Positions 1 through 64,000 of a stretch of DNA of 64,000 bases are shown in pieces. Below the pieces are notes generated by a model that saw only the letters and a list, made by a program, of their open reading frames with translations, was not told where the DNA came from and did no database searches. The position numbers and the translations under genes were made by a program. Source of the DNA: Streptomyces sp. NBC_00433 (GTDB taxonomy: Bacteria > Actinomycetota > Actinomycetes > Streptomycetales > Streptomycetaceae); the NCBI GenBank assembly GCA_036015235.1, contig CP107926.1, positions 248,001 through 312,000 of the forward strand, read 5' to 3'. Every line of letters begins with the position of its first letter. The stretch's first letter is position 1.

Positions 1-1011
1 CTCAGCCTGCCGGCGACATACCTGGCCGGAGCGGTGACGCTGGCGCAGCTCTACGCCGTCGCGGCGCTCACCGGGACCGCGGCGGTGCTGTTCAACACCT
101 CCTACTCGGCCTTCTTCGCCCACCTGGTGCCGCGAGCGTCCTACGTGGACGCCAACAGCAAGCTCAGCACCAGCCGTTCGGCCTCCTTCGTGGCGGGCCC
201 CGCGATCGGCGGCGCGCTGGTGCAGGCGCTGAGCGCCCCGGTGGCCGTCCTCGCCGACGCGGGGTCCTTCCTGGCCTCCGCCTTCCTGGTCGGACGCATC
301 CGCACCGAGGAGCCGCCGCCCTCCGCGGCGCACCCCTCGGTGCTGCGCAGGGCGAGGGAGGGGCTGGCCTTCGTGGTCCGCCACCCGGTTCTGCGGGCCA
401 CCCTCGGCTGCGCCGCCACCGTCAACTTCTTCACGTTCATCTCCGGCACCGGTCTGCTGGTCCTGTTCGCCACCCGCGACCTGCGTCTGACGGCCGGCGG
501 GATCGGCCTCGCACTCGGCGTGGGAGCGACCGGGGCACTGCTGGGGGCGGTCATCGCACCCCGGATGTCCCGCAGGTGGGGCGTGGGGCCGAGCATCGCG
601 GTGGGTGCGGTGCTGTTCCCGGCGCCTGTCGCCGTCGCGGCCGTCGCCGGCGGGCCGCTGTGGGTACGCGGCGGAGCACTGGCCCTGGCGGAATTCCTGG
701 CCGGGATCGGGGTGATGTTCTTCGACATCAACCTCAACTCGCTCCAGACCGCCGTCATCCACGACGGCATCCGCAGCCGGGTCTCCGGCGCGTACAGCAC
801 CGTGAACTACGGTGTGCGCCCGATCGGCGCCGTCGTGGGCGGCGTGCTCGCCACCGCGGTGGGACTTCGCCCGACCCTGCTGCTGACCGCCGCCGGCGGC
901 GCGCTGTCCGTGCTGTGGCTGGTCTTCTCGCCCGTGGCGCGCATCCGCACCCTGGACCAGGCGCCCGCCGTCGCGGCACAGCGGGCTACGCGGTCTTCAG
1001 CGGCTCCTTGA
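1..1011 (+). CDS. MFS transporter, C-terminal part (5' end outside window)
   Basis: This is the C-terminal 336 residues of a major facilitator superfamily exporter. The reading frame is open from the first base, so the true start lies left of the window. The protein has repeated hydrophobic segments (for example around positions 480-660 and 800-930 of the DNA) separated by short Arg-rich loops, and a cytoplasmic loop with Arg/Glu residues between the halves. The layout resembles the EntS/MFS_3 drug and siderophore exporter group; the substrate cannot be read from sequence. The 3' end overlaps the convergent SRPBCC gene by 26 bp. Confidence 0.85.
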   Translation, partial: LSLPATYLAGAVTLAQLYAVAALTGTAAVLFNTSYSAFFAHLVPRASYVDANSKLSTSRSASFVAGPAIGGALVQALSAPVAVLADAGSFLASAFLVGRIRTEEPPPSAAHPSVLRRAREGLAFVVRHPVLRATLGCAATVNFFTFISGTGLLVLFATRDLRLTAGGIGLALGVGATGALLGAVIAPRMSRRWGVGPSIAVGAVLFPAPVAVAAVAGGPLWVRGGALALAEFLAGIGVMFFDINLNSLQTAVIHDGIRSRVSGAYSTVNYGVRPIGAVVGGVLATAVGLRPTLLLTAAGGALSVLWLVFSPVARIRTLDQAPAVAAQRATRSSAAP

Positions 1012-1408
1012 ACGCCTTGCGGACCACCGGTCCGGCCAGGGGGATGATCGAGCCCATCACCTTCGCCTTGAGAGAGGTGGGATGCCGTTCGAGTTCGACG
1101 TCGATGCGGCTGCCGCCGTCCGTGGGGGTCATGCGGTAGTTCCAGCCGCCCGTTCCGAAGGGAATCGACTCGCGCGTGGTGACGGTGACCGTGTTCTGTG
1201 ACGGGTCCCATTCGTAGCGTGCCCGCTCCCACGACTTGGCATTGCCCTCGGTGACCTCCGCCCATGTGTCCCCGCGGTCGTGGACCTGGAAGTGGTCGGC
1301 GTCGATGGAAGGCCACTCGTCGACACGCGAGGGGCTGAAGTTGGTCAGGACCTCCATCGCCTCGGACGGACTCATCGAGGAATTCAGATGAAAATGCAGG
1401 GTTGCCAT
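986..1408 (-). CDS. SRPBCC (START-like) family protein
   Basis: A 140-residue protein with the single-domain SRPBCC pattern: an N-terminal strand, a helical segment containing SPSRVDEWP, a run of beta strands (WAEVTEGN, ARYEWDP, TVTVTTRES, WNYRMTP, GSRIDVELERH) and a long C-terminal helix. The family forms a hydrophobic cavity for small ligands or polyketide intermediates; no specific function can be assigned here. The ATG start has a strong ribosome-binding site (AAGGAG) seven bases upstream. It overlaps the convergent MFS gene and is separated from metE by two hairpins, so it is probably its own transcription unit. Confidence 0.75.
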   Translation of the reverse strand: MATLHFHLNSSMSPSEAMEVLTNFSPSRVDEWPSIDADHFQVHDRGDTWAEVTEGNAKSWERARYEWDPSQNTVTVTTRESIPFGTGGWNYRMTPTDGGSRIDVELERHPTSLKAKVMGSIIPLAGPVVRKAFKEPLKTA

Positions 1409-1525
1409 GACCTGATCTCCTTGATTCGGGGAGACCGACTCGCAGTCCCGCTGCTCTTCTCGGGACGGATTCGGGCAGGCCTGCCTTCTGACGGCCCTCT
1501 TCCATGGTGCGCCTCCGCCCGGCTC

Positions 1526-1600
1526 CGCGCACCGGCAGCGGGATCCGCCGGTGCGCGCAGCCGGCGGGGCCGGAAAGCGCCGTGCGGCTTGCCGGCCCCG
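1526..1600 (-). terminator. Two tandem hairpins after metE
   Basis: Two inverted repeats lie just past the metE stop. The first, on the metE transcript, pairs 1565-1573 with 1592-1600 (9 bp, 18-nt loop). The second pairs 1526-1536 with 1547-1557 (11 bp, 10-nt loop). There is no T-tract, as is usual in actinomycetes. They lie between metE and the co-directional SRPBCC gene, where a terminator is expected. Confidence 0.55.
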
Positions 1601-1612
1601 AAAGCGGTCGGG

Positions 1613-3937
1613 TCAGGAGGACCGGTCGGGCAGCTCCGCGCGTACGGTGCGGGCGGCCGCGACGAGGTTCGCCAGGGAGGCGCGGGTCTCGGGCCAGGTG
1701 CGGGTCTTCAGGCCGCAGTCGGGGTTGACCCACAGGCGGTCGGCCGGGATGGCCTCAAGACCCTTGCGGAGCAGGGCTGCCGCCTCGTCGGCACCGGGGA
1801 CGCGCGGGGAGTGGATGTCGTAGACACCGGGGCCGGCTTCGCGGGGGTAGTGGTGGGCGGCGAGTTCGCCGGCGACCTGCATGTGGGAGCGGGCGGCCTC
1901 CAGGCTGATCACATCGGCGTCGAGGTCGTCGATGGCCTGCACGATGTCGCCGAACTCGGCGTAGCACATGTGGGTGTGGACCTGGGTGTCCGGGCGCACC
2001 CCGGCGGTGGTGAGGCGGAAGGCCTCGGTGGCCCAGGCCAGGTAGGCGGGGCGGTCGGCGGCGCGCAGCGGCAGGGTCTCGCGCAGCGCGGGTTCGTCCA
2101 CCTGGATGACGGCGGTGCCGGCGGCTTCGAGGTCGGCGACCTCGTCGCGCAGGGCGAGGGCGACCTGGCGTGCGGTCTGCGCGAGCGGCTGGTCGTCGCG
2201 GACGAAGGACCAGGCCAGCATGGTCACAGGACCGGTCAGCATGCCCTTGACCGGGCGGGGCGTCAGGGACTGCGCGTAGGCGGTCCAGCGCACGGTCATC
2301 GGCTCGGGCCGGGAGATGTCGCCGGCCAGGACCGGCGGCCGTACGTAGCGGGACCCGTAGGACTGCACCCAGCCGTGCCGGGTGGCCAGGTAGCCGGTGA
2401 GCTGCTCGGCGAAATACTGCACCATGTCGTTGCGCTCGGGCTCGCCGTGCACGAGGACGTCGAGACCGGCCTGCTCCTGGAAGGCGATCACCTCGGCGAC
2501 GGCGTCCCGCATCCGCTGCTCGTACGCGGCGGCGTCGATCCGTCCCGCGCGCAGGTCGGCGCGGGCGCTGCGCAGGTCGTCGGTCTGCGGGAAGGACCCG
2601 ATGGTGGTGGTCGGCAGCGGCGGCAGCCCGAGCCGCTCGCGCTGGGCGGCGGTGCGCCCGGTGTACGGCTGGGAGCGGCGGCCGTCGGCGTCGGTGACGG
2701 CCGCCGTACGGGCGCGCACGGCCGGGTCGTGGGTGATCGCGGATCCGGCGCGGGAGGCGAGGTCCGCCCGGTTGGCGGCCAGTTCGGCGGCGACGGAGTC
2801 GGTGCCGGCGGCAAGGGCGCGGGCCAGGGTGGCGATCTCGGCGGTCTTCTGCCGGGCGAAGGCGAGCCAGCGCCGCACCTGCGGGTCGAGGTCGGTCTCG
2901 GCGGCGGCGTCGAGCGGCACGTGCAGCAGCGAGCAGGACGCGGCGACGTCCACCCGGTCGGCGAGGCCCAGCAGGGTGGCCAGGAGGGACAGCGACTTCC
3001 CGTAGTCGTTGATCCAGATGTTGCGGCCGTCGACGACGCCTGCCACGAGCCGCTTGCCGGGCAGGCCGCCGGCGGCCGCGAGGTCGCCCAGGTTCGCCGC
3101 CGCCGGTCCGGTGAAGTCCACGGCCAGGCCCTCGACGGGGGCCTTGGCCAGCACCGGCAGGGCATCGCCGAGGCGGCCGAAGTAGGTGGCGACCAGGAGT
3201 GCGGGCCGGTCGGTGAGGGCGCCGAGGTCGCGGTAGGCCTCTTCGACGGCCTTGAGTTCGGCCGGGCTGCGGTCCTGGACCAGGGCCGGTTCGTCGAGCT
3301 GGACCCATTCCGCACCGGCGGCGCGCAGGTCGGCGAGCACCTCGGCGTAGACGGGCAGCAGCCGGCCGAGGAGCGCGAGCGGGGCGTATCCGCCGCCGAC
3401 GCCGGGGGCGGGCTTGGCGAGCAGCAGGTAGGTGACGGGGCCGAGCAGCACGGGGCGGGCTTCGAGTCCGAGGGCGAGGGCCTCCTTCAGCTCGGCGACC
3501 TGTTTGGCCGAGTCCGCCGTGAAGGTGGTGGCGGGTCCCAACTCGGGCACCAGGTAGTGGTAGTTGGTGTCGAACCACTTCGTCATCTCCAGCGGCGCCA
3601 CGTCCTGCGTCCCGCGGGCCATCGCGAAGTAGCCGTCCAGGGCGTCGGCGCCGACCGCGGCGCGGTGGCGCTCGGGGACGGCGCCGACCATCACGCTGGT
3701 GTCCAGCACGTGGTCGTAGTAGGAGAAGTCGCCGGTCGGGACCTCGTGGACGCCGGCCTCTGCCAGTTGCCGCCAGTTCTCCCGGCGCAGGCCTGCCGCG
3801 GCCTCCCGCAGGGCGTCGGCGCCGACCCGGCCCTTCCAGTAGCCCTCGACGGCCTTCTTCAGTTCCCGGTGCCGCCCCTGCCGGGGGTAGCCGTACACGG
3901 TGGCCCGTGCTGCCGCGGCTGCGGTCTTCGGTGTCAC
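1613..3937 (-). CDS. metE: Cobalamin-independent methionine synthase MetE
   Basis: A full-length (774-residue) 5-methyltetrahydropteroyltriglutamate-homocysteine S-methyltransferase. It makes methionine by transferring a methyl group from methyl-folate to homocysteine without B12. The usual two barrel halves are present. The N-terminal half begins [22 protein letters not shown]. The C-terminal half carries the zinc ligands in the [11 protein letters not shown] and NPDCGLKTR segments and the [11 protein letters not shown] strand. The GTG start at 3937 has AAGGAG 6-8 bases upstream. A cobalamin riboswitch precedes the gene on the same strand, so expression should be shut off when B12 is available and a B12-dependent MetH can take over. 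Confidence 0.97.
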
Positions 3938-4110
3938 GGAACTCTCCTTCGCGAGCTGTCTCCTGGGACGTCCCGGTGGCGGGAGGAGGGCGCGAAGGCA
4001 TGACGACCGGCCGGGAGCCCCGACCGCGCGCGGAGCGCGGCGGACCGCCTGGCGTTCACCGACCTGCCCTCGAGGTCACCGGGAACTCCGCGCACGACCG
4101 TCGTACGCGG

Positions 4111-4310
4111 GCGACAGGCAGGTCTTCGGACTCGCGGGCGCATCCGCCGAAGGCGGACACCTACTGGCCGTCGCTTCCCAGGCCCGGCCGGGCCCAGTGC
4201 TCATGACGGCGGTCGTTCCCACTCACCGCTGCGGGGCAGTCCCGGATTTGCACCGGGTTCCCTCTTGCGACGCGCCTGCCTGGCGGGCAGGGCGAACCGG
4301 TCACCCCCTC
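4111..4310 (-). ncRNA. Cobalamin (B12) riboswitch upstream of metE
   Basis: On the minus strand the conserved core reads GGTGCAAATCCGGGACTG followed by CCCCGCAGCGGTG (about 4225-4257). The 3' signature GAGTCCGAAGACCTGCCTG lies at about 4115-4134. Both are hallmarks of the AdoCbl riboswitch family, in the right order and spacing. The remaining 170 bases before the metE GTG codon would hold the expression platform. It controls metE; the divergent mutA starts 120 bp beyond its 5' end. Boundaries are approximate. Confidence 0.95.
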
Positions 4311-4431
4311 AGGATAGGGGGCCGCCCGCGGTTCCGGGCGCCGCCGCGCGTACGGCGACAGCCGAGGTCAGCCCGGCGCCTCCAGGGCGTCTTTAGAAAC
4401 CATCAAGGGGGCAGGCCTTAGCATCGGGCGC

Positions 4432-6273
4432 ATGACGGTTCTGCCTGACGACGGAATCCCGCTCGGTGCCGAATTCCCGGCCGGCACCCACGAGGAGTGG
4501 CAGCAGCTCGTGGCGGGTGTCCTGCGCAAGTCCGGCAAGGACCTGTCGGGCCCCGAGGCGGAGCAGGCGCTGTCCACCGCGCTGGACGACGGCCTTGTCG
4601 TACGCCCCCTCTACGACTCCGGCACCACCGCTCCCGACCCCGGCCTGCCCGGCTTCCCGCCCTATGTGCGCGGGGGCCGGCCGGTGGGCGGCTGGGACGT
4701 ACGCCAGTGGCACAGGGCGCGCACGGCCGAGCGGGCCAACGAGGCCGTGCTCGCCGACCTGGAGGGCGGCGCCACCTCCGTGTGGCTCTCGCTGGGCGCC
4801 GAGGGCCTGCCCCCGGCGGGCCTGGAGCGCGCTCTGGAGGGCGTCTACCTGGACCTGGCGCCCGTCGTGCTCGACGCGGGCCCGCAGCTGCGGGCCGCGG
4901 CCGACGGGCTGCTGCGGCTGTACGACCGGCAGGGGGTGGCCCCGCAGGCGGCGCGCGGCAATCTCGGTGCCGATCCGCTGGGCCACAGCGCCCGTACGGG
5001 GCAGGCCGCGGACTCCGGCGACGCCGTCGCCCTGGCCCTGCGGATCCACCGGGCCTACCCGGGGCTGCGGGCGCTGACCGTGGACGCCCTGCCTTATCAC
5101 GAGGCCGGTGCGTCAGCCGCCCAGGAACTGGGCTGCTCGCTGGCCACCGGGGTCGCCTACCTGCGCCTGCTGACCGCGGCGGGACTGAGCGTCGACGACG
5201 CCTGCGGCCAGCTGGAATTCCGCTACGCGGCGACCGCGGACCAGTTCCTGACCATCGCCAAGCTGCGGGCCGCCCGCCGCCTGTGGACCCGGGTCGCCGA
5301 GGTGTGCGGGGCGCGGGAGGCCGCCCCGCAGCTCCAGCACGCGGTGACCTCGGCGGTGATGATGACCCGCCGCGACCCCTACGTGAACATGCTGCGCACC
5401 ACGCTGGCCGCCCTGGGCGCCGGTGTCGGCGGCGCCGACTCCGTCACGGTGCTGCCCTTCGACCACGCGCTGGGACTGCCCGACGACTTCGCCCGCAGGA
5501 TCGCCCGCAACACCTCCTCCATCCTGCTGGAGGAGTCGCACCTCGGGCGGGTCGCCGACCCGGCCGGCGGTTCCTGGTACGTCGAGCGGCTCACCGACGA
5601 AGTCGCCCACGCCGCCTGGGACTTCTTCCAGCAGCTGGAGCGGGCCGGCGGCCAGGAGGAGGCGCTCCGCTCCGGCCTGGTCGGCGAACGCGTCGCCGAG
5701 GTGTGGGCGGCGCGCACCCGGGCGCTCGCCACCCGGCGCGAGCCGATCACCGGGGTCAGCGAATTCCCGCACCTCGCGGAGCGGCCCGTCGAGCGCGCCG
5801 CGCCGCCCGCCCATCCCGCGGGCGGCCTGCCGCGCGTACGCCGGGACGAGGCCTACGAAGCGCTGCGGGCGCGCTCCGACGCCCATCTGGCCGCCACCGG
5901 GAGCCGCCCCGCGGTCTTCCTGGCGGCGCTCGGCCCCGAGTCGGCCCATGCCGCGCGGGTCTCCTTCGCCTCGAATCTCCTCCAGGCGGGCGGGGTGCTG
6001 CCGGTGCACGACCCGATCACGGTGGACGCGGCCTCGGCCGGCGAGGCGTTCGCCGCCAGCGGCGCCCGTATCGCCTGCCTGTGCTCCAGCGACGCGCTCT
6101 ACGACGAGCAGGCCGACGCCGTCACGGACGCGCTCAGGGCGGCCGGGGCGGAACGGGTCCTGCTCGCGGGCCGTCCCGGCAAGGGGCCGGACGTCGACGG
6201 CCACCTCTTCCTGGGCTGCGACGCGGTCGCCGTCCTGACCTCGGTCCTCGACCGCGTGGGAGTGACGGCATGA
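4432..6273 (+). CDS. mutA: Methylmalonyl-CoA mutase small (beta) subunit
   Basis: A 613-residue homologue of the small subunit of adenosylcobalamin-dependent methylmalonyl-CoA mutase, which together with MutB interconverts methylmalonyl-CoA and succinyl-CoA. The mutase barrel is recognisable ([62 protein letters not shown]), and the C-terminal Rossmann-like domain lacks the DxHxxG cobalamin ligand, as expected for this subunit. It begins an operon with mutB (stop and start overlap) and meaB. The pathway can supply or drain methylmalonyl-CoA; the PKS in this window appears to use a discrete malonyl-type AT, so a link to it is not indicated. Confidence 0.96.
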
Positions 6274-8477
6274 TGCAGATCCCGGACTTCTCGCAGATCC
6301 CGCTGGGCCCGGGAACCCCGCCGGGGGCCACCCACGAGCAGTGGCGCCAGGCGGTCAAGCAGGCCACCGGCAGCAGCGCGGCCGATCTCGTCTGGGAGAC
6401 CCCGGAGGGGATCGCGGTCAAGCCGCTCTACACCGGCAGCGACCTGGAAGGCCTGGACTTCCTCGGCACCTACCCGGGTGTGCCGCCCTACCTGCGCGGC
6501 CCGTACCCGACGATGTACGTCAACCAGCCCTGGACGATCCGGCAGTACGCGGGCTTCTCCACCGCCGAGGAGTCCAACGCCTTCTACCGCCGCAACCTCG
6601 CCGCGGGGCAGAAGGGCCTGTCGGTGGCGTTCGACCTCCCCACGCACCGCGGCTACGACAGCGACCACCCGCGGGTGACCGGGGACGTCGGCATGGCCGG
6701 TGTCGCCATCGACTCGATCTACGACATGCGGCAGCTCTTCGACGGCATCCCGCTGGACCGGATGACCGTCTCGATGACGATGAACGGCGCGGTCCTGCCC
6801 GTCCTCGCGCTCTACATCGTGGCGGCGGAGGAGCAGGGGGTGCCGCCGGAGAAGCTCGCGGGGACCATCCAGAACGACATCCTCAAGGAGTTCATGGTCC
6901 GCAACACCTACATCTACCCGCCGCTGCCCTCCATGCGGATCATCTCCGACATCTTCGCCTACACCTCGCAGAAGATGCCGCGCTACAACTCGATCTCCAT
7001 CTCCGGCTACCACATCCAGGAAGCCGGGGCCACGGCCGACCTGGAGCTGGCCTACACCCTCGCCGACGGGGTGGAGTACCTGCGGGCCGGCCAGGCCGCC
7101 GGACTGGACGTCGACGCCTTCGCGCCCCGGCTCTCCTTCTTCTGGGCGATCGGCATGAACTTCTTCATGGAGATCGCGAAGCTGCGCGCGGCCCGGCTGC
7201 TGTGGGCCAGGCTCGTCAAGCAGTTCGACCCGAAGAATCCCAAGTCGCTCTCCCTGCGCACCCATTCGCAGACCTCCGGCTGGTCGCTCACCGCGCAGGA
7301 CGTCTTCAACAACGTGACACGCACCTGCGTGGAGGCGATGGCCGCCACCCAGGGCCACACCCAGTCGCTGCACACCAACGCCCTGGACGAGGCGCTGGCG
7401 CTGCCGACCGACTTCTCCGCGCGGATCGCCCGCAATACGCAGCTGTTGATCCAGCAGGAGTCGGGCACCTGCCGGGTGATCGACCCGTGGGGCGGCAGCG
7501 CGTATGTCGAGCGGCTGACCAATGACCTCGCCCGGCGGGCGTGGCAGCACATCCAGGAGGTCGAGGCCGCGGGGGGCATGGCACAGGCCATCGACGCCGG
7601 CATCCCCAAACTCCGCATCGAGGAGGCCGCGGCGCGCACCCAGGCCAGGATCGACTCCGGGCGCCAGACCGTCATCGGCGTCAACAAATACCGCGTCGAC
7701 TCCGACGAGAAGATCGACGTCCGGTCGGTCGACAACTCCGCCGTCCGCGCGCAGCAGGTGGACAAGCTGCGCCGGCTCCGGGCCGAGCGCGACGAGGGCG
7801 CCTGCCAGGACGCCCTGCGGGCGCTGACCGAGGCGGCGGGACGGGAGCCGGGGCCGGACCTGGAGGGCAACCTGCTGGCGCTCGCGGTCTCCGCGGCCCG
7901 CGCCATGGCGACGGTCGGTGAGATTTCCGACGCACTGGAGAAGGTCTACGGCAGACACGCCGGCCGGATCCGTACGATCTCCGGTGTGTACCGCAACGAG
8001 GCCGGCCACTCCCCCGCCGTGGACGACACCCGGGCGCTCGTCGAGCGCTTCGCCGAGGCGGAGGGCCGCCGGCCGCGCATCCTCGTCGCGAAGATGGGGC
8101 AGGACGGGCACGACCGGGGCCAGAAGGTCATCGCGACCGCCTTCGCGGACCTGGGCTTCGACGTGGACGTCGGCCCGCTCTTCCAGACGCCGGCCGAGGT
8201 GGCACGGCAGGCGGTCGAGGCCGACGTGCACGTGGTCGGCGTGTCGTCGCTGGCCGCCGGGCACCTGACGCTCGTGCCCGCGCTGCGTGCTGAGCTGGCC
8301 GCCGAGGGCCGCGAGGACATCATGATCGTGGTGGGCGGGGTCATCCCCCCGCAGGACATCCCGGCGCTGCACGAGGCGGGCGCCGCGGCGGTCTTCCCGC
8401 CCGGCACGGTGATCCCCGACGCCGCGTACGACCTGATCGGCCGGCTCGGCGCCGCGCTGGGCCACGACGGGGCGTGA
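6270..8477 (+). CDS. mutB: Methylmalonyl-CoA mutase large (alpha) subunit
   Basis: A 735-residue catalytic subunit of methylmalonyl-CoA mutase. It starts at the ATG overlapping the mutA stop (ATGA), so the two are translationally coupled. The substrate barrel occupies roughly residues 1-560 ([41 protein letters not shown]). The C-terminal B12 domain contains [14 protein letters not shown], the DxHxxG motif whose histidine ligates cobalt, followed by [11 protein letters not shown] and [10 protein letters not shown]. Length and motifs are normal for the family. meaB follows seven bases downstream. Confidence 0.98.
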
Positions 8478-8484
8478 CCCCGAC

Positions 8485-9474
8485 ATGGACATCGACGTCG
8501 ACGGCTACGTCCGGGGCGTACTCGACGGCAGGCGCGCGGTCATCGCGCGGGCCATCACGCTCGTCGAGTCCCGCCGCCCGGACCACCGGGGAGCGGTCCA
8601 GCAGCTGCTGACCGAACTGCTGCCGCACAGCGGCGGCGCCCGGCGGATCGGGATCACCGGTGTCCCCGGGGTGGGCAAGTCCACCTTCATCGACGCCTTC
8701 GGCAGCATGCTCACCGCCCGCGGGCACCGGGTCGCGGTCCTCGCGGTCGATCCGTCCTCCACCCTTACCGGCGGCTCCATCCTCGGCGACAAGACGCGTA
8801 TGGAACGCCTCGCCGTGGACCCGTCGGCCTTCGTCCGCCCCTCCCCGAGCGCGGGCACCCTGGGCGGGGTGGCCAGGGCGACCCGGGAGTCCATGGTCGT
8901 CATGGAGGCCGCGGGCTACGACGTGGTGCTGGTGGAGACCGTGGGCGTCGGCCAGTCCGAGACGGCTGTCTCCCGGATGGTCGACTCCTTCCTGCTGCTC
9001 ACCCTCGCCCGCACCGGCGACCAGTTGCAGGGCATCAAGAAGGGCGTCCTTGAACTGGCCGACGTGATCGCCGTCAACAAGGCGGACGGCCGCCACGAGC
9101 AGGACGCGCGCTCCGCGGCCAGGGAGCTGTCCGGCGCGCTGCGCCTGATGCAGCCGGCCGACGCGGAGTGGACCCCGCCGGTCCTCAGCTGCAGCGCCCT
9201 GGAGTCGGCCGGCATGGACACCGTGTGGGAGCGGCTGGAGCAGCACCGCACCCTGCTGGACTCGGGCGGCAGGCTCGCCGCCAAACGGCGTGACCAGCAG
9301 GTCGACTGGGCCTGGAGCATGGTGCGCGAGGACCTCCTCGGCCGCCTCCAGGGCCACCCGGCCGTCAGAGCCCTGGCCCCGGAGCTGGAACAGCAGGTCA
9401 GGGACGGGAAGATGACCGCGGCACTGGCCGCGCAGCGCCTCCTCGGCGCGTTCGACGGCAAGGCGGAGGACTGA
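8485..9474 (+). CDS. meaB: MeaB-type G-protein chaperone of methylmalonyl-CoA mutase
   Basis: A 329-residue P-loop GTPase of the MeaB/ArgK family, which protects and reloads methylmalonyl-CoA mutase with its cofactor. Visible motifs are the Walker A GVPGVGKST (around residue 57), the DPSST switch segment, the ETVGVGQSE segment and NKAD, the guanine-specificity loop. The C-terminal helices (dimerisation arm) are present. It is the last gene of the mutA-mutB-meaB operon. Confidence 0.96.
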   Translation: MDIDVDGYVRGVLDGRRAVIARAITLVESRRPDHRGAVQQLLTELLPHSGGARRIGITGVPGVGKSTFIDAFGSMLTARGHRVAVLAVDPSSTLTGGSILGDKTRMERLAVDPSAFVRPSPSAGTLGGVARATRESMVVMEAAGYDVVLVETVGVGQSETAVSRMVDSFLLLTLARTGDQLQGIKKGVLELADVIAVNKADGRHEQDARSAARELSGALRLMQPADAEWTPPVLSCSALESAGMDTVWERLEQHRTLLDSGGRLAAKRRDQQVDWAWSMVREDLLGRLQGHPAVRALAPELEQQVRDGKMTAALAAQRLLGAFDGKAED

Positions 9475-9634
9475 GCGCGCCTGCCGCCCGGTCAGCCTGC
9501 GGGCACCGCAGCGCATTTAGGCGTCTCGGCTGGTGGTGCGCACCGCGGTGACCGTTCTGCCACTGGACGGTTGGGGAATCGCCTGTTCAACGGGGTTGGC
9601 CCAGGCCGGCTTCGTGCCGCTCGGCGATGATCGG

Positions 9635-10309
9635 TCACGTTCCCGCGGCACCGGACGGCCTGGCTGCGGGCTCGTGGAGTCTCGCGATCGAGCTGATGAG
9701 CTCTGTCTCGGCTTGAGCGAGGTCCGGCCACGGGAACTGGTAACCGTTGCGCAACAGAACGAAGCCGTGCATGGCCGCCCACAGCAGCGTCGCGGTGGAC
9801 AGGACGTCGGTCACGTCGGAGGATCCGTCGGCGACGCAGAGCCGGATGCTCTCCATGAGGTAGGCGAACGGCCCGGCGTCGGGGTCGCGGGTGTCCGGCT
9901 CGTCCGCGGAAGTGGGACGGGGTTCCTCTCCGCGAAGGAGCCGGTTGCGCTGGAAGAGCAGTCCATAGAGATTCGGGTTGTCGACTCCGAAGGCCATGTA
10001 GGCGCGGCAGCCGGCGACGAGCCGGTCCCGAGGCGCCTCGATTCCCTGTTTCGCCTCCGCGATGCAGCGGCCCAGTTGGGCGAAGGTCTCGACGGTGACG
10101 GCCTGCACGATCTCGTCGGGACCGGTGAAATGCAGGTAGATCGACTGCGGTGCGATGCCGATCCGCCGCGCCAGCCCCCGCAGGGTCACCGAGCTCGCGT
10201 AGCCGTCCTCGACAAGGATCTCCCGGGCGGCCGACACGATGTCGCCGCGCAGTGCCTGCCCCGCGCCTCGGGCGTTGCGTCGTCTGGTCCCGGCGGCCTC
10301 TTCGCTCAC
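9635..10309 (-). CDS. TetR-family transcriptional regulator
   Basis: A 224-residue repressor-like protein. The N-terminal helix-turn-helix is typical: IVSAAREILVEDGYASSVTLRGLARRIGIAPQSIYLHF (about residues 24-61). The C-terminal ligand-binding part is helical and not diagnostic. It lies 42 bp downstream of the MBL-fold hydrolase gene on the same strand, so the two are probably cotranscribed and the regulator may control that pair. A near-palindrome upstream of the pair is a candidate operator. Confidence 0.9.
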   Translation of the reverse strand: MSEEAAGTRRRNARGAGQALRGDIVSAAREILVEDGYASSVTLRGLARRIGIAPQSIYLHFTGPDEIVQAVTVETFAQLGRCIAEAKQGIEAPRDRLVAGCRAYMAFGVDNPNLYGLLFQRNRLLRGEEPRPTSADEPDTRDPDAGPFAYLMESIRLCVADGSSDVTDVLSTATLLWAAMHGFVLLRNGYQFPWPDLAQAETELISSIARLHEPAARPSGAAGT

Positions 10310-10351
10310 GGCCGTAACCTTACGCCGTTGCCGGACCGGGGCGAACCCGCG

Positions 10352-11065
10352 TCAGCCGAGAGGGTCGGGGACCTGGTCGGCAGTGGCCGCGGCGCGCAGC
10401 AAGGCGGTGTCGTCCCCACGGAGCGGCTGCCCGTGGCCGAAGCAGACGGTGTCGACGTCGATGTCGGCGAAGCGGCGGAAAGACGCGCCGGCTCGTGGCC
10501 GGTCCAGGTTGAACGGCCCCAGGATGACCTGGCCCTGGTGCTCGGTGGCGATGTCACCGGTGAACAGGACGGCCTCGTTCGGGAAGTGCAGCGCGATACT
10601 GCCGTCGGTGTGGCCGGGAGTCGACAGGACGCGGGCGTCTATCGCGTCGAGGACCTCGTCGTCGTCGAGCTCGCGGTCGACGCGGGACGGCGGGGCGTCG
10701 GGGATGCCGCCGGCTATGTGGGCGTAGAGCTCCTCCTCGGCATGGCTGAGGGCGGGAAGCGAGCCGTAGCCGTCCCCACGGATGATCGGGGCGTCGCTGC
10801 GGTGCGCCCAGATGCGTACATTCCGCCAGCCGGCCAGTTCGGCGGCGGACCCGGCGTGGTCGGGATGCCAGTGCGTCAGGATGACGTGGGTCAGCGACTC
10901 CCGGTCCAGGCCCCAGTCACGCAGAGCCTCGGTGAGGATCTTGCCCTGCCCGGCTATGCCGGTGTCGACCAGCACCGCGTCCGGCCCCCGGCGCAGCAGG
11001 TATGCCTGTCCGGGCCCGTTGTCGAGCACCATACGCAGGTCAGGACGCAGGTCAACGATCTTCAC
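10352..11065 (-). CDS. MBL-fold metallo-hydrolase
   Basis: A 237-residue metallo-beta-lactamase-fold enzyme. The zinc-binding HxHxDH motif appears as THWHPDH (about residues 63-69). Further ligands are in STPGHTDGS, FTGDIATEH and the terminal FGHGQP. The fold covers thioesterases, lactonases and glyoxalase-II-like hydrolases; the substrate cannot be inferred. It is the promoter-proximal gene of a two-gene unit with the TetR regulator. Confidence 0.88.
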   Translation of the reverse strand: MKIVDLRPDLRMVLDNGPGQAYLLRRGPDAVLVDTGIAGQGKILTEALRDWGLDRESLTHVILTHWHPDHAGSAAELAGWRNVRIWAHRSDAPIIRGDGYGSLPALSHAEEELYAHIAGGIPDAPPSRVDRELDDDEVLDAIDARVLSTPGHTDGSIALHFPNEAVLFTGDIATEHQGQVILGPFNLDRPRAGASFRRFADIDVDTVCFGHGQPLRGDDTALLRAAATADQVPDPLG

Positions 11066-11145
11066 AGCAGTCTCCCATGATCAAACCCGATGGATGCGTG
11101 GGGCAGCCGTGAGCTTCCACTAGCCTCACGCCCTTCACCTCACAG

Positions 11146-11159
11146 GCGTGATGTTACGC
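11146..11159. promoter_or_regulatory. Candidate TetR operator
   Basis: The sequence GCGTGATGTTACGC is a near-perfect inverted repeat (one mismatch) 80 bp upstream of the MBL hydrolase start. TetR proteins often repress their own operon from such a site. This is based only on position and symmetry. Confidence 0.3.
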
Positions 11160-11227
11160 GCGTGATCTTGAGCTTGGCAATGCCCCCCACCTGTACCCGA
11201 GCCCGGGACCTGTCGTCGACCGGGTGG

Positions 11228-12934
11228 TCAGCCCGCGGCGCAGACGGTGCCGTTGAGGGTGAAGGGGGCGGGCTGGGCGAAGTTTCCGGTGTAGGTGCCC
11301 TGGAAGCCGAAGGACTGGCTGCCGCCCGCCGGTATCTGGGCGTTGTACGAGACGTTGGTGGCGGTCACCGCGCCGGAGGAGGGGCTGATGGTGGCGTTCC
11401 AGGTGCTGGTGACGGCCTGGCCGGAGGGCAGGGCGAAGGCGACCGTCCACCCGTTCACGGCGGTGGAACCGGTGTTGGTCAAGGTGATGTTGGCGGTGAA
11501 TCCGCCGGGCCAGGTGCTGGGCACGTAGACGGCCGTGCAGCTCGGGCCGGTGCCGGTGCCGCCGGTGGTCGACCCGCCGTTCGTCGAAGTGCCGCCCGTA
11601 GTGGCGCCCGTGGTCGTCCCGGTGCTCGTCCCGGTGGTTGTGGACCCGCCGGTGGTGGTCGTTGCGCCGGTGGTCGTGGTGCCACCGGTGGCGGGGTTGC
11701 CGCCGAAGGTCACGTTGAGGGTGCCGTCGGAGCCGAAGGACCAGCCCAGCGCCCCGCTGTACTTGCCGCAGCGCGACCCGTTGACGCCGGACCAGAACTG
11801 GTTGGAGCTGTCGGCGTCGCCGACGACCTTGTCGTTGGTGCCCGAGCCGCTGCGGCACGAGGTGTTGCTGCGGAAGGTGGACGTGCCCGCGTCGAAGGAG
11901 AAGTTGCGCTCGGTGTTGTTGATGCCGACGTTGCCCGAGACCGTCATCGCCCCGGGGTTGCTGTTGTACGTGAAGCCGTGATGGCCGTTGTGGTAGGCGA
12001 TGTTGTTGCGGACGATGTGGTTGACCTTGATGTCCTCGCCGCCGAGCTTGAAGCCGTTGCGGTCGCCGCTGCCGGCCTGGCCGCCGTTGGACAGCGTGCC
12101 GTTGTCGTACGACAGGGAATTCTCGATGGTGACCGGGCCGATCGGGCCGGTGTCGGACTTGGTGTACAGGTCCCAGCCGTCGTCGATGTTGTTGTGCGAG
12201 ACGTCGTAGCGGAAGACGTTGCCGGTGCCGACGGTGAGCTTGGCGGCGAAGCCGTCCGCGTCCTCGCCGTCGGAGTCGGCGTTGTCGTGCGACTCGGAGC
12301 TGATCACCAGGTTGTTGGACGGCCAGCCGCTGATCGAGGTGCTGGAGTCCGCCCGGGATATCTGGAGGCCGGAGTCGCGGTTGAAGGCGGTGACCGTGCG
12401 CTCGATGATGTTGTTGCTGCCCCCGACGGAGATGCCGTTGTCGCCGGCGTGCTCGACCGTCAGCCCGTACAGGTGCCAGTACGAACCATTGAGTTCCAGG
12501 CCCCGGTTGGCGGAACTCTCGCTCTGCGCGGAGAAGTTCAGCACCGGGGTCTCCCCGGGGTATGCCGAAATCTCCTTGCGGGCGCTGGACGTGCCGTTGT
12601 TGCCGGCGGCGATGGTGACCTTCTGCGCGAGGTTGTATGTGCCCCCACGCAGGTAGACGGTGCCGCCGGCGGTGATCCGTGTGACCGCCGACGCCAGCGT
12701 GGTGGGGTCGGACTGCGAACCCGACGCGCCGGCCGTGCCGGACGGTGCGACGTAGAGCGCGTTGCTGTTCACGGCAGGGGCCGCCTGCGAGACCGCGGGG
12801 TGCAGCACGGTCAGACCGGCTGCCGCGACCACCGCCGCGGCAGCGGCGGCGAGGCTGCCTGTACGCAGCCGGGACCTGGCGGGAGAGCCCCCGGGGTCCG
12901 GCGGGCAGGCAGGGAGGATCCGAACATGCTTCAT
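11228..12934 (-). CDS. Secreted pectate lyase (PL9-like, right-handed beta-helix) with CBM2
   Basis: A 568-residue extracellular enzyme expected to cleave polygalacturonate by beta-elimination. A signal peptide (two Arg-containing n-region, Ala-rich core ending VSQAAPAV) leads the protein. The beta-helix includes VYLRGGTYNL, GLTVEHAGDNGISVGG, DSDGEDADGFAAKL, DDGWDLYTK and NGFKLGGEDIKVNHI; the ADGFAAKL and DDGWDL segments match the PL9 family. A Thr/Gly linker then leads to a C-terminal type-2 carbohydrate-binding module with the flanking cysteines (about the last 100 residues). I chose the ATG at 12934 because the signal peptide begins there. A decayed pectinesterase lies just upstream on the same strand. 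Confidence 0.88.
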   Translation of the reverse strand: MKHVRILPACPPDPGGSPARSRLRTGSLAAAAAAVVAAAGLTVLHPAVSQAAPAVNSNALYVAPSGTAGASGSQSDPTTLASAVTRITAGGTVYLRGGTYNLAQKVTIAAGNNGTSSARKEISAYPGETPVLNFSAQSESSANRGLELNGSYWHLYGLTVEHAGDNGISVGGSNNIIERTVTAFNRDSGLQISRADSSTSISGWPSNNLVISSESHDNADSDGEDADGFAAKLTVGTGNVFRYDVSHNNIDDGWDLYTKSDTGPIGPVTIENSLSYDNGTLSNGGQAGSGDRNGFKLGGEDIKVNHIVRNNIAYHNGHHGFTYNSNPGAMTVSGNVGINNTERNFSFDAGTSTFRSNTSCRSGSGTNDKVVGDADSSNQFWSGVNGSRCGKYSGALGWSFGSDGTLNVTFGGNPATGGTTTTGATTTTGGSTTTGTSTGTTTGATTGGTSTNGGSTTGGTGTGPSCTAVYVPSTWPGGFTANITLTNTGSTAVNGWTVAFALPSGQAVTSTWNATISPSSGAVTATNVSYNAQIPAGGSQSFGFQGTYTGNFAQPAPFTLNGTVCAAG

Positions 12935-13037
12935 GGTGGCGAGACCTTTCGAAGGGCTGGGTGGGTCCGGGGTGCGACACGGGCCGCCGCCTTCCCGCCG
13001 GACGGCCCGGACGTGCCGGTCCGGCCGGAGGCGGCGG

Positions 13038-13487
13038 TCACTGCGCCGGGTTCCAGCCGTCGCCGCCCGCGAGGCAGGCGGCGGCTGTGAAGGCGGCGGC
13101 GTTGGCTGCGGGCAACTGCGAGCGGGCGGAGTCGACGGTCGCGCCGGGGCCCGTGTCGGCGTGCTCGCCGTAGCGTCCCGGCGTCCAGGCGGCGCCGGAG
13201 ACACCGGTCCACGGCCCCTCGGTCCTGATCGCCGCGGGCAGTGTGCTCTGCCGGTCGCCCTCCGTGGCCAGTGCCACCGCCTGGGTGCCGGTCGCCGAGG
13301 GGTTGGCCTGGCGGCTGGACAGGTCGCGGAAAGTGAGGTGCTGCGCGGTGAAGCCGTCGGCCTTCACGTGGACGGTCGCCTACCCCTCCGTGCCGTACGT
13401 CCCGCCGCCGGCCGCGTTGACCGCGGCCTGGATGGTGGAGAACTGCGCCCCGGAGCGCGCGACGGCGAGCGCGGCACCGACGGCGGG
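13038..13487 (-). pseudogene. Decayed CE8 pectinesterase
   Basis: Minus-strand remnants of a pectin methylesterase lie in one frame. An N-terminal piece reads GAQFSTIQAAVNAAGG. After a missing stretch, GTYGTEG runs into a TAG stop. The frame then continues ATVHVKADGFTAQHLTF, TGTQAVALATEGDRQ, and after another missing stretch WTPGRYGEHADTGPGATV and ending LAGGDGWNPAQ. The order matches CE8 enzymes, but the central catalytic segment with the two Asp residues is absent. So this is a pseudogene with two internal deletions and a nonsense codon. It lies upstream of the pectate lyase in the same direction and probably once shared its promoter. Confidence 0.85.
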
Positions 13488-13626
13488 ACGCACCCCGCGT
13501 ACGCGGGAGCGGCGGTCGGGCCGAGGGCACACAGCGCGCCTGCCGGCGCCGAGGTCAGGGCCGGCCCGCAGGACAGGGAAAACATCTGACCGTCCTCAGA
13601 GGTGGGGGGTGAGGCACGATGAATTG

Positions 13627-13640
13627 CGTGAGCGCTAACA
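13627..13640. promoter_or_regulatory. LacI-type operator candidate (right half perfect)
   Basis: CGTGAGCGCTAACA shares the core and right half of the perfect palindrome at 14188. It lies about 140 bp upstream of the recognisable pectinesterase remnant, which points left toward the pectate lyase. LacI-family regulators of sugar catabolism bind such CG-centred palindromes. Confidence 0.5.
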
Positions 13641-13684
13641 CTCACTACTGCCGTATCGCACTGCGAGCGGGCGCGGCACGGACG

Positions 13685-13694
13685 GAAGCGCTTC
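13685..13694. promoter_or_regulatory. GAAGCGCTTC palindrome
   Basis: A 10-bp perfect palindrome with the same AGCGCT centre but GA/TC flanks. A longer copy follows at 13749. It may be a second LacI-type operator class in this control region. Confidence 0.35.
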
Positions 13695-13748
13695 AGGTGA
13701 CGAAGCTAGGACCAACTCCCGCTACTGACAAGACATCGGGCGTAGATC

Positions 13749-13764
13749 GTCGAAGCGCTTCGAC
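13749..13764. promoter_or_regulatory. 16-bp perfect palindrome, operator candidate
   Basis: GTCGAAGCGCTTCGAC is a perfect 16-bp palindrome centred on AGCGCT, inside the non-coding region between the divergent polysaccharide-degradation genes. The symmetry and CG centre suit a LacI-family regulator. Because its flanks differ from the TGTT/AACA sites, it may bind a different regulator. Confidence 0.45.
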
Positions 13765-14187
13765 CCCCGGAGTGCTCGACACGCCCGCGACAGGCGCGGC
13801 TCAGGCCCAGCGGTGGCGGAAGCCGGCGGCCAGGGCCGACGAGGGTGGGCGGTGGCGCCGGGGTCCGGTCCTTCGGCTGTCGAGCCCGATCGCCGCGAAG
13901 GCATGGAGTCGTGCCCCGGAAAGGGTGACGGCCTCAAGGAGGTCGCAGGCGAGGAGGGCGCCGACCTGGGAGCGCGGGAAGTCTGCCGATGTCCGGCGGC
14001 GGGCGACCAGGTCGGTGCCGGCGGAGCACACACGGCCGTCGCCGGGTCGCCGCTGGGTGTCTTGGCACCAGGGGGGCGTCCACACCGAGCCGGTGCGAAT
14101 CCTTGACAGGTCGCGGGCACTGGGGCAGCGTCATTGTCCCGAACCCACTGGGTCACGAGCGTGGAGTGACGGAAGCCGATCACAGAA

Positions 14188-14201
14188 TGTTAGCGCTAAC
14201 A
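14188..14201. promoter_or_regulatory. Perfect 14-bp LacI-type operator upstream of the esterase
   Basis: TGTTAGCGCTAACA is a perfect palindrome 126 bp before the esterase ATG. Variants with the same AGCGCTAACA half lie at 13627 and 22676, each ahead of a plant-polysaccharide gene. That recurrence supports a real operator. Confidence 0.65.
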
Positions 14202-14327
14202 ATCCCGGGCGAACCGACGACGGGCAGGAGGATCCCGGGAGACGAGAACCTCACATCCGCTTCGAGGCGTACCACCCCACGTCCGGACCCAGGTTGGCCA
14301 ACGACAGCCCGTGGAGGAAGAGATCCC

Positions 14328-15695
14328 ATGCTGCGATCCTGGTATCTGAAGTTCCGCCTGCTCAGCCTGCTCCTGGCGGTCGGCGCCGCGTTCGGGCTGG
14401 GTCTGCCCGCCGCGCCGCAGGCTGCCGCCGCCTCACTGACACAGATCACGAACTTCGGCACCAACCCGACCAACCTGCAGATGTACGTGTACGTGCCGAA
14501 CAACGTCAAGGCCAACCCGTCGGTCCTGCTCGCGCTGCACGGGTGCCAGGGCTCCGGGCCCTACCTCTACTCCAGCACCGATTTCGGATCGCTGGCCGAC
14601 CAGTACGGCTTCATCGTCATCTATCCCTCGACGAACCCGGGCGGCAGCTGCTGGGACGTCTCGTCCAACCAGGCGCTGACGCGCGGCGGCGGCAGTGACC
14701 CGGTCGGGCTGATGTCCATGATCACGTACACCGAGCAGCACTACGGCGGGAACCCCAACGCCGTCTACGTCACCGGCGAGTCGTCCGGCGGGATGATGAC
14801 CAACGTGATGCTCGCGGACTACCCGGACGTGTTCAAGGCGGGCGCGGCGTTCATGGGTGTGCCCTACCACTGCTTCTACACCGGCACGTCGCGCGGCTGG
14901 AACGGGCCTTGCGCCGGGGGCCAGGTGTCCATGACCGCGCAGCAGTGGGGCGACATGGTGCGCAACACCGCCGATCCCGGCTATACCGGGCCGCGCCCCC
15001 GCGTGCAGCTGTGGCACGGCACCGCCGACACCACGCTGAACTACAACAACCTGGGCGAAGAGATCAAACAGTGGACGAACGTCCTCGGGGTGAGCCAGAC
15101 CCCGTCGTCGAACGACACCCCGGTCACCAACTGGAACCGCACCCGGTACAACAACAGTTCGGGCACTACGCAGGTCGAGGCCTACAGCATCGCCGGCGCC
15201 GGGCACCAGTTGCCGATCCAGGGCACACCGATGGCCGCCTATGCCATTCACTTCATGGGGCTGGACGGCGGCGGCTCCACCGGCGGCGGAACCGGCGGCG
15301 CCACGGGGGCGCTGCACGCGGTGGGTGCGGGCAAGTGCCTGGACGACCCCAACTCGACCACGGTGCTGGGCACCCAGCAGCAGATATACAGCTGCTCCGG
15401 TGGGGCCAACCAGACCTGGACGCACAACTCGTCGAACGAGCTGACGGTCACCGTCGGAGGCAGCACGCTCTGCCTGGACGCCAATGCCAAGGGCACCACG
15501 AACGGCACCAAGGTGGTCACCTGGTCCTGCAACGGTCAGCCCAACCAGCAGTGGAACATCAACTCCAACGGCACGGTCACCGGCGTCCAGTCCGGCCTGT
15601 GCCTGGATGTGACCGGAGCTTCCACCGCCAACGGCGCCCTGGTCGAACTCTGGTCGTGCAACGGCGCCAACAACCAGCGGTGGACTCTCGGATAG
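14328..15695 (+). CDS. Secreted CE1/PHB-depolymerase-family esterase with ricin-type CBM13
   Basis: A 455-residue extracellular esterase of the LpqC/acetyl-xylan or feruloyl esterase type. The ATG at 14328 has GGAGGAAG just upstream and begins a signal peptide ending at PQAAAASL. The alpha/beta-hydrolase domain (residues about 40-305) has the oxyanion segment LHGCQGSG, the nucleophile Ser152 in TGESSGGMM, the WHGTADT segment with the likely Asp, and AGAGHQLP with the likely His. A Gly/Ser/Thr linker leads to a C-terminal ricin-type beta-trefoil with repeated CLD...NQxW elements (about residues 325-455). It probably removes acetyl or feruloyl groups from plant polysaccharide; the exact ester is not certain. 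Confidence 0.87.
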   Translation: MLRSWYLKFRLLSLLLAVGAAFGLGLPAAPQAAAASLTQITNFGTNPTNLQMYVYVPNNVKANPSVLLALHGCQGSGPYLYSSTDFGSLADQYGFIVIYPSTNPGGSCWDVSSNQALTRGGGSDPVGLMSMITYTEQHYGGNPNAVYVTGESSGGMMTNVMLADYPDVFKAGAAFMGVPYHCFYTGTSRGWNGPCAGGQVSMTAQQWGDMVRNTADPGYTGPRPRVQLWHGTADTTLNYNNLGEEIKQWTNVLGVSQTPSSNDTPVTNWNRTRYNNSSGTTQVEAYSIAGAGHQLPIQGTPMAAYAIHFMGLDGGGSTGGGTGGATGALHAVGAGKCLDDPNSTTVLGTQQQIYSCSGGANQTWTHNSSNELTVTVGGSTLCLDANAKGTTNGTKVVTWSCNGQPNQQWNINSNGTVTGVQSGLCLDVTGASTANGALVELWSCNGANNQRWTLG

Positions 15696-15730
15696 CCGAT
15701 TCCGACGCACCTCTCGTTCAGCCACCCGTA

Positions 15731-15757
15731 GCCGCCCGACGGCAGGCGCCGGGCGGC
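15731..15757 (+). terminator. Hairpin after the esterase gene
   Basis: GCCGCCCG at 15731-15738 pairs with CGGGCGGC at 15750-15757 across an 11-nt loop, 35 bp past the stop. It has no T-tract. Confidence 0.5.
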
Positions 15758-15907
15758 AGTCCGGAGGAGGCCGCAGCGACGGTCTCCTCCGGGTACGGGT
15801 GCGCGCCTGCTCCGGCGAGCGGGCTTCAGCGGCGGCGCAGGCGTTTGTCGGTGATCGGCGGGGTGGGGTCGATGGAGAAGTCGCCGGGATTCACGTCGAC
15901 GCCGGAC

Positions 15908-16560
15908 GGGGTGCCGTTCGGCCGCTTCGCCAACGCGGCCGACTACCCGCCGGGCACCAGCAAGTGCACCGGCGGCAGCATGGTCCGCACCGCACAGCAG
16001 TGGGGTGACGCGGTGCGGGCGGCCTACCCCGGCTACAACGGCCCGCGGCCGCCGATCCAGTTGTGGCACGGCACCGCGGACAACCTCGTGCCGTACCAGC
16101 TGCTGCAGGAAGACATCAAGCAGTGGACCGACGTCTTCGGGCTCAGCCAGACACCCACCTCCACCGACACCCCGCAATCCGGCTGGAACCGCAGCCGCTT
16201 CGCCGATTCCTCGGGCAGGGTCGACGTCGAGGCGTACAGCATCCAGGGCGCCGGCCATGAACTGCCGCGTACGGGTATGGCTGCGTACGCCATCCACTTC
16301 TTCGGCCTCGACGGCACCACCGGCACGACCGGCGGCACGTCGTCGGGTACCTCGACCGGCACGAGCACGGGCACGTCGACCGGCTCCACGTCGGGCACGT
16401 CGAGCGGAACGTCCTCGGGCACCACGTCCGGGACGACCTCGGGTACGAGCACGGGTACATCCACAGGTTCGACCGGGGGGAGCACCGGCCGGGGCTGCAC
16501 GGCCGCGTACCGGACGGTCTACTCGTGGCAGGGCGGCTTCCAGTCCGAGCCGACTGGTCC
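15908..16560 (+). pseudogene. Truncated second copy of the CE1-type esterase, with CBM2 remnant
   Basis: This frame encodes only the C-terminal part of an esterase closely similar to the preceding gene. It enters at GVPFGRFANAADYPPG and continues TAQQWGDAVRAAYPGYNGPR, LWHGTADNLVPYQ, EDIKQWTDVFGLSQTP and GAGHELP. A long Ser/Gly/Thr linker follows, then the first residues of a CBM2 module (GCTAAYRTVYSWQGGFQ), after which similarity stops. The N-terminal half with signal peptide and nucleophile serine is missing and there is no start with a ribosome-binding site. It is a broken tandem duplicate; its binding module was CBM2 rather than CBM13. Confidence 0.82.
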
Positions 16561-17191
16561 GACCGGCTATGTCGGGCCGGTGGGCCGTGAGCGAGGTCAG
16601 CGGCGACCAGTCCACCGGGTACTGCCCGGAGGTCACCTCCTGGGCGGAGGTCGCCCGCGCTGCGCCGGCCGATCGTCCTCGGAGGCGGAGTTCTCTGGTG
16701 GAGAGAACCACGGGCTCCGGAGGACTCTGCGGTCCGGGTGACCCTGCCGGCTGTCCGGTTCCGCCCGGGACGCGCGGCGCGCCGGCCTCGAACGCGCTGG
16801 GACCGCCGTTGAGAACGGTCGCCTGAGTCTTCACCGCGCCACACCACCGGCGAAGTGGAATCCGGCGCCCACCCGACGCGAAAGCCGGGCCCTCCGTCTG
16901 CCCCGGCCTCGAATAGAGCCCGCCACGCGGAAACGGAATACACATCGGCGAACTGACGGCTACTCATATTTTCCCCTCCTCCGAAAATATCTTCCCACGG
17001 CGGCTGATGCGGCCTAGGATCCTGTGCTGTCGCAAGCCGGACTACTTGGAGCGCCAAATTACTTTCATCAGGTGGCGTCGTTTCCGCCACCTGAATCGCG
17101 GACGCCTGGTCCGTCTCAATGCGGCAGATCCGGCTGTGATCGGTGGTCTCCGATCGCACCTACTGGGCAGCACCATCGAACAGGAGAAAAC
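16561..17191. other. Non-coding region after the esterase remnant
   Basis: About 630 bp with no supported gene. The first part may be further decayed CBM2 sequence. The GC content drops locally near 16960-17060 (AT-richer runs such as ATATTTTCCCC and AAATTACTTTC), which suggests a promoter region for the secreted protein at 17192. It also contains the hairpin at 17068. Confidence 0.5.
17068..17094. other. Perfect 10-bp hairpin upstream of a secreted-protein gene
   Basis: TCAGGTGGCG at 17068-17077 pairs perfectly with CGCCACCTGA at 17085-17094 around a 7-nt loop, 98 bp upstream of the GTG at 17192. It could be an operator, a 5'-leader stem or an upstream terminator. The sequence alone does not decide. 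Confidence 0.4.
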
Positions 17192-17605
17192 GTGCAGACG
17201 GTCAAAAGGTTTGGGACGGTCGCGGCAAGCGTCGCCATCGCGGGAGCCCTGTTGGGGAGCGGTGCCACGGCACACGCCAACGCCGGGGAGAACGTGACCT
17301 CCGTGTATGGCCTGCAGTGCTCCGGCAGCGCGTATTCCTACTGGGTGTACAGCTTCAGCCTGCTGAGCAACAACAACGCGAACGTCGGCGTCAGGGACGG
17401 CTGCTCCGACGGCAACGGCGTCTACTCGCTCTACGACCGCGTCAGCAATCACGGCCTGCGACTGGACGACACCAACGGCTACGGAACGACCGTGTACAGC
17501 AGCAGCAGCACCAGCAACTACGTGCAGAAGGTGACAGGCTGCCTCAACATCTCCCTGACTCCGGACCAGTGCGGCCCGGACGACCGACCGGGCGACGGCC
17601 GCTGA
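17192..17605 (+). CDS. Small secreted protein of unknown function
   Basis: I chose the GTG at 17192, which has CAGGAG seven bases upstream and opens a clear signal peptide (VKRFGTVAASVAIAGALLGSGATAHA). The mature part is about 105 residues, rich in Ser, Asn, Tyr and Gly, with about five cysteines (LQCSGS, RDGCSDG, TGCLN, DQCGPD), so disulphides are likely. I do not recognise the family. A terminator follows it, separating it from the ABC exporter genes, so cotranscription is doubtful. Confidence 0.65.
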   Translation: MQTVKRFGTVAASVAIAGALLGSGATAHANAGENVTSVYGLQCSGSAYSYWVYSFSLLSNNNANVGVRDGCSDGNGVYSLYDRVSNHGLRLDDTNGYGTTVYSSSSTSNYVQKVTGCLNISLTPDQCGPDDRPGDGR

Positions 17606-17618
17606 TGTCATGAACGTC

Positions 17619-17647
17619 GGGGGCAGAGGCCACGACGCCCTGCCCCC
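17619..17647 (+). terminator. Hairpin after the secreted-protein gene
   Basis: GGGGGCAG at 17619-17626 pairs with CTGCCCCC at 17640-17647 over a 13-nt loop, 14 bp past the stop. The outer bases GTC/GAC extend the stem with one bulge. Confidence 0.55.
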
Positions 17648-17709
17648 GGACGCTCCTTCGCGACGCGATCGCGGAGGCCGTTCGCAATATCTACCCGAAA
17701 GCGCGCCAA

Positions 17710-18417
17710 ATGACCGATCTCGACGCTGGGCTCCCACCCGCTCCCGTATTGAAGATACGGGACCTCCACTTCACCATACGAAAGCGTTCGCTTTTCGATG
17801 GCCTGAATCTCAGCGTCAGCCCTGGTGAATCGGTTGCGATCACAGGGCCGAGCGGCTCGGGTAAAAGCACCTTGCTGTCATCGGTCCTCGGCCTGGTAAA
17901 GCCCGACAGCGGACGCATTCTTGTCGCGGGCACCGACGTCACGAAGCTGCGGCGCGCGCAACTGGCGAAGCTGCGGAGTGAGACCATCGGCGCCGTCTTC
18001 CAGTTCGGCGAACTGCTTCCCGAACTGAGCCCCCTTGACAATGTGGCCCTGGCGGCGCTCCTGTCACGGTCCGACCGCAGGGGGAGCTTCGAGCGGGCCC
18101 AAGCCCTTCTCGATGAGCTGGGCGTACCGCGGGCGACCACGACGCAGGAGCTCTCCGGCGGCGAGCACCAGCGCACCGCCGTGGCCCGCGCGCTCATCAA
18201 CTCACCCACGCTGCTCCTGGCTGACGAGCCCACCGGCGCACTGGACCCGGATACGGCGGAACGCACCGCGGAGCTGCTCTTCGGCCTTCCCCGACGTCAC
18301 CGCTGCGGACTGCTGCTCGTCACGCATGACAGGCACGTGGCGGCGAAGGCCGACAGGATCCTGCATCTGGAGGGGGCCGCGCTGGTTCCCGTCGGCGGGC
18401 GGGCGACAGTGGCATGA
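17710..18417 (+). CDS. ABC transporter ATP-binding protein (LolD/MacB type)
   Basis: A 235-residue ATPase. It has Walker A GPSGSGKST (about residues 50-58), a Q-loop FQFGELLPELSP, the signature LSGGEHQR, Walker B LLLADEPTGALD and the switch His in VTHD. The set places it with the MacB/LolD group that works with FtsX-like permeases. It overlaps the permease gene by 4 bp (ATGA). A function in export of, or defence against, a peptide or lipid-active compound is common for such pairs but is not shown here. Confidence 0.93.
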   Translation: MTDLDAGLPPAPVLKIRDLHFTIRKRSLFDGLNLSVSPGESVAITGPSGSGKSTLLSSVLGLVKPDSGRILVAGTDVTKLRRAQLAKLRSETIGAVFQFGELLPELSPLDNVALAALLSRSDRRGSFERAQALLDELGVPRATTTQELSGGEHQRTAVARALINSPTLLLADEPTGALDPDTAERTAELLFGLPRRHRCGLLLVTHDRHVAAKADRILHLEGAALVPVGGRATVA

Positions 18418-20651
18418 AAAAGGTGATGAGAGGCGGTCTCCGGCGGCGCCTGCTGTACATAGGGCGCGAGGCGGGGCGTCGTTCTGAAGCGGCACCCGCG
18501 CGGTTCGCGGCCCTCGCTGTCTCGACCTTCGTCCTCGCGCTCTGCATGGGTGCCCTCGTCTTCGCGCACGCCGCTTACCACGGCAAGGAGGTGCGGCGAG
18601 AGGCAAGAACTCCGGTCCGGCAGGCCCAGGGGGTCGACGCCAGGGAATCCACCGCATGGCTGGTCGGTTCGGACGACCTGAAGGACCGACGGGGTTTCAC
18701 CATCGTGTACATCGAGCCGCACACGGCCGATGCCCCGCTCCCTCCCGGGGTGGGCCATTGGCCGAAACCGGGCGAGGCCGTCCTTTCACCAGGGCTGCTC
18801 GCGGCCGGCGCGCACGAGGGAATCGCCACCCGCTACGGACGGCTTGCCGGGACCATCGGACGGGAAGGCCTCGAAGACCCGGGCGAGTGGCTCGCCTACA
18901 TCCGCCCGGCGGTGGACATGAAGGTCGAGCGCCCGGTCGAGCTGGTCACGGGGTTCGGCCCCGAGGCAGGCGTGCCCAACGACGGCCTGCAGCCCGGTAC
19001 CGCACGCGACGACGACAAGCCGGAGTGGATGTTCCAGGCCCACCTCATGGGCCTCCTGCTCCTTCCGGGCCTCGTCCTGCTGTTCGTCGGCATCTACGCC
19101 GGAGCCCACGGCCGTGATCGCAGACGTGCGCTGACGGACGCGCTGGGAGGTATGCGGCGTGACCGAGCGCTGCTTGCCATCGGGGAGACGGCACGGCCGA
19201 CGATCCTCGGCGCTGTCGCGTCGGTTCCGGCCATCGCCGCGATCATGCTCAACGATGTCAGGATTCCGTACGTCGGCTACGCACTCGCGTCCGCGGACCT
19301 GCGCCAGTACGCCGAGGTCGCCCTCCTTGCTCCTCTTGCCGCACTCGCCATCGCACTCGGCTCCGCGGTCATCGCGGACCTGATGACAGGCCGGGCGCGA
19401 GGGAACAGGTTCCGCGCGATGCCCCGCGGACTGTGGCAGCGGCGCATCGCGATGCTGTGTCCGCCGGCGATCCTGCTCGCAGCACGCGGGCCGGAACTGG
19501 CCGGCCAGAACAGCGAGCACCGGGTGTGGATCACCTGGATCGGTCTTGCGCTTGTCGTGCTCACCATGCCCGCGGCGGTCACCGCCGTCGTCGTCGGGCT
19601 GGGGCGGGTCCTGGAGCGAAAGGGCCGGGAGCGGGGCTGGGCCGGCGCTCTGATCGGAGGCCGCCGGATCAGTTCCTATCCGGCGGCCACGGCCCGCCTG
19701 ATCACGGGTGTCATCGTCGCGCTCATCGTCTTCACCCAGGCCATCGCCTGGCAGGGGCTCTTCGGAACGTACAACACCCAGATCGAGAACGTCCTCGGCG
19801 ACTCCGACAGGAGCATCTCCGAGATCGGCCCCAGGGGAACGGTGTCCGTACCCGACATCGAGGCCTTTCTCCGGCGTCTGCCCGCGGGAAGCGCACCGAT
19901 CGTGGTGACCCCGCCCAGTGGTGAGAGCGGCGGACCGATCGCGGTACGGGGTGGCTGCCCCGCTCTGCGGAGTCTCCGTCTGCCGTGTCCGGCCGCCGCG
20001 GTTCGCGTCGACCAAGTGCTCGACCGTCGTATGCAGCAGCTGATCCGCTGGGACGGACTGGGTGGTACGTATCTGGAGGTCACGCGTGCCGACCAGGCCG
20101 GACTCGCGCGGCAGTCGGATCCACCGAGCCAGACCAGCACCCTGGTGGTGATAGGGACCGGCGCCCGTGGTCCCTCCGCTCCCGCGCTCAAGGAACTCTC
20201 GTTCAGGACCTTCCCCCGTGGTGCCCAGGTTCGATTCCCCGGGGAGGAGTGGCTGACCAACAGCATCCCCGACCGCGACCAGGGCCGATGGGTGCGGTTG
20301 TGCGGTGTGCTGGGCATCGGAATCCTGGTCCTGGCCATCGGAGTGAGCGCAATGGCCGAATTCCTGCGAAATGGCCGCGCGCTGGCTCCGTTGACGGTTC
20401 TGACCGGGGGGCACCGCGTCTTCAGCAGCAGTGCCGCCTGGGCGATCACCGCACCGCTCGCCGTCGCCGGACTCCTGGGTACGGTGGTCGGCTCCTGGCT
20501 GGCCAGACCGGTTTCGAGACCGGGAAGCACCACGTACATTTCCGCGGAACTGATGGCATCGACCGTTGCCGTGGTCTTGGCCGTATCCGCCGCGTCGGGC
20601 CTGTGGGCGGCCGGTGTCGCCTGGAGACAGGCACGTACCTGGCGGGCATGA
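18414..20651 (+). CDS. FtsX-like ABC transporter permease
   Basis: A 745-residue membrane protein encoded directly after its ATPase. It has an N-terminal transmembrane helix (FAALAVSTFVLALCMGALVFAHAA), a soluble segment of about 150 residues, and then a cluster of helices (GLLLLPGLVLLFVGIYAG, ILGAVASVPAIAAIMLN, LLAPLAALAIALGSAVIADL, LVVLTMPAAVTAVVVGLG, LITGVIVALIVFTQAIA). A second soluble segment and a terminal trio of helices follow. The layout with a large extracytoplasmic domain matches duplicated FtsX/MacB permeases of Gram-positive exporters. Substrate unknown. Confidence 0.85.
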   Translation: MKKVMRGGLRRRLLYIGREAGRRSEAAPARFAALAVSTFVLALCMGALVFAHAAYHGKEVRREARTPVRQAQGVDARESTAWLVGSDDLKDRRGFTIVYIEPHTADAPLPPGVGHWPKPGEAVLSPGLLAAGAHEGIATRYGRLAGTIGREGLEDPGEWLAYIRPAVDMKVERPVELVTGFGPEAGVPNDGLQPGTARDDDKPEWMFQAHLMGLLLLPGLVLLFVGIYAGAHGRDRRRALTDALGGMRRDRALLAIGETARPTILGAVASVPAIAAIMLNDVRIPYVGYALASADLRQYAEVALLAPLAALAIALGSAVIADLMTGRARGNRFRAMPRGLWQRRIAMLCPPAILLAARGPELAGQNSEHRVWITWIGLALVVLTMPAAVTAVVVGLGRVLERKGRERGWAGALIGGRRISSYPAATARLITGVIVALIVFTQAIAWQGLFGTYNTQIENVLGDSDRSISEIGPRGTVSVPDIEAFLRRLPAGSAPIVVTPPSGESGGPIAVRGGCPALRSLRLPCPAAAVRVDQVLDRRMQQLIRWDGLGGTYLEVTRADQAGLARQSDPPSQTSTLVVIGTGARGPSAPALKELSFRTFPRGAQVRFPGEEWLTNSIPDRDQGRWVRLCGVLGIGILVLAIGVSAMAEFLRNGRALAPLTVLTGGHRVFSSSAAWAITAPLAVAGLLGTVVGSWLARPVSRPGSTTYISAELMASTVAVVLAVSAASGLWAAGVAWRQARTWRA

Positions 20652-20694
20652 CATGGACAGCGCCGGCGCTCGAGCGCAGTACGCGAATCGGTGA

Positions 20695-20716
20695 TCCGTC
20701 CACGCGCACGGACGGA
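20695..20716 (+). terminator. Hairpin after the ABC exporter operon
   Basis: TCCGTCC at 20695-20701 pairs with GGACGGA at 20710-20716 over an 8-nt loop. It lies in the 200-bp gap between the exporter operon and the convergent phosphatase gene. Confidence 0.45.
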
Positions 20717-20852
20717 GGAACAGGGGACTGAGCCGGCGTTTCCAGCCCGCAGGCCATGGCTCGGTGCCCACCTCGGATCGTGACCCAAGAGGTCCTGACC
20801 GCGAGCGGCCGGCTGCCCTGCGCGGTCGTAAGAACGCCCCCTGGGGGTCCGC

Positions 20853-22097
20853 TCAGGCTTGGGACGGGTGACGTGGGGCAGCCCCGTGCCGGTCGCGTTC
20901 ACCTCCCGCGGTACCGGGACCGTGCCATTCGCAGAACACCACGGTGGCGTCGTCCTCCAGGCGGTCGTGGTGGTACTCCATGACGGCGTGCATGAGGCGG
21001 CGCAGGGTCTCGTCGACGGGGAGGTTGTCGGCGTGGTGGCGGATGATGAAGTCGGTGAACCGCTCGACCCCGAACTCCTTCCCGTCGGTGTCGCGGGCTT
21101 CGGTGATGCCGTCGGTGAACAGCAGCAGCCGGTCCCCGGGCTCCAACTGCTCGGTTCTCTGCTCGACAGGCAGGTTGAACCCGCTGCCCATCGGGCCGGC
21201 AGGCGGGCAGTGCAAAGTGCTGGCCCAGCGGCCGCCGCGGATGAGGACCGGCAGCAGGTGGCCGCGGTTGACCCAGCTGAACTTCCCGGTGTCCAGCTCC
21301 AGGTCGGCGAGGATGCCGGTGGCGTAGCGGGTGTGACCGAACTGCTCGACCAGGGTGTCCTCGATGGCTCTGCTGGCGTCGGGGATGGTGGCGCCGGCGC
21401 GGCGGTGGCTGCGGCAGGTGGCCATCGCCAGTGCGGCGGTCAGTCCGGCCGAGGTGTCGTGTCCCATGGCGTCGAACACCGCCAGGTGCAGTATGCCGTC
21501 GGCCAGCGCGTACTCGAAGGCGTCCCCGGCCACCTGGTAGGCCGGCTCCATGAACGCGCTCACCGTGGCCCGGCGGTCGGAGAACGTGCGCGGCGGCATC
21601 ATGGACCACTGCAGTTCCGCCGGCACGCCCATCGGTCGGACGCGGGTCAACCGGGCGTGGGAGTCGCTGTTGGCCCGCTTGGAGACCAGCAGCAGCCCGG
21701 CCATCGACGCCAGCGCCCGCGCCACCTCCTCATCGGGCCCTCCCCCGCGGCCCGGACCGGACTCGACGTGCAGGACACCCAGGCGGTGGGTGCCGTCGCG
21801 CACCGGCACCCAGCACGCCCCGCCGCTCGCCGGCGAGGTGATCTCGGTGAGCTGGTAGGCGCGGCCGGGCAGGGTGCCCTCGATCCGGTACTCCTGGCCG
21901 CCTCCGCCGGCGTCCAGGCCGATCCCGGTGACCTCGCGGAGCACTTCCTCCTGGAGGTCCGCGACGAACAGCCGGACGCCTCCCGCGCCCGCTTCCTTCG
22001 CCGCGGTGTCCAGCAGGCGGGGCAGCTGGTCGAACGGTGCGGTGTGGCTGGCCTCCAGCAGCCCGGTCAGGGCCCGCGCAAGGCGCTGCGGCGTCAT
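20853..22097 (-). CDS. SpoIIE-type (PP2C) serine/threonine phosphatase with GAF-like domain
   Basis: A 414-residue putative phosphatase of the RsbU/SpoIIE group that acts on anti-anti-sigma factors. Residues about 10-165 look like a GAF sensor (LPRLLDTAAKEAGAGGVRLFVADL, ACWVPVRDGTHRLGVLHVES). The PP2C part follows: VSAFMEPAYQVAGDAFEYALADGILHLAVFDAMGHDTSAGL with the metal-binding Asp residues, then VNRGHLLPVLIRGG, DRLLLFTDGITEARD and EDDATVVFCEW. I start it at the ATG at 22097; this codon overlaps the stop of an 18-codon frame that carries the only good ribosome-binding site. A longer in-frame start (GTG at 22220) is possible but has no such signal. Confidence 0.88.
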   Translation of the reverse strand: MTPQRLARALTGLLEASHTAPFDQLPRLLDTAAKEAGAGGVRLFVADLQEEVLREVTGIGLDAGGGGQEYRIEGTLPGRAYQLTEITSPASGGACWVPVRDGTHRLGVLHVESGPGRGGGPDEEVARALASMAGLLLVSKRANSDSHARLTRVRPMGVPAELQWSMMPPRTFSDRRATVSAFMEPAYQVAGDAFEYALADGILHLAVFDAMGHDTSAGLTAALAMATCRSHRRAGATIPDASRAIEDTLVEQFGHTRYATGILADLELDTGKFSWVNRGHLLPVLIRGGRWASTLHCPPAGPMGSGFNLPVEQRTEQLEPGDRLLLFTDGITEARDTDGKEFGVERFTDFIIRHHADNLPVDETLRRLMHAVMEYHHDRLEDDATVVFCEWHGPGTAGGERDRHGAAPRHPSQA

Positions 22098-22150
22098 CTC
22101 CACCGCCGTAGCCCTGAACTCGTCGCGCCGCTCTCGAACTCTTCCGCCAT
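22094..22150 (-). CDS. Possible 18-codon leader frame coupled to the phosphatase
   Basis: An ATG at 22150 preceded by AAGGAG opens MAEEFESGATSSGLRRWR and stops at TGA, overlapping the phosphatase ATG (ATGA). This could be a leader peptide for translational coupling. Alternatively a one-base frameshift near 22130 may have split the true N-terminus: MAEEFES would join RRDEFRATAVEMTPQ in the other frame. The two cannot be told apart from this sequence. Confidence 0.35.
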   Translation of the reverse strand: MAEEFESGATSSGLRRWR

Positions 22151-22798
22151 GACCCCACTCCTTGCAAGCGCAAGACCACCCGGGGCCCGCGTATCGACCA
22201 GTACATGCCACCGGGCCCACAGGCCTCCAGCCCGCAAGAACGACACCGGCGCGACCACGCCCGTCCCGGCTCCTCCACGGGCAGCCGGCCGGCCGATCGC
22301 CACAAGCCTCTCACCTGGAACCGGCCCCACCAATCAGCCCCCACCACATGGAGTCCCAGAACGGCCGACGGCGTTCGCCGGCTCGGTCTCGCCGGGCGCC
22401 ACGAACGGGAGCGCCTGCATCACGACGAACCGCCTCCTTCTCCTCCGGCCGTGCGGCCGAACAGCGGAAGCGACCTGCCATTACGCACTGAATCCAACAT
22501 GGTCGAACAACAGGTCCGGACAAAACCCTTGACCAGCCGTCAGGGGCGCTCCTACGATCAGCCACCGCTTGAGCAACACAGAGCACCACACGCATCGGCT
22601 GCCTTATGGCACCAGGCGACGAACACCACGAAAAGCACCGCAGGCAGCAGCCGTCACCCGTGCCGGAAACGCCCATGAGAGCGCTAACACTCGCACGACT
22701 CCGCTGGACCCGGATCCGGACGGGTACCGACCCGTGGTCCGGCGCAGGCGCACCTCGGGCCGACCGCCGGGCCATACCTCAGCAAAGGATCGTGGCAT
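22151..22798. other. Non-coding region before the GH59 gene
   Basis: About 650 bp between the divergent phosphatase and GH59 genes. I see no supported gene. It contains the operator-like palindrome at 22676 and probably both promoters. Confidence 0.55.
22676..22689. promoter_or_regulatory. LacI-type operator candidate upstream of the GH59 gene
   Basis: TGAGAGCGCTAACA differs in two bases from the perfect palindrome at 14188 and lies 110 bp ahead of the GH59 start. The same half-site in front of three plant-polysaccharide loci suggests a shared regulator. Confidence 0.55.
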
Positions 22799-25228
22799 AT
22801 GAACACACCTCGATGGCGACCGCGCCGAGTGACCTCCGGCAGGCGATGGCTGCGCCTGGGGATGGCGCTTCTCCTCAGCGCTGCCGCCGGCACCGGGGCC
22901 GTGGTGGCCGCCGCACCCGCGGCACAGGCGGCCACGGCGATCACCGTCAACGGCGCCTCCACCGGCCGGGCCTTCGACGGAGTGGGTGCGATCAGCGGCG
23001 GGGGCGGCAACTCCCGGCTGCTCATCGACTACCCGGCGACGCAGCGCTCGCAGATACTGGACTACCTGTTCAAGCCGGGTTACGGCGCCGCCGTGCAGCT
23101 GCTGAAGCTGGAGATCGGCGGCGACGCCAACTCCACCGACGGCGCGGAGCCGAGCATCGAGCACGCGCGCGGTGACGTCAACTGCAACGTGGGCTACGAG
23201 TTCTGGCTCGGCGAGCAGGCTGTCGCCCGCAACCCGAACATCAAGATCGTCGCTCTGCCCTGGGCCGCGCCCGGCTGGATCGGCGGCGGGAACTTCTGGT
23301 CCCAGGACATGATCGACTACGACGTCCAGTGGCTGGACTGCGCCAAGCAGCACGGGCTGCCGGTCAGCTACATCGGCGGGTGGAACGAGCGCGGGCACAA
23401 CAAGACCTGGTACGAGAACCTGCGCACCGCCCTCAACTCCCACGGCTACAGCGGCGTCCAGATCGTCGCCGACGACAGCTTCGGGTGGGGCGCTGCGGAC
23501 GACGCCCAGAGCGACCCGGCGTTCAAGGCCGCGATCGGCGTGGTCGGTGCGCACTACCCGTGCGGCTACCTGGGTGCCGCGACTTCGTGCTCATCCAGTT
23601 CCAATGCCGTCGCGAGCGGCAAGTCGCTGTGGGCCAGCGAGTTCGGCTCGCAGGACTACATGACCGGTTCGGCCCCGTACATCCGCAGCATCACCCGCGG
23701 GTACCTGGACGGGCAGATGACCGGATTCATCAACTGGCCGCTGGTCGCCGCGCTCACCCCGAACCTGCCGTTCGCCACCGACGCGCTGGCGGTGGCCTCC
23801 TCGCCGTGGTCGGGCGCCTACCAGCTCGGCAAGAGCCTGTGGGCCAACGCCCAGGTCGCCCAGTTCGCCCAGCCCGGCTGGCGCTTCCTGACCGGCTCGG
23901 CCTCCGGCTACCTCGGCGGCAACCGCGCCAACGGCAGCTACATCTCGCTGAAGTCCACCAACGGCACCGACTACTCGACGATCTACGAGACGACCACCGC
24001 CTCCGCGGCGCAGACGGTGAACATCAACGTGACGGGCGGGCTCAACACCGGCACCGTCCACGTGTGGTCCACCGACCTGGGCTCGTCCAGCTCGTCGAAC
24101 TGGTTCGTCAAGCAGTCCGACGTCACGCCGACGGGCGGCAGTTACTCGCTGACGCTGCAGCCCAACCGCATCTACTCGGTGACCACCACCACCGGCCAGG
24201 GCAAGGGGACGGAGGCCGGCCCGGCGTCCGCGCCGCTGGCGCTGCCGTACACCGACACCTACGACTCCTACGCCTCCCGCGCCGAGGCGAAGTACTTCTC
24301 CGACATGCAGGGCTCCTTCGAGGTACGCCCCTGCGCCGCCGGCAGGACCGGCCAGTGCCTGCAGCAGGTCACGCCGTCGCGGCCGATCGAGTGGCAGGAC
24401 GACAGCGACGCCTTCGGCCTGCTCGGTGACACGTCCTGGAGCAACTACAAGGTCAGTACCGACGTGAACTTCCAGCAGGCCGGCACCGTGACCCTGCTCG
24501 GCCGGGCCAACACCCAGCAGCGGCCGCAGTCGCACCAGGCGGCGTACCAACTGCGGCTGAGCAACACCGGATCCTGGTCGATCGTCAAGAGCACCACCTC
24601 CGGCACGCTGACCACCCTCGCGTCAGGCAGCCACGCCTCGCTGGGCCTCAACACCTGGCACACGGCCTCGCTCAGCTTCACCGGCAGCCAGATCAGCGCC
24701 ACCCTCGACGGCGCCGCACTCGGCTCCGCCTCGGACGGCTCGTACGGCTCCGGCCAGGTCGGGCTGGGAGTCGTCGGCTACCAGACCGACATGTTCGACA
24801 ACCTCTCGGTCACCGCGACCAGCGGCGACGGCGGCGGTGGCAGCACGGGTCCGATCAGGGGCCAGGCGTCGAGCCGCTGCGTCGACGTCCCCAACGCCAC
24901 GCAGACCAACGGCACCGTCACCGAGCTGTGGGACTGCAACAGCGGCGCCAACCAGAACTGGACCCTCACCTCCGCCAAGCAACTGACCGTCTACGGGAGC
25001 AAGTGCCTCGACGTGAGCGGGCGCGGCACGGCCGACGGCACGGCGGTCGACATCTACGACTGCAACGGCGGCACCAACCAGCAGTGGACGCTGAACTCCG
25101 ACGGAACGATCGTCGGCACCGGCTCGGGCAAGTGCCTGGACGCCACGGGCAGTGGCACTGCCAACGGCACCCTGCTGGAGATCTGGACCTGCAACGGCGG
25201 TGCCAACCAGAAGTGGACCCGCAGCTGA
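22799..25228 (+). CDS. Secreted GH59 galactocerebrosidase-like glycosidase with ricin-type CBM13
   Basis: An 809-residue extracellular enzyme. A Tat-like or Sec signal peptide (RRVTSGRRWLRLGMALLLSAAAG, ending AAQAAT) is followed by a domain strikingly like animal galactosylceramidase. Matching segments are FDGVGAISGGGGNSRLLIDYP, QILDYLFKPGYGAAVQLLKLEIGGD, the acid/base Glu197 in GGWNERGHN and the likely nucleophile Glu281 in LWASEFGS. The lectin-like beta-sandwich characteristic of GH59 follows (PIEWQDDSDAFGLLGDTSWSNYKVSTDV). A C-terminal ricin-type trefoil (about residues 680-809) has repeated SRCVDV, SKCLDV and GKCLDA elements. In a soil bacterium the target is more likely plant galactan or galactolipid than sphingolipid, but this is inference. 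Start: ATG at 22799 with AAAGGA upstream. Confidence 0.9.
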   Translation: MNTPRWRPRRVTSGRRWLRLGMALLLSAAAGTGAVVAAAPAAQAATAITVNGASTGRAFDGVGAISGGGGNSRLLIDYPATQRSQILDYLFKPGYGAAVQLLKLEIGGDANSTDGAEPSIEHARGDVNCNVGYEFWLGEQAVARNPNIKIVALPWAAPGWIGGGNFWSQDMIDYDVQWLDCAKQHGLPVSYIGGWNERGHNKTWYENLRTALNSHGYSGVQIVADDSFGWGAADDAQSDPAFKAAIGVVGAHYPCGYLGAATSCSSSSNAVASGKSLWASEFGSQDYMTGSAPYIRSITRGYLDGQMTGFINWPLVAALTPNLPFATDALAVASSPWSGAYQLGKSLWANAQVAQFAQPGWRFLTGSASGYLGGNRANGSYISLKSTNGTDYSTIYETTTASAAQTVNINVTGGLNTGTVHVWSTDLGSSSSSNWFVKQSDVTPTGGSYSLTLQPNRIYSVTTTTGQGKGTEAGPASAPLALPYTDTYDSYASRAEAKYFSDMQGSFEVRPCAAGRTGQCLQQVTPSRPIEWQDDSDAFGLLGDTSWSNYKVSTDVNFQQAGTVTLLGRANTQQRPQSHQAAYQLRLSNTGSWSIVKSTTSGTLTTLASGSHASLGLNTWHTASLSFTGSQISATLDGAALGSASDGSYGSGQVGLGVVGYQTDMFDNLSVTATSGDGGGGSTGPIRGQASSRCVDVPNATQTNGTVTELWDCNSGANQNWTLTSAKQLTVYGSKCLDVSGRGTADGTAVDIYDCNGGTNQQWTLNSDGTIVGTGSGKCLDATGSGTANGTLLEIWTCNGGANQKWTRS

Positions 25229-25247
25229 CATCCGGGTGATCCCTTCG

Positions 25248-25281
25248 GAGCGCGCCCCGGGGACGGCCCCGGGGCGCGCTC
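25248..25281. terminator. Strong bidirectional terminator
   Basis: A perfect 15-bp stem (25248-25262 with 25267-25281) closes on the 4-nt loop ACGG. It lies between the stops of the convergent GH59 and ribosomal-protection genes, so it can serve both. It also marks the left edge of the biosynthetic cluster. Confidence 0.85.
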
Positions 25282-25312
25282 GCGACGACAGGATGCGAGC
25301 CGGCGCCCGCGC

Positions 25313-27238
25313 TCAGCGGTCCGAAAGGAAGAGCATGTACGCGGTGCGGTCGAACGGGTTCCCGTCGGTTCGGGCGCGGCGCGGGGGCGGGTCGGTCGTG
25401 ACCGCCTTGTCGCCGTCCGTGTACGACGTCCACGAGGCGCCGCCGTTCGTCAGCGGCGGGAGGAGCCGGCGTACCCCGGGGAGCGTGCGCAGCGGGATCC
25501 GGCCCTCGATCAGCCAGGCGTCCGACTCCTGGCGGCAGGATTCGATCTCCGCCTCGCTCCTGGTCAGGAGGCTGGTCACGGCCCCGAAACCGTCCGCGGG
25601 CAGCTCCACCCAGAAGCGGTGCAGCGGCTCGTACACCGCGGTGCCGGCCTGCGCCAGCGCCTGCATCAGTACATAGGGCGTGACATCCCTGAAGTCCCCC
25701 GCGGCGGAGAACGGGCGCGCCCAGAAGCCGCAGTGGGTCATCGTGACGCGGATGTCGACCACCTGCCAGCCGTAGCACCCCTGGGACAGGGCCGATCCGA
25801 TCCGGTCCCGCACCGCGTCGTGGAAAGCCGCGGGCAGCGCCCCCGACTCGACGGTCCGGTGGTAGGTCGTGCCGCGGCCCGGCTCGACCCGCAGTCCCAC
25901 GGTGGCCAGGAAGCCGTTCCCGATCAGCTCGACGGCCGAGCCCGCGCCGACGGGCCTTTCCAGGTGGACGATGGCCGGCAGGTCGAAGGCGGCCTCGACG
26001 CCGAACTCGTCCGCCAGGGTCTGCTGGAGCACTTCCTGCTGGACATGGCCGTACAGGTGGAGGACGGAGCCGCCGTCAGGTCCCTGCTCGGCGCGGATCG
26101 TCGGGTCCCGCTCGGCCAGCGTGAGCAGGGCCGCGCGCAGGGTCGGCGCGCTCAGCGGATCCGTCGGCCGTACCGCGACCTGAAGGCTCGGCGGCGGGAA
26201 CTGGCGTCCCCGGACCGGGGCGTCCGCGATCCCGAGCCGGTCGCCGACGCGCAGGTCCGCCGGGCCGCCGACGGCCGCGATGTGGCCGGCGGTGAGCCGC
26301 TCGCGCCCGGTGCCGGGCGGGGCGACCACGTCGAGGCCGCGGATCCGCTCGCGGGAGGAGGAGCCGTCGGCCCTGTGGACGTCCACGTGCTGCCGGGCGG
26401 TCAGCGTACCGCCGAAGCAGCGCACCAGCGGACGCCTCTCGCCCCGCTCGTTCCGGCCGACGGCGAACACGGAGGCGGACAGGTCACCGCCGCCGGGCGG
26501 CGGCTCCAGCAGTTCCGCGAGCACCCGGCGCAGGGTTCGGATGCCGGCGCCGGTGATGGCCGAGCCGAAGACGACCGGGTGGACCAGGCCGGCGGCGGTC
26601 TGGCCGCGCAGCGCACGGAGCAGGTCCGCGGGCTCCGGGCAGCGGTCGGCGACGAGCCCTTCCAGGATCTCCTCGTCGTTCTCGGCCAGGGCCTGGGCCC
26701 ACTGCCACCGCGTACCGGCACCGGTGGGTTCGGCCGGCTCGAAGTCCGCGTCGGCCGTGCCGGTGCGCACCGGTACGCCCATGGCGAGCGGCCGCAGTCC
26801 CAGCTTGCCGGACAGCTCGCCGAGCAGTTCGGGACCGGACGCGCCGGGCCGGTCCAGCTTGTTGACGAACACCACGGTCGGCAGCCGCAGCCGCTCGATG
26901 ACGCGGTACAGCCCGCGGGTCCGCGGCTGCACTCCGTCGGTCGCGGAGACCACCAGGATCACCGCGTCCACCGCCGTCAGGGCACGCTCGACCTCGGCCA
27001 CGAAGTCGGCGTGCCCCGGGGTGTCGACCAGGTTGTACTGGCGGTCGCCGTCCTGGAAGGACGCGACGGCCGACCGGATGGTGATGCCCCGGGCGCGCTC
27101 GATCGCGTCCGAGTCGGTCTGCGTGGTGCCCTGGTCGACGCGGCCCATCCGGCTGATCGCGCCGCACTCGAAAAGCAGCCGCTCCGTCAGACTCGTCTTG
27201 CCCGCGTCGACATGGGCGAGGATGCCGAGGTTGAGCAC
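25313..27238 (-). CDS. Ribosomal protection GTPase, Tet(M)/OtrA type (putative self-resistance)
   Basis: A 641-residue EF-G-like translational GTPase of the size and build of Tet(M)/OtrA. It starts with GTG at 27238 and opens LNLGILAHVDAGKTSLTERLL. G-motifs are AHVDAGKT, RGITI, DTPGH and NKLD. The middle region carries the EF-G domain II core (RCFGGTLTARQHVDVHR). The C-terminal half carries the domain III-V pattern (YGHVQQEVLQQTLADEFGVEA, MTHCGFWARP, DVTPYVLMQALAQAGTAVYEP). Such proteins free the ribosome from bound antibiotics. It is the last gene of the leftward operon, 14 bp after the FAD oxidoreductase. There is no tetracycline-type PKS nearby, so it is best read as self-protection against this cluster's product. 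Confidence 0.9.
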   Translation of the reverse strand: MLNLGILAHVDAGKTSLTERLLFECGAISRMGRVDQGTTQTDSDAIERARGITIRSAVASFQDGDRQYNLVDTPGHADFVAEVERALTAVDAVILVVSATDGVQPRTRGLYRVIERLRLPTVVFVNKLDRPGASGPELLGELSGKLGLRPLAMGVPVRTGTADADFEPAEPTGAGTRWQWAQALAENDEEILEGLVADRCPEPADLLRALRGQTAAGLVHPVVFGSAITGAGIRTLRRVLAELLEPPPGGGDLSASVFAVGRNERGERRPLVRCFGGTLTARQHVDVHRADGSSSRERIRGLDVVAPPGTGRERLTAGHIAAVGGPADLRVGDRLGIADAPVRGRQFPPPSLQVAVRPTDPLSAPTLRAALLTLAERDPTIRAEQGPDGGSVLHLYGHVQQEVLQQTLADEFGVEAAFDLPAIVHLERPVGAGSAVELIGNGFLATVGLRVEPGRGTTYHRTVESGALPAAFHDAVRDRIGSALSQGCYGWQVVDIRVTMTHCGFWARPFSAAGDFRDVTPYVLMQALAQAGTAVYEPLHRFWVELPADGFGAVTSLLTRSEAEIESCRQESDAWLIEGRIPLRTLPGVRRLLPPLTNGGASWTSYTDGDKAVTTDPPPRRARTDGNPFDRTAYMLFLSDR

Positions 27239-27252
27239 GCCGGCGGCGGGCC

Positions 27253-28473
27253 TCAACGCTCCGCCCCGCGTGCCGTCACCGGTGGCCTCCCGGGGTCCGG
27301 TGCGCCGGGAGCGTCCCGCACCAGCGCCTCCGCCGACCGCATTCCGGCCAGCACGCCGAGGTAGACCTCGGTGAGTTCGGCGGAGTCCCGGATGCGCCGG
27401 TGGGCGGCCAGGCGGCGTTCGGTGACGGTGAGGTCGGCGGCGGCGAGGGTCGCCGCGTAGCCTTCCGCCAGCATCCCGTCCCGGCGCCGGGCGAACTCCT
27501 CCAGTGCGGCGTCCGCCGCCCGGTCGGACCCGCACCGCCCGGCCAGCAGGCCCGCGAGGGACTCGGCCTGCCGGAAGGCGTCGGTGATGCCGCGGGCGGT
27601 GATGCTGTCCTTGTGGTGTCCCGCGTCGCCCACCAGCGCCCAGCCGCGCCCGGCGGGCCGGCGGAAGAAGTTCCGCTGGTCCCCCGTGCCGGTCAGCCGC
27701 AGGTCCGGCTGTCCGGACCGGAGCCGGTCGTGGAGGTCGGGCGCCAGGGTGCTGATCGTCCCCAGGTGGAATCCCATCGGATCGGTGCGCGCGCGGGCGA
27801 AGTCCGCCTGGGGAGCGTAGGTGGCGACCAGCGAGATGTCGTCATGGGTGGGGATGACGCTGAGGTAGGCGTGCTGGGACTCGGCCAGCCGCACCTGGTC
27901 GCCGCCCATCCGCCAGCCGGTGTAGTAGACGCAGGTGCGGCGCGGGTGCTCGGTGGTGGTCGGCGAACCGCACCGGCGGGCCAGCGTCGACCGCATGCCG
28001 TCGGCCCCGACGACGACCCGGCCCCGCTCCTCGGAGACGGTCCCGTCGGGACCGCGCAGCAGCGCGCCGACGACCCGGCCGTCCCGCCGTACCACGTCGA
28101 CCAGCTTCGTCCGGGCCCTGAAGCGCGCGCCGGCCGCCCGGGCCGCGTCGGTCAGGAGCCGGTCGAGTACGTGGCGCCGGGGCGCGAGGGCGTAGTCGAT
28201 GCCGTCGTAGCCGGGCAGCGGGCCGCCGACGGAGACCGTCCCGATGGTGTGGGTCAGGCGGCGCAGCGGGGGGACGCCGGTTTTCAGCAGTGCCTCCAGG
28301 ACTCCCCACTCGGCGAGTCTGGCCACTCCCGGTTGGTGGATGTAGAGCGTGGACATGGTGTCGGAGGGGAAGTCCGCCTGGTCGACCAGCAGGACCCGCT
28401 GGCCGGACTCGCTCAGGAGGAGGGCGGTCGCCGCGCCCGCGCAGCGAGCGCCGATCACCAGCACGTCGTACAT
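27253..28473 (-). CDS. FAD-dependent oxidoreductase / monooxygenase
   Basis: A 406-residue flavoprotein of the p-hydroxybenzoate hydroxylase/geranylgeranyl reductase superfamily. The N-terminal dinucleotide-binding strand-turn-helix is VLVIGARCAGAATALLL followed by the acidic VLLVDQ. A middle motif VVGADGMRSTLAR and the FAD-ribityl motif GWALVGDAGHHKDSITARGI are typical of hydroxylases. I use the ATG at 28473, with AAGGA seven bases upstream; an in-frame GTG at 28488 also has a plausible site. It probably tailors the hybrid product; the substrate is unknown. Confidence 0.88.
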   Translation of the reverse strand: MYDVLVIGARCAGAATALLLSESGQRVLLVDQADFPSDTMSTLYIHQPGVARLAEWGVLEALLKTGVPPLRRLTHTIGTVSVGGPLPGYDGIDYALAPRRHVLDRLLTDAARAAGARFRARTKLVDVVRRDGRVVGALLRGPDGTVSEERGRVVVGADGMRSTLARRCGSPTTTEHPRRTCVYYTGWRMGGDQVRLAESQHAYLSVIPTHDDISLVATYAPQADFARARTDPMGFHLGTISTLAPDLHDRLRSGQPDLRLTGTGDQRNFFRRPAGRGWALVGDAGHHKDSITARGITDAFRQAESLAGLLAGRCGSDRAADAALEEFARRRDGMLAEGYAATLAAADLTVTERRLAAHRRIRDSAELTEVYLGVLAGMRSAEALVRDAPGAPDPGRPPVTARGAER

Positions 28474-28555
28474 GGCATCGTCCTTCACGGAGCCTCTCCA
28501 GCGGGTTGTCGTCGGGGGCGGGCGCGGGCGGGCGCCGAGCCTGCGCGGGCCGGCA

Positions 28556-29305
28556 TCAGTCCCATCCCGAGCGGGAGATGATGGCGTCCGCGACGTCGTC
28601 GGTGTGGTCGAGCAGCAGGTTGTGCCCGCCGGGCAGCCGGTGGAGTTCGAGCCCGCCGGTGGTGAACCCGGACCACCCCCGGAAGTCCGGTTCGACGACC
28701 GTCGTGTCGGCGGTGCCGAGGAAGCCGACCACCGCGGCCCCGATCCTGGCGCCGCCCTCGGACCGGTAGGTCTCGATCGCCTCGTAGTCGGCGCGCAGGG
28801 CGGGCACGAGCAGTTCCAGCAGCTCGTCGTCCTCAAGGATGAAGTCGGGTACGTAGCCGTCGGCGGCGACCCGCCTGATGAACGGGCCGAGGGGCCACCG
28901 CCACACCCCGTCGCGGGGGATCCGGTCGGGCGGCTCGTGGGCGGAGACGAACAGCGTGCGGACGTCGGTGTCCGCCAGCCGGCGGACGATCTCGAACGCC
29001 ACGACGGCCCCGGAGCAGTGGCCGTAGACGGTGATCGGCCGGCCGGCGGCATGCCGGACGAGCGCGTCCGCGGCCTGCTCCGCGATCAGGTGCACATCGC
29101 GGAGCGGCTCCTCGTACAGCCGGGCCTCACGGGCCGGCAGCCGCACCGCGACCGCGGTGGCGTGGCGCCCGATCCTGCGGCTCAGGTCGCGCACCGCGGC
29201 CGCGCCGGCACCGGCGTGCGGCACGGCGTAGAAGACCTCGTCGCGGCCGGCCCGGGGGGCGGAGGCGATCTCCACCAGCCACGGGCTGCTCTGCGGTCCG
29301 GTCAT
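28556..29305 (-). CDS. Type II thioesterase (first of three)
   Basis: A 249-residue alpha/beta-hydrolase of the PKS/NRPS external thioesterase class. It has FYAVPHAGAGAAAVRDL near the N-terminus, the nucleophile Ser in GHCSGAVVAFE, a helical lid rich in acidic residues (DFILEDDELLELLVPALRADY) and the catalytic His in LPGGHNLLL. Its ATG overlaps the stop of the interrupted adenylation gene. Such enzymes clear mis-acylated carriers, but because no multidomain protein here has its own thioesterase, it could also take part in release. Confidence 0.9.
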   Translation of the reverse strand: MTGPQSSPWLVEIASAPRAGRDEVFYAVPHAGAGAAAVRDLSRRIGRHATAVAVRLPAREARLYEEPLRDVHLIAEQAADALVRHAAGRPITVYGHCSGAVVAFEIVRRLADTDVRTLFVSAHEPPDRIPRDGVWRWPLGPFIRRVAADGYVPDFILEDDELLELLVPALRADYEAIETYRSEGGARIGAAVVGFLGTADTTVVEPDFRGWSGFTTGGLELHRLPGGHNLLLDHTDDVADAIISRSGWD

Positions 29306-31623
29306 GGCCGCCCCTTCTTCCCGGCGACCAGCGCCGCGAGCGCCGGCCGGTCCACTTTCCCCACCGGGTTGACGGGGAAGGAGGGCACTTCGACCAGGTG
29401 GTCGGGGACCATGTAGGCCGGGAGCTCCCGCGTCGCGAAGTCGCGCACCTGCCGCTCGGTGACGCCGCCGGAACGGTAGAACGCGGCGAGCCGCTGTCCG
29501 CCGGGACCGGGCACGGCCAGCACCACCGCGGCCCGGACGCCGTCCATCCGGGTCAGCACGTTCCGCACCTCGCCCAGTTCGATCCGGTAGCCGCGGATCT
29601 TGACCTGGTCGTCGGCGCGTCCGAGGAATTCGATCAGGCCGCTCCGCCACCAGCGGGCCCGGTCACCGGTCCGGTACATCCGGCCGCCGGGCGCCGGCGA
29701 CCAGGGGTCGGGCACGAACTTCGCCCCGGTCAGCTCGGCGTCCCCCGCGTAGCCCACGGCCAGGCAGTCCCCGCCGATGTAGAGGTCGCCGGGCACACCC
29801 ACCGGGCACGGGGAACCGCCCCCGTCCAGGACGTAGTAGCGCGCGTTGTCGATCGGGACGCCGTAGGGCACGCTCGGCCACGCCGGATCGAGGTCGTTGG
29901 CCAGGAAGTGGTTCGACCACACCGTGCACTCGGTGGCGCCGCCCAGTGCGACCACGTCCGCCGTCGGGAACTGCGCCCTGATCTCGCCGGGCAGCGTCAG
30001 CGGGATCCAGTCCCCGCTCAGCAGCACCAGCCGCAGCGGCGCGCCGTCGAGGTCGTCGCGGAGGCCGAGGAAGGGCGTCACCATCGCGAGCATCGCCGGC
30101 GCGGAGTCCCAGATCGTGATCCGCTCCTCGACCAGGAGGTCCAGCAGGACGTCGGGTTCCCGCAGCTCCTCCTCCCCCGCCACGCGGAGGTAGCCGCCGG
30201 CGGCGAGGGTGCCGAAGATGTCGAACACCGACAGGTCGAAGCAGAAGGAGGCGACCGCGAGCAACCGGTCCTGGGGACCGATCCCGTAGGCGCGCCGCAG
30301 CCAGGCGATGAGGTTGACCACGGGCCGGTGCTGCACGACGACGCCCTTGGGGACCCCGGTGGAGCCCGAGGTGAAGATGACGTACGCGGTCGACTCCGGG
30401 GTGGTCGGCGCCGGCAGCGGCACCGCAGGCCGGGTCGCGATGTCGGCGCCCGTCCAGAAGGTCCGCGCCCTGGGGGCGCCGGCCGGGTCCGCCACCGTGA
30501 CGGCGACGTCGAAACGGTGGCCCAGCGCGCCGCCCAGCCCGGTCCCGGCCCGCTCGTGCACCTCCACCCGCGCCACCGCGGGCAGCACCTCCGCGAGGCG
30601 TTCGAACGACGCCCGCGACAGTGCGAGGCCCGCGTTCTCCTCGTGGTCGAGGTCGACCAGATCGCCCAGGAGCACCCGGCCGCCGGGCCGCAGCAGCCGG
30701 ACCGCGGCGTCCAGCACGTCGTACAGGTATTCGGCGTCGGGGAAGAACTGCACCACGCTGGACATCACCACCAGGTCGAACCGGCCGGTCACCAGCTCGC
30801 CGACCCGGTGGGCAGGGCCGACGACCCCCTCGATCGCGGGCCGCCCCTCACCGTGGCGCTCCAGCACCTTGCGCACCGACACCGGGGAGATGTCCATCGC
30901 CACGTATCTGTTGGCGCCGCCGGCCAGCTCGTCCACCAGCTCACCGGAGCCGCAGCCGATCTCCAGGACGTCCGGCCGCCGCGGGGCGCCCGCGCGGGCC
31001 AGGCCGGCGACGTGCGCGCGGTACGCCTCGACGTCGTGGAGGCGGTAGGCGTCCGTGCCGCGGGCGTTGAACCCCGCGGCGCGGACCCGGTCGGTGTCGT
31101 CGACGATGTAGTCGAACAGGTCGGCCACCGCCGTCTCGTCGAGCGCCGCCGCGGGCTCGGGCCGGTCCGGACGGCCGGGGCAGACCACCCCGCGTACGGA
31201 GGGCACCTCGGCGGCCAGTCGCTGTGCCTCCCGCTGCCGGCCCGCCCCGGAGACCACGCAGGCCACGCCGAGATCGGTGAGCAGCCGCTCCGTCCTGGCC
31301 CGGGGCCACGCGGGATCCAAGGGCACGTACGCGGCCCCCGCTTTGAGGATCGCGACCAGGGAGACCACCGCCCATGTGTCGCGCCGGCTGAACAGCGCGA
31401 CGTAATCGCCTGGTTCGACGCCGGTCTCGGAGAGCAGGCGCGCCATGCGGTCGGACGCCGCGTCGAGTTCGCGGTACGTGAGCCTCGTTCCGTGGGCATC
31501 GCCGACCGCCGGAGCGCCGGGGTCCCGGGCGACGGCCTCCCTGATCAGGTCCGGGAGGGTGGCGCGGTCGGGGAAGGGCGCGGCGGTCTCGTTCCACTCC
31601 GGGTCGGGGTAGGTCGTCGTCAT
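29302..31623 (-). CDS. Stand-alone NRPS adenylation domain interrupted by a methyltransferase (A-MT-A)
   Basis: A 773-residue bifunctional protein. Motifs A1 (LTYREL) and A2 (LKAGAAYVPLDP, residues 94-104) come first. A complete SAM methyltransferase occupies about residues 160-395, with motif I VLEIGCGSG at 219-227 and MDISPVSV after it. Adenylation resumes at A3 (YVIFTSGSTGVPKG, 414-427) and runs through GGATE (561-565), YRTGD (650-654), KIRGYRIELGE and the A10 Lys756. The insert thus lies between A2 and A3. The specificity residues, read by alignment to GrsA, are D463 L464 F467 D506 L534 S536 L560 V568 W569 K756; seven of ten match the cysteine code DLYNLSLIWK and the other three are conservative. 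So it probably activates and methylates cysteine. It has no carrier domain; the free PCP gene overlaps its start. Confidence 0.9.
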   Translation of the reverse strand: MTTTYPDPEWNETAAPFPDRATLPDLIREAVARDPGAPAVGDAHGTRLTYRELDAASDRMARLLSETGVEPGDYVALFSRRDTWAVVSLVAILKAGAAYVPLDPAWPRARTERLLTDLGVACVVSGAGRQREAQRLAAEVPSVRGVVCPGRPDRPEPAAALDETAVADLFDYIVDDTDRVRAAGFNARGTDAYRLHDVEAYRAHVAGLARAGAPRRPDVLEIGCGSGELVDELAGGANRYVAMDISPVSVRKVLERHGEGRPAIEGVVGPAHRVGELVTGRFDLVVMSSVVQFFPDAEYLYDVLDAAVRLLRPGGRVLLGDLVDLDHEENAGLALSRASFERLAEVLPAVARVEVHERAGTGLGGALGHRFDVAVTVADPAGAPRARTFWTGADIATRPAVPLPAPTTPESTAYVIFTSGSTGVPKGVVVQHRPVVNLIAWLRRAYGIGPQDRLLAVASFCFDLSVFDIFGTLAAGGYLRVAGEEELREPDVLLDLLVEERITIWDSAPAMLAMVTPFLGLRDDLDGAPLRLVLLSGDWIPLTLPGEIRAQFPTADVVALGGATECTVWSNHFLANDLDPAWPSVPYGVPIDNARYYVLDGGGSPCPVGVPGDLYIGGDCLAVGYAGDAELTGAKFVPDPWSPAPGGRMYRTGDRARWWRSGLIEFLGRADDQVKIRGYRIELGEVRNVLTRMDGVRAAVVLAVPGPGGQRLAAFYRSGGVTERQVRDFATRELPAYMVPDHLVEVPSFPVNPVGKVDRPALAALVAGKKGRP

Positions 31624-31877
31624 CGGATCCCCAACTGCTCCGCGACGGCCCGGCCGACGCCGCGCACGGTGGGGGCGGCGAAGAAGAGCCGCAGGGGCAG
31701 CCGGACCCCCACCCGCTTCGACAGCGCGGCCATCGCCTTCGCCACCAGGAAGGAATTGCCGCCGACGGCGAAGAAGTCCGAGTCGGGCCCGAAGTCCCGG
31801 TGCTCCAGGACCTCCTCCCAGACGTCCTGGACCATCGACGCCACGTCCTGGAGGCTCATGTCGACTTGCTCGGTCAT
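31620..31877 (-). CDS. Free-standing peptidyl carrier protein
   Basis: An 85-residue discrete carrier. The phosphopantetheine site is DSDFFAVGGNSFLVAKAM, with Ser in GGNS. Flanking helices (VASMVQDVWEEVLEH and PLRLFFAAPTVRGVGRAVAEQL) are typical of PCPs. Start and stop overlap both neighbours (ATGA), so it is made together with the A-MT-A protein and the methyltransferase. It most likely holds the residue activated by the A-MT-A protein. Confidence 0.93.
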   Translation of the reverse strand: MTEQVDMSLQDVASMVQDVWEEVLEHRDFGPDSDFFAVGGNSFLVAKAMAALSKRVGVRLPLRLFFAAPTVRGVGRAVAEQLGIR

Positions 31878-33256
31878 GGCCGGTCCCCCTCCTGTCCGAT
31901 CACGCTGCCGTCGGGTGAGCAGAGCCTGCCGACCTGGAGGGCGGGGACGCGGCCGTCCGCCGCCGCTGCCGTACCGCCCTCCGCGACCAGGTATTTCCGC
32001 AGGTCGTCCAGCAGGGACCAGATCCGGCCCGCGGGCAGCGCCGGCTGCGCTGTCGCGCCCGCCGCGTCCCGGCTGGGAAGGGACAGCCCGAAATGGGCGT
32101 CCGGGGCCTGCTGCGGGCCGGCCCACACCTCCAGCGCGCCGCAACCCGACCCGGGTGCGCACCCCACCCGGACCCTCCAGCCGCGGAGCCCGTCCAGTGC
32201 CCACAGGTCCTCCGGGTCGACGGCGTCGCCGCCCAGGTCGCCCGGCCGGGCGTTGGCCAGTCCCCGCCAGACGGCCGGTCCGCCGCCGCTCTCGATGTGG
32301 CGGCGGACGGCCGGGACCGGCGCGCCGTCAGCCGTCAGCTCACGCGGGCTCGTCCCGGGCGGCGGGCATCCCACATGCAGGACGGCGTCGAAGCGGAAGA
32401 CGTTCATCTCGTTGCGGTAGCGGCCCCGTTTGGGCGCGGCCTCGACAGCGGTCACCGCGTCGAGGCCGCCCGCCAGCGACTTGACATAGGCGGGCGACAG
32501 GCCGAGTTCGAAGTCCCGGCGCTGGTGCCGTTCGAGGTCGAACTCCGCGCCCGCGTCGCCCGCGAGCTGCCGGTAGTAGGACGGGAGCAGGGTGGCGTCA
32601 CGCAGGTCCCCCAGGAAGAGGTGCCCCCGCGGCGCCATCAGGCCGATCGCCCTGCCGAGGACCTGCTCCAAGTACCGCACGCTGGGGAAGTACTGGGCCA
32701 CCGAGTTCACGATCACCAGGTCGTAGCCGCCCGACTCCGAGGCGGGGAGCCCCTCGTGCGCCGCGCCCTGGTGGACGCGCACGCGGACACCGGTGCCGGC
32801 CCGGCCGGCGATCGACCGCAGCGCACGGACCGACGCGGCGGCGAGGTCGGTGGCCACGTACTCGTCGAGGGGCGCGGCGGCGAGCAGGGCGCCCATGACC
32901 AGCCCGGTCCCGGCGCCGATCTCCAGGACGCGGCGCGGTCGCAGCGCGGTGATCCGGTCCACTGCCGCGTCGGTCCACTCGCGCATCTGGACTTCCGGCA
33001 CCGGCTTGCCGGTGAGGCCGTCGATCCAGCCGACCAGCTGCCGGGCGGGTGCGTCCCCGCCGCGGTCCGCCCCCTGGTCGTAGAGGTCCTCGAACAGGTA
33101 GGACCATCCGTCGACCGTCTCGTCCACGGCGGCCAGCGGCTGGATCTCGATACGCGGCGGCGGACCGGGCAGCAGGCGCGCGGCGGCCACCCGCGGGTGG
33201 GCTTCGAGCAGGCGGACCCAGGTGTCCTGGGGCGTCCGCGGTCCGGCGTAGGTCAT
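31874..33256 (-). CDS. Discrete SAM methyltransferase of the NRPS-embedded type
   Basis: A 460-residue protein resembling the methyltransferase domains normally inserted in NRPSs, but encoded alone. Before the SAM fold comes the usual lead-in (ETVDGWSYLFEDLYDQGAD, LVGWIDGLTGKPVPEVQMREW). The SAM site reads VLEIGAGTGLVMGALL followed by VATDLAAASV, then DLVIVNSVAQYFPSVRYLEQVL. The last 130 residues form a separate region of unclear role. With the MT inside the A-MT-A protein the cluster has two such domains, which suggests two methylations (for example N and S, or on two residues). It overlaps the genes on both sides. Confidence 0.87.
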   Translation of the reverse strand: MTYAGPRTPQDTWVRLLEAHPRVAAARLLPGPPPRIEIQPLAAVDETVDGWSYLFEDLYDQGADRGGDAPARQLVGWIDGLTGKPVPEVQMREWTDAAVDRITALRPRRVLEIGAGTGLVMGALLAAAPLDEYVATDLAAASVRALRSIAGRAGTGVRVRVHQGAAHEGLPASESGGYDLVIVNSVAQYFPSVRYLEQVLGRAIGLMAPRGHLFLGDLRDATLLPSYYRQLAGDAGAEFDLERHQRRDFELGLSPAYVKSLAGGLDAVTAVEAAPKRGRYRNEMNVFRFDAVLHVGCPPPGTSPRELTADGAPVPAVRRHIESGGGPAVWRGLANARPGDLGGDAVDPEDLWALDGLRGWRVRVGCAPGSGCGALEVWAGPQQAPDAHFGLSLPSRDAAGATAQPALPAGRIWSLLDDLRKYLVAEGGTAAAADGRVPALQVGRLCSPDGSVIGQEGDRP

Positions 33257-36200
33257 CGCGCCACCTCCGCGGGCCGGCGCGCCTGCGCGGTCAGCCGCTC
33301 GAAGTAGGAGCGCATGGCCGCGAGGAGCTGCCTGATCCGGTCCTCCGCGTACCGGTCCGCGCTGAAGGTGACGGAGAACCAGAGCCGGTCGTCCGCGATC
33401 ATCGCGCCGATCTCCAGTTCGTGCGGGCGGATCATGCGCGGCGCGCGATCGTGCTCGGGAAAGCCCGCGAAGGTCAGCGCCCTGTCCCTGCGGTCGGCGC
33501 CGGTGACCGAACCGAGGTAGGTCACCCCTACGCGGTTGCGGCGCGGGGCCAGGTCCTTGGACATGAAGGCGAGCAGTCCGTATCCGAGGCCGCCGCGGGG
33601 GACCCCGCGCAGGGCGCTCATCGCGCCGTCCAGCTCCCGCAGCGGCGCCGGGTCCGGGGCCGGCAGCGCGAGGGGGAACAGGGCGGCGAACCAGCCGACG
33701 GTCCGCGACAGGTCGATCGTCTCGGCGATGTCGTTGCGCCCGTGGGTCTCGAAGTCGATCAGCAGCGGTCCGCCGTCGGTGACCGGCCGCAGCGCCGCCG
33801 CGGCGCCGGCCAGGACGATCTCGGTGAGCGTCGCCCCGGTCGCGGCCGTCACCTCGGAGCGCAGGGCGCGGGTGGCGTCCAGGTCCAGGGACTCGGCCAG
33901 GGTGGCCTGCGAGGCGACGTCGTTCCTGCCGGCCGGGCGGTCGACCAGGACGCGGCTGGGCGCCGACTCGACCACCCGCCGCCAGTAGCGGGCCTCGGAC
34001 CGTACCTCCGCGGAGCCGGCGGCCGTCTCCAGCGCCCGGCCCCACTGCTGGTAGGTCGATCCCTGCGGGAGGAGCTCGACCGGCTCCTCGCGGGCCAGCT
34101 GCTCGCAGGCGGTGACGACGTCGTCGGCGAAGATGCCCATGGAGGCCGGTTCCATGATGAGGTGGTGGGCGGCGACGAGCAGCTTCCTGCGGTCCCCGGG
34201 CAGGGTGAACAGCGCGCAGGACACGAGCGGTCCCCCGACCGGGTCCACCGAGGACTGGCAGGTCCGCACCGCGCGGTCGAAGGCCGACTCCGCGCGGTCG
34301 GGCGCCATCGGGGAGAAGTCGAACACCCGCAGGACGTCGCCGGGCCGGGCGGCGGCGTAGGACTGGGTCCACTGCCCTGTGGCGGAACGGCGGAACCGCA
34401 GCCGGAAGGCGTCGTGGTGGTCGAGGGCCGCGTCGATCGCGGCGCTCAGGAAGGACGCGTCGACTCCGGGGGCGACATCGAAAAGGTTGCTGTAGTTGTA
34501 GTGGCCCGCCTCCGGGTCGGGGCCGGTCAGGAACCACGACTGGATGGGGAGCAGCGGCACGACGCTGTCCGCGGCGGCCGCCGCGTCCCCGCCGGCCGCC
34601 GGCGCGGCCGCGCCGCTGCCGGGTGCGCCGGCGACCTCCGCCACGAGCAGGGCCGCGAGGTCGGCCACCGTCTGCCCGAGGAACATGTGCCGCGGCCGCA
34701 TCGGGTAGCCGGCCTTGCGCGCGGAGGCGACGACGCGCAGGCCCAGCAGGGAGTCCCCGCCGATGTCGAAGAAGTTCTCGTCCGGCCCCAGGGTGTCCAG
34801 GCCGAGCGCCTCCTTCCAGATGCCGTGCAGCACCGTGACGGCCCGCTCCAGGTCGTCCGCGGCCGGGCGACCGGCGGGCGCCGCGGGCGCGGGGGCCGGC
34901 GGCCGTGGCCCGGGTCCGGCCCGGCGCCTCGACGAGCCCAGCTCGACGCCGTCCACGCACTGCCCCGGGTCCTCGGCCAGCGCCCGCAGGACGGCGGCCA
35001 GGTCGGCGGTGAAGGTCTCGCCCCAGGGGAGGTCCCACAGGTCCGCTGAGAAGTCCACGACGCAGGCGAGCCGGTCCCCTTCCTGGTGGAAGGACGTCGC
35101 GATGTCCAGAGCGCTGCCCTCGGCGCCCGTGTCGACGATCTCGGCCCTGACTCCCTCCAGTTCGAGGTCCTGGCCCGGTGGCTGCAGGGTCACCGCGTGC
35201 TGGAAGACGGGGTGGTGGGACAGGCTGCGGGCGGGCGTCACCACCTCGACCAGCCGCTCGAACGGCAACCGGTCGTGGCGGTAGACGTCCAGGGCGGTGC
35301 GGCGCACCCGGGCGATCAGTTCGGCGAAGGTGATCCCCGGCTCGTAGTCCGAGCGGTACACGAGCTCGTTGACCAGCGTTCCGATCATCGGGTGGGTCAC
35401 CGGGTCGCGGCGCCCGGACCCGGCCCCTCCCACGCAGAAGTCCGCCTGCCCGCCCATCCGCCCCAGCAGAACCTGGTAGGCGGCCAGCAGCAGCATGTAG
35501 AGCGTCGCCCGCTGCTCACGCGAGCGGCGGTCCAGCGCGGCGGTCAGCCCGGCGTCGAGGTAGCTCCACACCCGGTGGGCCCTGCCGCTGAGCGCGGCCG
35601 GCCGCGGGCGGTCGGTGGGCAGGCGCAGGGTCGGCGGCACCGGCGTCAGCCGGCGCTTCCAGAAGTCCTCCTGCTCCCCCCACGGTTCGGCGGCCTCGGC
35701 GGCCGCCTCCCGCGCGGCGTACTGGCCGTACTGCAGGGGGAGCGGTTCCGCGGCGGCGGCCGGGCCGCCGTGCCGGTGCCGGCGGTATCCCTCGTTGAGC
35801 TCCTCCATCAGCACGCCGCACGACCAGCCGTCGAAGACGATGTGGTGGAACCCCAGGAGCAGCAGGAACTCCTCGTCGGCGCGGCGCAGCAGGACGCCGC
35901 GCAGCAGCGCGGCGTCCAGGGCGAACGGCGCGTTCGTCTCGTGGAAGACCACCTCGTCCTCCCGCCGCGACCGTTCCGGTTCGGGGCGGTCGCGCAGGTC
36001 GAGGTGGCGCAGGGCGAAGGTCCTGTCGTGGACGACCTGGACGGGCCGGTCGCCGCGGACCGCGATCGTGGAGCGGAGGATCTCGTGGCGGTCGACGACG
36101 CCGCCCAGCGCGCCTTCGAGCGCGGCGACGTCCAGCGGTCCGCGCAACCGCAGGTGCACGGGGAAGACGTACATGCCGGCCTCGGTGTCCAGCTGGTGGA

Positions 36201-36270
36201 GGAAGTAGAGGCGTTCCTGGGCACGCGTCAGCGGATAGGTGCGCTCCACCGGGGGTGCGGAAGTCTGCAT
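33253..36270 (-). CDS. NRPS module C-PCP-E without an adenylation domain
   Basis: A 1005-residue NRPS. A condensation domain (about 1-445) has the intact HHIVFDGWS site (His142-His143, Asp147). A PCP follows (about 470-545, Ser507 in GGDSLLGL). Then comes a second condensation-type domain (about 568-990) with epimerase features: TVGWFAALFP, GYGLLAFMS and VTYLGS. Its core motif reads HHLIMEPAS, so the usual Asp-Gly are Glu-Pro while both histidines remain. No adenylation domain is present, so its PCP must be loaded in trans, most simply by the A-MT-A protein encoded three genes downstream. Whether the epimerase works is open. Confidence 0.88.
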   Translation of the reverse strand: MQTSAPPVERTYPLTRAQERLYFLHQLDTEAGMYVFPVHLRLRGPLDVAALEGALGGVVDRHEILRSTIAVRGDRPVQVVHDRTFALRHLDLRDRPEPERSRREDEVVFHETNAPFALDAALLRGVLLRRADEEFLLLLGFHHIVFDGWSCGVLMEELNEGYRRHRHGGPAAAAEPLPLQYGQYAAREAAAEAAEPWGEQEDFWKRRLTPVPPTLRLPTDRPRPAALSGRAHRVWSYLDAGLTAALDRRSREQRATLYMLLLAAYQVLLGRMGGQADFCVGGAGSGRRDPVTHPMIGTLVNELVYRSDYEPGITFAELIARVRRTALDVYRHDRLPFERLVEVVTPARSLSHHPVFQHAVTLQPPGQDLELEGVRAEIVDTGAEGSALDIATSFHQEGDRLACVVDFSADLWDLPWGETFTADLAAVLRALAEDPGQCVDGVELGSSRRRAGPGPRPPAPAPAAPAGRPAADDLERAVTVLHGIWKEALGLDTLGPDENFFDIGGDSLLGLRVVASARKAGYPMRPRHMFLGQTVADLAALLVAEVAGAPGSGAAAPAAGGDAAAAADSVVPLLPIQSWFLTGPDPEAGHYNYSNLFDVAPGVDASFLSAAIDAALDHHDAFRLRFRRSATGQWTQSYAAARPGDVLRVFDFSPMAPDRAESAFDRAVRTCQSSVDPVGGPLVSCALFTLPGDRRKLLVAAHHLIMEPASMGIFADDVVTACEQLAREEPVELLPQGSTYQQWGRALETAAGSAEVRSEARYWRRVVESAPSRVLVDRPAGRNDVASQATLAESLDLDATRALRSEVTAATGATLTEIVLAGAAAALRPVTDGGPLLIDFETHGRNDIAETIDLSRTVGWFAALFPLALPAPDPAPLRELDGAMSALRGVPRGGLGYGLLAFMSKDLAPRRNRVGVTYLGSVTGADRRDRALTFAGFPEHDRAPRMIRPHELEIGAMIADDRLWFSVTFSADRYAEDRIRQLLAAMRSYFERLTAQARRPAEVAR

Positions 36271-36381
36271 TTTGGAGGGTCCTCAACGTCGCGAGCGGGT
36301 TTCGTGGCGTGTCCGGTGCGGCGCCGGCTCCGGTCGGGGGCCGCGGCCGGCGCCGTCAGGCGGGCGGCGGCGGGGCGGGGA

Positions 36382-38537
<2,156 letters not shown>

Positions 38538-38541
<4 letters not shown>

Positions 38542-39356
38542 GTCAGTGCCTCCTGGTCGTACGGGGAGGTGAGCTGCCGGAGCTGGGTGTCCACCGCGGC
38601 GCGCAGGACGGCACGGGCCTCGGTGCGGTCGGTCAGGTAGAAGTGCCCGCCGGGGAAGACCCGTTCGTGCGGCGGGCGGGCCAGCACGCCGGCCCACTCC
38701 TGCGGTTCCTCGGGCGCCGTGGAGGCGTCCTCCCGCCCGCTCCACAGTTCGTAGTCCGCCGCCGGGGGCGGCAGCGCCGGGTCGAGGCGGTAGGAATCCA
38801 TGATCATCATGTCGTCGCCGAACGCCTCGACCACGCTCTCCAGCAGGTCCGGGGCCTCGAAGACGGCCGCCGGTGTGCCGCCGTAGCCGGTCAGGTGCGC
38901 CAGCAGGTCCGCTGCCGGCCGCCGCGGCGGCGGCCAGGGCGGAGCGGCGGCCATCGCGACGGCCCGCCGCGGTGACGGGGCGCTGGACACGATCACCCTC
39001 GTGACCATCTCGCGGCGGTCGGCCGGCAGGTTCCGGACCAGCGCGTCGCACAGCAGTCCGCCCAGGCTGTGCCCGAAGAAGATCGCGGGGCGGTCCACCA
39101 GCGGTTCCACCTGCTCCGCGAGGGCGCGCCGCGCCTCGTCGAAGGTCGACCGCCTCGGTTCGGCGTCGCGGAGCCCGCGGCCCGGCAGGTCGAACAGCAA
39201 CGACTCGGCGCCGTCGGGCAGTTCCGAGGCGAGCGGGAGCAGCGAGATCGCGGAACCGCCGGCGTGGGGGAAGAAGAGGACCCGCATCATGGCGTCACTC
39301 GCGGACCCGGTGGCGATGCAGCCGTACCGCTGGTCGATCCGTACCTTCGGACTCAT
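38538..39356 (-). CDS. Type II thioesterase (second)
   Basis: A 272-residue external thioesterase with VLFFPHAGGSAIS, nucleophile motif GHSLGG, and the late VFPGGHFYL with the catalytic His. I use the ATG at 39356 because GGGAGGAG stands eight bases upstream; the family-like part begins at residue 24, so a shorter start is possible. It is the first gene of the left-hand operon that runs through KS-ACP to the ribosomal protection gene. Confidence 0.9.
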
Positions 39357-40006
39357 CGAGACGGCTCCTCCCCCCTCGGGCGGCTCTCGCAGCCGGTCGG
39401 CCGGCCACGGGTGACAGCAGCGGTACCGGTTCGGGCGGCCGGAAACAGACCGGCCGGGCGGCGGGTCGGCCCGCTCGGGAATGGCAGGACGGATAAGCAG
39501 GCGACCGCCTGCTCACGGTCGACGGCGCATTTCCTCGTTCGCTCAGACAAACGGGTCGTCAGGGAACTCGAAGCGGCGGTTCCGGCGCCGGCCGATTCCG
39601 GGCCGGGAGGCCGGCGGCGGGCGCGAAAGGCTCCACCCGAGCGCTTGGCCGCACCTTCATCTTGCGGAATCACAGATTCCCCCCAATACCTTTCGCTAAC
39701 CGCTCGACCAACGCCCCTAATCGCCGTACCGCCGGATGTCTGGATCAACGTCTACCCCACGCTTACCGGGCGGGCAAGGCGCTCAAGTTCACGCTCCATT
39801 CACAACCGCCCGCGGGACAGAACGGGCCCGGGTTCGGCCGGGATACCGCTCCACCTCCACGACCAGGGGTTTCACGGAAGCCGCCGAGCACGCGTGGTCG
39901 CGGCCGGCACACCCGGCGTGACCTGGGTCACCGCCGGAAATCCGACGGCGAATAACTCATCGATTCCCGAACAGCTGGGACGGTAGAATCACGTAGGAAG
40001 CGGGAG
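39357..40006. other. 650-bp divergent non-coding region
   Basis: This lies between the divergent thioesterase and transposase-like genes. I find no supported gene. It is somewhat less GC-rich near 39650-39720 (ATCACAGATTCCCCCC, AATACCTTTCGC), which suits a promoter. No good StrR-type box is present. Confidence 0.5.
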
Positions 40007-41212
40007 GTGGGGGTGGTGCTCGCGGACCTCCTCGCGAGGCTGATGCCGCACCTGGACGAGCGGCAGCGGCGGCTGGTCGGCGGGGCGGTGGCGCGTCTGA
40101 TCGGCCACGGCGGAATCCGCGAGGTCGCACGGGCCACAGGTCTGGCGGAGTCGACGGTGGCCCGCGGGGCGCGGGAGCTCGAAGCGGGCCTGGTGGCGGA
40201 CGGCCGGGTCCGGGCGGCGGGCGGCGGGCGCAAGCGGCTTCGGGACACCGACCCGGGACTGGTGCAGGCGCTGCTGGCGCTGGTGGAACCGGTCCGGCGC
40301 GAGGATCCGGGGTCGGCCCTGCGCTGGACGACGAAGTCGACCCGACGGCTCGCCGCCGAACTCACCGGCCAGGGGCACCGGGTGGGAGCCGACACGGTGG
40401 CCGCGCTGCTGAAGGCGGAGGGCTTCTCCCTGCGGGCGGCATCACGAACCGCGGAGGGCGCCGGCCACTCCGACAGGGAAGCGCAGTTCCGCCACATCAA
40501 CACGTACGTCTCCCGCTATCTGGACGCCGGGGACCCGGTGATCAGCGTGGAGGCAGGCAAGAGGGAAGTATCCGGCGACAGGTTCGCCGAGCCCGTCCCC
40601 GCCGCCCGCGGGTGCCCTGGCCGGCAGCAGTGGGACGAGGGCCGTCCTCATCCCGGCCTCCCCCCGGGCGCGGCCGGGGGGAGCAGGCCGGCAGCCGCCT
40701 CCGGCGGACCGCACGGCATCGGCGCGGACCCCCGCCGGGTGGCGGTCGCCTGCGACCCGGACACCGCCGCCTTCGCGGTGTCCGCCCTGCACCGCTGGTG
40801 GGCGGTCGAGGGACGGCCGCACTACCCGGACGCCCGGCGCCTGCTGATCGCCACCGACGCCGGCGGCTCCTCGAACCCGTGGGCGGCGCCCTGGAAAGAG
40901 GGTCTCGCCGAGTTCTCCCGCAGCTCCGGCCTGGAGGTCACGGTCTGCCAGCTGCCCCCCGGCACCTTCAAGTGGGACTCGATCGACCACCGGTTCCGCT
41001 CCCGGACCGACGTCACGTGGCGCGGACACCCCCCGGCCTGCCATGAGGTCGTGATCGGCCGCGTCGGCGTGACCGGCACCGCGGACGCGGACCCCGCCCC
41101 TCCCTCCGCCGCCACCGCCTCCGGCCACCTCGCCGCGGGCCCCCCGTCGGCCCCGCCCGACTGGCACGGCGTCTGGAACTACACCCTCACCCCCGAACAC
41201 CCCGGGCCCTGA
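40007..41212 (+). CDS. ISAzo13-type transposase derivative, probably inactive or domesticated
   Basis: A 401-residue relative of ISAzo13 transposases. The N-terminal helix-turn-helix part is well kept (GGIREVARATGLAESTVARGARELE, RRLAAELTGQGHRVGADTVAALLK), as are the core segments RHINTYVSRYL, DTAAFAVSALHRWW, IATDAGGSSN and the tail DWHGVWNYTL. Against the consensus I remember, the first catalytic Asp (ISVDTKKKE) is Glu (ISVEAGKRE) and the last Glu (IEHRLFS) is Asp (IDHRFRS). The segment after the first position is replaced by Pro/Gly/Ala-rich sequence. I see no terminal inverted repeats. It is either a decaying insertion or a gene reused as a DNA-binding protein inside the cluster. Several GTG codons at 40007-40016 could be the start. 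Confidence 0.72.
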   Translation: MGVVLADLLARLMPHLDERQRRLVGGAVARLIGHGGIREVARATGLAESTVARGARELEAGLVADGRVRAAGGGRKRLRDTDPGLVQALLALVEPVRREDPGSALRWTTKSTRRLAAELTGQGHRVGADTVAALLKAEGFSLRAASRTAEGAGHSDREAQFRHINTYVSRYLDAGDPVISVEAGKREVSGDRFAEPVPAARGCPGRQQWDEGRPHPGLPPGAAGGSRPAAASGGPHGIGADPRRVAVACDPDTAAFAVSALHRWWAVEGRPHYPDARRLLIATDAGGSSNPWAAPWKEGLAEFSRSSGLEVTVCQLPPGTFKWDSIDHRFRSRTDVTWRGHPPACHEVVIGRVGVTGTADADPAPPSAATASGHLAAGPPSAPPDWHGVWNYTLTPEHPGP

Positions 41213-41846
41213 GCCGGGTTCGGGCCGCACGTCCCCACCCCGGATGCTCCGCGAAAGCGGAATCCCGCTGCCACCGCCGGACCGCTCGGCGGCCGCGCCG
41301 GCGCCCGGGGCCGCCGCCCTTCGGCGGCGCGGGGCAGCGGCGTCGGACCACCCCCTGTGATCTGCGGGTCGACTTATTTATCGGCAACTTCCTCGATCGT
41401 TTTTCACTCCTACCTGAGCGGGGTCCGATGGTGCTAGCGTCCCGGCGCAGGCATTCCTGTCTGACCTTGGCGACCGCGCGAGAAGTCGGATTCATCGCAC
41501 GGTCGCAACCCGGTCGACGCTGTTCGGGCGAAAGGGAGGGGCGGCTGATTGTGGGGGGCGTTGGAACAGTTGCCGCAAGGCTTCACCGATGTCGTCGGAA
41601 TTCTGATTGCACGAAGCATCTATTTCGTCATAGCGCGGGGCGGTTCCGCTCGGCGCGAGATGGGCGTCCGGCGTGTGGCCGGTTTCCGCCCCGCGGGCCG
41701 GACGCCCCGAAGGGCGGCCGAACGGCACCCGGGCCGCACCGGCCACGGGGACGGCGCCCCGCGGCTGACGCCGCCGGCCCTCCCCCTCTCCTTCCCGCCC
41801 GAATCGACGCACCCGTCCGCAGCGAGGCTTTGGGGTTGAAGACACG
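41213..41846. other. 634-bp non-coding region before the pathway activator
   Basis: No supported gene. An AT-richer patch at about 41370-41410 (GACTTATTTATCGGC, CGATCGTTTTTCACTCC) is a likely promoter for the activator at 41847, with a long untranslated leader. A short hairpin follows the transposase-like gene. Confidence 0.5.
41310..41328 (+). terminator. Hairpin after the transposase-like gene
   Basis: GCCGCCG at 41310-41316 pairs with CGGCGGC at 41322-41328 around CCCTT, about 100 bp past the stop. Confidence 0.35.
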
Positions 41847-42953
41847 GTGAGCCAGCACGAGGACTCCGCTGTGGGCGGGGACCAGAGTTCGGACTACCTG
41901 TTGCGGATCCGCGACCGGGGATTCCAGGAGCAGCCCGTGGAGCAGGTCGCCGTCGACCTGTTGACGGTGCCTCACACGCCGCGCCTGGCCGGCGAGGATC
42001 CGGAGTACGTACAGCAGCTCGCCGATTGCGCGGCGCAGTTGCCGCCGATCATCGTGCACCGGGCGACCATGGCGGTGGTCGACGGCGCCCACCGGCTGCG
42101 CGCCGCCAGGATCAGGGACCGCCGGCACATCGCGGTCCGGTTCTTCGACGGGGACGAGCAGGACGCCGCGCTGCTCTCGGTGGCGATCAACGTGGCCCAG
42201 GGGCGGCCGTTATCCCCCGCGGACCGGGTCGCCGCCGCCGAGCGGGTCTTCCGGTCGCGCCCGCAGTGGTCGGACCGCGCGGTCGCCGCTGTGGTGGGGC
42301 TGTCGGCGACGAAGGTGGCGCAGATCCGGGGCGAAGTGGTGGAGGGCGACGACGAGGCCCGCTTCCGCGTCGGCCGCGACGGACGCGCCCGCCCGATGAA
42401 CGCGGCCCAGGGCCGGGAGCTGGCCAGCCGGCTGATCAGGACGAACCCGCACGCGTCGCTGCGGCAGATCGCCAGGAAGGCCGGAATCGCCCCGGCCACC
42501 GTCGCCGACGTGCGCAACCGGATGAGGCGCGGGGAGGATCCGCTTCCGCCCCGGCAGCGTGTCCTGGTCGCGGAGAAGGAGCCGGCGCCCGTGGCGCGGC
42601 AGCCCGACGAGCCGGCGCACGAGCGACCGGTGGCCGCCCCGGTGCCGGGGAGCCGTACGGCGGAGCACCCTGTCCTCCTGGACGAGCCGCCGGTCGACGC
42701 GTCCTCCGCCGCGCTGAAGAAGATCGTCAACACGTTGTGCCGCGATCCTTCGCTGCGGCTCAGCAAGTCGGGCCGCAGGTTACTGCGGCTGTTCGAAGTG
42801 GGCGGTCTCGTCGCGGACAACCGCGGTTGGCTCATCGCCCACGCGCCTTCGCACTGCATGGAGATGATCGCGCTCCTCGCGGACGGGTATGCCGAGTCGT
42901 GGCGGCTGCTGGCCGAAGACCTGCGCCGGGAGAAGACCACGCTCGGGCTGTGA
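41847..42953 (+). CDS. StrR/NovG-type pathway-specific transcriptional activator (ParB-like)
   Basis: A 368-residue regulator of the StrR family known from streptomycin, novobiocin and glycopeptide clusters. The ParB-like N-terminal part reads PRLAGEDPEYVQQLADCAAQLPPIIVH, VVDGAHRLRAARI, VRFFDGDEQDAALL and INVAQGRPLSPADRVAAAERV. The helix-turn-helix region is QWSDRAVAAVVGLSATKVAQIR. The Arg-rich segment SRLIRTNPHASLRQIARKAGIAPATVADVRNRMRRGEDP follows, and the C-terminal part is helical. These match the family throughout. A perfect StrR-type box lies in the divergent promoter at 54543, so both biosynthetic operons are plausible targets. GTG start; the ribosome-binding site is weak. Confidence 0.93.
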   Translation: MSQHEDSAVGGDQSSDYLLRIRDRGFQEQPVEQVAVDLLTVPHTPRLAGEDPEYVQQLADCAAQLPPIIVHRATMAVVDGAHRLRAARIRDRRHIAVRFFDGDEQDAALLSVAINVAQGRPLSPADRVAAAERVFRSRPQWSDRAVAAVVGLSATKVAQIRGEVVEGDDEARFRVGRDGRARPMNAAQGRELASRLIRTNPHASLRQIARKAGIAPATVADVRNRMRRGEDPLPPRQRVLVAEKEPAPVARQPDEPAHERPVAAPVPGSRTAEHPVLLDEPPVDASSAALKKIVNTLCRDPSLRLSKSGRRLLRLFEVGGLVADNRGWLIAHAPSHCMEMIALLADGYAESWRLLAEDLRREKTTLGL

Positions 42954-42996
42954 GGGGGCACCTCGGCCGCGGTGCCTCCCGCCGGCGGCCCTCCCG

Positions 42997-43017
42997 GGTG
43001 CCGCACCACCCGGCACC
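42997..43017. terminator. Hairpin between convergent activator and P450 genes
   Basis: GGTGCCG at 42997-43003 pairs with CGGCACC at 43011-43017 over a 7-nt loop. It lies in the 133-bp gap between two convergent genes. Confidence 0.4.
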
Positions 43018-43086
43018 GGGCCGCCGGTACGCCGCCGGCGGGCGCTCACGTCCGCCGGCGGCGCGCGCGTTCGGGGACGGGGCCTC

Positions 43087-44202
43087 TCAGCCCACCGCGG
43101 GTGCGCCGAGGTCGAGGCGGAGTTCCTCAAAGCGCAGATACGTCGAGTTGCCGCCCCAGGCAGGTTCGGGCCCGACCGCCCTGGCGTGCGGGTATCGCGT
43201 GCAGAACCGGGTCAGCAGCACCGTGGCCTCGGCGCGGGCCAGCGCGGCCCCCAGGCAGTAGTGGATCCCGTAGCCGAAAGCGTGCGCCTGCTGGTCGGCG
43301 GCCGCCGACGCGTGGGGCGCGCCGATGACGTCGTGCCCGTTGAGGGACAGCAGCACGAGGTCGCCGGCCGCTATGCGCCTCCCGCCGATGTCGAGATCCG
43401 AGCGGGCCACGCGGGCGACGTGGCTGAGCGGGGGCCGGGTCCTGAGCACCTCCTCGGTGACCGCCTGCGCCGCCGGGGCGCCCTCCGCGCGGATCCGGGC
43501 CGCCGTCGCGGGCTCGGCGAGCACATGGTGCAGCACGCTGCCGAGCAGCGAGGCGGTCGTCTCCAGGCCGCCGAAGAGCATCATCGACGCGGTCGCCAGC
43601 CGGTGGGTCCCCTCCGCCAGGTGGTCCCAGATGCCGCCCGCCTGACCTCCTTCCGCGCTGACCGCGGCGAGTTGCTCGAACATCTCGCCGAGGGCCCGCT
43701 GCGCCCGGTCGGCGGCACCCTCGCGGTACACGCCGTCGAGGAAGGTGGAGACGGCCCGCGTCCACTGGTAGAGCAGTGCCACGTCGACGTCCGGGAGCGT
43801 CAGCAGCCGCCCCATCACCTTGGCCGGGATGACGTCGGAGACCGCGGCCACGGCGTCGGGGTGCGCGGCCGCGGCCAGCCGGTCCAGCGCCTCGTCGACG
43901 ATCCGCTCGATCTCCGGCTCGAAGGCCCGGACCCGGGCCGGGGAGAGCGCCGGGCTGAGCCTCTTGCGCAGCTCGGCGTGGTCGGGGCCGTCGATCTGGA
44001 CGAGCCACTGCGTCAGGATCTCCTCGAGCCTGCCGTACCTGTCCCTCGCCGGGCCGCTCATGTAGAGGTCCAGGCAGCGGGCGAGGCTGGCCGAGGACAG
44101 CCGCCGCTCGCCGAGAGCCGCGCGCGTCGTCGCCGGGTCGGTCACCACCCAGCAGCCGAGCTCCCGGTATTCGACGACGCCGCCCTCCGCTAGACCAGGC
44201 AT
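43087..44202 (-). CDS. Cytochrome P450
   Basis: A 371-residue bacterial P450. The heme loop is FGYGIHYCLGAALARAE with the axial Cys, the I-helix motif is FGGLETTASLLG and the ExxR motif is in TEEVLRTRP. It is about 30 residues shorter at the N-terminus than most actinomycete P450s, with the first recognisable segment at YRELGCWVVTDPATTRAAL; I see no better upstream start because the gene overlaps the AT gene by 13 bp. It probably oxidises the assembled product or a carrier-bound intermediate. It is the last gene of the NRPS-MFS-PKS-AT-P450 unit. Confidence 0.93.
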   Translation of the reverse strand: MPGLAEGGVVEYRELGCWVVTDPATTRAALGERRLSSASLARCLDLYMSGPARDRYGRLEEILTQWLVQIDGPDHAELRKRLSPALSPARVRAFEPEIERIVDEALDRLAAAAHPDAVAAVSDVIPAKVMGRLLTLPDVDVALLYQWTRAVSTFLDGVYREGAADRAQRALGEMFEQLAAVSAEGGQAGGIWDHLAEGTHRLATASMMLFGGLETTASLLGSVLHHVLAEPATAARIRAEGAPAAQAVTEEVLRTRPPLSHVARVARSDLDIGGRRIAAGDLVLLSLNGHDVIGAPHASAAADQQAHAFGYGIHYCLGAALARAEATVLLTRFCTRYPHARAVGPEPAWGGNSTYLRFEELRLDLGAPAVG

Positions 44203-45488
44203 GCCACGACCTCCTCCTTGACGCCGGCGGCGACGGCGAGGCCGTCCACCAGTTCGCGGCACCGCTCGCCGCCGATGCCTTTGGCGTCCAGCAGCGCCAT
44301 GACGCGCCGTGTCCCCTCCACCAGGACGTCGGCCCGCACGTGCGCCCCGTCGCTCTGCGACCGGGACCTGATCGCGTCGAGCATGCCTGTCAGCTCCTGG
44401 TAGGGGCGGCGGACCGTACTGTCGAACTCCGCCGGCGAGGACGTGCGCGGGGACGGGGTCCCCACGGCCAGCCGCAGGCACCCGGTGAGGAAGTCGTCGG
44501 CGGCCCGCCGGTCCACCCGGCCGCCCGGCTGCCGCCTGGCGGCGGAGGCCAGGACGAGGCGCGCGGTGGCCACCGAGTCCGGGTCGCCGCAGGACAGCAC
44601 GGTGAGCCCGGGATGCGCCGACCTGATCAGGTCGCGCAGGACCGTCTTCGGCCCGAGTTCGACGATCGTCCGCACACCCAGGCCGAGCAGTCCCTCGACG
44701 GCGCTCGGCCAGGACACGCACCGGGTCAGCTGCTGGACCAGCCGCTCGGCGGCCTCCGCGCCCGTGCGGTAGGCGATCCCGTCGGTCGAGGAGACCACCG
44801 GGAGGGCGCACCCGCCGGGTTCCGCCGCTTCGACGGCCCGCGCGTACGGGGCCGCGGCGGCTTCCATGAGCGGGCTGTGCGGCGCGACGCCGACCCGCAG
44901 CGGGCGCACCACGCCGCCCTGGGCGGCCAGCGACTCCGAGGCGGCGGCCACGGCGGCCCGGTGGCCGCTGATGACGGTCTGCTCGGCCGAGTTGACGTTC
45001 GCCAGGACGACGACCCGCCCCGGGCGGGAGACCTGCCCGCAGACGCGCTCGACTTCCCGCGGCCGCAGGCCGATGACCACACTCATGCCGCCGCCGGGCG
45101 TGGCGGCCATCAGGCCGGCCCGGCGCTGCACGAGGGTGACCGCCCGCCCGAGGTCCAGCGACCCGGCGCACACCAGGGCGGAGATCTCGCCGAGGCTGTG
45201 CCCCGCCAGCGCGACGATGTCGCCGGGGCCGTCCCGTCCGTCCGCGAGCGCGCGCCAGGTGGCGACGCTGTGCACGAGGACGGCGGGCTGGGCGACCGTG
45301 GTGTCGGCGAGTTCGCCGTGCTCGTCCCGGCAGGCGGCGAGCAGGTCGTAGCCGAGGATGCCGGATGCCAGCTCGTACGCCTCCCGCGCCGCCGGGCAGG
45401 AGGCGGCGAGGGCTTGGCCCATGCCGGGGGTCTGCGAGCCCTGGCCGGGGAAGACCAGGGCGCTCCCCGGGGTGCGGTCCGTGCTCAC
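44190..45488 (-). CDS. Discrete (trans-acting) malonyl-type acyltransferase
   Basis: A 432-residue FabD-like acyltransferase. It has FPGQGSQTPGMG at the N-terminus, the active-site Ser98 in AGHSLGEISAL, the Arg in QRRAGLM, and the His in VAPHSPLM. GHSLGE fits malonyl rather than methylmalonyl use. About 110 extra residues follow the AT fold (from about 320), of unclear role. Neither PKS in the window has its own AT, so this enzyme most likely loads both. The GTG start overlaps the PKS stop (GTGA). Confidence 0.92.
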   Translation of the reverse strand: MSTDRTPGSALVFPGQGSQTPGMGQALAASCPAAREAYELASGILGYDLLAACRDEHGELADTTVAQPAVLVHSVATWRALADGRDGPGDIVALAGHSLGEISALVCAGSLDLGRAVTLVQRRAGLMAATPGGGMSVVIGLRPREVERVCGQVSRPGRVVVLANVNSAEQTVISGHRAAVAAASESLAAQGGVVRPLRVGVAPHSPLMEAAAAPYARAVEAAEPGGCALPVVSSTDGIAYRTGAEAAERLVQQLTRCVSWPSAVEGLLGLGVRTIVELGPKTVLRDLIRSAHPGLTVLSCGDPDSVATARLVLASAARRQPGGRVDRRAADDFLTGCLRLAVGTPSPRTSSPAEFDSTVRRPYQELTGMLDAIRSRSQSDGAHVRADVLVEGTRRVMALLDAKGIGGERCRELVDGLAVAAGVKEEVVACLV

Positions 45489-48400
45489 GGTCGGTCCGTC
45501 CTTCCGGCCAGTATCCGGGCGGCCGCGTCCGGGGCGAGGGTGCCGTCCTCGACCGCGGCCAGGATCGCGTCCATCGAGTCGGGCTCGGCCGCGCCGCTGC
45601 CGGCAGGGCCGTCGGCGGGCCCGCCCGACTTCCCGGCCAGGAAGGCGGCCTGTGCCCGCACGGTGGGGTGCGCGTAGAGGTCCGCGACGTCGAAGCCGAG
45701 GCCGGGGAGCTCTTTGCCGATCAGGTTGACGAACCGCAGGGCGCTCAACGAGGTGCCGCCCTGCGCGAAGAAGCCGGCCGACTCGTGCGGAGCGGCCGCG
45801 CCGAGGGTCTTGCGCCATACGGTGTCGAGCGCCTGGCGGATCCGCGCGGCGTCCGCTTCCACGGGCCGGTCCGGGTCCGAGCCGTCCGCCGGGGACCGGA
45901 GCCGCTCCCGCCGGCTGCGGCGCAGTGCCTCCCGCGCCTCGCCGCGGACAGCCGGGCTGAACGGGATGCGCAGGACCGGCTGGAGGTAACCGACCTCGGC
46001 CAGGTCGAGGCGGGCGACCATGTCGAGTGCGTGGCCGTTCCGGAAGAAGCGGCGCAGCGTCGCCCGGAATTCGGCGAAGTCGATGGGAGGAATGGGGCTC
46101 CGGCTGTCGAACGACCCCTTCTCGTCCAGCACGAGCGCGAGGTTGAGCGTGTGGGTGGGCACGCCGTCGGCGGTGAACAGCGGCCCGACGGCGTCCAGGT
46201 ACTGGTTGACCGCGCAGCATTCGCTGGCGCCCTTCGTCCCGGACAGGGACGAGATGGAGGACAGCAGGACGAGGAAGTCCGGCCTGTCGGCGCGCAGTTC
46301 CCGCTGCAGCAGCCACGCGCCCCGGACCCGGTTGTTGATCCCGGCCTGGAAGCTGTCGAGGTCCAGTTCCTCGATCCAGAGGTGGAAGAGCTGCTTGGTG
46401 AGCATGAACGCCCCGTGTGTCGGGCCGTGTTCCCGGCGGATCTCGGCGAAGGCCGCCCGCACCGACTCGGGTTCGGTGAGGTCGCAGCGCAGCGATACGA
46501 CGCGGGCGCCGTTCTTCTCCATCCGCCGGACCCCCTCCCGCTGGTAGGCGTGCAACTCGGCGTGCTCGCCCCCGGGTTCCTCGGGGCCGTCCGGGGGCAG
46601 GCCGTTCCTGGAGAGCAGCACGACGGTGCCGGCGCCGCGTTCGCTGAGCTCGTGGCCGATCTGCATGCCCAGGTAGCCGGTACCTCCGGCCAGCACGTAG
46701 GTGCCGCCCGCCCGGATCGGGATCTCCTGACCCCGCTCGGTGTGCTGGCGGTCCACCACCTTGGTGTAGCGGCGGCCGGCCCGGTAGGCGACCAGCGGCA
46801 GCCTGCTCCCGGTGGTGGCGGTCAGCTCGGCGACGAGGTCCTGGGCGATGTCGTCCGGCGTGCCCGCCAGGTCGTGGTCGATCGCCAGGTCGCTCACGGC
46901 GGGGAATTCCTGCGAGAAGACCCGGCTGAAGCCGAAGGCGGTCACCCGGGCGGGCACCGCCTGCTCCCCCGGTACGACGCACTCGGTGCGGCTGCTGACG
47001 ACGGCGAGCCTGAGCGGTCCTTGTGCCTGCCGGCCGATGAGGCTGCGCGCGAGGTGGAAGAGCGAGTAGACGCCCTCGCGCTGGGCGGATTCGAGGCCGT
47101 CCAGGCTCTTCATCGAGTCGTCGGCCGGCACGCAGGTCACGGCGTGCACGATTCCGCCGAGCCGCTCGAAGCGCTCGGGGCCGAGCCGGTCCCACAGCTG
47201 CCGCAGCGTCCCGGGGGTGATCTCCGGCAGGACGTGGTCGGCCGGAGTGCCGGCGTCCGGGTCGCCGACGCACACCAGTTCGGCGCGGATTCCCAGGGCC
47301 CGCAGCTTCCGTGCCAGCACGGTGACGGCCGGCTGTCCGGGGCGGGTGAACAGCACCCACGTCGAACCGGCGTCGAGCGCCTGCTCGTCGGCCACAGCCC
47401 GCGGCTGCTCGACCCACTCGACGTCGAAGAAGAGATCGCTGACGTCCCGCTGCGTGCTCACCGCGTCGCCCGGCCAGACGCGCTGGTAGGTGTACGGGGC
47501 CGGCGGCATGGTCAGCGTCCGCGCCCCGGGCGCCCGCCAGGCCGCGTCCCCCGCGTCCTGCCCGGCGATGAAGTCGCCGAGCACGTCGCGGACTTCGTCG
47601 CCTGCCGCGGGCGCCCACCGACGGACGGCGGCGATGCCGGACGCCCGGGTCTCGTCGCCGTCCGCGATGAAGACGCACTGCTCGGCGAGGCTGTCGGGGA
47701 CCTTCTCGAAGGCGCGTACCTGGAGCAGCAGGCCGAGCTTGTCGGCGAGTTCCCGGGTCGAGGCGGCGGCGACGCCGATCCGCGCCGGGCCCCGGGTGCG
47801 GCGCGCGCCGAGGGTGTGGGCGATGTCGGCGATCTCCGCGTCCGGGTGGGCGTCGATCCAGCCTGCGACGGCGGCCGCGAACTCCCACAGGGCCCGCCGG
47901 GAGCCCGCCGACAGCAGCACGGGCAGCGCGCTCCCGCCGTCCTGCCGTGGGCCGGAAGGTGCGGGGGCGGGTGCCTGTTCGAGGACCAGGTGCACATTGG
48001 TGCCGCTGATGCCGAAGGAGCTGACCCCGGCCCTGCGGGGCGCACCGCCGGCGGGCGGCGGCCAGGGGGCGCCCCGCGGGCTCACCACGAACGGCGTCCG
48101 GTCGAATCCGATCACGGGGTTGGGCTCCTTGAGCCAGCCGAGCCCGGGGAATTCGGCGTGCTCCAGGCACAGGACGGCCTGCATCAGTCCCGCGACGCCG
48201 GCGGCGTCGCCGAGGTGGCCCAGGTTGGTCTTGATCGAGCCGAGGCGGCAGAAGGCCGTCTCCGGGGTGTCCTCCCGGAAGGCGCGGGTCAGGGCGTCGA
48301 CCTCGACCATGTCGCCCAGCCTGGTCCCGGTGCCGTGCGCTTCGACGTAGCCGATCTGGTCGGCCGTCGCGCCGGCTTCGCGCAGCGCGTCGCGGATGAC

Positions 48401-49390
48401 GCCGGCCTGGGCCACCGGGTTGGGGGCCTGCATGCCGTTGGAGGCACCGTCGCTGCTCATCGCCGCACCGGCGATGACCGCGCGAACGGGATCGCGGTCG
48501 GCCACCGCGTCGTCGAGCCGCTTCAGCACCACCGCGACGACCCCCTCGCCGTAGACGATTCCGTCGGCGGCGGCATCGAAGGCGGCACAGCGGTTGTGCG
48601 GGCTCTGGACGACGTAGTCGGGCGCGCTGGTCCAGTAGGGGAAGAGCTTCAGGCTCACGCCGGCGACCACGGCGAGGTCGCACTCGCCGCGCTCCAGTGC
48701 CCGCTTGGCCAGGTGGACGGCGGTCAACGAGGACGAGCAGGTGGTGTTGACGGTCAGTACCGGCCCGCGCAGGTCGTCCAGGTAGGCGAGCTGGTAGGCG
48801 AGGTTGGCGGGGATGTTGTTGATGAAGCAGCGTTCGTCGGGCTCCTCGTACAGGCGGAGGTACTCCATCGGCGGCTCGGGCGTGTAGCCGACGAACACGC
48901 CGGTCCGCGAGCCGCGCAGGGTGCGGGGGGGCAGTCCGGCCTCCTCCAGGGCCTCGTGCGCCGTCTGCAGGAACAGCCGCTCGGCGGGTCCGAGCATCTC
49001 GGCCTCGAAGGCGCCGAGTCCGAAGGCGGCCGGGTCGAAGCGGTCGATGTCCTCCAGCCATGAGCCCCAGGAGCGGGGGTCGTTGCCAGGGTCGGCGCGC
49101 AGTGCCGCGTACTCGGGGGCGAGTCGCGCGCCGGCGCCCGCCACCAGGTCGAAGCGCTCGGCGGGGAAGGGGCGCACCGCGTCGTAGCGCGCCAGCAGCC
49201 GCTGCCAGAGCTCGTCGGGGGTCCGGGCGCCCGGCAGGCGGCAGGCCATCGCGGTGATCGCCACCGGAGCGGACGAGGAGCTCTCGGTGACCGCCTGGAG
49301 CAGCGGGGCCGCCTCGTCGGCGGCCAGCCGGCCCGCTGCCACGAGGGACATGATCTTCTCTGCGACGTGCTGGTTGTGGCGAACGGTCAC
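45485..49390 (-). CDS. Trans-AT PKS module KS-KR-ACP with a defective ketoreductase
   Basis: A 1301-residue PKS. The KS (about 42-470) has Cys218 in NTTCSSSL, His352 in EAHGTGT and His392 in NLGH. After a post-KS linker comes the KR (about 650-1145), which keeps the NADPH loop GGTGYLG (902-908) and the Ser segment LLSSISS. At the catalytic Tyr position the sequence is ECCAVNQYLDA, so Tyr is Cys1058, and the usual Lys of the KVxGAW segment is Arg1021. The ACP is at about 1185-1250 (Ser1214 in GGTSLSAL). Two-helix docking-like elements stand at both ends: VAEKIMSLVAAGRLAADEAAP and MDAILAAVEDGTLAPDAAAR. The predicted output is an unreduced beta-keto unit. Confidence 0.9.
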   Translation of the reverse strand: MTVRHNQHVAEKIMSLVAAGRLAADEAAPLLQAVTESSSSAPVAITAMACRLPGARTPDELWQRLLARYDAVRPFPAERFDLVAGAGARLAPEYAALRADPGNDPRSWGSWLEDIDRFDPAAFGLGAFEAEMLGPAERLFLQTAHEALEEAGLPPRTLRGSRTGVFVGYTPEPPMEYLRLYEEPDERCFINNIPANLAYQLAYLDDLRGPVLTVNTTCSSSLTAVHLAKRALERGECDLAVVAGVSLKLFPYWTSAPDYVVQSPHNRCAAFDAAADGIVYGEGVVAVVLKRLDDAVADRDPVRAVIAGAAMSSDGASNGMQAPNPVAQAGVIRDALREAGATADQIGYVEAHGTGTRLGDMVEVDALTRAFREDTPETAFCRLGSIKTNLGHLGDAAGVAGLMQAVLCLEHAEFPGLGWLKEPNPVIGFDRTPFVVSPRGAPWPPPAGGAPRRAGVSSFGISGTNVHLVLEQAPAPAPSGPRQDGGSALPVLLSAGSRRALWEFAAAVAGWIDAHPDAEIADIAHTLGARRTRGPARIGVAAASTRELADKLGLLLQVRAFEKVPDSLAEQCVFIADGDETRASGIAAVRRWAPAAGDEVRDVLGDFIAGQDAGDAAWRAPGARTLTMPPAPYTYQRVWPGDAVSTQRDVSDLFFDVEWVEQPRAVADEQALDAGSTWVLFTRPGQPAVTVLARKLRALGIRAELVCVGDPDAGTPADHVLPEITPGTLRQLWDRLGPERFERLGGIVHAVTCVPADDSMKSLDGLESAQREGVYSLFHLARSLIGRQAQGPLRLAVVSSRTECVVPGEQAVPARVTAFGFSRVFSQEFPAVSDLAIDHDLAGTPDDIAQDLVAELTATTGSRLPLVAYRAGRRYTKVVDRQHTERGQEIPIRAGGTYVLAGGTGYLGMQIGHELSERGAGTVVLLSRNGLPPDGPEEPGGEHAELHAYQREGVRRMEKNGARVVSLRCDLTEPESVRAAFAEIRREHGPTHGAFMLTKQLFHLWIEELDLDSFQAGINNRVRGAWLLQRELRADRPDFLVLLSSISSLSGTKGASECCAVNQYLDAVGPLFTADGVPTHTLNLALVLDEKGSFDSRSPIPPIDFAEFRATLRRFFRNGHALDMVARLDLAEVGYLQPVLRIPFSPAVRGEAREALRRSRRERLRSPADGSDPDRPVEADAARIRQALDTVWRKTLGAAAPHESAGFFAQGGTSLSALRFVNLIGKELPGLGFDVADLYAHPTVRAQAAFLAGKSGGPADGPAGSGAAEPDSMDAILAAVEDGTLAPDAAARILAGRTDRP

Positions 49391-50721
49391 TGGTCCACCT
49401 CCGAGAGCGGTTTGTCGTCGTGCGGGAACGGGTCCGGCCGGACGGCGTGCGCCACGCCGAAGCGGGACAGGGCGTACCGCAGCAGGACGAGGGCGGGGGC
49501 GAGGACCCCCGCGGCTGTGGCCAGCGACGCGCGCAGCGACACGGCGGAGCCGACCCAGCCGATGGCGGGGCCGCCGGCGAACTGGCCCACGGAGTCGAAC
49601 ATGTCCTTGGCGGACAGCATCGTCGCCCGCCCCTGTTCGCTGGTCCGCTCGACCAGCCACGCCGTCAGCAGCGGCGCGTAGGCGGGCCGTAGCGCGCCGG
49701 CCGCCCAGTAGGCGGCCAGCGCCAGGTAGAACTCGCCGGCGAAGGCGAAGGCCAGGGTCGTGGCCATGAGCAGCAGGACGAGGAAGCCGAGCATGCGCAG
49801 GGTGCCGTGCGACGACGTGGTGTCGATGCGCCTGCTCACCAACTGGGTGGCGCCCAGGCCGAGGAGGGTCGCGCCGAAGGCCATGACGCTGAACCACGCG
49901 ACGGAGTCGAGGCCGAAGAGGCCGGGGAAGGAGAAGTCCTCCAGGAAGTGCGCGCCCGACAGCCGGTCCAGGCTCTCGCTCCACGCCCCGATCAGCAGCA
50001 CCACCGTCAGGACCAGCAGCACGCCGGGCCCGGTGCGGATGAGGGTACGCGTCGCGCCCACGCTCGCCGCGGCGTTCCGCAGCAGCCTGCGCGGCGTGGG
50101 CAGGGGGGCTTCCGTGACGGCGGCCAGGGGCCGGGGCTTCTCCGGCATCGTCAGGTAGAGCAGCACCGCGGTGGCCACCAGCGCCGACCCGGCGTAGATC
50201 AGCGGCAGGTTGTGGGCGACGGCGGCCACCGCGGCGCTCAGCACGGTGCCCAGCAGTGTGCCGGCCAGCCCCGCCTGCGACCCGCGCAGGTAGACGCGCG
50301 TCAGCCCGTCCTCGCCCACCTGGTCGGCGACCCACGCCTCCTGGGCGCCGGTGACGAACGCGAAGCCGAGCGCGCTCACCACCTGGGCCGCGGCGATCCC
50401 CGCGAAGAACGGCAGCGAGCCCTCCATGACGAACGCGCCGCCCAGCACCGCGACGCCGACGACGACGCTGGCCCGGCGGCTCACCGCGTCCGCGAGAATG
50501 CCCGTGGGCAGTTGGAAGACGAAGTACGCGGTCTCCATCACGGTGCCGACGAGCACCAGTTCGAGCGGAGTGAGATGGGCGTCCTCGACCCGGTAGACGA
50601 CGACGGTCGTGGTGGCCAGGCCCAGGCAGACGCCTATCGCGAATTCCATGCAGAGATAGAGGCGGTAAGCGCCGAACCGTGAGCGAAGCTGGGCAAGCAA
50701 CAAGCCCTCCCCTGCGGACAC
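49387..50721 (-). CDS. MFS transporter, probable product exporter
   Basis: A 444-residue permease with about twelve hydrophobic helices. Opening segments are LYLCMEFAIGVCLGLATTTVVVYRV and VLVGTVMETAYFVFQLPTGILADAVSRR, the latter carrying the loop 2-3 D(x)xxRR signature of MFS drug exporters. A charged middle loop (MPEKPRPLAAVTEAP) splits the halves. It lies between the NRPS and PKS genes, and its stop overlaps the PKS GTG, so it belongs to the biosynthetic operon and most likely exports the product. Start: GTG at 50721; a later start is possible. Confidence 0.9.
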   Translation of the reverse strand: MSAGEGLLLAQLRSRFGAYRLYLCMEFAIGVCLGLATTTVVVYRVEDAHLTPLELVLVGTVMETAYFVFQLPTGILADAVSRRASVVVGVAVLGGAFVMEGSLPFFAGIAAAQVVSALGFAFVTGAQEAWVADQVGEDGLTRVYLRGSQAGLAGTLLGTVLSAAVAAVAHNLPLIYAGSALVATAVLLYLTMPEKPRPLAAVTEAPLPTPRRLLRNAAASVGATRTLIRTGPGVLLVLTVVLLIGAWSESLDRLSGAHFLEDFSFPGLFGLDSVAWFSVMAFGATLLGLGATQLVSRRIDTTSSHGTLRMLGFLVLLLMATTLAFAFAGEFYLALAAYWAAGALRPAYAPLLTAWLVERTSEQGRATMLSAKDMFDSVGQFAGGPAIGWVGSAVSLRASLATAAGVLAPALVLLRYALSRFGVAHAVRPDPFPHDDKPLSEVDQ

Positions 50722-50844
50722 CGCGGCGGTGTCCTGTGTCGTGAGCGGTCGGTCAACGGGATGCAGATCCTAGTCACGGCGGTCGCGGGTCCTGCCTGGT
50801 CGGGCACCTCAACCGTTGTGCCCGCGCGGGCATTTGACGATTTG

Positions 50845-53800
50845 TCAATTCCGCTCGCCGTCCTCGTCGAGCAGCTTCCGCATCGCCCCCTCCACGTCCA
50901 GTTCGCCTCGCTCCAGGGCCTTCAGCAAGGCGAGTCCGTCGGGCCGGCCCTGGCCGCTTTCCGGCTGCCGCCGGGGCGGCCGCGGCTGTGGCGAAGCCCG
51001 CAACGCCCGGCAGAGGTCGGTGATCGTGGGGTGGGCGAAGAGATGGGCGATCGGGAAGGGGTACTCGGGCAGCGCCTCGCTCATACGGGCGTGCAGCGTC
51101 ATGGCGCGGATCGAGTTGCCGCCCTGGTCGAAGAAACTGCGGTCGGGGCTGACCGGACGCTCCAGCACCTTGCTCCACAGCTCGACCATCCGGGCGGCCA
51201 GTTCGTCCTGATCCCCCGGAGCGGGCGCATCGGCCGAGGCCGATGAACCGGCCCGTACGGGTGCGCTTCTGATCTCGCCGGCCCGGCCGCGCATCCGCAC
51301 CCGGTCCAGCTTCCCGCTGTCGCCGCGCGGCAACGACTCCTCGACGAGGATCCGGCCCGGCACGGCGTACTCGGGCAGCAGCCGCGCGAGCCCTTCCCGT
51401 ACCGCTTCCTCGCTCGCGCCGGCGCCGCCCACGAACGCGACCAGTTCGGGGTGCAGCCCCTGGTCGTCCAGAAAGACGAAGGACTCCTCGACCCCGGGCA
51501 GCCGCAGCAGGCAGTCCTCGATCTCACCGAGTTCGACCCGGTGCCCGCGGACCTTCGTCCGGCCGTCGCGGCGGCCGTGGAATTCCAGCTCCCCCGTGGC
51601 CGCGTAGCGCACGAGGTCCCCGGTGCGCAGGGTCCGCACCCCCTTCGCCGCCGTGAACCGGTCGCCGACGCCGAGGCCGTCCTCGGTCAGGTAGCCGAGC
51701 CCGACCTGGGCCCCGCTGACGACCAGTTCGCCCACCGCCCCGTACGGCACCGGCCGTCCCGATCCGTCCACGACGGCGACCGCCGTGCCGGGCAGCGGCC
51801 TCCCGATCGGGCACAGGCCGGAACGGGACCCGAGACCGGGGCGGCACTCCTGGACGAGGGACTCGATGGTGGCCTCGGACAGCCCGTAGCCGTTGTACAG
51901 GGTGACGCCGTCCCAGAGCCGGGCGACGGTCTCCTCGGCCTCGCGCAGGCGGAAGGTGTCGGCGCCCACGATGAGAGTGACGAGGTCCGGGGGCGGACTC
52001 TGCGAGCGGGACAGCCGCGCCACCACGCCGGACACCACGACGGGGGTGGACTCCAGCAGGGTGATCCGCCACCGCCGGACCAGCCGCTCCACCTGGTCGA
52101 GGTCCACCCGCGCCCGGTCGGGGCAGATCACCAGCGTCCCGCCGGTGGCCATCGCCTTGAGCACGTCCCCGAGGAAGACGTCCGAGGTCCAGCTGCCGAA
52201 CTGCAGGACGCGCTGCTCGGTGCCGGCCAATCCGTAGCGGGTCAGCCACGCGTCGACGACCGGACGCAGCCCTCCCGCGGCGGCCACCACGATCTTCGGC
52301 GCCCCGGTGCTGCCGGACGTGGCCACGAAGTAGGCGGCCGACTCCGGCGGCATGGTGCGCGCCACCGGGTCCGGCTCCGCTTCGGCCTCCGGGAGCGGCT
52401 GACCGGCGGTCAGCTCCCCCACCGCCGCGAGGGTCAGTTCGGCCTTGGGGCGCAGGCAGCCCAGCGCCCGCTCCCGCCGCTCGGCGGGCCAGGACGGGCT
52501 GACCGGGCACCAGGCGGCCCCCAGCAGCCAGACCGCGCACAGCGCGACGACCCCTTCCGGTCCGCGGTCCCCGACCAGGGCCACTCTGTCCCCCGGGCCC
52601 ACGCCGTGCTCGGCGGACAGCCAGCGCGCCACGACCGCGGCGCGCCGGCGCAGCTCGCCCCAGCTGACGACGTCGGACCCGTGCACGACGGCCGGCCGGT
52701 CCGCCGCGCCTGCCGCCAGCAGGTCGGCCACCCGCCACGGCCGGGGCGCCGCCGGGGTGCCGGACAGCGCGTGCGAGGCGTCGAGCGGGGTGACCAGTCC
52801 GGCTGCCGGATCGACCTCTTCGAGGCGCGCCGACCAGTACGCGAGGTCGCGTACCAGCGCCTCGACCGCCTCCCGGTCGTAGACCTCCGCGTCCCAGGAG
52901 ACGCAGACGGCGGGGCGCTCCCCTTCCAGGTCGACGGTGAGGCTCAGCTCGTCGGCGCTGGAGCCGAGGGCGAACAGCCGCCTGACCGGCACGCTTCCGG
53001 CGCCGGCCTGGCGGCGGTAGTTCTCGAAGACGAGCGTGGAGGTGAACAGCCGGGTCATGCCGGGAAGCCCGGCCGCCTCGACGACCTCGGAGTAGGGCAC
53101 GTGGGCGTGCTCGGCCATTTCCACCGACTTCTCCAGCACCCGGCGGCAGTCGGCCGCGAAGTCGTCCGTGAGCGCCATGCGCAGCGGCAGGGTGTTGAGC
53201 AGGAAGCCGCTGGCCTCGCCGGCCCCGGGCAGCGCGGCCGGGCGGTTGTTGACGGTGAGCCCGACGCTGACGTCCGCGGAGTCCTGGTAGCCGCGCAGGA
53301 TGTGCAGCCACAGCGCGGTGAGAACGCTGGCCCTGGTCAGCGCGTGCCGCCGGGCGAACCGCGACAGGCCCTGCGCCGCGTCGCCGGGGAGGCGGGTGTC
53401 CCACGTGCGGGGGTCCGGCCGGTCGTGGGAGCCGGACGCGTCCGGCCGGTGGGCGAAGGGCAGTTCGGGGGCCGGCTCGGCGCCGACCGCGTGCGCGTTC
53501 CAGTATTCCGCGGCGGCGGCCGCGGTGCCGGTCTCCTCCAGCCAGGACAGGTATTCCGCGCCCGAGGCGCGTTCGGCCAGCGGCTCGTCCGGCGCGGCCA
53601 ACCGCCGGTGGAAGTCGCCGACGCAACTCTCCATCGACCAGCCGTCCATGAGGGCGTGGTGGCTGATCACCACCAGCGCGGGCGCGCACGGCTGCCCGGC
53701 CACCTCTCCCGGCAGGTAGTAGGCGCGCAGCGGCTCGGTCAGGAAGGCGCCGCGCAGCTCGGCCGAGCGGGCACGGCACCACGCGGCCAGCCCGGTTCCG

Positions 53801-54336
53801 CTCGTGGGCTCCTGCGGCGCCGCCGGCAGCAGGGGCGGCCCCTGCCTCCCGATCACCTGGAAGGGCCCGGAGGCGTCGACCGAGATGCGCGTGCGCAGCA
53901 CCGGATTGGCCCGCACCGTCTCCTCCCAGGCGGCCGCAGCCTCGCGCGCTCCGACCCAGGCGGGCAGGGCGTAGGCGAGGACCAGCCAGTACGCCTCGCT
54001 GTCCGGCCGCCGGAGGGCTTCCACCGCCATGACGGACTGCAAGGGCGTCAGGGGCAGCCGCACCGGCCCCGCGTCCCGCTCCGGGACCCGCGGCGCGCCG
54101 GCCGCGGGGCGGTCCGCCGCCGTCTCCTCGGCGATCCGCCGCGCCTGGCCCTCGACGGTCGCCGCGAGGTAGAAGTCGCGCAGCGAGATGGTCAGGCCGT
54201 CGGCCGCGAGCCCGTGCACCACGCGCAACGCGGACACCGAGTCACCGCCCACCTCGAAGAAGTTGTCCGCAGGAGAAATGCTGTCGGATTCAAGCACTTG
54301 CCTCCACACGTGGAGTATTCGGTTCTCGGTAGTCAC
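50845..54336 (-). CDS. NRPS PCP-C-A-PCP, ornithine-like specificity
   Basis: An 1163-residue NRPS that begins with a carrier domain. PCP1: residues 1-75, Ser33 in GGDSVSAL. Condensation: about 95-510, intact HHALMDGWS (His226-His227). Adenylation: about 525-1010, with A3 TSGSTGAPK, NGYGLSEA, RTGDLVR and A10 Lys1009. PCP2: about 1040-1115, Ser1075 in GGNSIRAM. The code by alignment is D719 V720 G723 E762 I789 G791 G816 I824 E825 K1009, close to ornithine DVGEIGSVDK, with Glu in place of the final Asp. A basic amino acid is therefore expected. The C-terminal helices (LALLKALERGELDVEGAMRKLL) resemble the N-terminus of the KS-KR-ACP protein, a likely handover. The GTG at 54336 is the best start. 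Confidence 0.92.
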   Translation of the reverse strand: MTTENRILHVWRQVLESDSISPADNFFEVGGDSVSALRVVHGLAADGLTISLRDFYLAATVEGQARRIAEETAADRPAAGAPRVPERDAGPVRLPLTPLQSVMAVEALRRPDSEAYWLVLAYALPAWVGAREAAAAWEETVRANPVLRTRISVDASGPFQVIGRQGPPLLPAAPQEPTSGTGLAAWCRARSAELRGAFLTEPLRAYYLPGEVAGQPCAPALVVISHHALMDGWSMESCVGDFHRRLAAPDEPLAERASGAEYLSWLEETGTAAAAAEYWNAHAVGAEPAPELPFAHRPDASGSHDRPDPRTWDTRLPGDAAQGLSRFARRHALTRASVLTALWLHILRGYQDSADVSVGLTVNNRPAALPGAGEASGFLLNTLPLRMALTDDFAADCRRVLEKSVEMAEHAHVPYSEVVEAAGLPGMTRLFTSTLVFENYRRQAGAGSVPVRRLFALGSSADELSLTVDLEGERPAVCVSWDAEVYDREAVEALVRDLAYWSARLEEVDPAAGLVTPLDASHALSGTPAAPRPWRVADLLAAGAADRPAVVHGSDVVSWGELRRRAAVVARWLSAEHGVGPGDRVALVGDRGPEGVVALCAVWLLGAAWCPVSPSWPAERRERALGCLRPKAELTLAAVGELTAGQPLPEAEAEPDPVARTMPPESAAYFVATSGSTGAPKIVVAAAGGLRPVVDAWLTRYGLAGTEQRVLQFGSWTSDVFLGDVLKAMATGGTLVICPDRARVDLDQVERLVRRWRITLLESTPVVVSGVVARLSRSQSPPPDLVTLIVGADTFRLREAEETVARLWDGVTLYNGYGLSEATIESLVQECRPGLGSRSGLCPIGRPLPGTAVAVVDGSGRPVPYGAVGELVVSGAQVGLGYLTEDGLGVGDRFTAAKGVRTLRTGDLVRYAATGELEFHGRRDGRTKVRGHRVELGEIEDCLLRLPGVEESFVFLDDQGLHPELVAFVGGAGASEEAVREGLARLLPEYAVPGRILVEESLPRGDSGKLDRVRMRGRAGEIRSAPVRAGSSASADAPAPGDQDELAARMVELWSKVLERPVSPDRSFFDQGGNSIRAMTLHARMSEALPEYPFPIAHLFAHPTITDLCRALRASPQPRPPRRQPESGQGRPDGLALLKALERGELDVEGAMRKLLDEDGERN

Positions 54337-54682
54337 GGCAGCTTTCCCACCTTCGTGGCTCACTTCGGCTCGGCAACAGAGCTCACACGCACGCCGTCCA
54401 TGATGCCAATGAATGCCCGTCGTGACTTGAACAGTGTTTGACAGGGCCGAATACCTCCTTGCGTCCGTTATTGCCCGGAAACCGTAGCCGTTCAGGGACT
54501 CGCACCGCAGGTACGGGCGGACGTCCACCTGCCAGGTCCCGCGTTCAACTGCTCGCCGCGGTCGGTTGAACACGCGTACTCAACTCCGCGGGACTGCTCG
54601 TAGTCTGGCCGAGCGGCGATGCCGAAAGGAACTCCCGCCGCGGTGGGCGGACCTGGCGACCGGAATTCCCGGGAAGGATTTC
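54337..54682. promoter_or_regulatory. Divergent promoter region of the two biosynthetic operons
   Basis: A 346-bp region between the leftward NRPS and the rightward thioesterase. It contains the StrR-type box at 54543. Rightward, TAGTCT at about 54601 could serve as a -10 element. Leftward, an AT-richer stretch lies at 54400-54480. No gene is supported here. Confidence 0.65.
54543..54571. promoter_or_regulatory. Perfect StrR/NovG-type activator box
   Basis: The site reads GTTCAACTG, 11 spacer bases, then CGGTTGAAC. It fits the published StrR/NovG consensus GTTCRACTG-N11-CRGTYGAAC at every position. It lies 207 bp upstream of the NRPS start and 112 bp upstream of the thioesterase start, between divergent operons. 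The window encodes a StrR-family protein at 41847, the probable ligand. Confidence 0.88.
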
Positions 54683-55465
54683 ATGGCGGATATGAGTGTG
54701 CCCAGAAGTGCCTGGTTCACCAGTGGTAAACCGGCCGGTCCCCGGATTTACGTCATTCCCCAGGCCGGGGCCGGGGCCGCGTCGGTGACTCAGTTGCGAC
54801 GTGTCCTCGACGGCCGCCTGCCGGTGGTGGCGGTGCGCCTTCCCTTCCGCGAATCCCGGCTGGCCGAGTCGCTGCCCGACTCGCTGCACCACCTGGCGGA
54901 CGCACTGGCGGCCGAGATTTCCGACCACTCGGGCACCGACGATTTCCTGCTCCTGGGGCACTGCTCCGGAGCGCTGCTCGCGTACGAGACGGCGGTGCGG
55001 CTGGCCGGCCGCCAGGGGCTGGCCGGGCTCGTGGTCTCCGCCCAGGTCGCCCCCGAGCGCTTCCGTCCCACCCCCACCCGCGGCCTGTCCCCCGACGAAT
55101 TCCGTGCCTACGTCACCGGCAACTCCCTGGTCCCGCCCGAAGTCCTGGCCGCCCCCGCGCTGTGGACGCTGGTGGAGCCCACCCTCCGGGCCGACCTGCG
55201 CCTCTGCGAGACCTACCGGCCCTCCGGCCACGTGCTCGGCACACCGATCCTCGCGGTGCACGGACGGCACGACACGCGGTTCCGCCCCTCGGACGCGGCG
55301 GCCTGGAAGTCCCGTACCCGGGGCGGCTTCCGCCGCGTCGTGCTGGACCGGGACCACGACTACCTCAGCGCGGACCCCGGGGAACTCGCCGACGCCCTGA
55401 TCGACGCGACGCCGCACTTCGGGTCCTCCTTCTGTCCGGCTCCCGAACCGCAAAGCCGCCGCTGA
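54683..55465 (+). CDS. Type II thioesterase (third)
   Basis: A 260-residue external thioesterase. I use the ATG at 54683, preceded by GGAAGGA; an upstream extension to 54566 would run through the activator box and is unlikely. Motifs are IYVIPQAGAGAASVTQL, nucleophile GHCSGALLAYE, LAVHGRHDTRF with the probable Asp region, and DRDHDYLSAD with the probable His. Its GHCSGA motif matches the thioesterase at 28556, so the two may be related by duplication. It is the first gene of the rightward operon, 15 bp before the A-PCP-C gene. Confidence 0.9.
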   Translation: MADMSVPRSAWFTSGKPAGPRIYVIPQAGAGAASVTQLRRVLDGRLPVVAVRLPFRESRLAESLPDSLHHLADALAAEISDHSGTDDFLLLGHCSGALLAYETAVRLAGRQGLAGLVVSAQVAPERFRPTPTRGLSPDEFRAYVTGNSLVPPEVLAAPALWTLVEPTLRADLRLCETYRPSGHVLGTPILAVHGRHDTRFRPSDAAAWKSRTRGGFRRVVLDRDHDYLSADPGELADALIDATPHFGSSFCPAPEPQSRR

Positions 55466-55480
55466 ACCGAGGAGTGCCCA

Positions 55481-58400
55481 GTGCCTTCACCGCCAACAGG
55501 CCCCGCCGCCACGGCCCGTGCACCGCATCGCACCCCCGGCACCGGCGACGGCTCCACCGTGCACGGGAGGATCAAGGACCAGGCCGCCCTGCGACCCGAC
55601 GCCCCCGCCCTGCGCACCATGGCCGGCGAGCGGCTGAGCTATGCCGAGCTGTGCCGGCGGGCCGCGGAGCTGGCCGGGCTCCTGCGGGAGGACGGGGTCG
55701 GTCCGGGCCACTACGTCGTCGTCCGCATGCGGCGGACACCCGGCTTCGTGGTCGCCCTGCTCGGCATCCTGGAGACGGGAGCCGCGTACATCGCGGTGGA
55801 CTGGAACTGGCCGGCCGCGCGGGTGCAGCAGATCATCGACACCTCGCGCGCCCACCTGCTGGCCGAGGACGGGGAGGGCCCCGGCTCTCCCCTGGTGCCC
55901 GCCACGGACCGCCGGCGCCTGTCACCCCACCGGCCGCCCCCCGCGGCACCGAAAGCGCCGCCGCCCGGCCGCGCCGCGGAAGCGACGCCCCAGGTCGACC
56001 GCGACGCGCCCTGCACCGTCTTCTTCACGTCGGGGAGCACCGGCGAGCCCAAGGGCTCGGTGACCGCGCACCGGGCGATCGTGCACCGCTTCGTGGACGT
56101 CTCCTACGCCGACTTCGGTCCCGGCCGGCTGGTCCTGCAGGCGGCCCCGGTGTGCTGGGACGCCATGACGATCGAGCTGTGGTCGGTGCTGATGAACGGC
56201 GGCACCTCGCTCCTCCTCGACCAGGAGCGCGTGGTGTCGCCCGACCTGCTGCGCGACCTCGTCCAGGGCGCGGGCCTGGACACCCTGTGGCTCACCGCCT
56301 CGCTGTTCAACGCGGTCGTCGACGACGACCCGCTGTGCCTCTCCGGCGTCCGCCAGGTCCTGACCGGCGGCGAGAAGCTGTCGCCCGAGCACATCGCCCG
56401 CTTCCGGGCGGCGCATCCCGCGGTCCGGCTGGTCAACGGCTACGGACCCGTCGAGACCGCGGTCTTCGCCACCACGTGGACCGTGGGCGACGACGACGCC
56501 GAGCGCTACGGCCAGATACCGCTCGGCACCCCGCTGCCCCACACCTCGGTCCACGTGCTGACCTCGCGGGGCACGCCCGCCGCACCGGGCGAGCGCGGCG
56601 AGATCTGCGTCGGGGGCCGCGGGCTCGCGCTCGGCTACCTGGCGCGTCCCGAGCTGACCGAGCAGTGCTTCGTCACCCTCGCCTCGGGCGAACGGGTCTA
56701 CCGGACGGGCGACACGGGCTGGTGGCATCCGGACGGCGTCCTGCTGTACGGGGGCCGGCGGGACCGGCAGGTCAAGATCCGCGGGCAGCGGGTGGAGCCG
56801 GAGGAGGTGGAGCGCTACCTCGAAGGCCTGGCCCCGGTGCGCCGGGCCCGGGTCGGCGTCGTGCGGGCACCCGACGGAAGGGCGCGGGACCTCGTGGCCC
56901 ACTGCGTCGCCCCGGACCTCCCGGACGCCGCGGAACTGATCGCGGCCTGCGCCCGCGACCTGCCGCCCTACCTGCGGCCCGGCCAGGTTCTGCTGCACGA
57001 CGCCTTCCCGCTGACCGCCTCGGGGAAGGTCGACGCGCGGGCGCTGGAGCAGCTGGCCCTGGCCGCGCGTCCGCGGCCCGGGACCGCGGCGCGGCCCAGG
57101 CCGGTCCCGGTCGACGGCCCGCTGGCCGCCGCGCTGGCCGAGCTCAGGGAACTGCTGTCCGTCGAGGTCGGGCCGGACGACGACCTCGTCGCGCTCGGGA
57201 TCGACTCCATCACCACGATGCGCCTGGTCAGCAGGCTGACGGTCAGGCACCTGGCCCGCGTCCCCTTCGGGGCCGTGCAGGAGCTGCGCACTCCTCGCGC
57301 GATCATCGCGCGGGCCGAGCCGGCCACCGCGCCCGGCGCCGGGCGGCCGCCCACCACCCAGGTCACCGACAGCCGTGTCGACCTGTGGCTGCGCGAGCAG
57401 TTCTCGCCCGGGGACCCGGCCCAGCTCATCGTCCGCTCCTTCGGCATCCGCCCCGCGGTGGACCGGCAGGCGCTCCGCACCGCACTCGACACGCTGACCG
57501 GCCGGCATCCCGCGCTGCGGACCGGCTACCGGATGCGCGGCGCCGCCGTCCACGCCGAGCCGCTGCCGGACCCGGCCGTCCCCGTCCGCGACGTCGCGTG
57601 CCCGCCACGAGGCGCGGACGTCCCCTGGGAAGCGCCGCGGGAGTGGCTGGCGCCGTTCGACCTGGCGCACGACGCTCCGGCGCGCTGTCTGGTGGCGCCG
57701 GTGCCCGGCGGCTCGCTGCTGACGCTCGTCATCCACCACATCGCCTACGACGGCTGGTCGGAACACGTCCTCCTCACCGAACTCGGCGCGGCGTACGACG
57801 CCGCCCGGACCGGCCGCGGCGGCTCGACCGGACCGCGCCCGGCGCGGGATCCGGTCCGCCCGGCTCCGCCCACCGCGCAGGAGAGGGAACGGTCACGGGC
57901 CCGGTGGCGCCGCTCGCTGGACGGGAGCCGGCCCCTGGACCTGCCCCCCGGCCGCGGCGACGCCGGCCGGCGGCTCGAGGAGATACGCCTGCCGGTGCCG
58001 GCCCCGGACGTGCGGCGGCTCCGCGAGAGCGCCGCCGCGGACCCGCACATCACCGCCCTCACCTGGTACGGCGTCGCCCTGCACCGGCTCACCGGCGAGG
58101 AGCGCTTCAGCGTGGGGTCGTACTTTGCCGGGCGGGACGGAGCCGACGAGAAGGCGATCGGCTACTTCGTCCGCCCGATGCCGGTGGCCCTCGACTTCCG
58201 GGGCGGCCCGCCGCGCGCCGCGGTGGCCGCCGCGGCCCGGCGCCGCTGGGCGGAGGCCGTCGCGGCACCGGTCCTGTCCCTGGACGACCTCGCGGACCTG
58301 GCCCCCCGCCCCTCCCGCTTCGGACTGCCGCCCGTCTTCCAGGCCGCGCTGGCCTTCCAGAACGCACCGGCCGGCGAACTCCGGCTGAGCGGGCACCGGG

Positions 58401-58594
58401 TGGAGCGGCTCGACGTCCCGCAGCCGGCGGCACCGCTGCCGCTGGCTCTGCAGATCTGGCCGCAACCGGACGGAGGCTGGGACGCCCGTGTGCAGGCGGA
58501 TCCCACTCTGGTCGACCGCGCGATCCTGCCGCGGCTCGCGGCCCACCTCGTGGACGAACTCCACCAACCGCCCGCGCACGACGCTCCCCGTTAG
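55481..58594 (+). CDS. NRPS A-PCP-C, valine-like specificity
   Basis: A 1037-residue NRPS. Adenylation: about 25-525, with FFTSGSTGEPKG, GGEKLS, NGYGPVETAV, YRTGD, VKIRGQRVEPEEVE and Lys516. Carrier: about 545-610, Ser576 in LGIDSITTM. C-terminal condensation domain: about 625-1030, intact HHIAYDGWS (His752-His753). The code by alignment is D227 A228 I231 W270 L294 G296 G320 V328 F329 K516, eight of ten identical to the valine code DAFWLGGTFK. With no upstream condensation domain it looks like a loading or early module. Its terminal C domain may use the PCP that opens the NRPS at 50845 as acceptor. GTG start with GAGGAG eight bases upstream. Confidence 0.91.
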   Translation: MPSPPTGPAATARAPHRTPGTGDGSTVHGRIKDQAALRPDAPALRTMAGERLSYAELCRRAAELAGLLREDGVGPGHYVVVRMRRTPGFVVALLGILETGAAYIAVDWNWPAARVQQIIDTSRAHLLAEDGEGPGSPLVPATDRRRLSPHRPPPAAPKAPPPGRAAEATPQVDRDAPCTVFFTSGSTGEPKGSVTAHRAIVHRFVDVSYADFGPGRLVLQAAPVCWDAMTIELWSVLMNGGTSLLLDQERVVSPDLLRDLVQGAGLDTLWLTASLFNAVVDDDPLCLSGVRQVLTGGEKLSPEHIARFRAAHPAVRLVNGYGPVETAVFATTWTVGDDDAERYGQIPLGTPLPHTSVHVLTSRGTPAAPGERGEICVGGRGLALGYLARPELTEQCFVTLASGERVYRTGDTGWWHPDGVLLYGGRRDRQVKIRGQRVEPEEVERYLEGLAPVRRARVGVVRAPDGRARDLVAHCVAPDLPDAAELIAACARDLPPYLRPGQVLLHDAFPLTASGKVDARALEQLALAARPRPGTAARPRPVPVDGPLAAALAELRELLSVEVGPDDDLVALGIDSITTMRLVSRLTVRHLARVPFGAVQELRTPRAIIARAEPATAPGAGRPPTTQVTDSRVDLWLREQFSPGDPAQLIVRSFGIRPAVDRQALRTALDTLTGRHPALRTGYRMRGAAVHAEPLPDPAVPVRDVACPPRGADVPWEAPREWLAPFDLAHDAPARCLVAPVPGGSLLTLVIHHIAYDGWSEHVLLTELGAAYDAARTGRGGSTGPRPARDPVRPAPPTAQERERSRARWRRSLDGSRPLDLPPGRGDAGRRLEEIRLPVPAPDVRRLRESAAADPHITALTWYGVALHRLTGEERFSVGSYFAGRDGADEKAIGYFVRPMPVALDFRGGPPRAAVAAAARRRWAEAVAAPVLSLDDLADLAPRPSRFGLPPVFQAALAFQNAPAGELRLSGHRVERLDVPQPAAPLPLALQIWPQPDGGWDARVQADPTLVDRAILPRLAAHLVDELHQPPAHDAPR

Positions 58595-58606
58595 GAAGGA
58601 AAACCC

Positions 58607-60454
58607 GTGGCCGGAAGTCCGTCTGACCCAACGCACCGCCTCGACCTCCTGCTGGCCGATCGGCTCCTGCGCGATCCTGGCCGCCCCGCCCTGGTGGAGG
58701 GCTCCCGCACCTGGACCGCGGGCGAGGTCCACCAGCGGGCCGGCAGCGTGGCCCGTGCGCTGCGGGCGCACGGAGTGCTGCCCGGCGACCGGGTGGCCGT
58801 CCGCATGGAGCGGTCGGCCGAATCCGTCATCGGCCTGCTGGCGGTGGTCCTGGCCGGAGCGGCCCACGTGGCCGTCGACGTCAACGACCCGGTGGAGCGG
58901 GTCGTCTTCATGCTGGAGGACTGCCGGCCCCGGGTCCTGCTGACGCGGGCCGACCAGCTCGGTCCGCTGGGCGGTGTGCCGGGCGTCGAGGCGCTCACCT
59001 TCGAGGAGGCGGAGCGGGAGGGCGCCTCCCTGCCGGACGCCCCGCGGCCGGCAGGCGCGGATGCGGCGGACGAGCCGGCGATCGCCATCTACACCTCGGG
59101 GTCCACCGGACGCCCGAAGGCCTCCCTGGTCAGCCATCGCGCCATCACCGCCCGCCTGGCCTCGCTGCAGGGCAGCCATCCCCTCGGCGAGGACGACCGG
59201 ATGGTCCACCACACCGCGTACAGCTTCGACATGTTCCTCATCGAGGTGTACTGGCCGCTGCTGAACGGCTGCGCCGTGGTGATCGCCGAACCCGGCCGGC
59301 ACCGCGACGGCGACTATCTGGGCGAGCTGATCCGGCACCACCGCGTCACCACCTTCTACTGCGTGGTCTCGCTCCTGGAGCTCTTCCTGCTGGCGCAGCC
59401 ACCGGACCGGCTCTTCCCCGCCCTGCGCCAGGTGCTGACCGGCGGCGAGCCGCTGAGCCCCGCGCTGGTGCGCGCCTTCCACCGGCAGGTCACCGCGACG
59501 CTCACCAACCTCTACGGTCCGAGCGAGTGCACCGTCTACTGCACGGCTTGGCGCTGCCCGCCGGACCCCGGCCTGGAGACCGTGCTCATCGGTCGGGCGA
59601 TCGAGGAGACGCCGCTGTGGATTCTCGACGAGGCCGGAGACCCGGTGCCCCAAGGCGAGCCCGGCGAGCTGTACATCGGCGGCGCCGGTGTGGCCCTCGG
59701 GTACCTGAACCGGCCCGAGCTGACACAGGAGCGCTTCCTTCCCGACCGCCTGGGCGGCTCCGGCGGCCGGCTCTACCGTTCGGGGGACCTGGTACGCGAA
59801 CTCCCCGAGGGCGAACTGGAGTTCCTCGGCCGGCTGGACGACCAGGTGAAGGTCCGGGGGGTCCGGATAGAGCTCGGCGAGATCGAGGCCACCGCGCAGC
59901 GGTCCGCGGCGGTCCGGCAGGCCGCGGTGGTCGCCCAGGGGACGGGGAACGCGGCGCAGCTCGTCGCCTTCGTGGTCCCCGCCGACGGCGCCTCCGCGGA
60001 CCCGGTGGAATTCGCCGCGCGGCTGCGCGCCGAGCTGGGCGCCACGCTGCCCGCGTCCATGGTCCCGGCGGTCTCGCTGGTCGGGGAGCTGCCGCTGACG
60101 AAGAACGGCAAGCTGGACCGCCGGGCGCTGTCCGAGCGGGCCGGGTCGGTGCTCCCGGCCACCAGCGCGGGCAGGGAACCGCCGGCCGGCGCACTGGAGA
60201 CGACAGTCGCGGACATCTGGTCCCGCGTCCTGGAGGTGCCCGCGGTCGGGCGGCCCGACGACTTCTTCGACGTCGGCGGGACCTCGCTCAAGGTGATCCA
60301 GGTGGTACGCGGCCTCCAGGAGCGGCTGGGGATCGAGGTGCCCGTGCGGCTGCTCTTCCACCAGCCCACGCTTGCCGGGTTCTCCTCGCTGCTGCGGGAG
60401 CACATCCGTTCCGTCTCCGTCGGCCCCGCGGGCCCCGCACCCACCGAGGACTGA
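58607..60454 (+). CDS. NRPS A-PCP didomain, unusual specificity code
   Basis: A 615-residue didomain. Adenylation about 15-510: IYTSGSTGRPKAS, GGEPLS, NLYGPSECTV, LYRSGDLVR, KVRGVRIELGE and Lys502. Carrier about 530-600, Ser560 in FFDVGGTSLKV. The code read by alignment is D208 M209 I212 Y251 L277 G279 L302 V310 Y311 K502 (DMIYLGLVYK), which I cannot match to a known residue. The A3 motif has PKAS instead of PKGV. It sits directly upstream of the aminomutase and ligase genes, so a non-standard amino acid from those enzymes is a reasonable guess. GTG start with AGGAAGGA upstream. Confidence 0.9.
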   Translation: MAGSPSDPTHRLDLLLADRLLRDPGRPALVEGSRTWTAGEVHQRAGSVARALRAHGVLPGDRVAVRMERSAESVIGLLAVVLAGAAHVAVDVNDPVERVVFMLEDCRPRVLLTRADQLGPLGGVPGVEALTFEEAEREGASLPDAPRPAGADAADEPAIAIYTSGSTGRPKASLVSHRAITARLASLQGSHPLGEDDRMVHHTAYSFDMFLIEVYWPLLNGCAVVIAEPGRHRDGDYLGELIRHHRVTTFYCVVSLLELFLLAQPPDRLFPALRQVLTGGEPLSPALVRAFHRQVTATLTNLYGPSECTVYCTAWRCPPDPGLETVLIGRAIEETPLWILDEAGDPVPQGEPGELYIGGAGVALGYLNRPELTQERFLPDRLGGSGGRLYRSGDLVRELPEGELEFLGRLDDQVKVRGVRIELGEIEATAQRSAAVRQAAVVAQGTGNAAQLVAFVVPADGASADPVEFAARLRAELGATLPASMVPAVSLVGELPLTKNGKLDRRALSERAGSVLPATSAGREPPAGALETTVADIWSRVLEVPAVGRPDDFFDVGGTSLKVIQVVRGLQERLGIEVPVRLLFHQPTLAGFSSLLREHIRSVSVGPAGPAPTED

Positions 60455-60460
60455 CCATCC

Positions 60461-61873
60461 GTGACCGCATCAGCATCCGCATCCGCGTCCGTGGCCCAGC
60501 CGTACACGTATCGCAGCACCGCGCTCGAGGAGCCGGACTGGCGCCGCTTCCCCGGGTGGCGCAAGGTGACCGGGGCCGAGTGGGAATCGCCGGCCTGGCA
60601 GCGCAGGAACAGCGTCCGGAGCCTGCGGCAACTCCGCTCGGTGCTGGGTGACACGGTGGGGGACGCCTTCTTCACGGACCTGCGGCGCGACCAGTCAGAA
60701 CGGGCCACGATGTCCCTGCTGGTCACGCCGCAGATGCTCAACACCATGGCCAGGCATGCGCCCGTCCGGGGCCCCGGCAGCCTCACCGAGGCCTTCTACG
60801 AGGACGCGGTCCGGCGCTACATGCTCCCCCTGTTCTCGGACCGCCGCGCGGACTGGCCGTCGCATCCGATGGCCCAGCGGGACTCGCTGCACGAGCAGGA
60901 GATGTGGGCCGTCGAGGGGCTGACGCACCGCTACCCGACCAAGGTGCTGGCCGAGCTCAACTCCACCTGCCCGCAGTACTGCGGGCACTGCACCCGGATG
61001 GACCTGGTGGGGGCATCCACCCGCCAGGTCGACAAGCGCAGGTTCGGGGAGAAGCCCCGCGACCGCATGGAAAGCATCTTCGGCTACCTCCGGCGGCACC
61101 CCGAGATCAGGGACGTCGTGGTGTCCGGCGGCGACGTGGCCAACCTGCCCTGGCCGCGGGTGGAGTGGTTCGTCGAGCACCTGCTGGGCATCCCCAGCAT
61201 CCGCGACATCAGGCTCGCCTCCAAGTCCCTGGTCGGCCTGCCCCAGCACTGGCTCGACAGCGAGGTGCTGACCGGACTGGAGCGGATCGCGAAGATCGCG
61301 ACCGACCGCGGTGTGCAGATCGCCCTGCACACGCACGCCAACACCGCGGCCTCGATCACCCCCCTGGTGGCCCGCGCCGCACGCGCGGTGCTGGCCACCG
61401 GACTCCGCGACGTACGCAACCAGGGCGTCCTGCTGCGCGGCGTCAACGGGACGATGGCGGAGATCCTGGACCTCTGCTTCGCGCTGCTCGACGGGGCCGG
61501 CGTCATGCCCTACTACTTCTACCAGTGCGACATGATCCCCTTCAGCGAGCACTGGCGGCTCGCCGTGTGGGAGGCCCAGGACCTGCAGGACCAGATCATG
61601 GGCTACCTGCCGGGATTCGCCACGCCGCGGATCGTGTGCGACGTGCCCTACGCCGGTAAGCGCTGGGTGCACCAGGCCGTCGGCTACGACCGCCGCACCG
61701 GGGTCTCCCGGTGGGCCAAGAACTACCGCACCCCCATCGAGGAGGCGGAGTCCCCGTCGCCGGAGCCGCACTACCCCTTCTACGACCCCATCCACACCCT
61801 GCCGCCGGAAGGGCAGCAGTGGTGGTGCAACCGATCCGCGACTCCCCCCGCATTCCCGAAAGGAGGCGAGTGA
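60461..61873 (+). CDS. Lysine/arginine 2,3-aminomutase-family radical SAM enzyme
   Basis: A 470-residue KamA-family protein. The radical SAM cluster is Cys170, Cys174 and Cys177 in CPQYCGHC. The PLP-binding Lys is most likely Lys400 in DVPYAGKRWV. The two Asp positions that bind the side-chain amine in lysine 2,3-aminomutase appear kept: Asp357 in YQCDM and Asp394 in VCDVP. A basic substrate (lysine, arginine or ornithine) giving a beta-amino acid is therefore more likely than glutamate. It starts with GTG six bases after the A-PCP gene and overlaps the ligase gene, so the three are made together. Confidence 0.9.
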   Translation: MTASASASASVAQPYTYRSTALEEPDWRRFPGWRKVTGAEWESPAWQRRNSVRSLRQLRSVLGDTVGDAFFTDLRRDQSERATMSLLVTPQMLNTMARHAPVRGPGSLTEAFYEDAVRRYMLPLFSDRRADWPSHPMAQRDSLHEQEMWAVEGLTHRYPTKVLAELNSTCPQYCGHCTRMDLVGASTRQVDKRRFGEKPRDRMESIFGYLRRHPEIRDVVVSGGDVANLPWPRVEWFVEHLLGIPSIRDIRLASKSLVGLPQHWLDSEVLTGLERIAKIATDRGVQIALHTHANTAASITPLVARAARAVLATGLRDVRNQGVLLRGVNGTMAEILDLCFALLDGAGVMPYYFYQCDMIPFSEHWRLAVWEAQDLQDQIMGYLPGFATPRIVCDVPYAGKRWVHQAVGYDRRTGVSRWAKNYRTPIEEAESPSPEPHYPFYDPIHTLPPEGQQWWCNRSATPPAFPKGGE

Positions 61874-63078
61874 CCCTCGTGCGAAAAGAACCCCGGATAC
61901 GTTCCTTCCGTGATCTGAGCGAAGAACCGGAACACATCGGCCTTCCGGTGGTCACGCTCTTCAGCGGCGGGCTGGACAGCTCCTACCTGCTGTACCGCCT
62001 GCGCCAGATCGGCTTCTGCGACATCCACGCGGTCAGCGTGGACCTCGGGGACGAGGAGACCTCCGAGGAGAAGCAGCGGACAGCCGCCCACCTCGGGGTG
62101 CGGCTGCACATCCTGGACGGCAGGAAGCAGTTCGCGGAGGAGTACGTCAGACCGGCGATCGCCGCCCAGGCGATGTACATCAACACCCACCCGATCAGCT
62201 CCTCGCTCAGCAGGCCGCTGATAGCGAGCATGGCCATGGAGGTCGCCGCCGCCATCGGCGCCCGCACTCTCCTGCACACCGCCAACCGGTCGCAGAACAC
62301 CCTGCGCAGGCTCAACGGGGCACTGCAACTCCTCGGTTTCCCGGGGAACTTCGGCAGCCCCTACGATCTCGAACCGGTGGACCGCGAGGTGAAGATCGAG
62401 GAGCTCAGAGCGATCGGCCTGCACCGCTTCTCGCAGCGGACCGTGAGCGTCGACTCCAACTTGTGGTGCCGGGAGTTCGAGTCCGGCGACCTGGACGATC
62501 CGGAGAACCACCCGGTCCCCGAGCACCTGTACCGCTGGACGTCGGTCGGCAGCGCCGCGCCGCCCGAGACCGTCCGCATCGCTTTCGAAGCCGGGGCTCC
62601 GACCGGTGTCAACGGACGCGACCTGCCGATCGCCGATCTGGTCACCGAACTCAATCTCCTCGCGGGAGCGCACGGCATCGGCCGCTTCAGCGGCCTCGAG
62701 CACCTCGCCCAGGGCGTGAAGGTGCTGGAGATACGCGAGATGCCGGCTGCCGCCCTGCTCCTGCGGACAGCGCGCCACCTGGAGACCGCCGTCCTGGAGG
62801 CCGAGACCATCCGCGAGAAGATCCACCTCGAACAGATCTGGACCCGCGAGGCGCTGGAGGGGCGGTGGTTCGGTGAACTGCGCCGGGCCAGCCAGAGCTT
62901 CGTCGAGAGCTGCACCGCTCGGGTGACCGGTTCGGTCACCTGGAAACTGGCCGCCGGTACGGCGGAGACCACCGCGATCCGCGCCGACGAGCCACGCTAC
63001 ATCAGGAGCCGGGAGGAGTGGGAGCGCCGCTCGATAGCGCAGGAGTCACCCGCTCCCCGGTCGTACATCGCCTACTGA
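61870..63078 (+). CDS. Argininosuccinate-synthase-like PP-loop ligase
   Basis: A 402-residue ATP pyrophosphatase resembling ArgG. The PP-loop is FSGGLDSSYLLYRL (residues 31-44). Further ArgG-like segments are KQFAEEYVRPAIAAQAMYINTHPISSSLSRPLIA, LHTANRSQNTLRRL (ArgG usually has GCTGKGNDQVRF), VSVDSNLWCREFESGDLDDPENHP and VKVLEIREMPAA. The fold and order match ArgG, but the citrulline/aspartate-site loop HGCTGKGNDQ is altered, so this is probably not the housekeeping enzyme. It may join an amine to a carboxyl, ureido or guanidino group on a pathway intermediate. The GTG overlaps the aminomutase stop and has a near-perfect ribosome-binding site. Confidence 0.85.
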   Translation: MTLVRKEPRIRSFRDLSEEPEHIGLPVVTLFSGGLDSSYLLYRLRQIGFCDIHAVSVDLGDEETSEEKQRTAAHLGVRLHILDGRKQFAEEYVRPAIAAQAMYINTHPISSSLSRPLIASMAMEVAAAIGARTLLHTANRSQNTLRRLNGALQLLGFPGNFGSPYDLEPVDREVKIEELRAIGLHRFSQRTVSVDSNLWCREFESGDLDDPENHPVPEHLYRWTSVGSAAPPETVRIAFEAGAPTGVNGRDLPIADLVTELNLLAGAHGIGRFSGLEHLAQGVKVLEIREMPAAALLLRTARHLETAVLEAETIREKIHLEQIWTREALEGRWFGELRRASQSFVESCTARVTGSVTWKLAAGTAETTAIRADEPRYIRSREEWERRSIAQESPAPRSYIAY

Positions 63079-63098
63079 ACGGCCTCCAGCTCCGAGGT

Positions 63099-63128
63099 GG
63101 ACGGCCACCTGCGTGGATGCCGCCGTCC
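63099..63128 (+). terminator. Inverted repeat at the right end of the cluster
   Basis: GGACGGC at 63099-63105 pairs with GCCGTCC at 63122-63128, 20 bp past the last biosynthetic gene. The 16-nt loop is long, so this is a weak call. Confidence 0.3.
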
Positions 63129-63216
63129 GCACGGCCGCCACGGGCGCGAGGGTGGTCAGGGGGGCGGTAGTCGCGGGCTGCCCGGCGGAGGGCGGCGGCC
63201 GTGTACCGGGCCGTGG

Positions 63217-64000
63217 TCACGTTGACGACGGCGTCCTGGCAGTCGGTGAGGGCACGGGTGAGGGCGGCCTGTTCGGTGCTGTCGACGTCCAAGCGCCGGC
63301 GCCGAAGTCATCCGGCCGGGTGGTGTGCGACAGCTCCGCCACGGGCTCCAGGTCCCAGCGCCCTGTGGTCCGCACGTAGTGGAGGATCACCGAGGCCAGC
63401 GCCAGGACGAGAAGCGGTCCGAAAACCCACGGATGCCTGGCCATCTCCACCGGCAGGTAGCGGTAGGACACCAGCAGCGCGACGAAGACCGTCGCACCGC
63501 CGGCGATCAGCCGCGACGCCGACCAGTCCCAACCGCGGTCGAGCGCGCGCATCGCCGCCTCGACGGTGAGTGCGAACACCACGCCGGCGACGAGGTCCAC
63601 GCCGTAGTGGTAACCGAATCCCAGCGTGGCCCCGAGCGTGGCAACCAGCCAGAACGCGCCGGCGGCCCGCAGGATCCGCGGACCCTTGCGCGAGTGGATG
63701 AAGATCGTGGTCGCCCATGCCGTGTGCAGGCTGGGCATGCAGTTGCGCGGGGTGATCCCGTCGAACGCTATCCGGTGCGGGGGCCTGATCGGTGTCGGCG
63801 TGTCCGGCCACAGGTTGGCCACCGCCCAGTGGCCGCCGTCGGCGCCGAAGGCGAAAACCGGGCCGACCACCGGGAAGATCATGTACACGGCTGGCCCGAG
63901 CAGGCCGATGACCAGGAACGTACGCACCAGATGGTGACCCGGGAAGCGGCGCTCCACCCCCACATTGCGCAACTGGTACAGCGCGACGATGGCCGCTGCC
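63217..64000 (-). CDS. PAP2-superfamily membrane phosphatase (5' end outside window)
   Basis: Open to the right edge of the window, so the N-terminus is missing; 260 codons are visible. It has several membrane helices (FLVIGLLGPAVYMIFPVVGPVFAFG, AAGAFWLVATLGATLGFGYHYG, VFVALLVSYRYLP, LLVLALASVILHYV). The acid-phosphatase motifs are CMPSLHTAWA and GYHYGVDLVAGVV, as in the inositol-phosphotransferase/AUR1-like branch. A Pro/Ser-rich tail ends the protein. It converges on the biosynthetic cluster and is probably outside it. Confidence 0.85.
   Translation of the reverse strand, partial: AAAIVALYQLRNVGVERRFPGHHLVRTFLVIGLLGPAVYMIFPVVGPVFAFGADGGHWAVANLWPDTPTPIRPPHRIAFDGITPRNCMPSLHTAWATTIFIHSRKGPRILRAAGAFWLVATLGATLGFGYHYGVDLVAGVVFALTVEAAMRALDRGWDWSASRLIAGGATVFVALLVSYRYLPVEMARHPWVFGPLLVLALASVILHYVRTTGRWDLEPVAELSHTTRPDDFGAGAWTSTAPNRPPSPVPSPTARTPSST

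Follow-up and report, generated by a model that had tools for sequence, protein, structure and literature searches.

Known interrupted adenylation domains

N- and S-methylated cysteines are found in bioactive peptides such as thiocoraline. Few adenylation (A) domains interrupted between motifs A2 and A3 are listed in the review PMC11355689, of which TioN and MarQ are S-methylating and TtcC/TtmB are N-methylating. According to PMC11355689 and PMC8949500, TioN by itself activates L-Cys and S-methylates it. MarQ of maremycin, which is compared here by description only, shares the A2-A3 insertion of a methyltransferase and the S-methylation (PMC11355689, PMC8949500), and passages of PMC10077240 on MarQ or N-methyl added nothing useful. 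KtzH and other A8-A9 interrupted domains similarly combine activation with side-chain methylation (PMC11355689), but their insertion site is different. TioS module 3 incorporates L-Cys (PMC4052310). TioS A4-M4 (PDB 5wmm) is N-methylating and interrupted between A8 and A9.

The window of this study, a 64,000-nucleotide stretch of the Streptomyces sp. NBC_00433 genome, encodes an A2-A3 interrupted enzyme, AMsA, in another kind of cluster, in which a PCP and a second methyltransferase, the orphan M, are free-standing (Table 1).

Table 1. Features of the window, with positions counted from its first nucleotide
Feature	Position	Strand	Remark
Otr(A)-like ribosomal-protection GTPase, candidate self-resistance gene	25313..27250	(-)	start approximate
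FAD-dependent oxidoreductase/monooxygenase	27253..28473	(-)	start set by hand
Type II thioesterase, Cys in nucleophile position (GHCSG)	28556..29305	(-)	ATGA overlap with AMsA end
AMsA, stand-alone A domain interrupted between A2 and A3 by SAM methyltransferase	29302..31623	(-)	code DLFDLSLVWK
Inserted methyltransferase, residues ~136-394 of AMsA (773 aa)	30442..31218	(-)	Pfam, alignment
Free-standing PCP, 85 aa, GGNSF	31620..31877	(-)	ATGA overlap with AMsA gene start
Orphan M, 460 aa, TioS A8-A9 M-domain type, without adenylation core	31874..33256	(-)	ATGA overlaps at both ends
NRPS protein, C-PCP-E-like, without adenylation domain	33253..36270	(-)	Pfam
KS-ACP polyketide synthase protein	36382..38541	(-)	
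Second thioesterase (GHSLG)	38538..39356	(-)	
Cytochrome P450	43087..44202	(-)	no counterpart listed in G001
Discrete trans-acting acyltransferase	44190..45488	(-)	start approximate
AT-less KS-KR-ACP polyketide synthase protein	45485..49264	(-)	start approximate
MFS exporter	49387..50721	(-)	scores far under the cut-off of its nearest NCBIfam models, TetA(P)/Tet(40)
NRPS protein PCP-C-A-PCP	50845..54573	(-)	
KamA-family radical SAM aminomutase	60461..61873	(+)	61% to sister-cluster gene in G001

Architecture and relatives of AMsA

AMsA, whose open reading frame starts with ATG, was confirmed as a stand-alone A domain with a methyltransferase inserted between A2 and A3. Pfam identified AMP-binding in two stretches, of which that at residues 378-625 was the better, Methyltransf_11 at 220-318 and AMP-binding_C at 686-756. 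By script, A1 (48-57) and A2 (93-104) were located before the insert, methyltransferase motif I (VLEIGCGSG, 219-227) inside it, and A3 (413-427), A4 (462-465), A5 (561-565), A7 (650-655), A8 (668-685), A9 (734-740) and A10 (755-759, GKVDR) after it, so that A1-A5, A7-A10 and motif I are intact. Of the 13 uninterrupted relatives in the alignment, no more than 3 had residues matching any part of 136-394, except at two islands of 6-7 residues. The A2 and A3 core motifs were 322 residues apart in AMsA (counted by hand), compared to 70-80 in the 14 uninterrupted relatives in which both motifs were located by pattern. Moreover, the AlphaFold model from a 26-row alignment (pLDDT 90.3, pTM 0.92), which superseded a first model from 9 rows with a poor A core (pLDDT 67.0), agreed with an A2-A3 insertion. 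Alignment, motif positions and model all bear out the first-pass annotation, which had placed the insert between A2 and A3 and motif I at exactly the residues found by the script.

The full-length interrupted architecture was common to 14 loci including the window, so that it is not a product of chance. AMsA was homologous over its full length to the enzymes of the 13 other loci, with identities of 43-74%, and the 14 loci are not independent, as L043, L046 and L047 are nearly one cluster. In a search that gave 28 loci, the full-length enzymes were those of L001-L008; L009-L019 and L021-L026 were without a methyltransferase motif by pattern in the open frame and were not counted, and L020, L027 and L028 were too short or broken to judge. 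The candidate H5 (L045) was rejected, given that its A domain is uninterrupted. At E ≤ 1e-130, with 30 candidates per genome scored in the genus and 8 in a family sample, 34 of 35 and 117 of 121 genomes, respectively, gave no match to AMsA. One of the four positives in the family sample was the window's own genome, and two others, G074 and G061, were apparently L002 and L006 again, as judged by contig number and position. Because few candidates were scored per genome, rare members may be missed. Viral contigs yielded one partial A domain only.

The AMsA of L007 was 51% identical to that of the window, and an NRPS gene about 10 kb from it was nearly identical to 5wmm, as judged from the printed alignment. 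Given that this neighbouring NRPS is near-identical to a solved TioS domain, L007 is by synteny the TioN orthologue in a thiocoraline cluster. The kinship of AMsA with TioN runs through L007, which was identified by its TioS; TioN was rightly named as the precedent in the first-pass annotation, and the window enzyme is by sequence a new TioN-type member. Their likeness extends from the full-length architecture to the free PCP upstream, the GHC-type thioesterase nearby and 9 of 10 code residues. In 11 of the 14 loci, the AMsA gene directly follows a gene for a free PCP and has a thioesterase gene close by. This arrangement is therefore the usual one in the small family, contrary to the earlier expectation that it would be uncommon for a stand-alone enzyme to activate and methylate Cys on a free PCP. 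Different from the L007 cluster, however, the window cluster is a trans-AT PKS-NRPS cluster, and no TioR/TioS-like NRPS with embedded N-methyltransferase modules was seen among its proteins (KS-KR-ACP, KS-ACP, C-PCP-E, PCP-C-A-PCP, A-PCP-C and A-PCP). Its putative N-methylating partner is a free protein, whereas that of L007 is inside the TioS A domains.

A free M domain beside AMsA

The orphan M, on which the first-pass annotation of AMsA is silent, is in our view the more telling feature of this locus. Similar to the TioS N-methyltransferase domain, it is, judged by sequence, closest to NRPS N-methyltransferases inserted at A8-A9. Its sole PDB match at E ≤ 1e-5 was 5wmm (8.7e-28), within the M region, and Pfam identified methyltransferase families only. 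Although of the same M-domain type as TioS A4-M4, it possesses neither a C domain nor an A core; no A10 motif was found in the aligned protein, and its A-derived flanks were weakly recognisable. It is not embedded in a working A domain, and the protein encoded upstream, C-PCP-E, is without AMP-binding by Pfam.

In 11 of the 14 loci, AMsA had a TioS-type M domain no more than about 20 kb away; in nine of these 11, the M domain was without an A core. The A10 Lys was recognisable in one of the 11 (L007, M4 of TioS); at its position, L003 and L004 have Glu and L043/L046/L047 have Thr, and it was unrecognisable in five. In L004, L043, L046 and L047, the orphan starts like a TioS-like C domain (MAPL...) and continues directly with the post-A8 stretch, a join that reads as a probable deletion scar. 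No such scar was found in the orphan M of the window. TioS-type M domains were not found in L044 (42 kb), in L005 (9.6-kb contig) or in G065, either within 39.5 kb or genome-wide at E ≤ 1e-30. As 3 of the 14 loci are without a detected domain of this type, N-methylation is not a fixed partner of AMsA. A C-M protein without an A core occurs in G148, where AMsA was not found at E ≤ 1e-90. In the M tree, for which the tool warned of long branches, the orphan M of the window was separated from the TioS M domains with 100/100 support. The M-domain search of the order (E ≤ 1e-50, 11 scored per genome) was positive for 2 of 147 genomes, including that of the window. Our literature search found no report of core-less M domains; the Lundy 2020 classification of interrupted A domains, cited in PMC11355689, was outside that search, so we do not claim that they are unreported.

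These proteins can be arranged in a series from intact TioS through S. monashensis, whose A10 Lys is replaced by Glu, and then L-9-10 and three plasmids, in which A core and C domain are gone and the scar is kept, to the window type, an M domain with faint flanks. Such a series would be a readable record of the dismantling of an NRPS module with one activity kept. The M tree and the putative scar suggest that C domain and A core were lost beside TioN-type enzymes at least twice, and given such repeated loss, the TioN-type enzyme may drive it by taking over adenylation. Tentatively, the locus may encode a divided interrupted A domain, whose free N-methyltransferase would be the remnant of a TioS-like C-A-M protein and would work only with a Cys-charging TioN-type enzyme; we put this at somewhat below an even chance.

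Proposed route to N,S-dimethyl-Cys

That the orphan M seems to be the remnant of a larger enzyme suggests that it and AMsA jointly make a doubly methylated Cys for an antibiotic-like product. The A core of AMsA would activate L-Cys and load it in trans on the adjoining PCP or on the A-less C-PCP-E protein, and the methyltransferase inserted between A2 and A3 would then methylate the Cys sulfur. The orphan M, as an N-methyltransferase of the TioS kind whose adenylation core would have been lost, would for that reason rely on the A core of AMsA for substrate charging. Acting in turn, the two would yield N,S-dimethyl-Cys, and the C-PCP-E protein would use its C domain to add this residue to the trans-AT PKS-NRPS chain. 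As a whole, this relay is the explanation that we consider probable. Since small separate proteins take the place of a megasynthase here, the order and the carrier of the two methylations should be easy to test in vitro.

Given that activation and S-methylation were attributed to TioN alone and that three loci are without a detected M domain, AMsA might make S-methyl-Cys only, and the orphan M would act elsewhere, in polyketide C-methylation or N-methylation of another residue. However, the genes for C-PCP-E, orphan M, PCP, AMsA and thioesterase are joined by ATGA overlaps, of which one ties the orphan M gene to the PCP gene, and TioS-type M domains recur near most AMsA genes. We therefore regard separate action as rather unlikely.

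Alternatively, the PCP could be a work bench from which the GHC-type thioesterase frees S-methyl-Cys for re-activation by another A domain of the cluster. In 11 of the 14 loci, PCP and AMsA have a thioesterase with Cys at the nucleophile position beside them, and TioS module 4 in the thiocoraline cluster has its own A domain. In the window, however, the codes read for three other A domains (DVGEIGGIEK, DAIWLGGVFK and DMIYLGLVYK) are not Cys-like, and Pfam identified no A domain in the C-PCP-E protein, which makes release improbable. Our literature search found no paper on Cys-nucleophile type II thioesterases.

Specificity code and substrate

The relay to N,S-dimethyl-Cys presupposes that AMsA uses Cys. 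The ten positions of its code were picked by hand after the GrsA positions. The same ten residues as in the first-pass annotation were obtained, again Cys-like, and 9 of 10 were equal to those of L007 (DLYDLSLVWK). The A part of AMsA shared 54% identity over 297 residues with the module 3 A domain of TioS from the L007 cluster (code DLFNFSLVW), compared to 37% with that of module 4. When only PDB chains with one matched stretch were considered, BmdB was the best match to A3-A10 (305 bits), and PchE scored 256; both use Cys. The structural search, however, placed the Txo1 serine module (Z 53.7, 421 aligned, 38%) in its top row and FmoA3 (alpha-methyl-Ser; Z 52.9, 413 aligned, 42%) and the Txo2 serine module (Z 52.6) also ahead of BmdB (Z 52.1, 398 aligned, 42%). 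The best 50 rows of the structural searches, which were not run with the methyltransferase part alone, were A-domain proteins, so the absence of 5wmm from them says nothing on the insert.

Proteins using Ser or alpha-methyl-L-serine being structurally as close as BmdB or closer, the A domain might take Ser or an alpha-methyl amino acid, with an O- or C-directed methyltransferase. Classical Cys codes have Asn at position 278. This residue is Asn in TioS module 3 and Asp in AMsA; however, the TioN orthologue L007 has the same Asp, and TioN was reported to use L-Cys (PMC11355689), so that we consider another substrate improbable.

Neighbouring genes and product

TioN has an MbtH-like partner. No MbtH match was found inside the window, and the genome has three, two of which are mirror copies. 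The FAD gene next to the thioesterase gene is 77% identical in L001; its kind is common among tailoring enzymes. Oxidation of S-methyl-Cys by this FAD enzyme, followed by elimination to dehydroalanine, is a reading drawn purely from neighbouring genes, and we regard it as very doubtful, even though BE-22179 has N-methyl-dehydro-Ala where thiocoraline has N,S-dimethyl-Cys (PMC4052310). In the E-like domain of the C-PCP-E protein, HHLIME replaces the usual HHxxxD, and epimerisation is therefore not claimed.

The literature search found no published cluster matching combinations of S-methyl-Cys, trans-AT, ribosomal protection, aminomutase and translation inhibitor. Most of the trans-AT PKS-NRPS cluster is also present in one other Streptomyces genome. 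A ribosome-directed product, at which the Otr(A)-like protein hints, would be worth seeking.

Architecture and Kinship of AMsA

In AMsA, a stand-alone adenylation (A) domain interrupted by a SAM methyltransferase, a motif search located A1-A5, A7-A10 and the SAM motif. The positions of A2 (residues 93-104) and A3 (residues 413-427) bore out the A2-A3 insertion site proposed in the first-pass annotation, which had also placed methyltransferase motif I correctly, at residues 219-227. Alignment with 13 uninterrupted relatives delimited the insert to residues ~136-394. The AlphaFold model (26-row alignment) had a pLDDT of 90.3 and a pTM of 0.92, and its A parts superposed on A domains in a structural search. 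Among these matches, Txo1, a serine domain, had a Z of 53.7 and BmdB one of 52.1, both with an rmsd of 1.7; identity to AMsA was 38% over 421 aligned residues and 42% over 398, respectively. The top of the structural list was occupied by serine and alpha-methyl-serine domains, which counts against Cys as the substrate.

Locus L007, of Verrucosispora sioxanthis, encodes an NRPS of 3140 aa ~10 kb from its AMsA that matched TioS A4-M4 (PDB 5wmm) almost unchanged. Given this near identity, the L007 cluster is a thiocoraline cluster and its AMsA accordingly the TioN orthologue. AMsA of the window was 51% identical to this orthologue, and their specificity codes were DLFDLSLVWK and DLYDLSLVWK, respectively. 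Compared with the A domain of L007 TioS module 3 (code DLFNFSLVW), the A part of AMsA showed 54% identity (297 residues), against 37% for that of module 4. TioS module 3 is described as L-Cys-incorporating and thiocoraline as containing N,S-dimethyl-Cys (PMC4052310), while Cys activation and S-methylation are reported for TioN (PMC11355689, PMC8949500). These comparisons place AMsA in the TioN kind.

By analogy, AMsA would most likely activate Cys, charge a PCP with it in trans, and S-methylate the PCP-bound Cys in a TioN-like manner. The adjoining orphan M, a free methyltransferase, would then N-methylate the S-methylated Cys, such that N,S-dimethyl-Cys would be made by separate proteins. Judged by the literature searched, the combination of a TioN-kind enzyme with an orphan M partner is new.

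One scan of a species-genome collection yielded 28 loci, 8 of which (L001-L008) encode full-length interrupted enzymes with identities of 45-74% to AMsA. With the window, four loci from a plasmid collection (L043, L044, L046, and L047) and one from a family sample (G065, whose AMsA has one in-frame stop), the set comprised 14 loci. In a tree, AMsA of the window grouped with that of L001 (support 100/100). At E<=1e-130, AMsA was found in 1 of 35 genomes of the genus, the window's own, and in 4 of 121 genomes of the family sample. A domains similar to the A part of AMsA but without interruption occur on an S. decoyicus plasmid (L045:6720-9365) and in L009 and L010 of Chitinophaga, the latter two with the code DLYDFSLVWK.

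At 11 of the 14 loci (window, L001-L005, L007, L043, L044, L046, and L047), the AMsA gene is immediately preceded by one for a free PCP and has a thioesterase gene nearby. All 11 AMsA-linked thioesterases read contained GHC.G, with Cys at the usual Ser position (GHS.G). In the window, four ATGA overlaps link the genes for C-PCP-E, orphan M, PCP, AMsA and thioesterase. HHLIME replaces the expected HHxxxD in the E-like domain of C-PCP-E, which may be inactive or altered.

Orphan M and Probable Loss of A Cores

The sole match of orphan M among solved structures at E<=1e-5 was the TioS M domain. A TioS-type M domain lies within ~20 kb of AMsA at 11 of the 14 loci. Against a partnership, none was found in 42 kb of L044, in 39.5 kb of G065 or genome-wide there at E<=1e-30, or in L005, whose contig is only 9.6 kb. 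Conversely, genome G148, which carries a TioS-type M domain, had no AMsA at E<=1e-90. In its NRPS (L050), a C domain leads directly into the M domain without an A core.

Both M domains of L007 are embedded in A domains with an A core; M4 keeps the A10 Lys (GKIDH), and no A10 was found by pattern for M3. The L003 protein also has an A core (A10, GEIDR). The core is absent from the M proteins of L004 (GEVDR), L043, L046 and L047 (all GTVDR), and from those of the window, L001, L002, L006 and L008, in which A10 is unrecognisable. The proteins of L004, L043, L046 and L047 open with MAPL, followed by the initial residues of a TioS-like C domain (compare MAPVSYAQQRMWFINRFEG in L007 and MAPLSHAHQRTWSINRFEG in L003), and then continue straight into the post-A8 stretch. 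From the alignment, this junction appears to be a scar left when the C domain and A core were deleted in frame. Against this reading, orphan M of the window bears no such scar.

The M tree contained two clades (100/100), one on the TioS side (L007, L003, L004, L043, L046, and L047) and one with the window, L001, L002, L006, L008 and G148, although the tree software issued a long-branch warning for this split. Given the two clades, at least two separate losses of A cores are probable. In L006 and L008, the M protein terminates in a PCP-like segment with GGESL or GGGSL. The C-terminal stretch of the L002 protein is presumably MbtH-like.

The Biosynthetic Cluster

The genes common to the window and the contig of G001, the genome of L001 (L001 and its upstream part, joined), define a trans-AT PKS-NRPS cluster that starts at about 25.3 kb and reaches at least 61.9 kb. 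The G001 contig stops beside KamA. The A-PCP-C and A-PCP proteins of the window had only weak matches there (25-30%), and its P450 and ArgG-like genes had none among the matches listed.

Features of the window and their identities to G001 counterparts
Feature	Position	Strand	Identity	Remarks
Otr(A)-like ribosomal-protection GTPase	25313-27250	-	69%	633.6 bits vs Otr(A) model, cut-off 900
FAD enzyme			77%	
Thioesterase between AMsA and FAD enzyme	28556-29305	-	75%	GHC.G by motif reading
AMsA	29302-31623	-	74%	773 aa; methyltransferase between A2 and A3
PCP	31620-31877		68%	
Orphan M	31874-33256	-	66%	460 aa; TioS M-domain type
C-PCP-E	33253-36270	-	72%	
MFS exporter	49387-50721	-	41%	Nearest models TetA(P)/Tet(40); 256.7 vs TetA(P), cut-off 750
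AT			49%	
KS-KR-ACP			51%	
KS-ACP			73%	
TE between PCP-C-A-PCP and KS-ACP			69%	
PCP-C-A-PCP			39%	
Thioesterase	54566-55465	+		GHC.G by motif reading
KamA-family aminomutase	60461-61873	+	61%	Beside NRPS genes
Argininosuccinate-synthase-related (ArgG-like) protein	61711-63078	+		NF038212, above cut-off; beside NRPS genes

By their scores, the GTPase and the MFS exporter are kin of Otr(A) and TetA(P), respectively, outside those families. The GTPase gene adjoins that of the FAD enzyme, an arrangement conserved in G001. From this kinship we would guess at a ribosome-directed product, to which the GTPase could possibly confer self-resistance. The KamA and argininosuccinate-synthase-related genes by the NRPS genes may possibly provide a beta-amino acid building block.

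A-PCP-C proteins of L006 (14748-17768) and L008 (14923-17964) were 52-54% identical to the window protein at 55481-58594, and their genes likewise lie a few kb from the AMsA gene at those two loci. An ISAZ013-type transposase gene (40007-41212, +) lies within the cluster, flanked by regulator and thioesterase genes, and a gene for a GH59 galactocerebrosidase-like protein with a ricin-type lectin domain (22799-25228, +) adjoins it. NRPS matches with equal scores on opposite strands occurred towards either end of the chromosome contig of the window's own genome (G000:C1, ~140-157 kb and ~8829-8846 kb), as expected of terminal inverted repeats.
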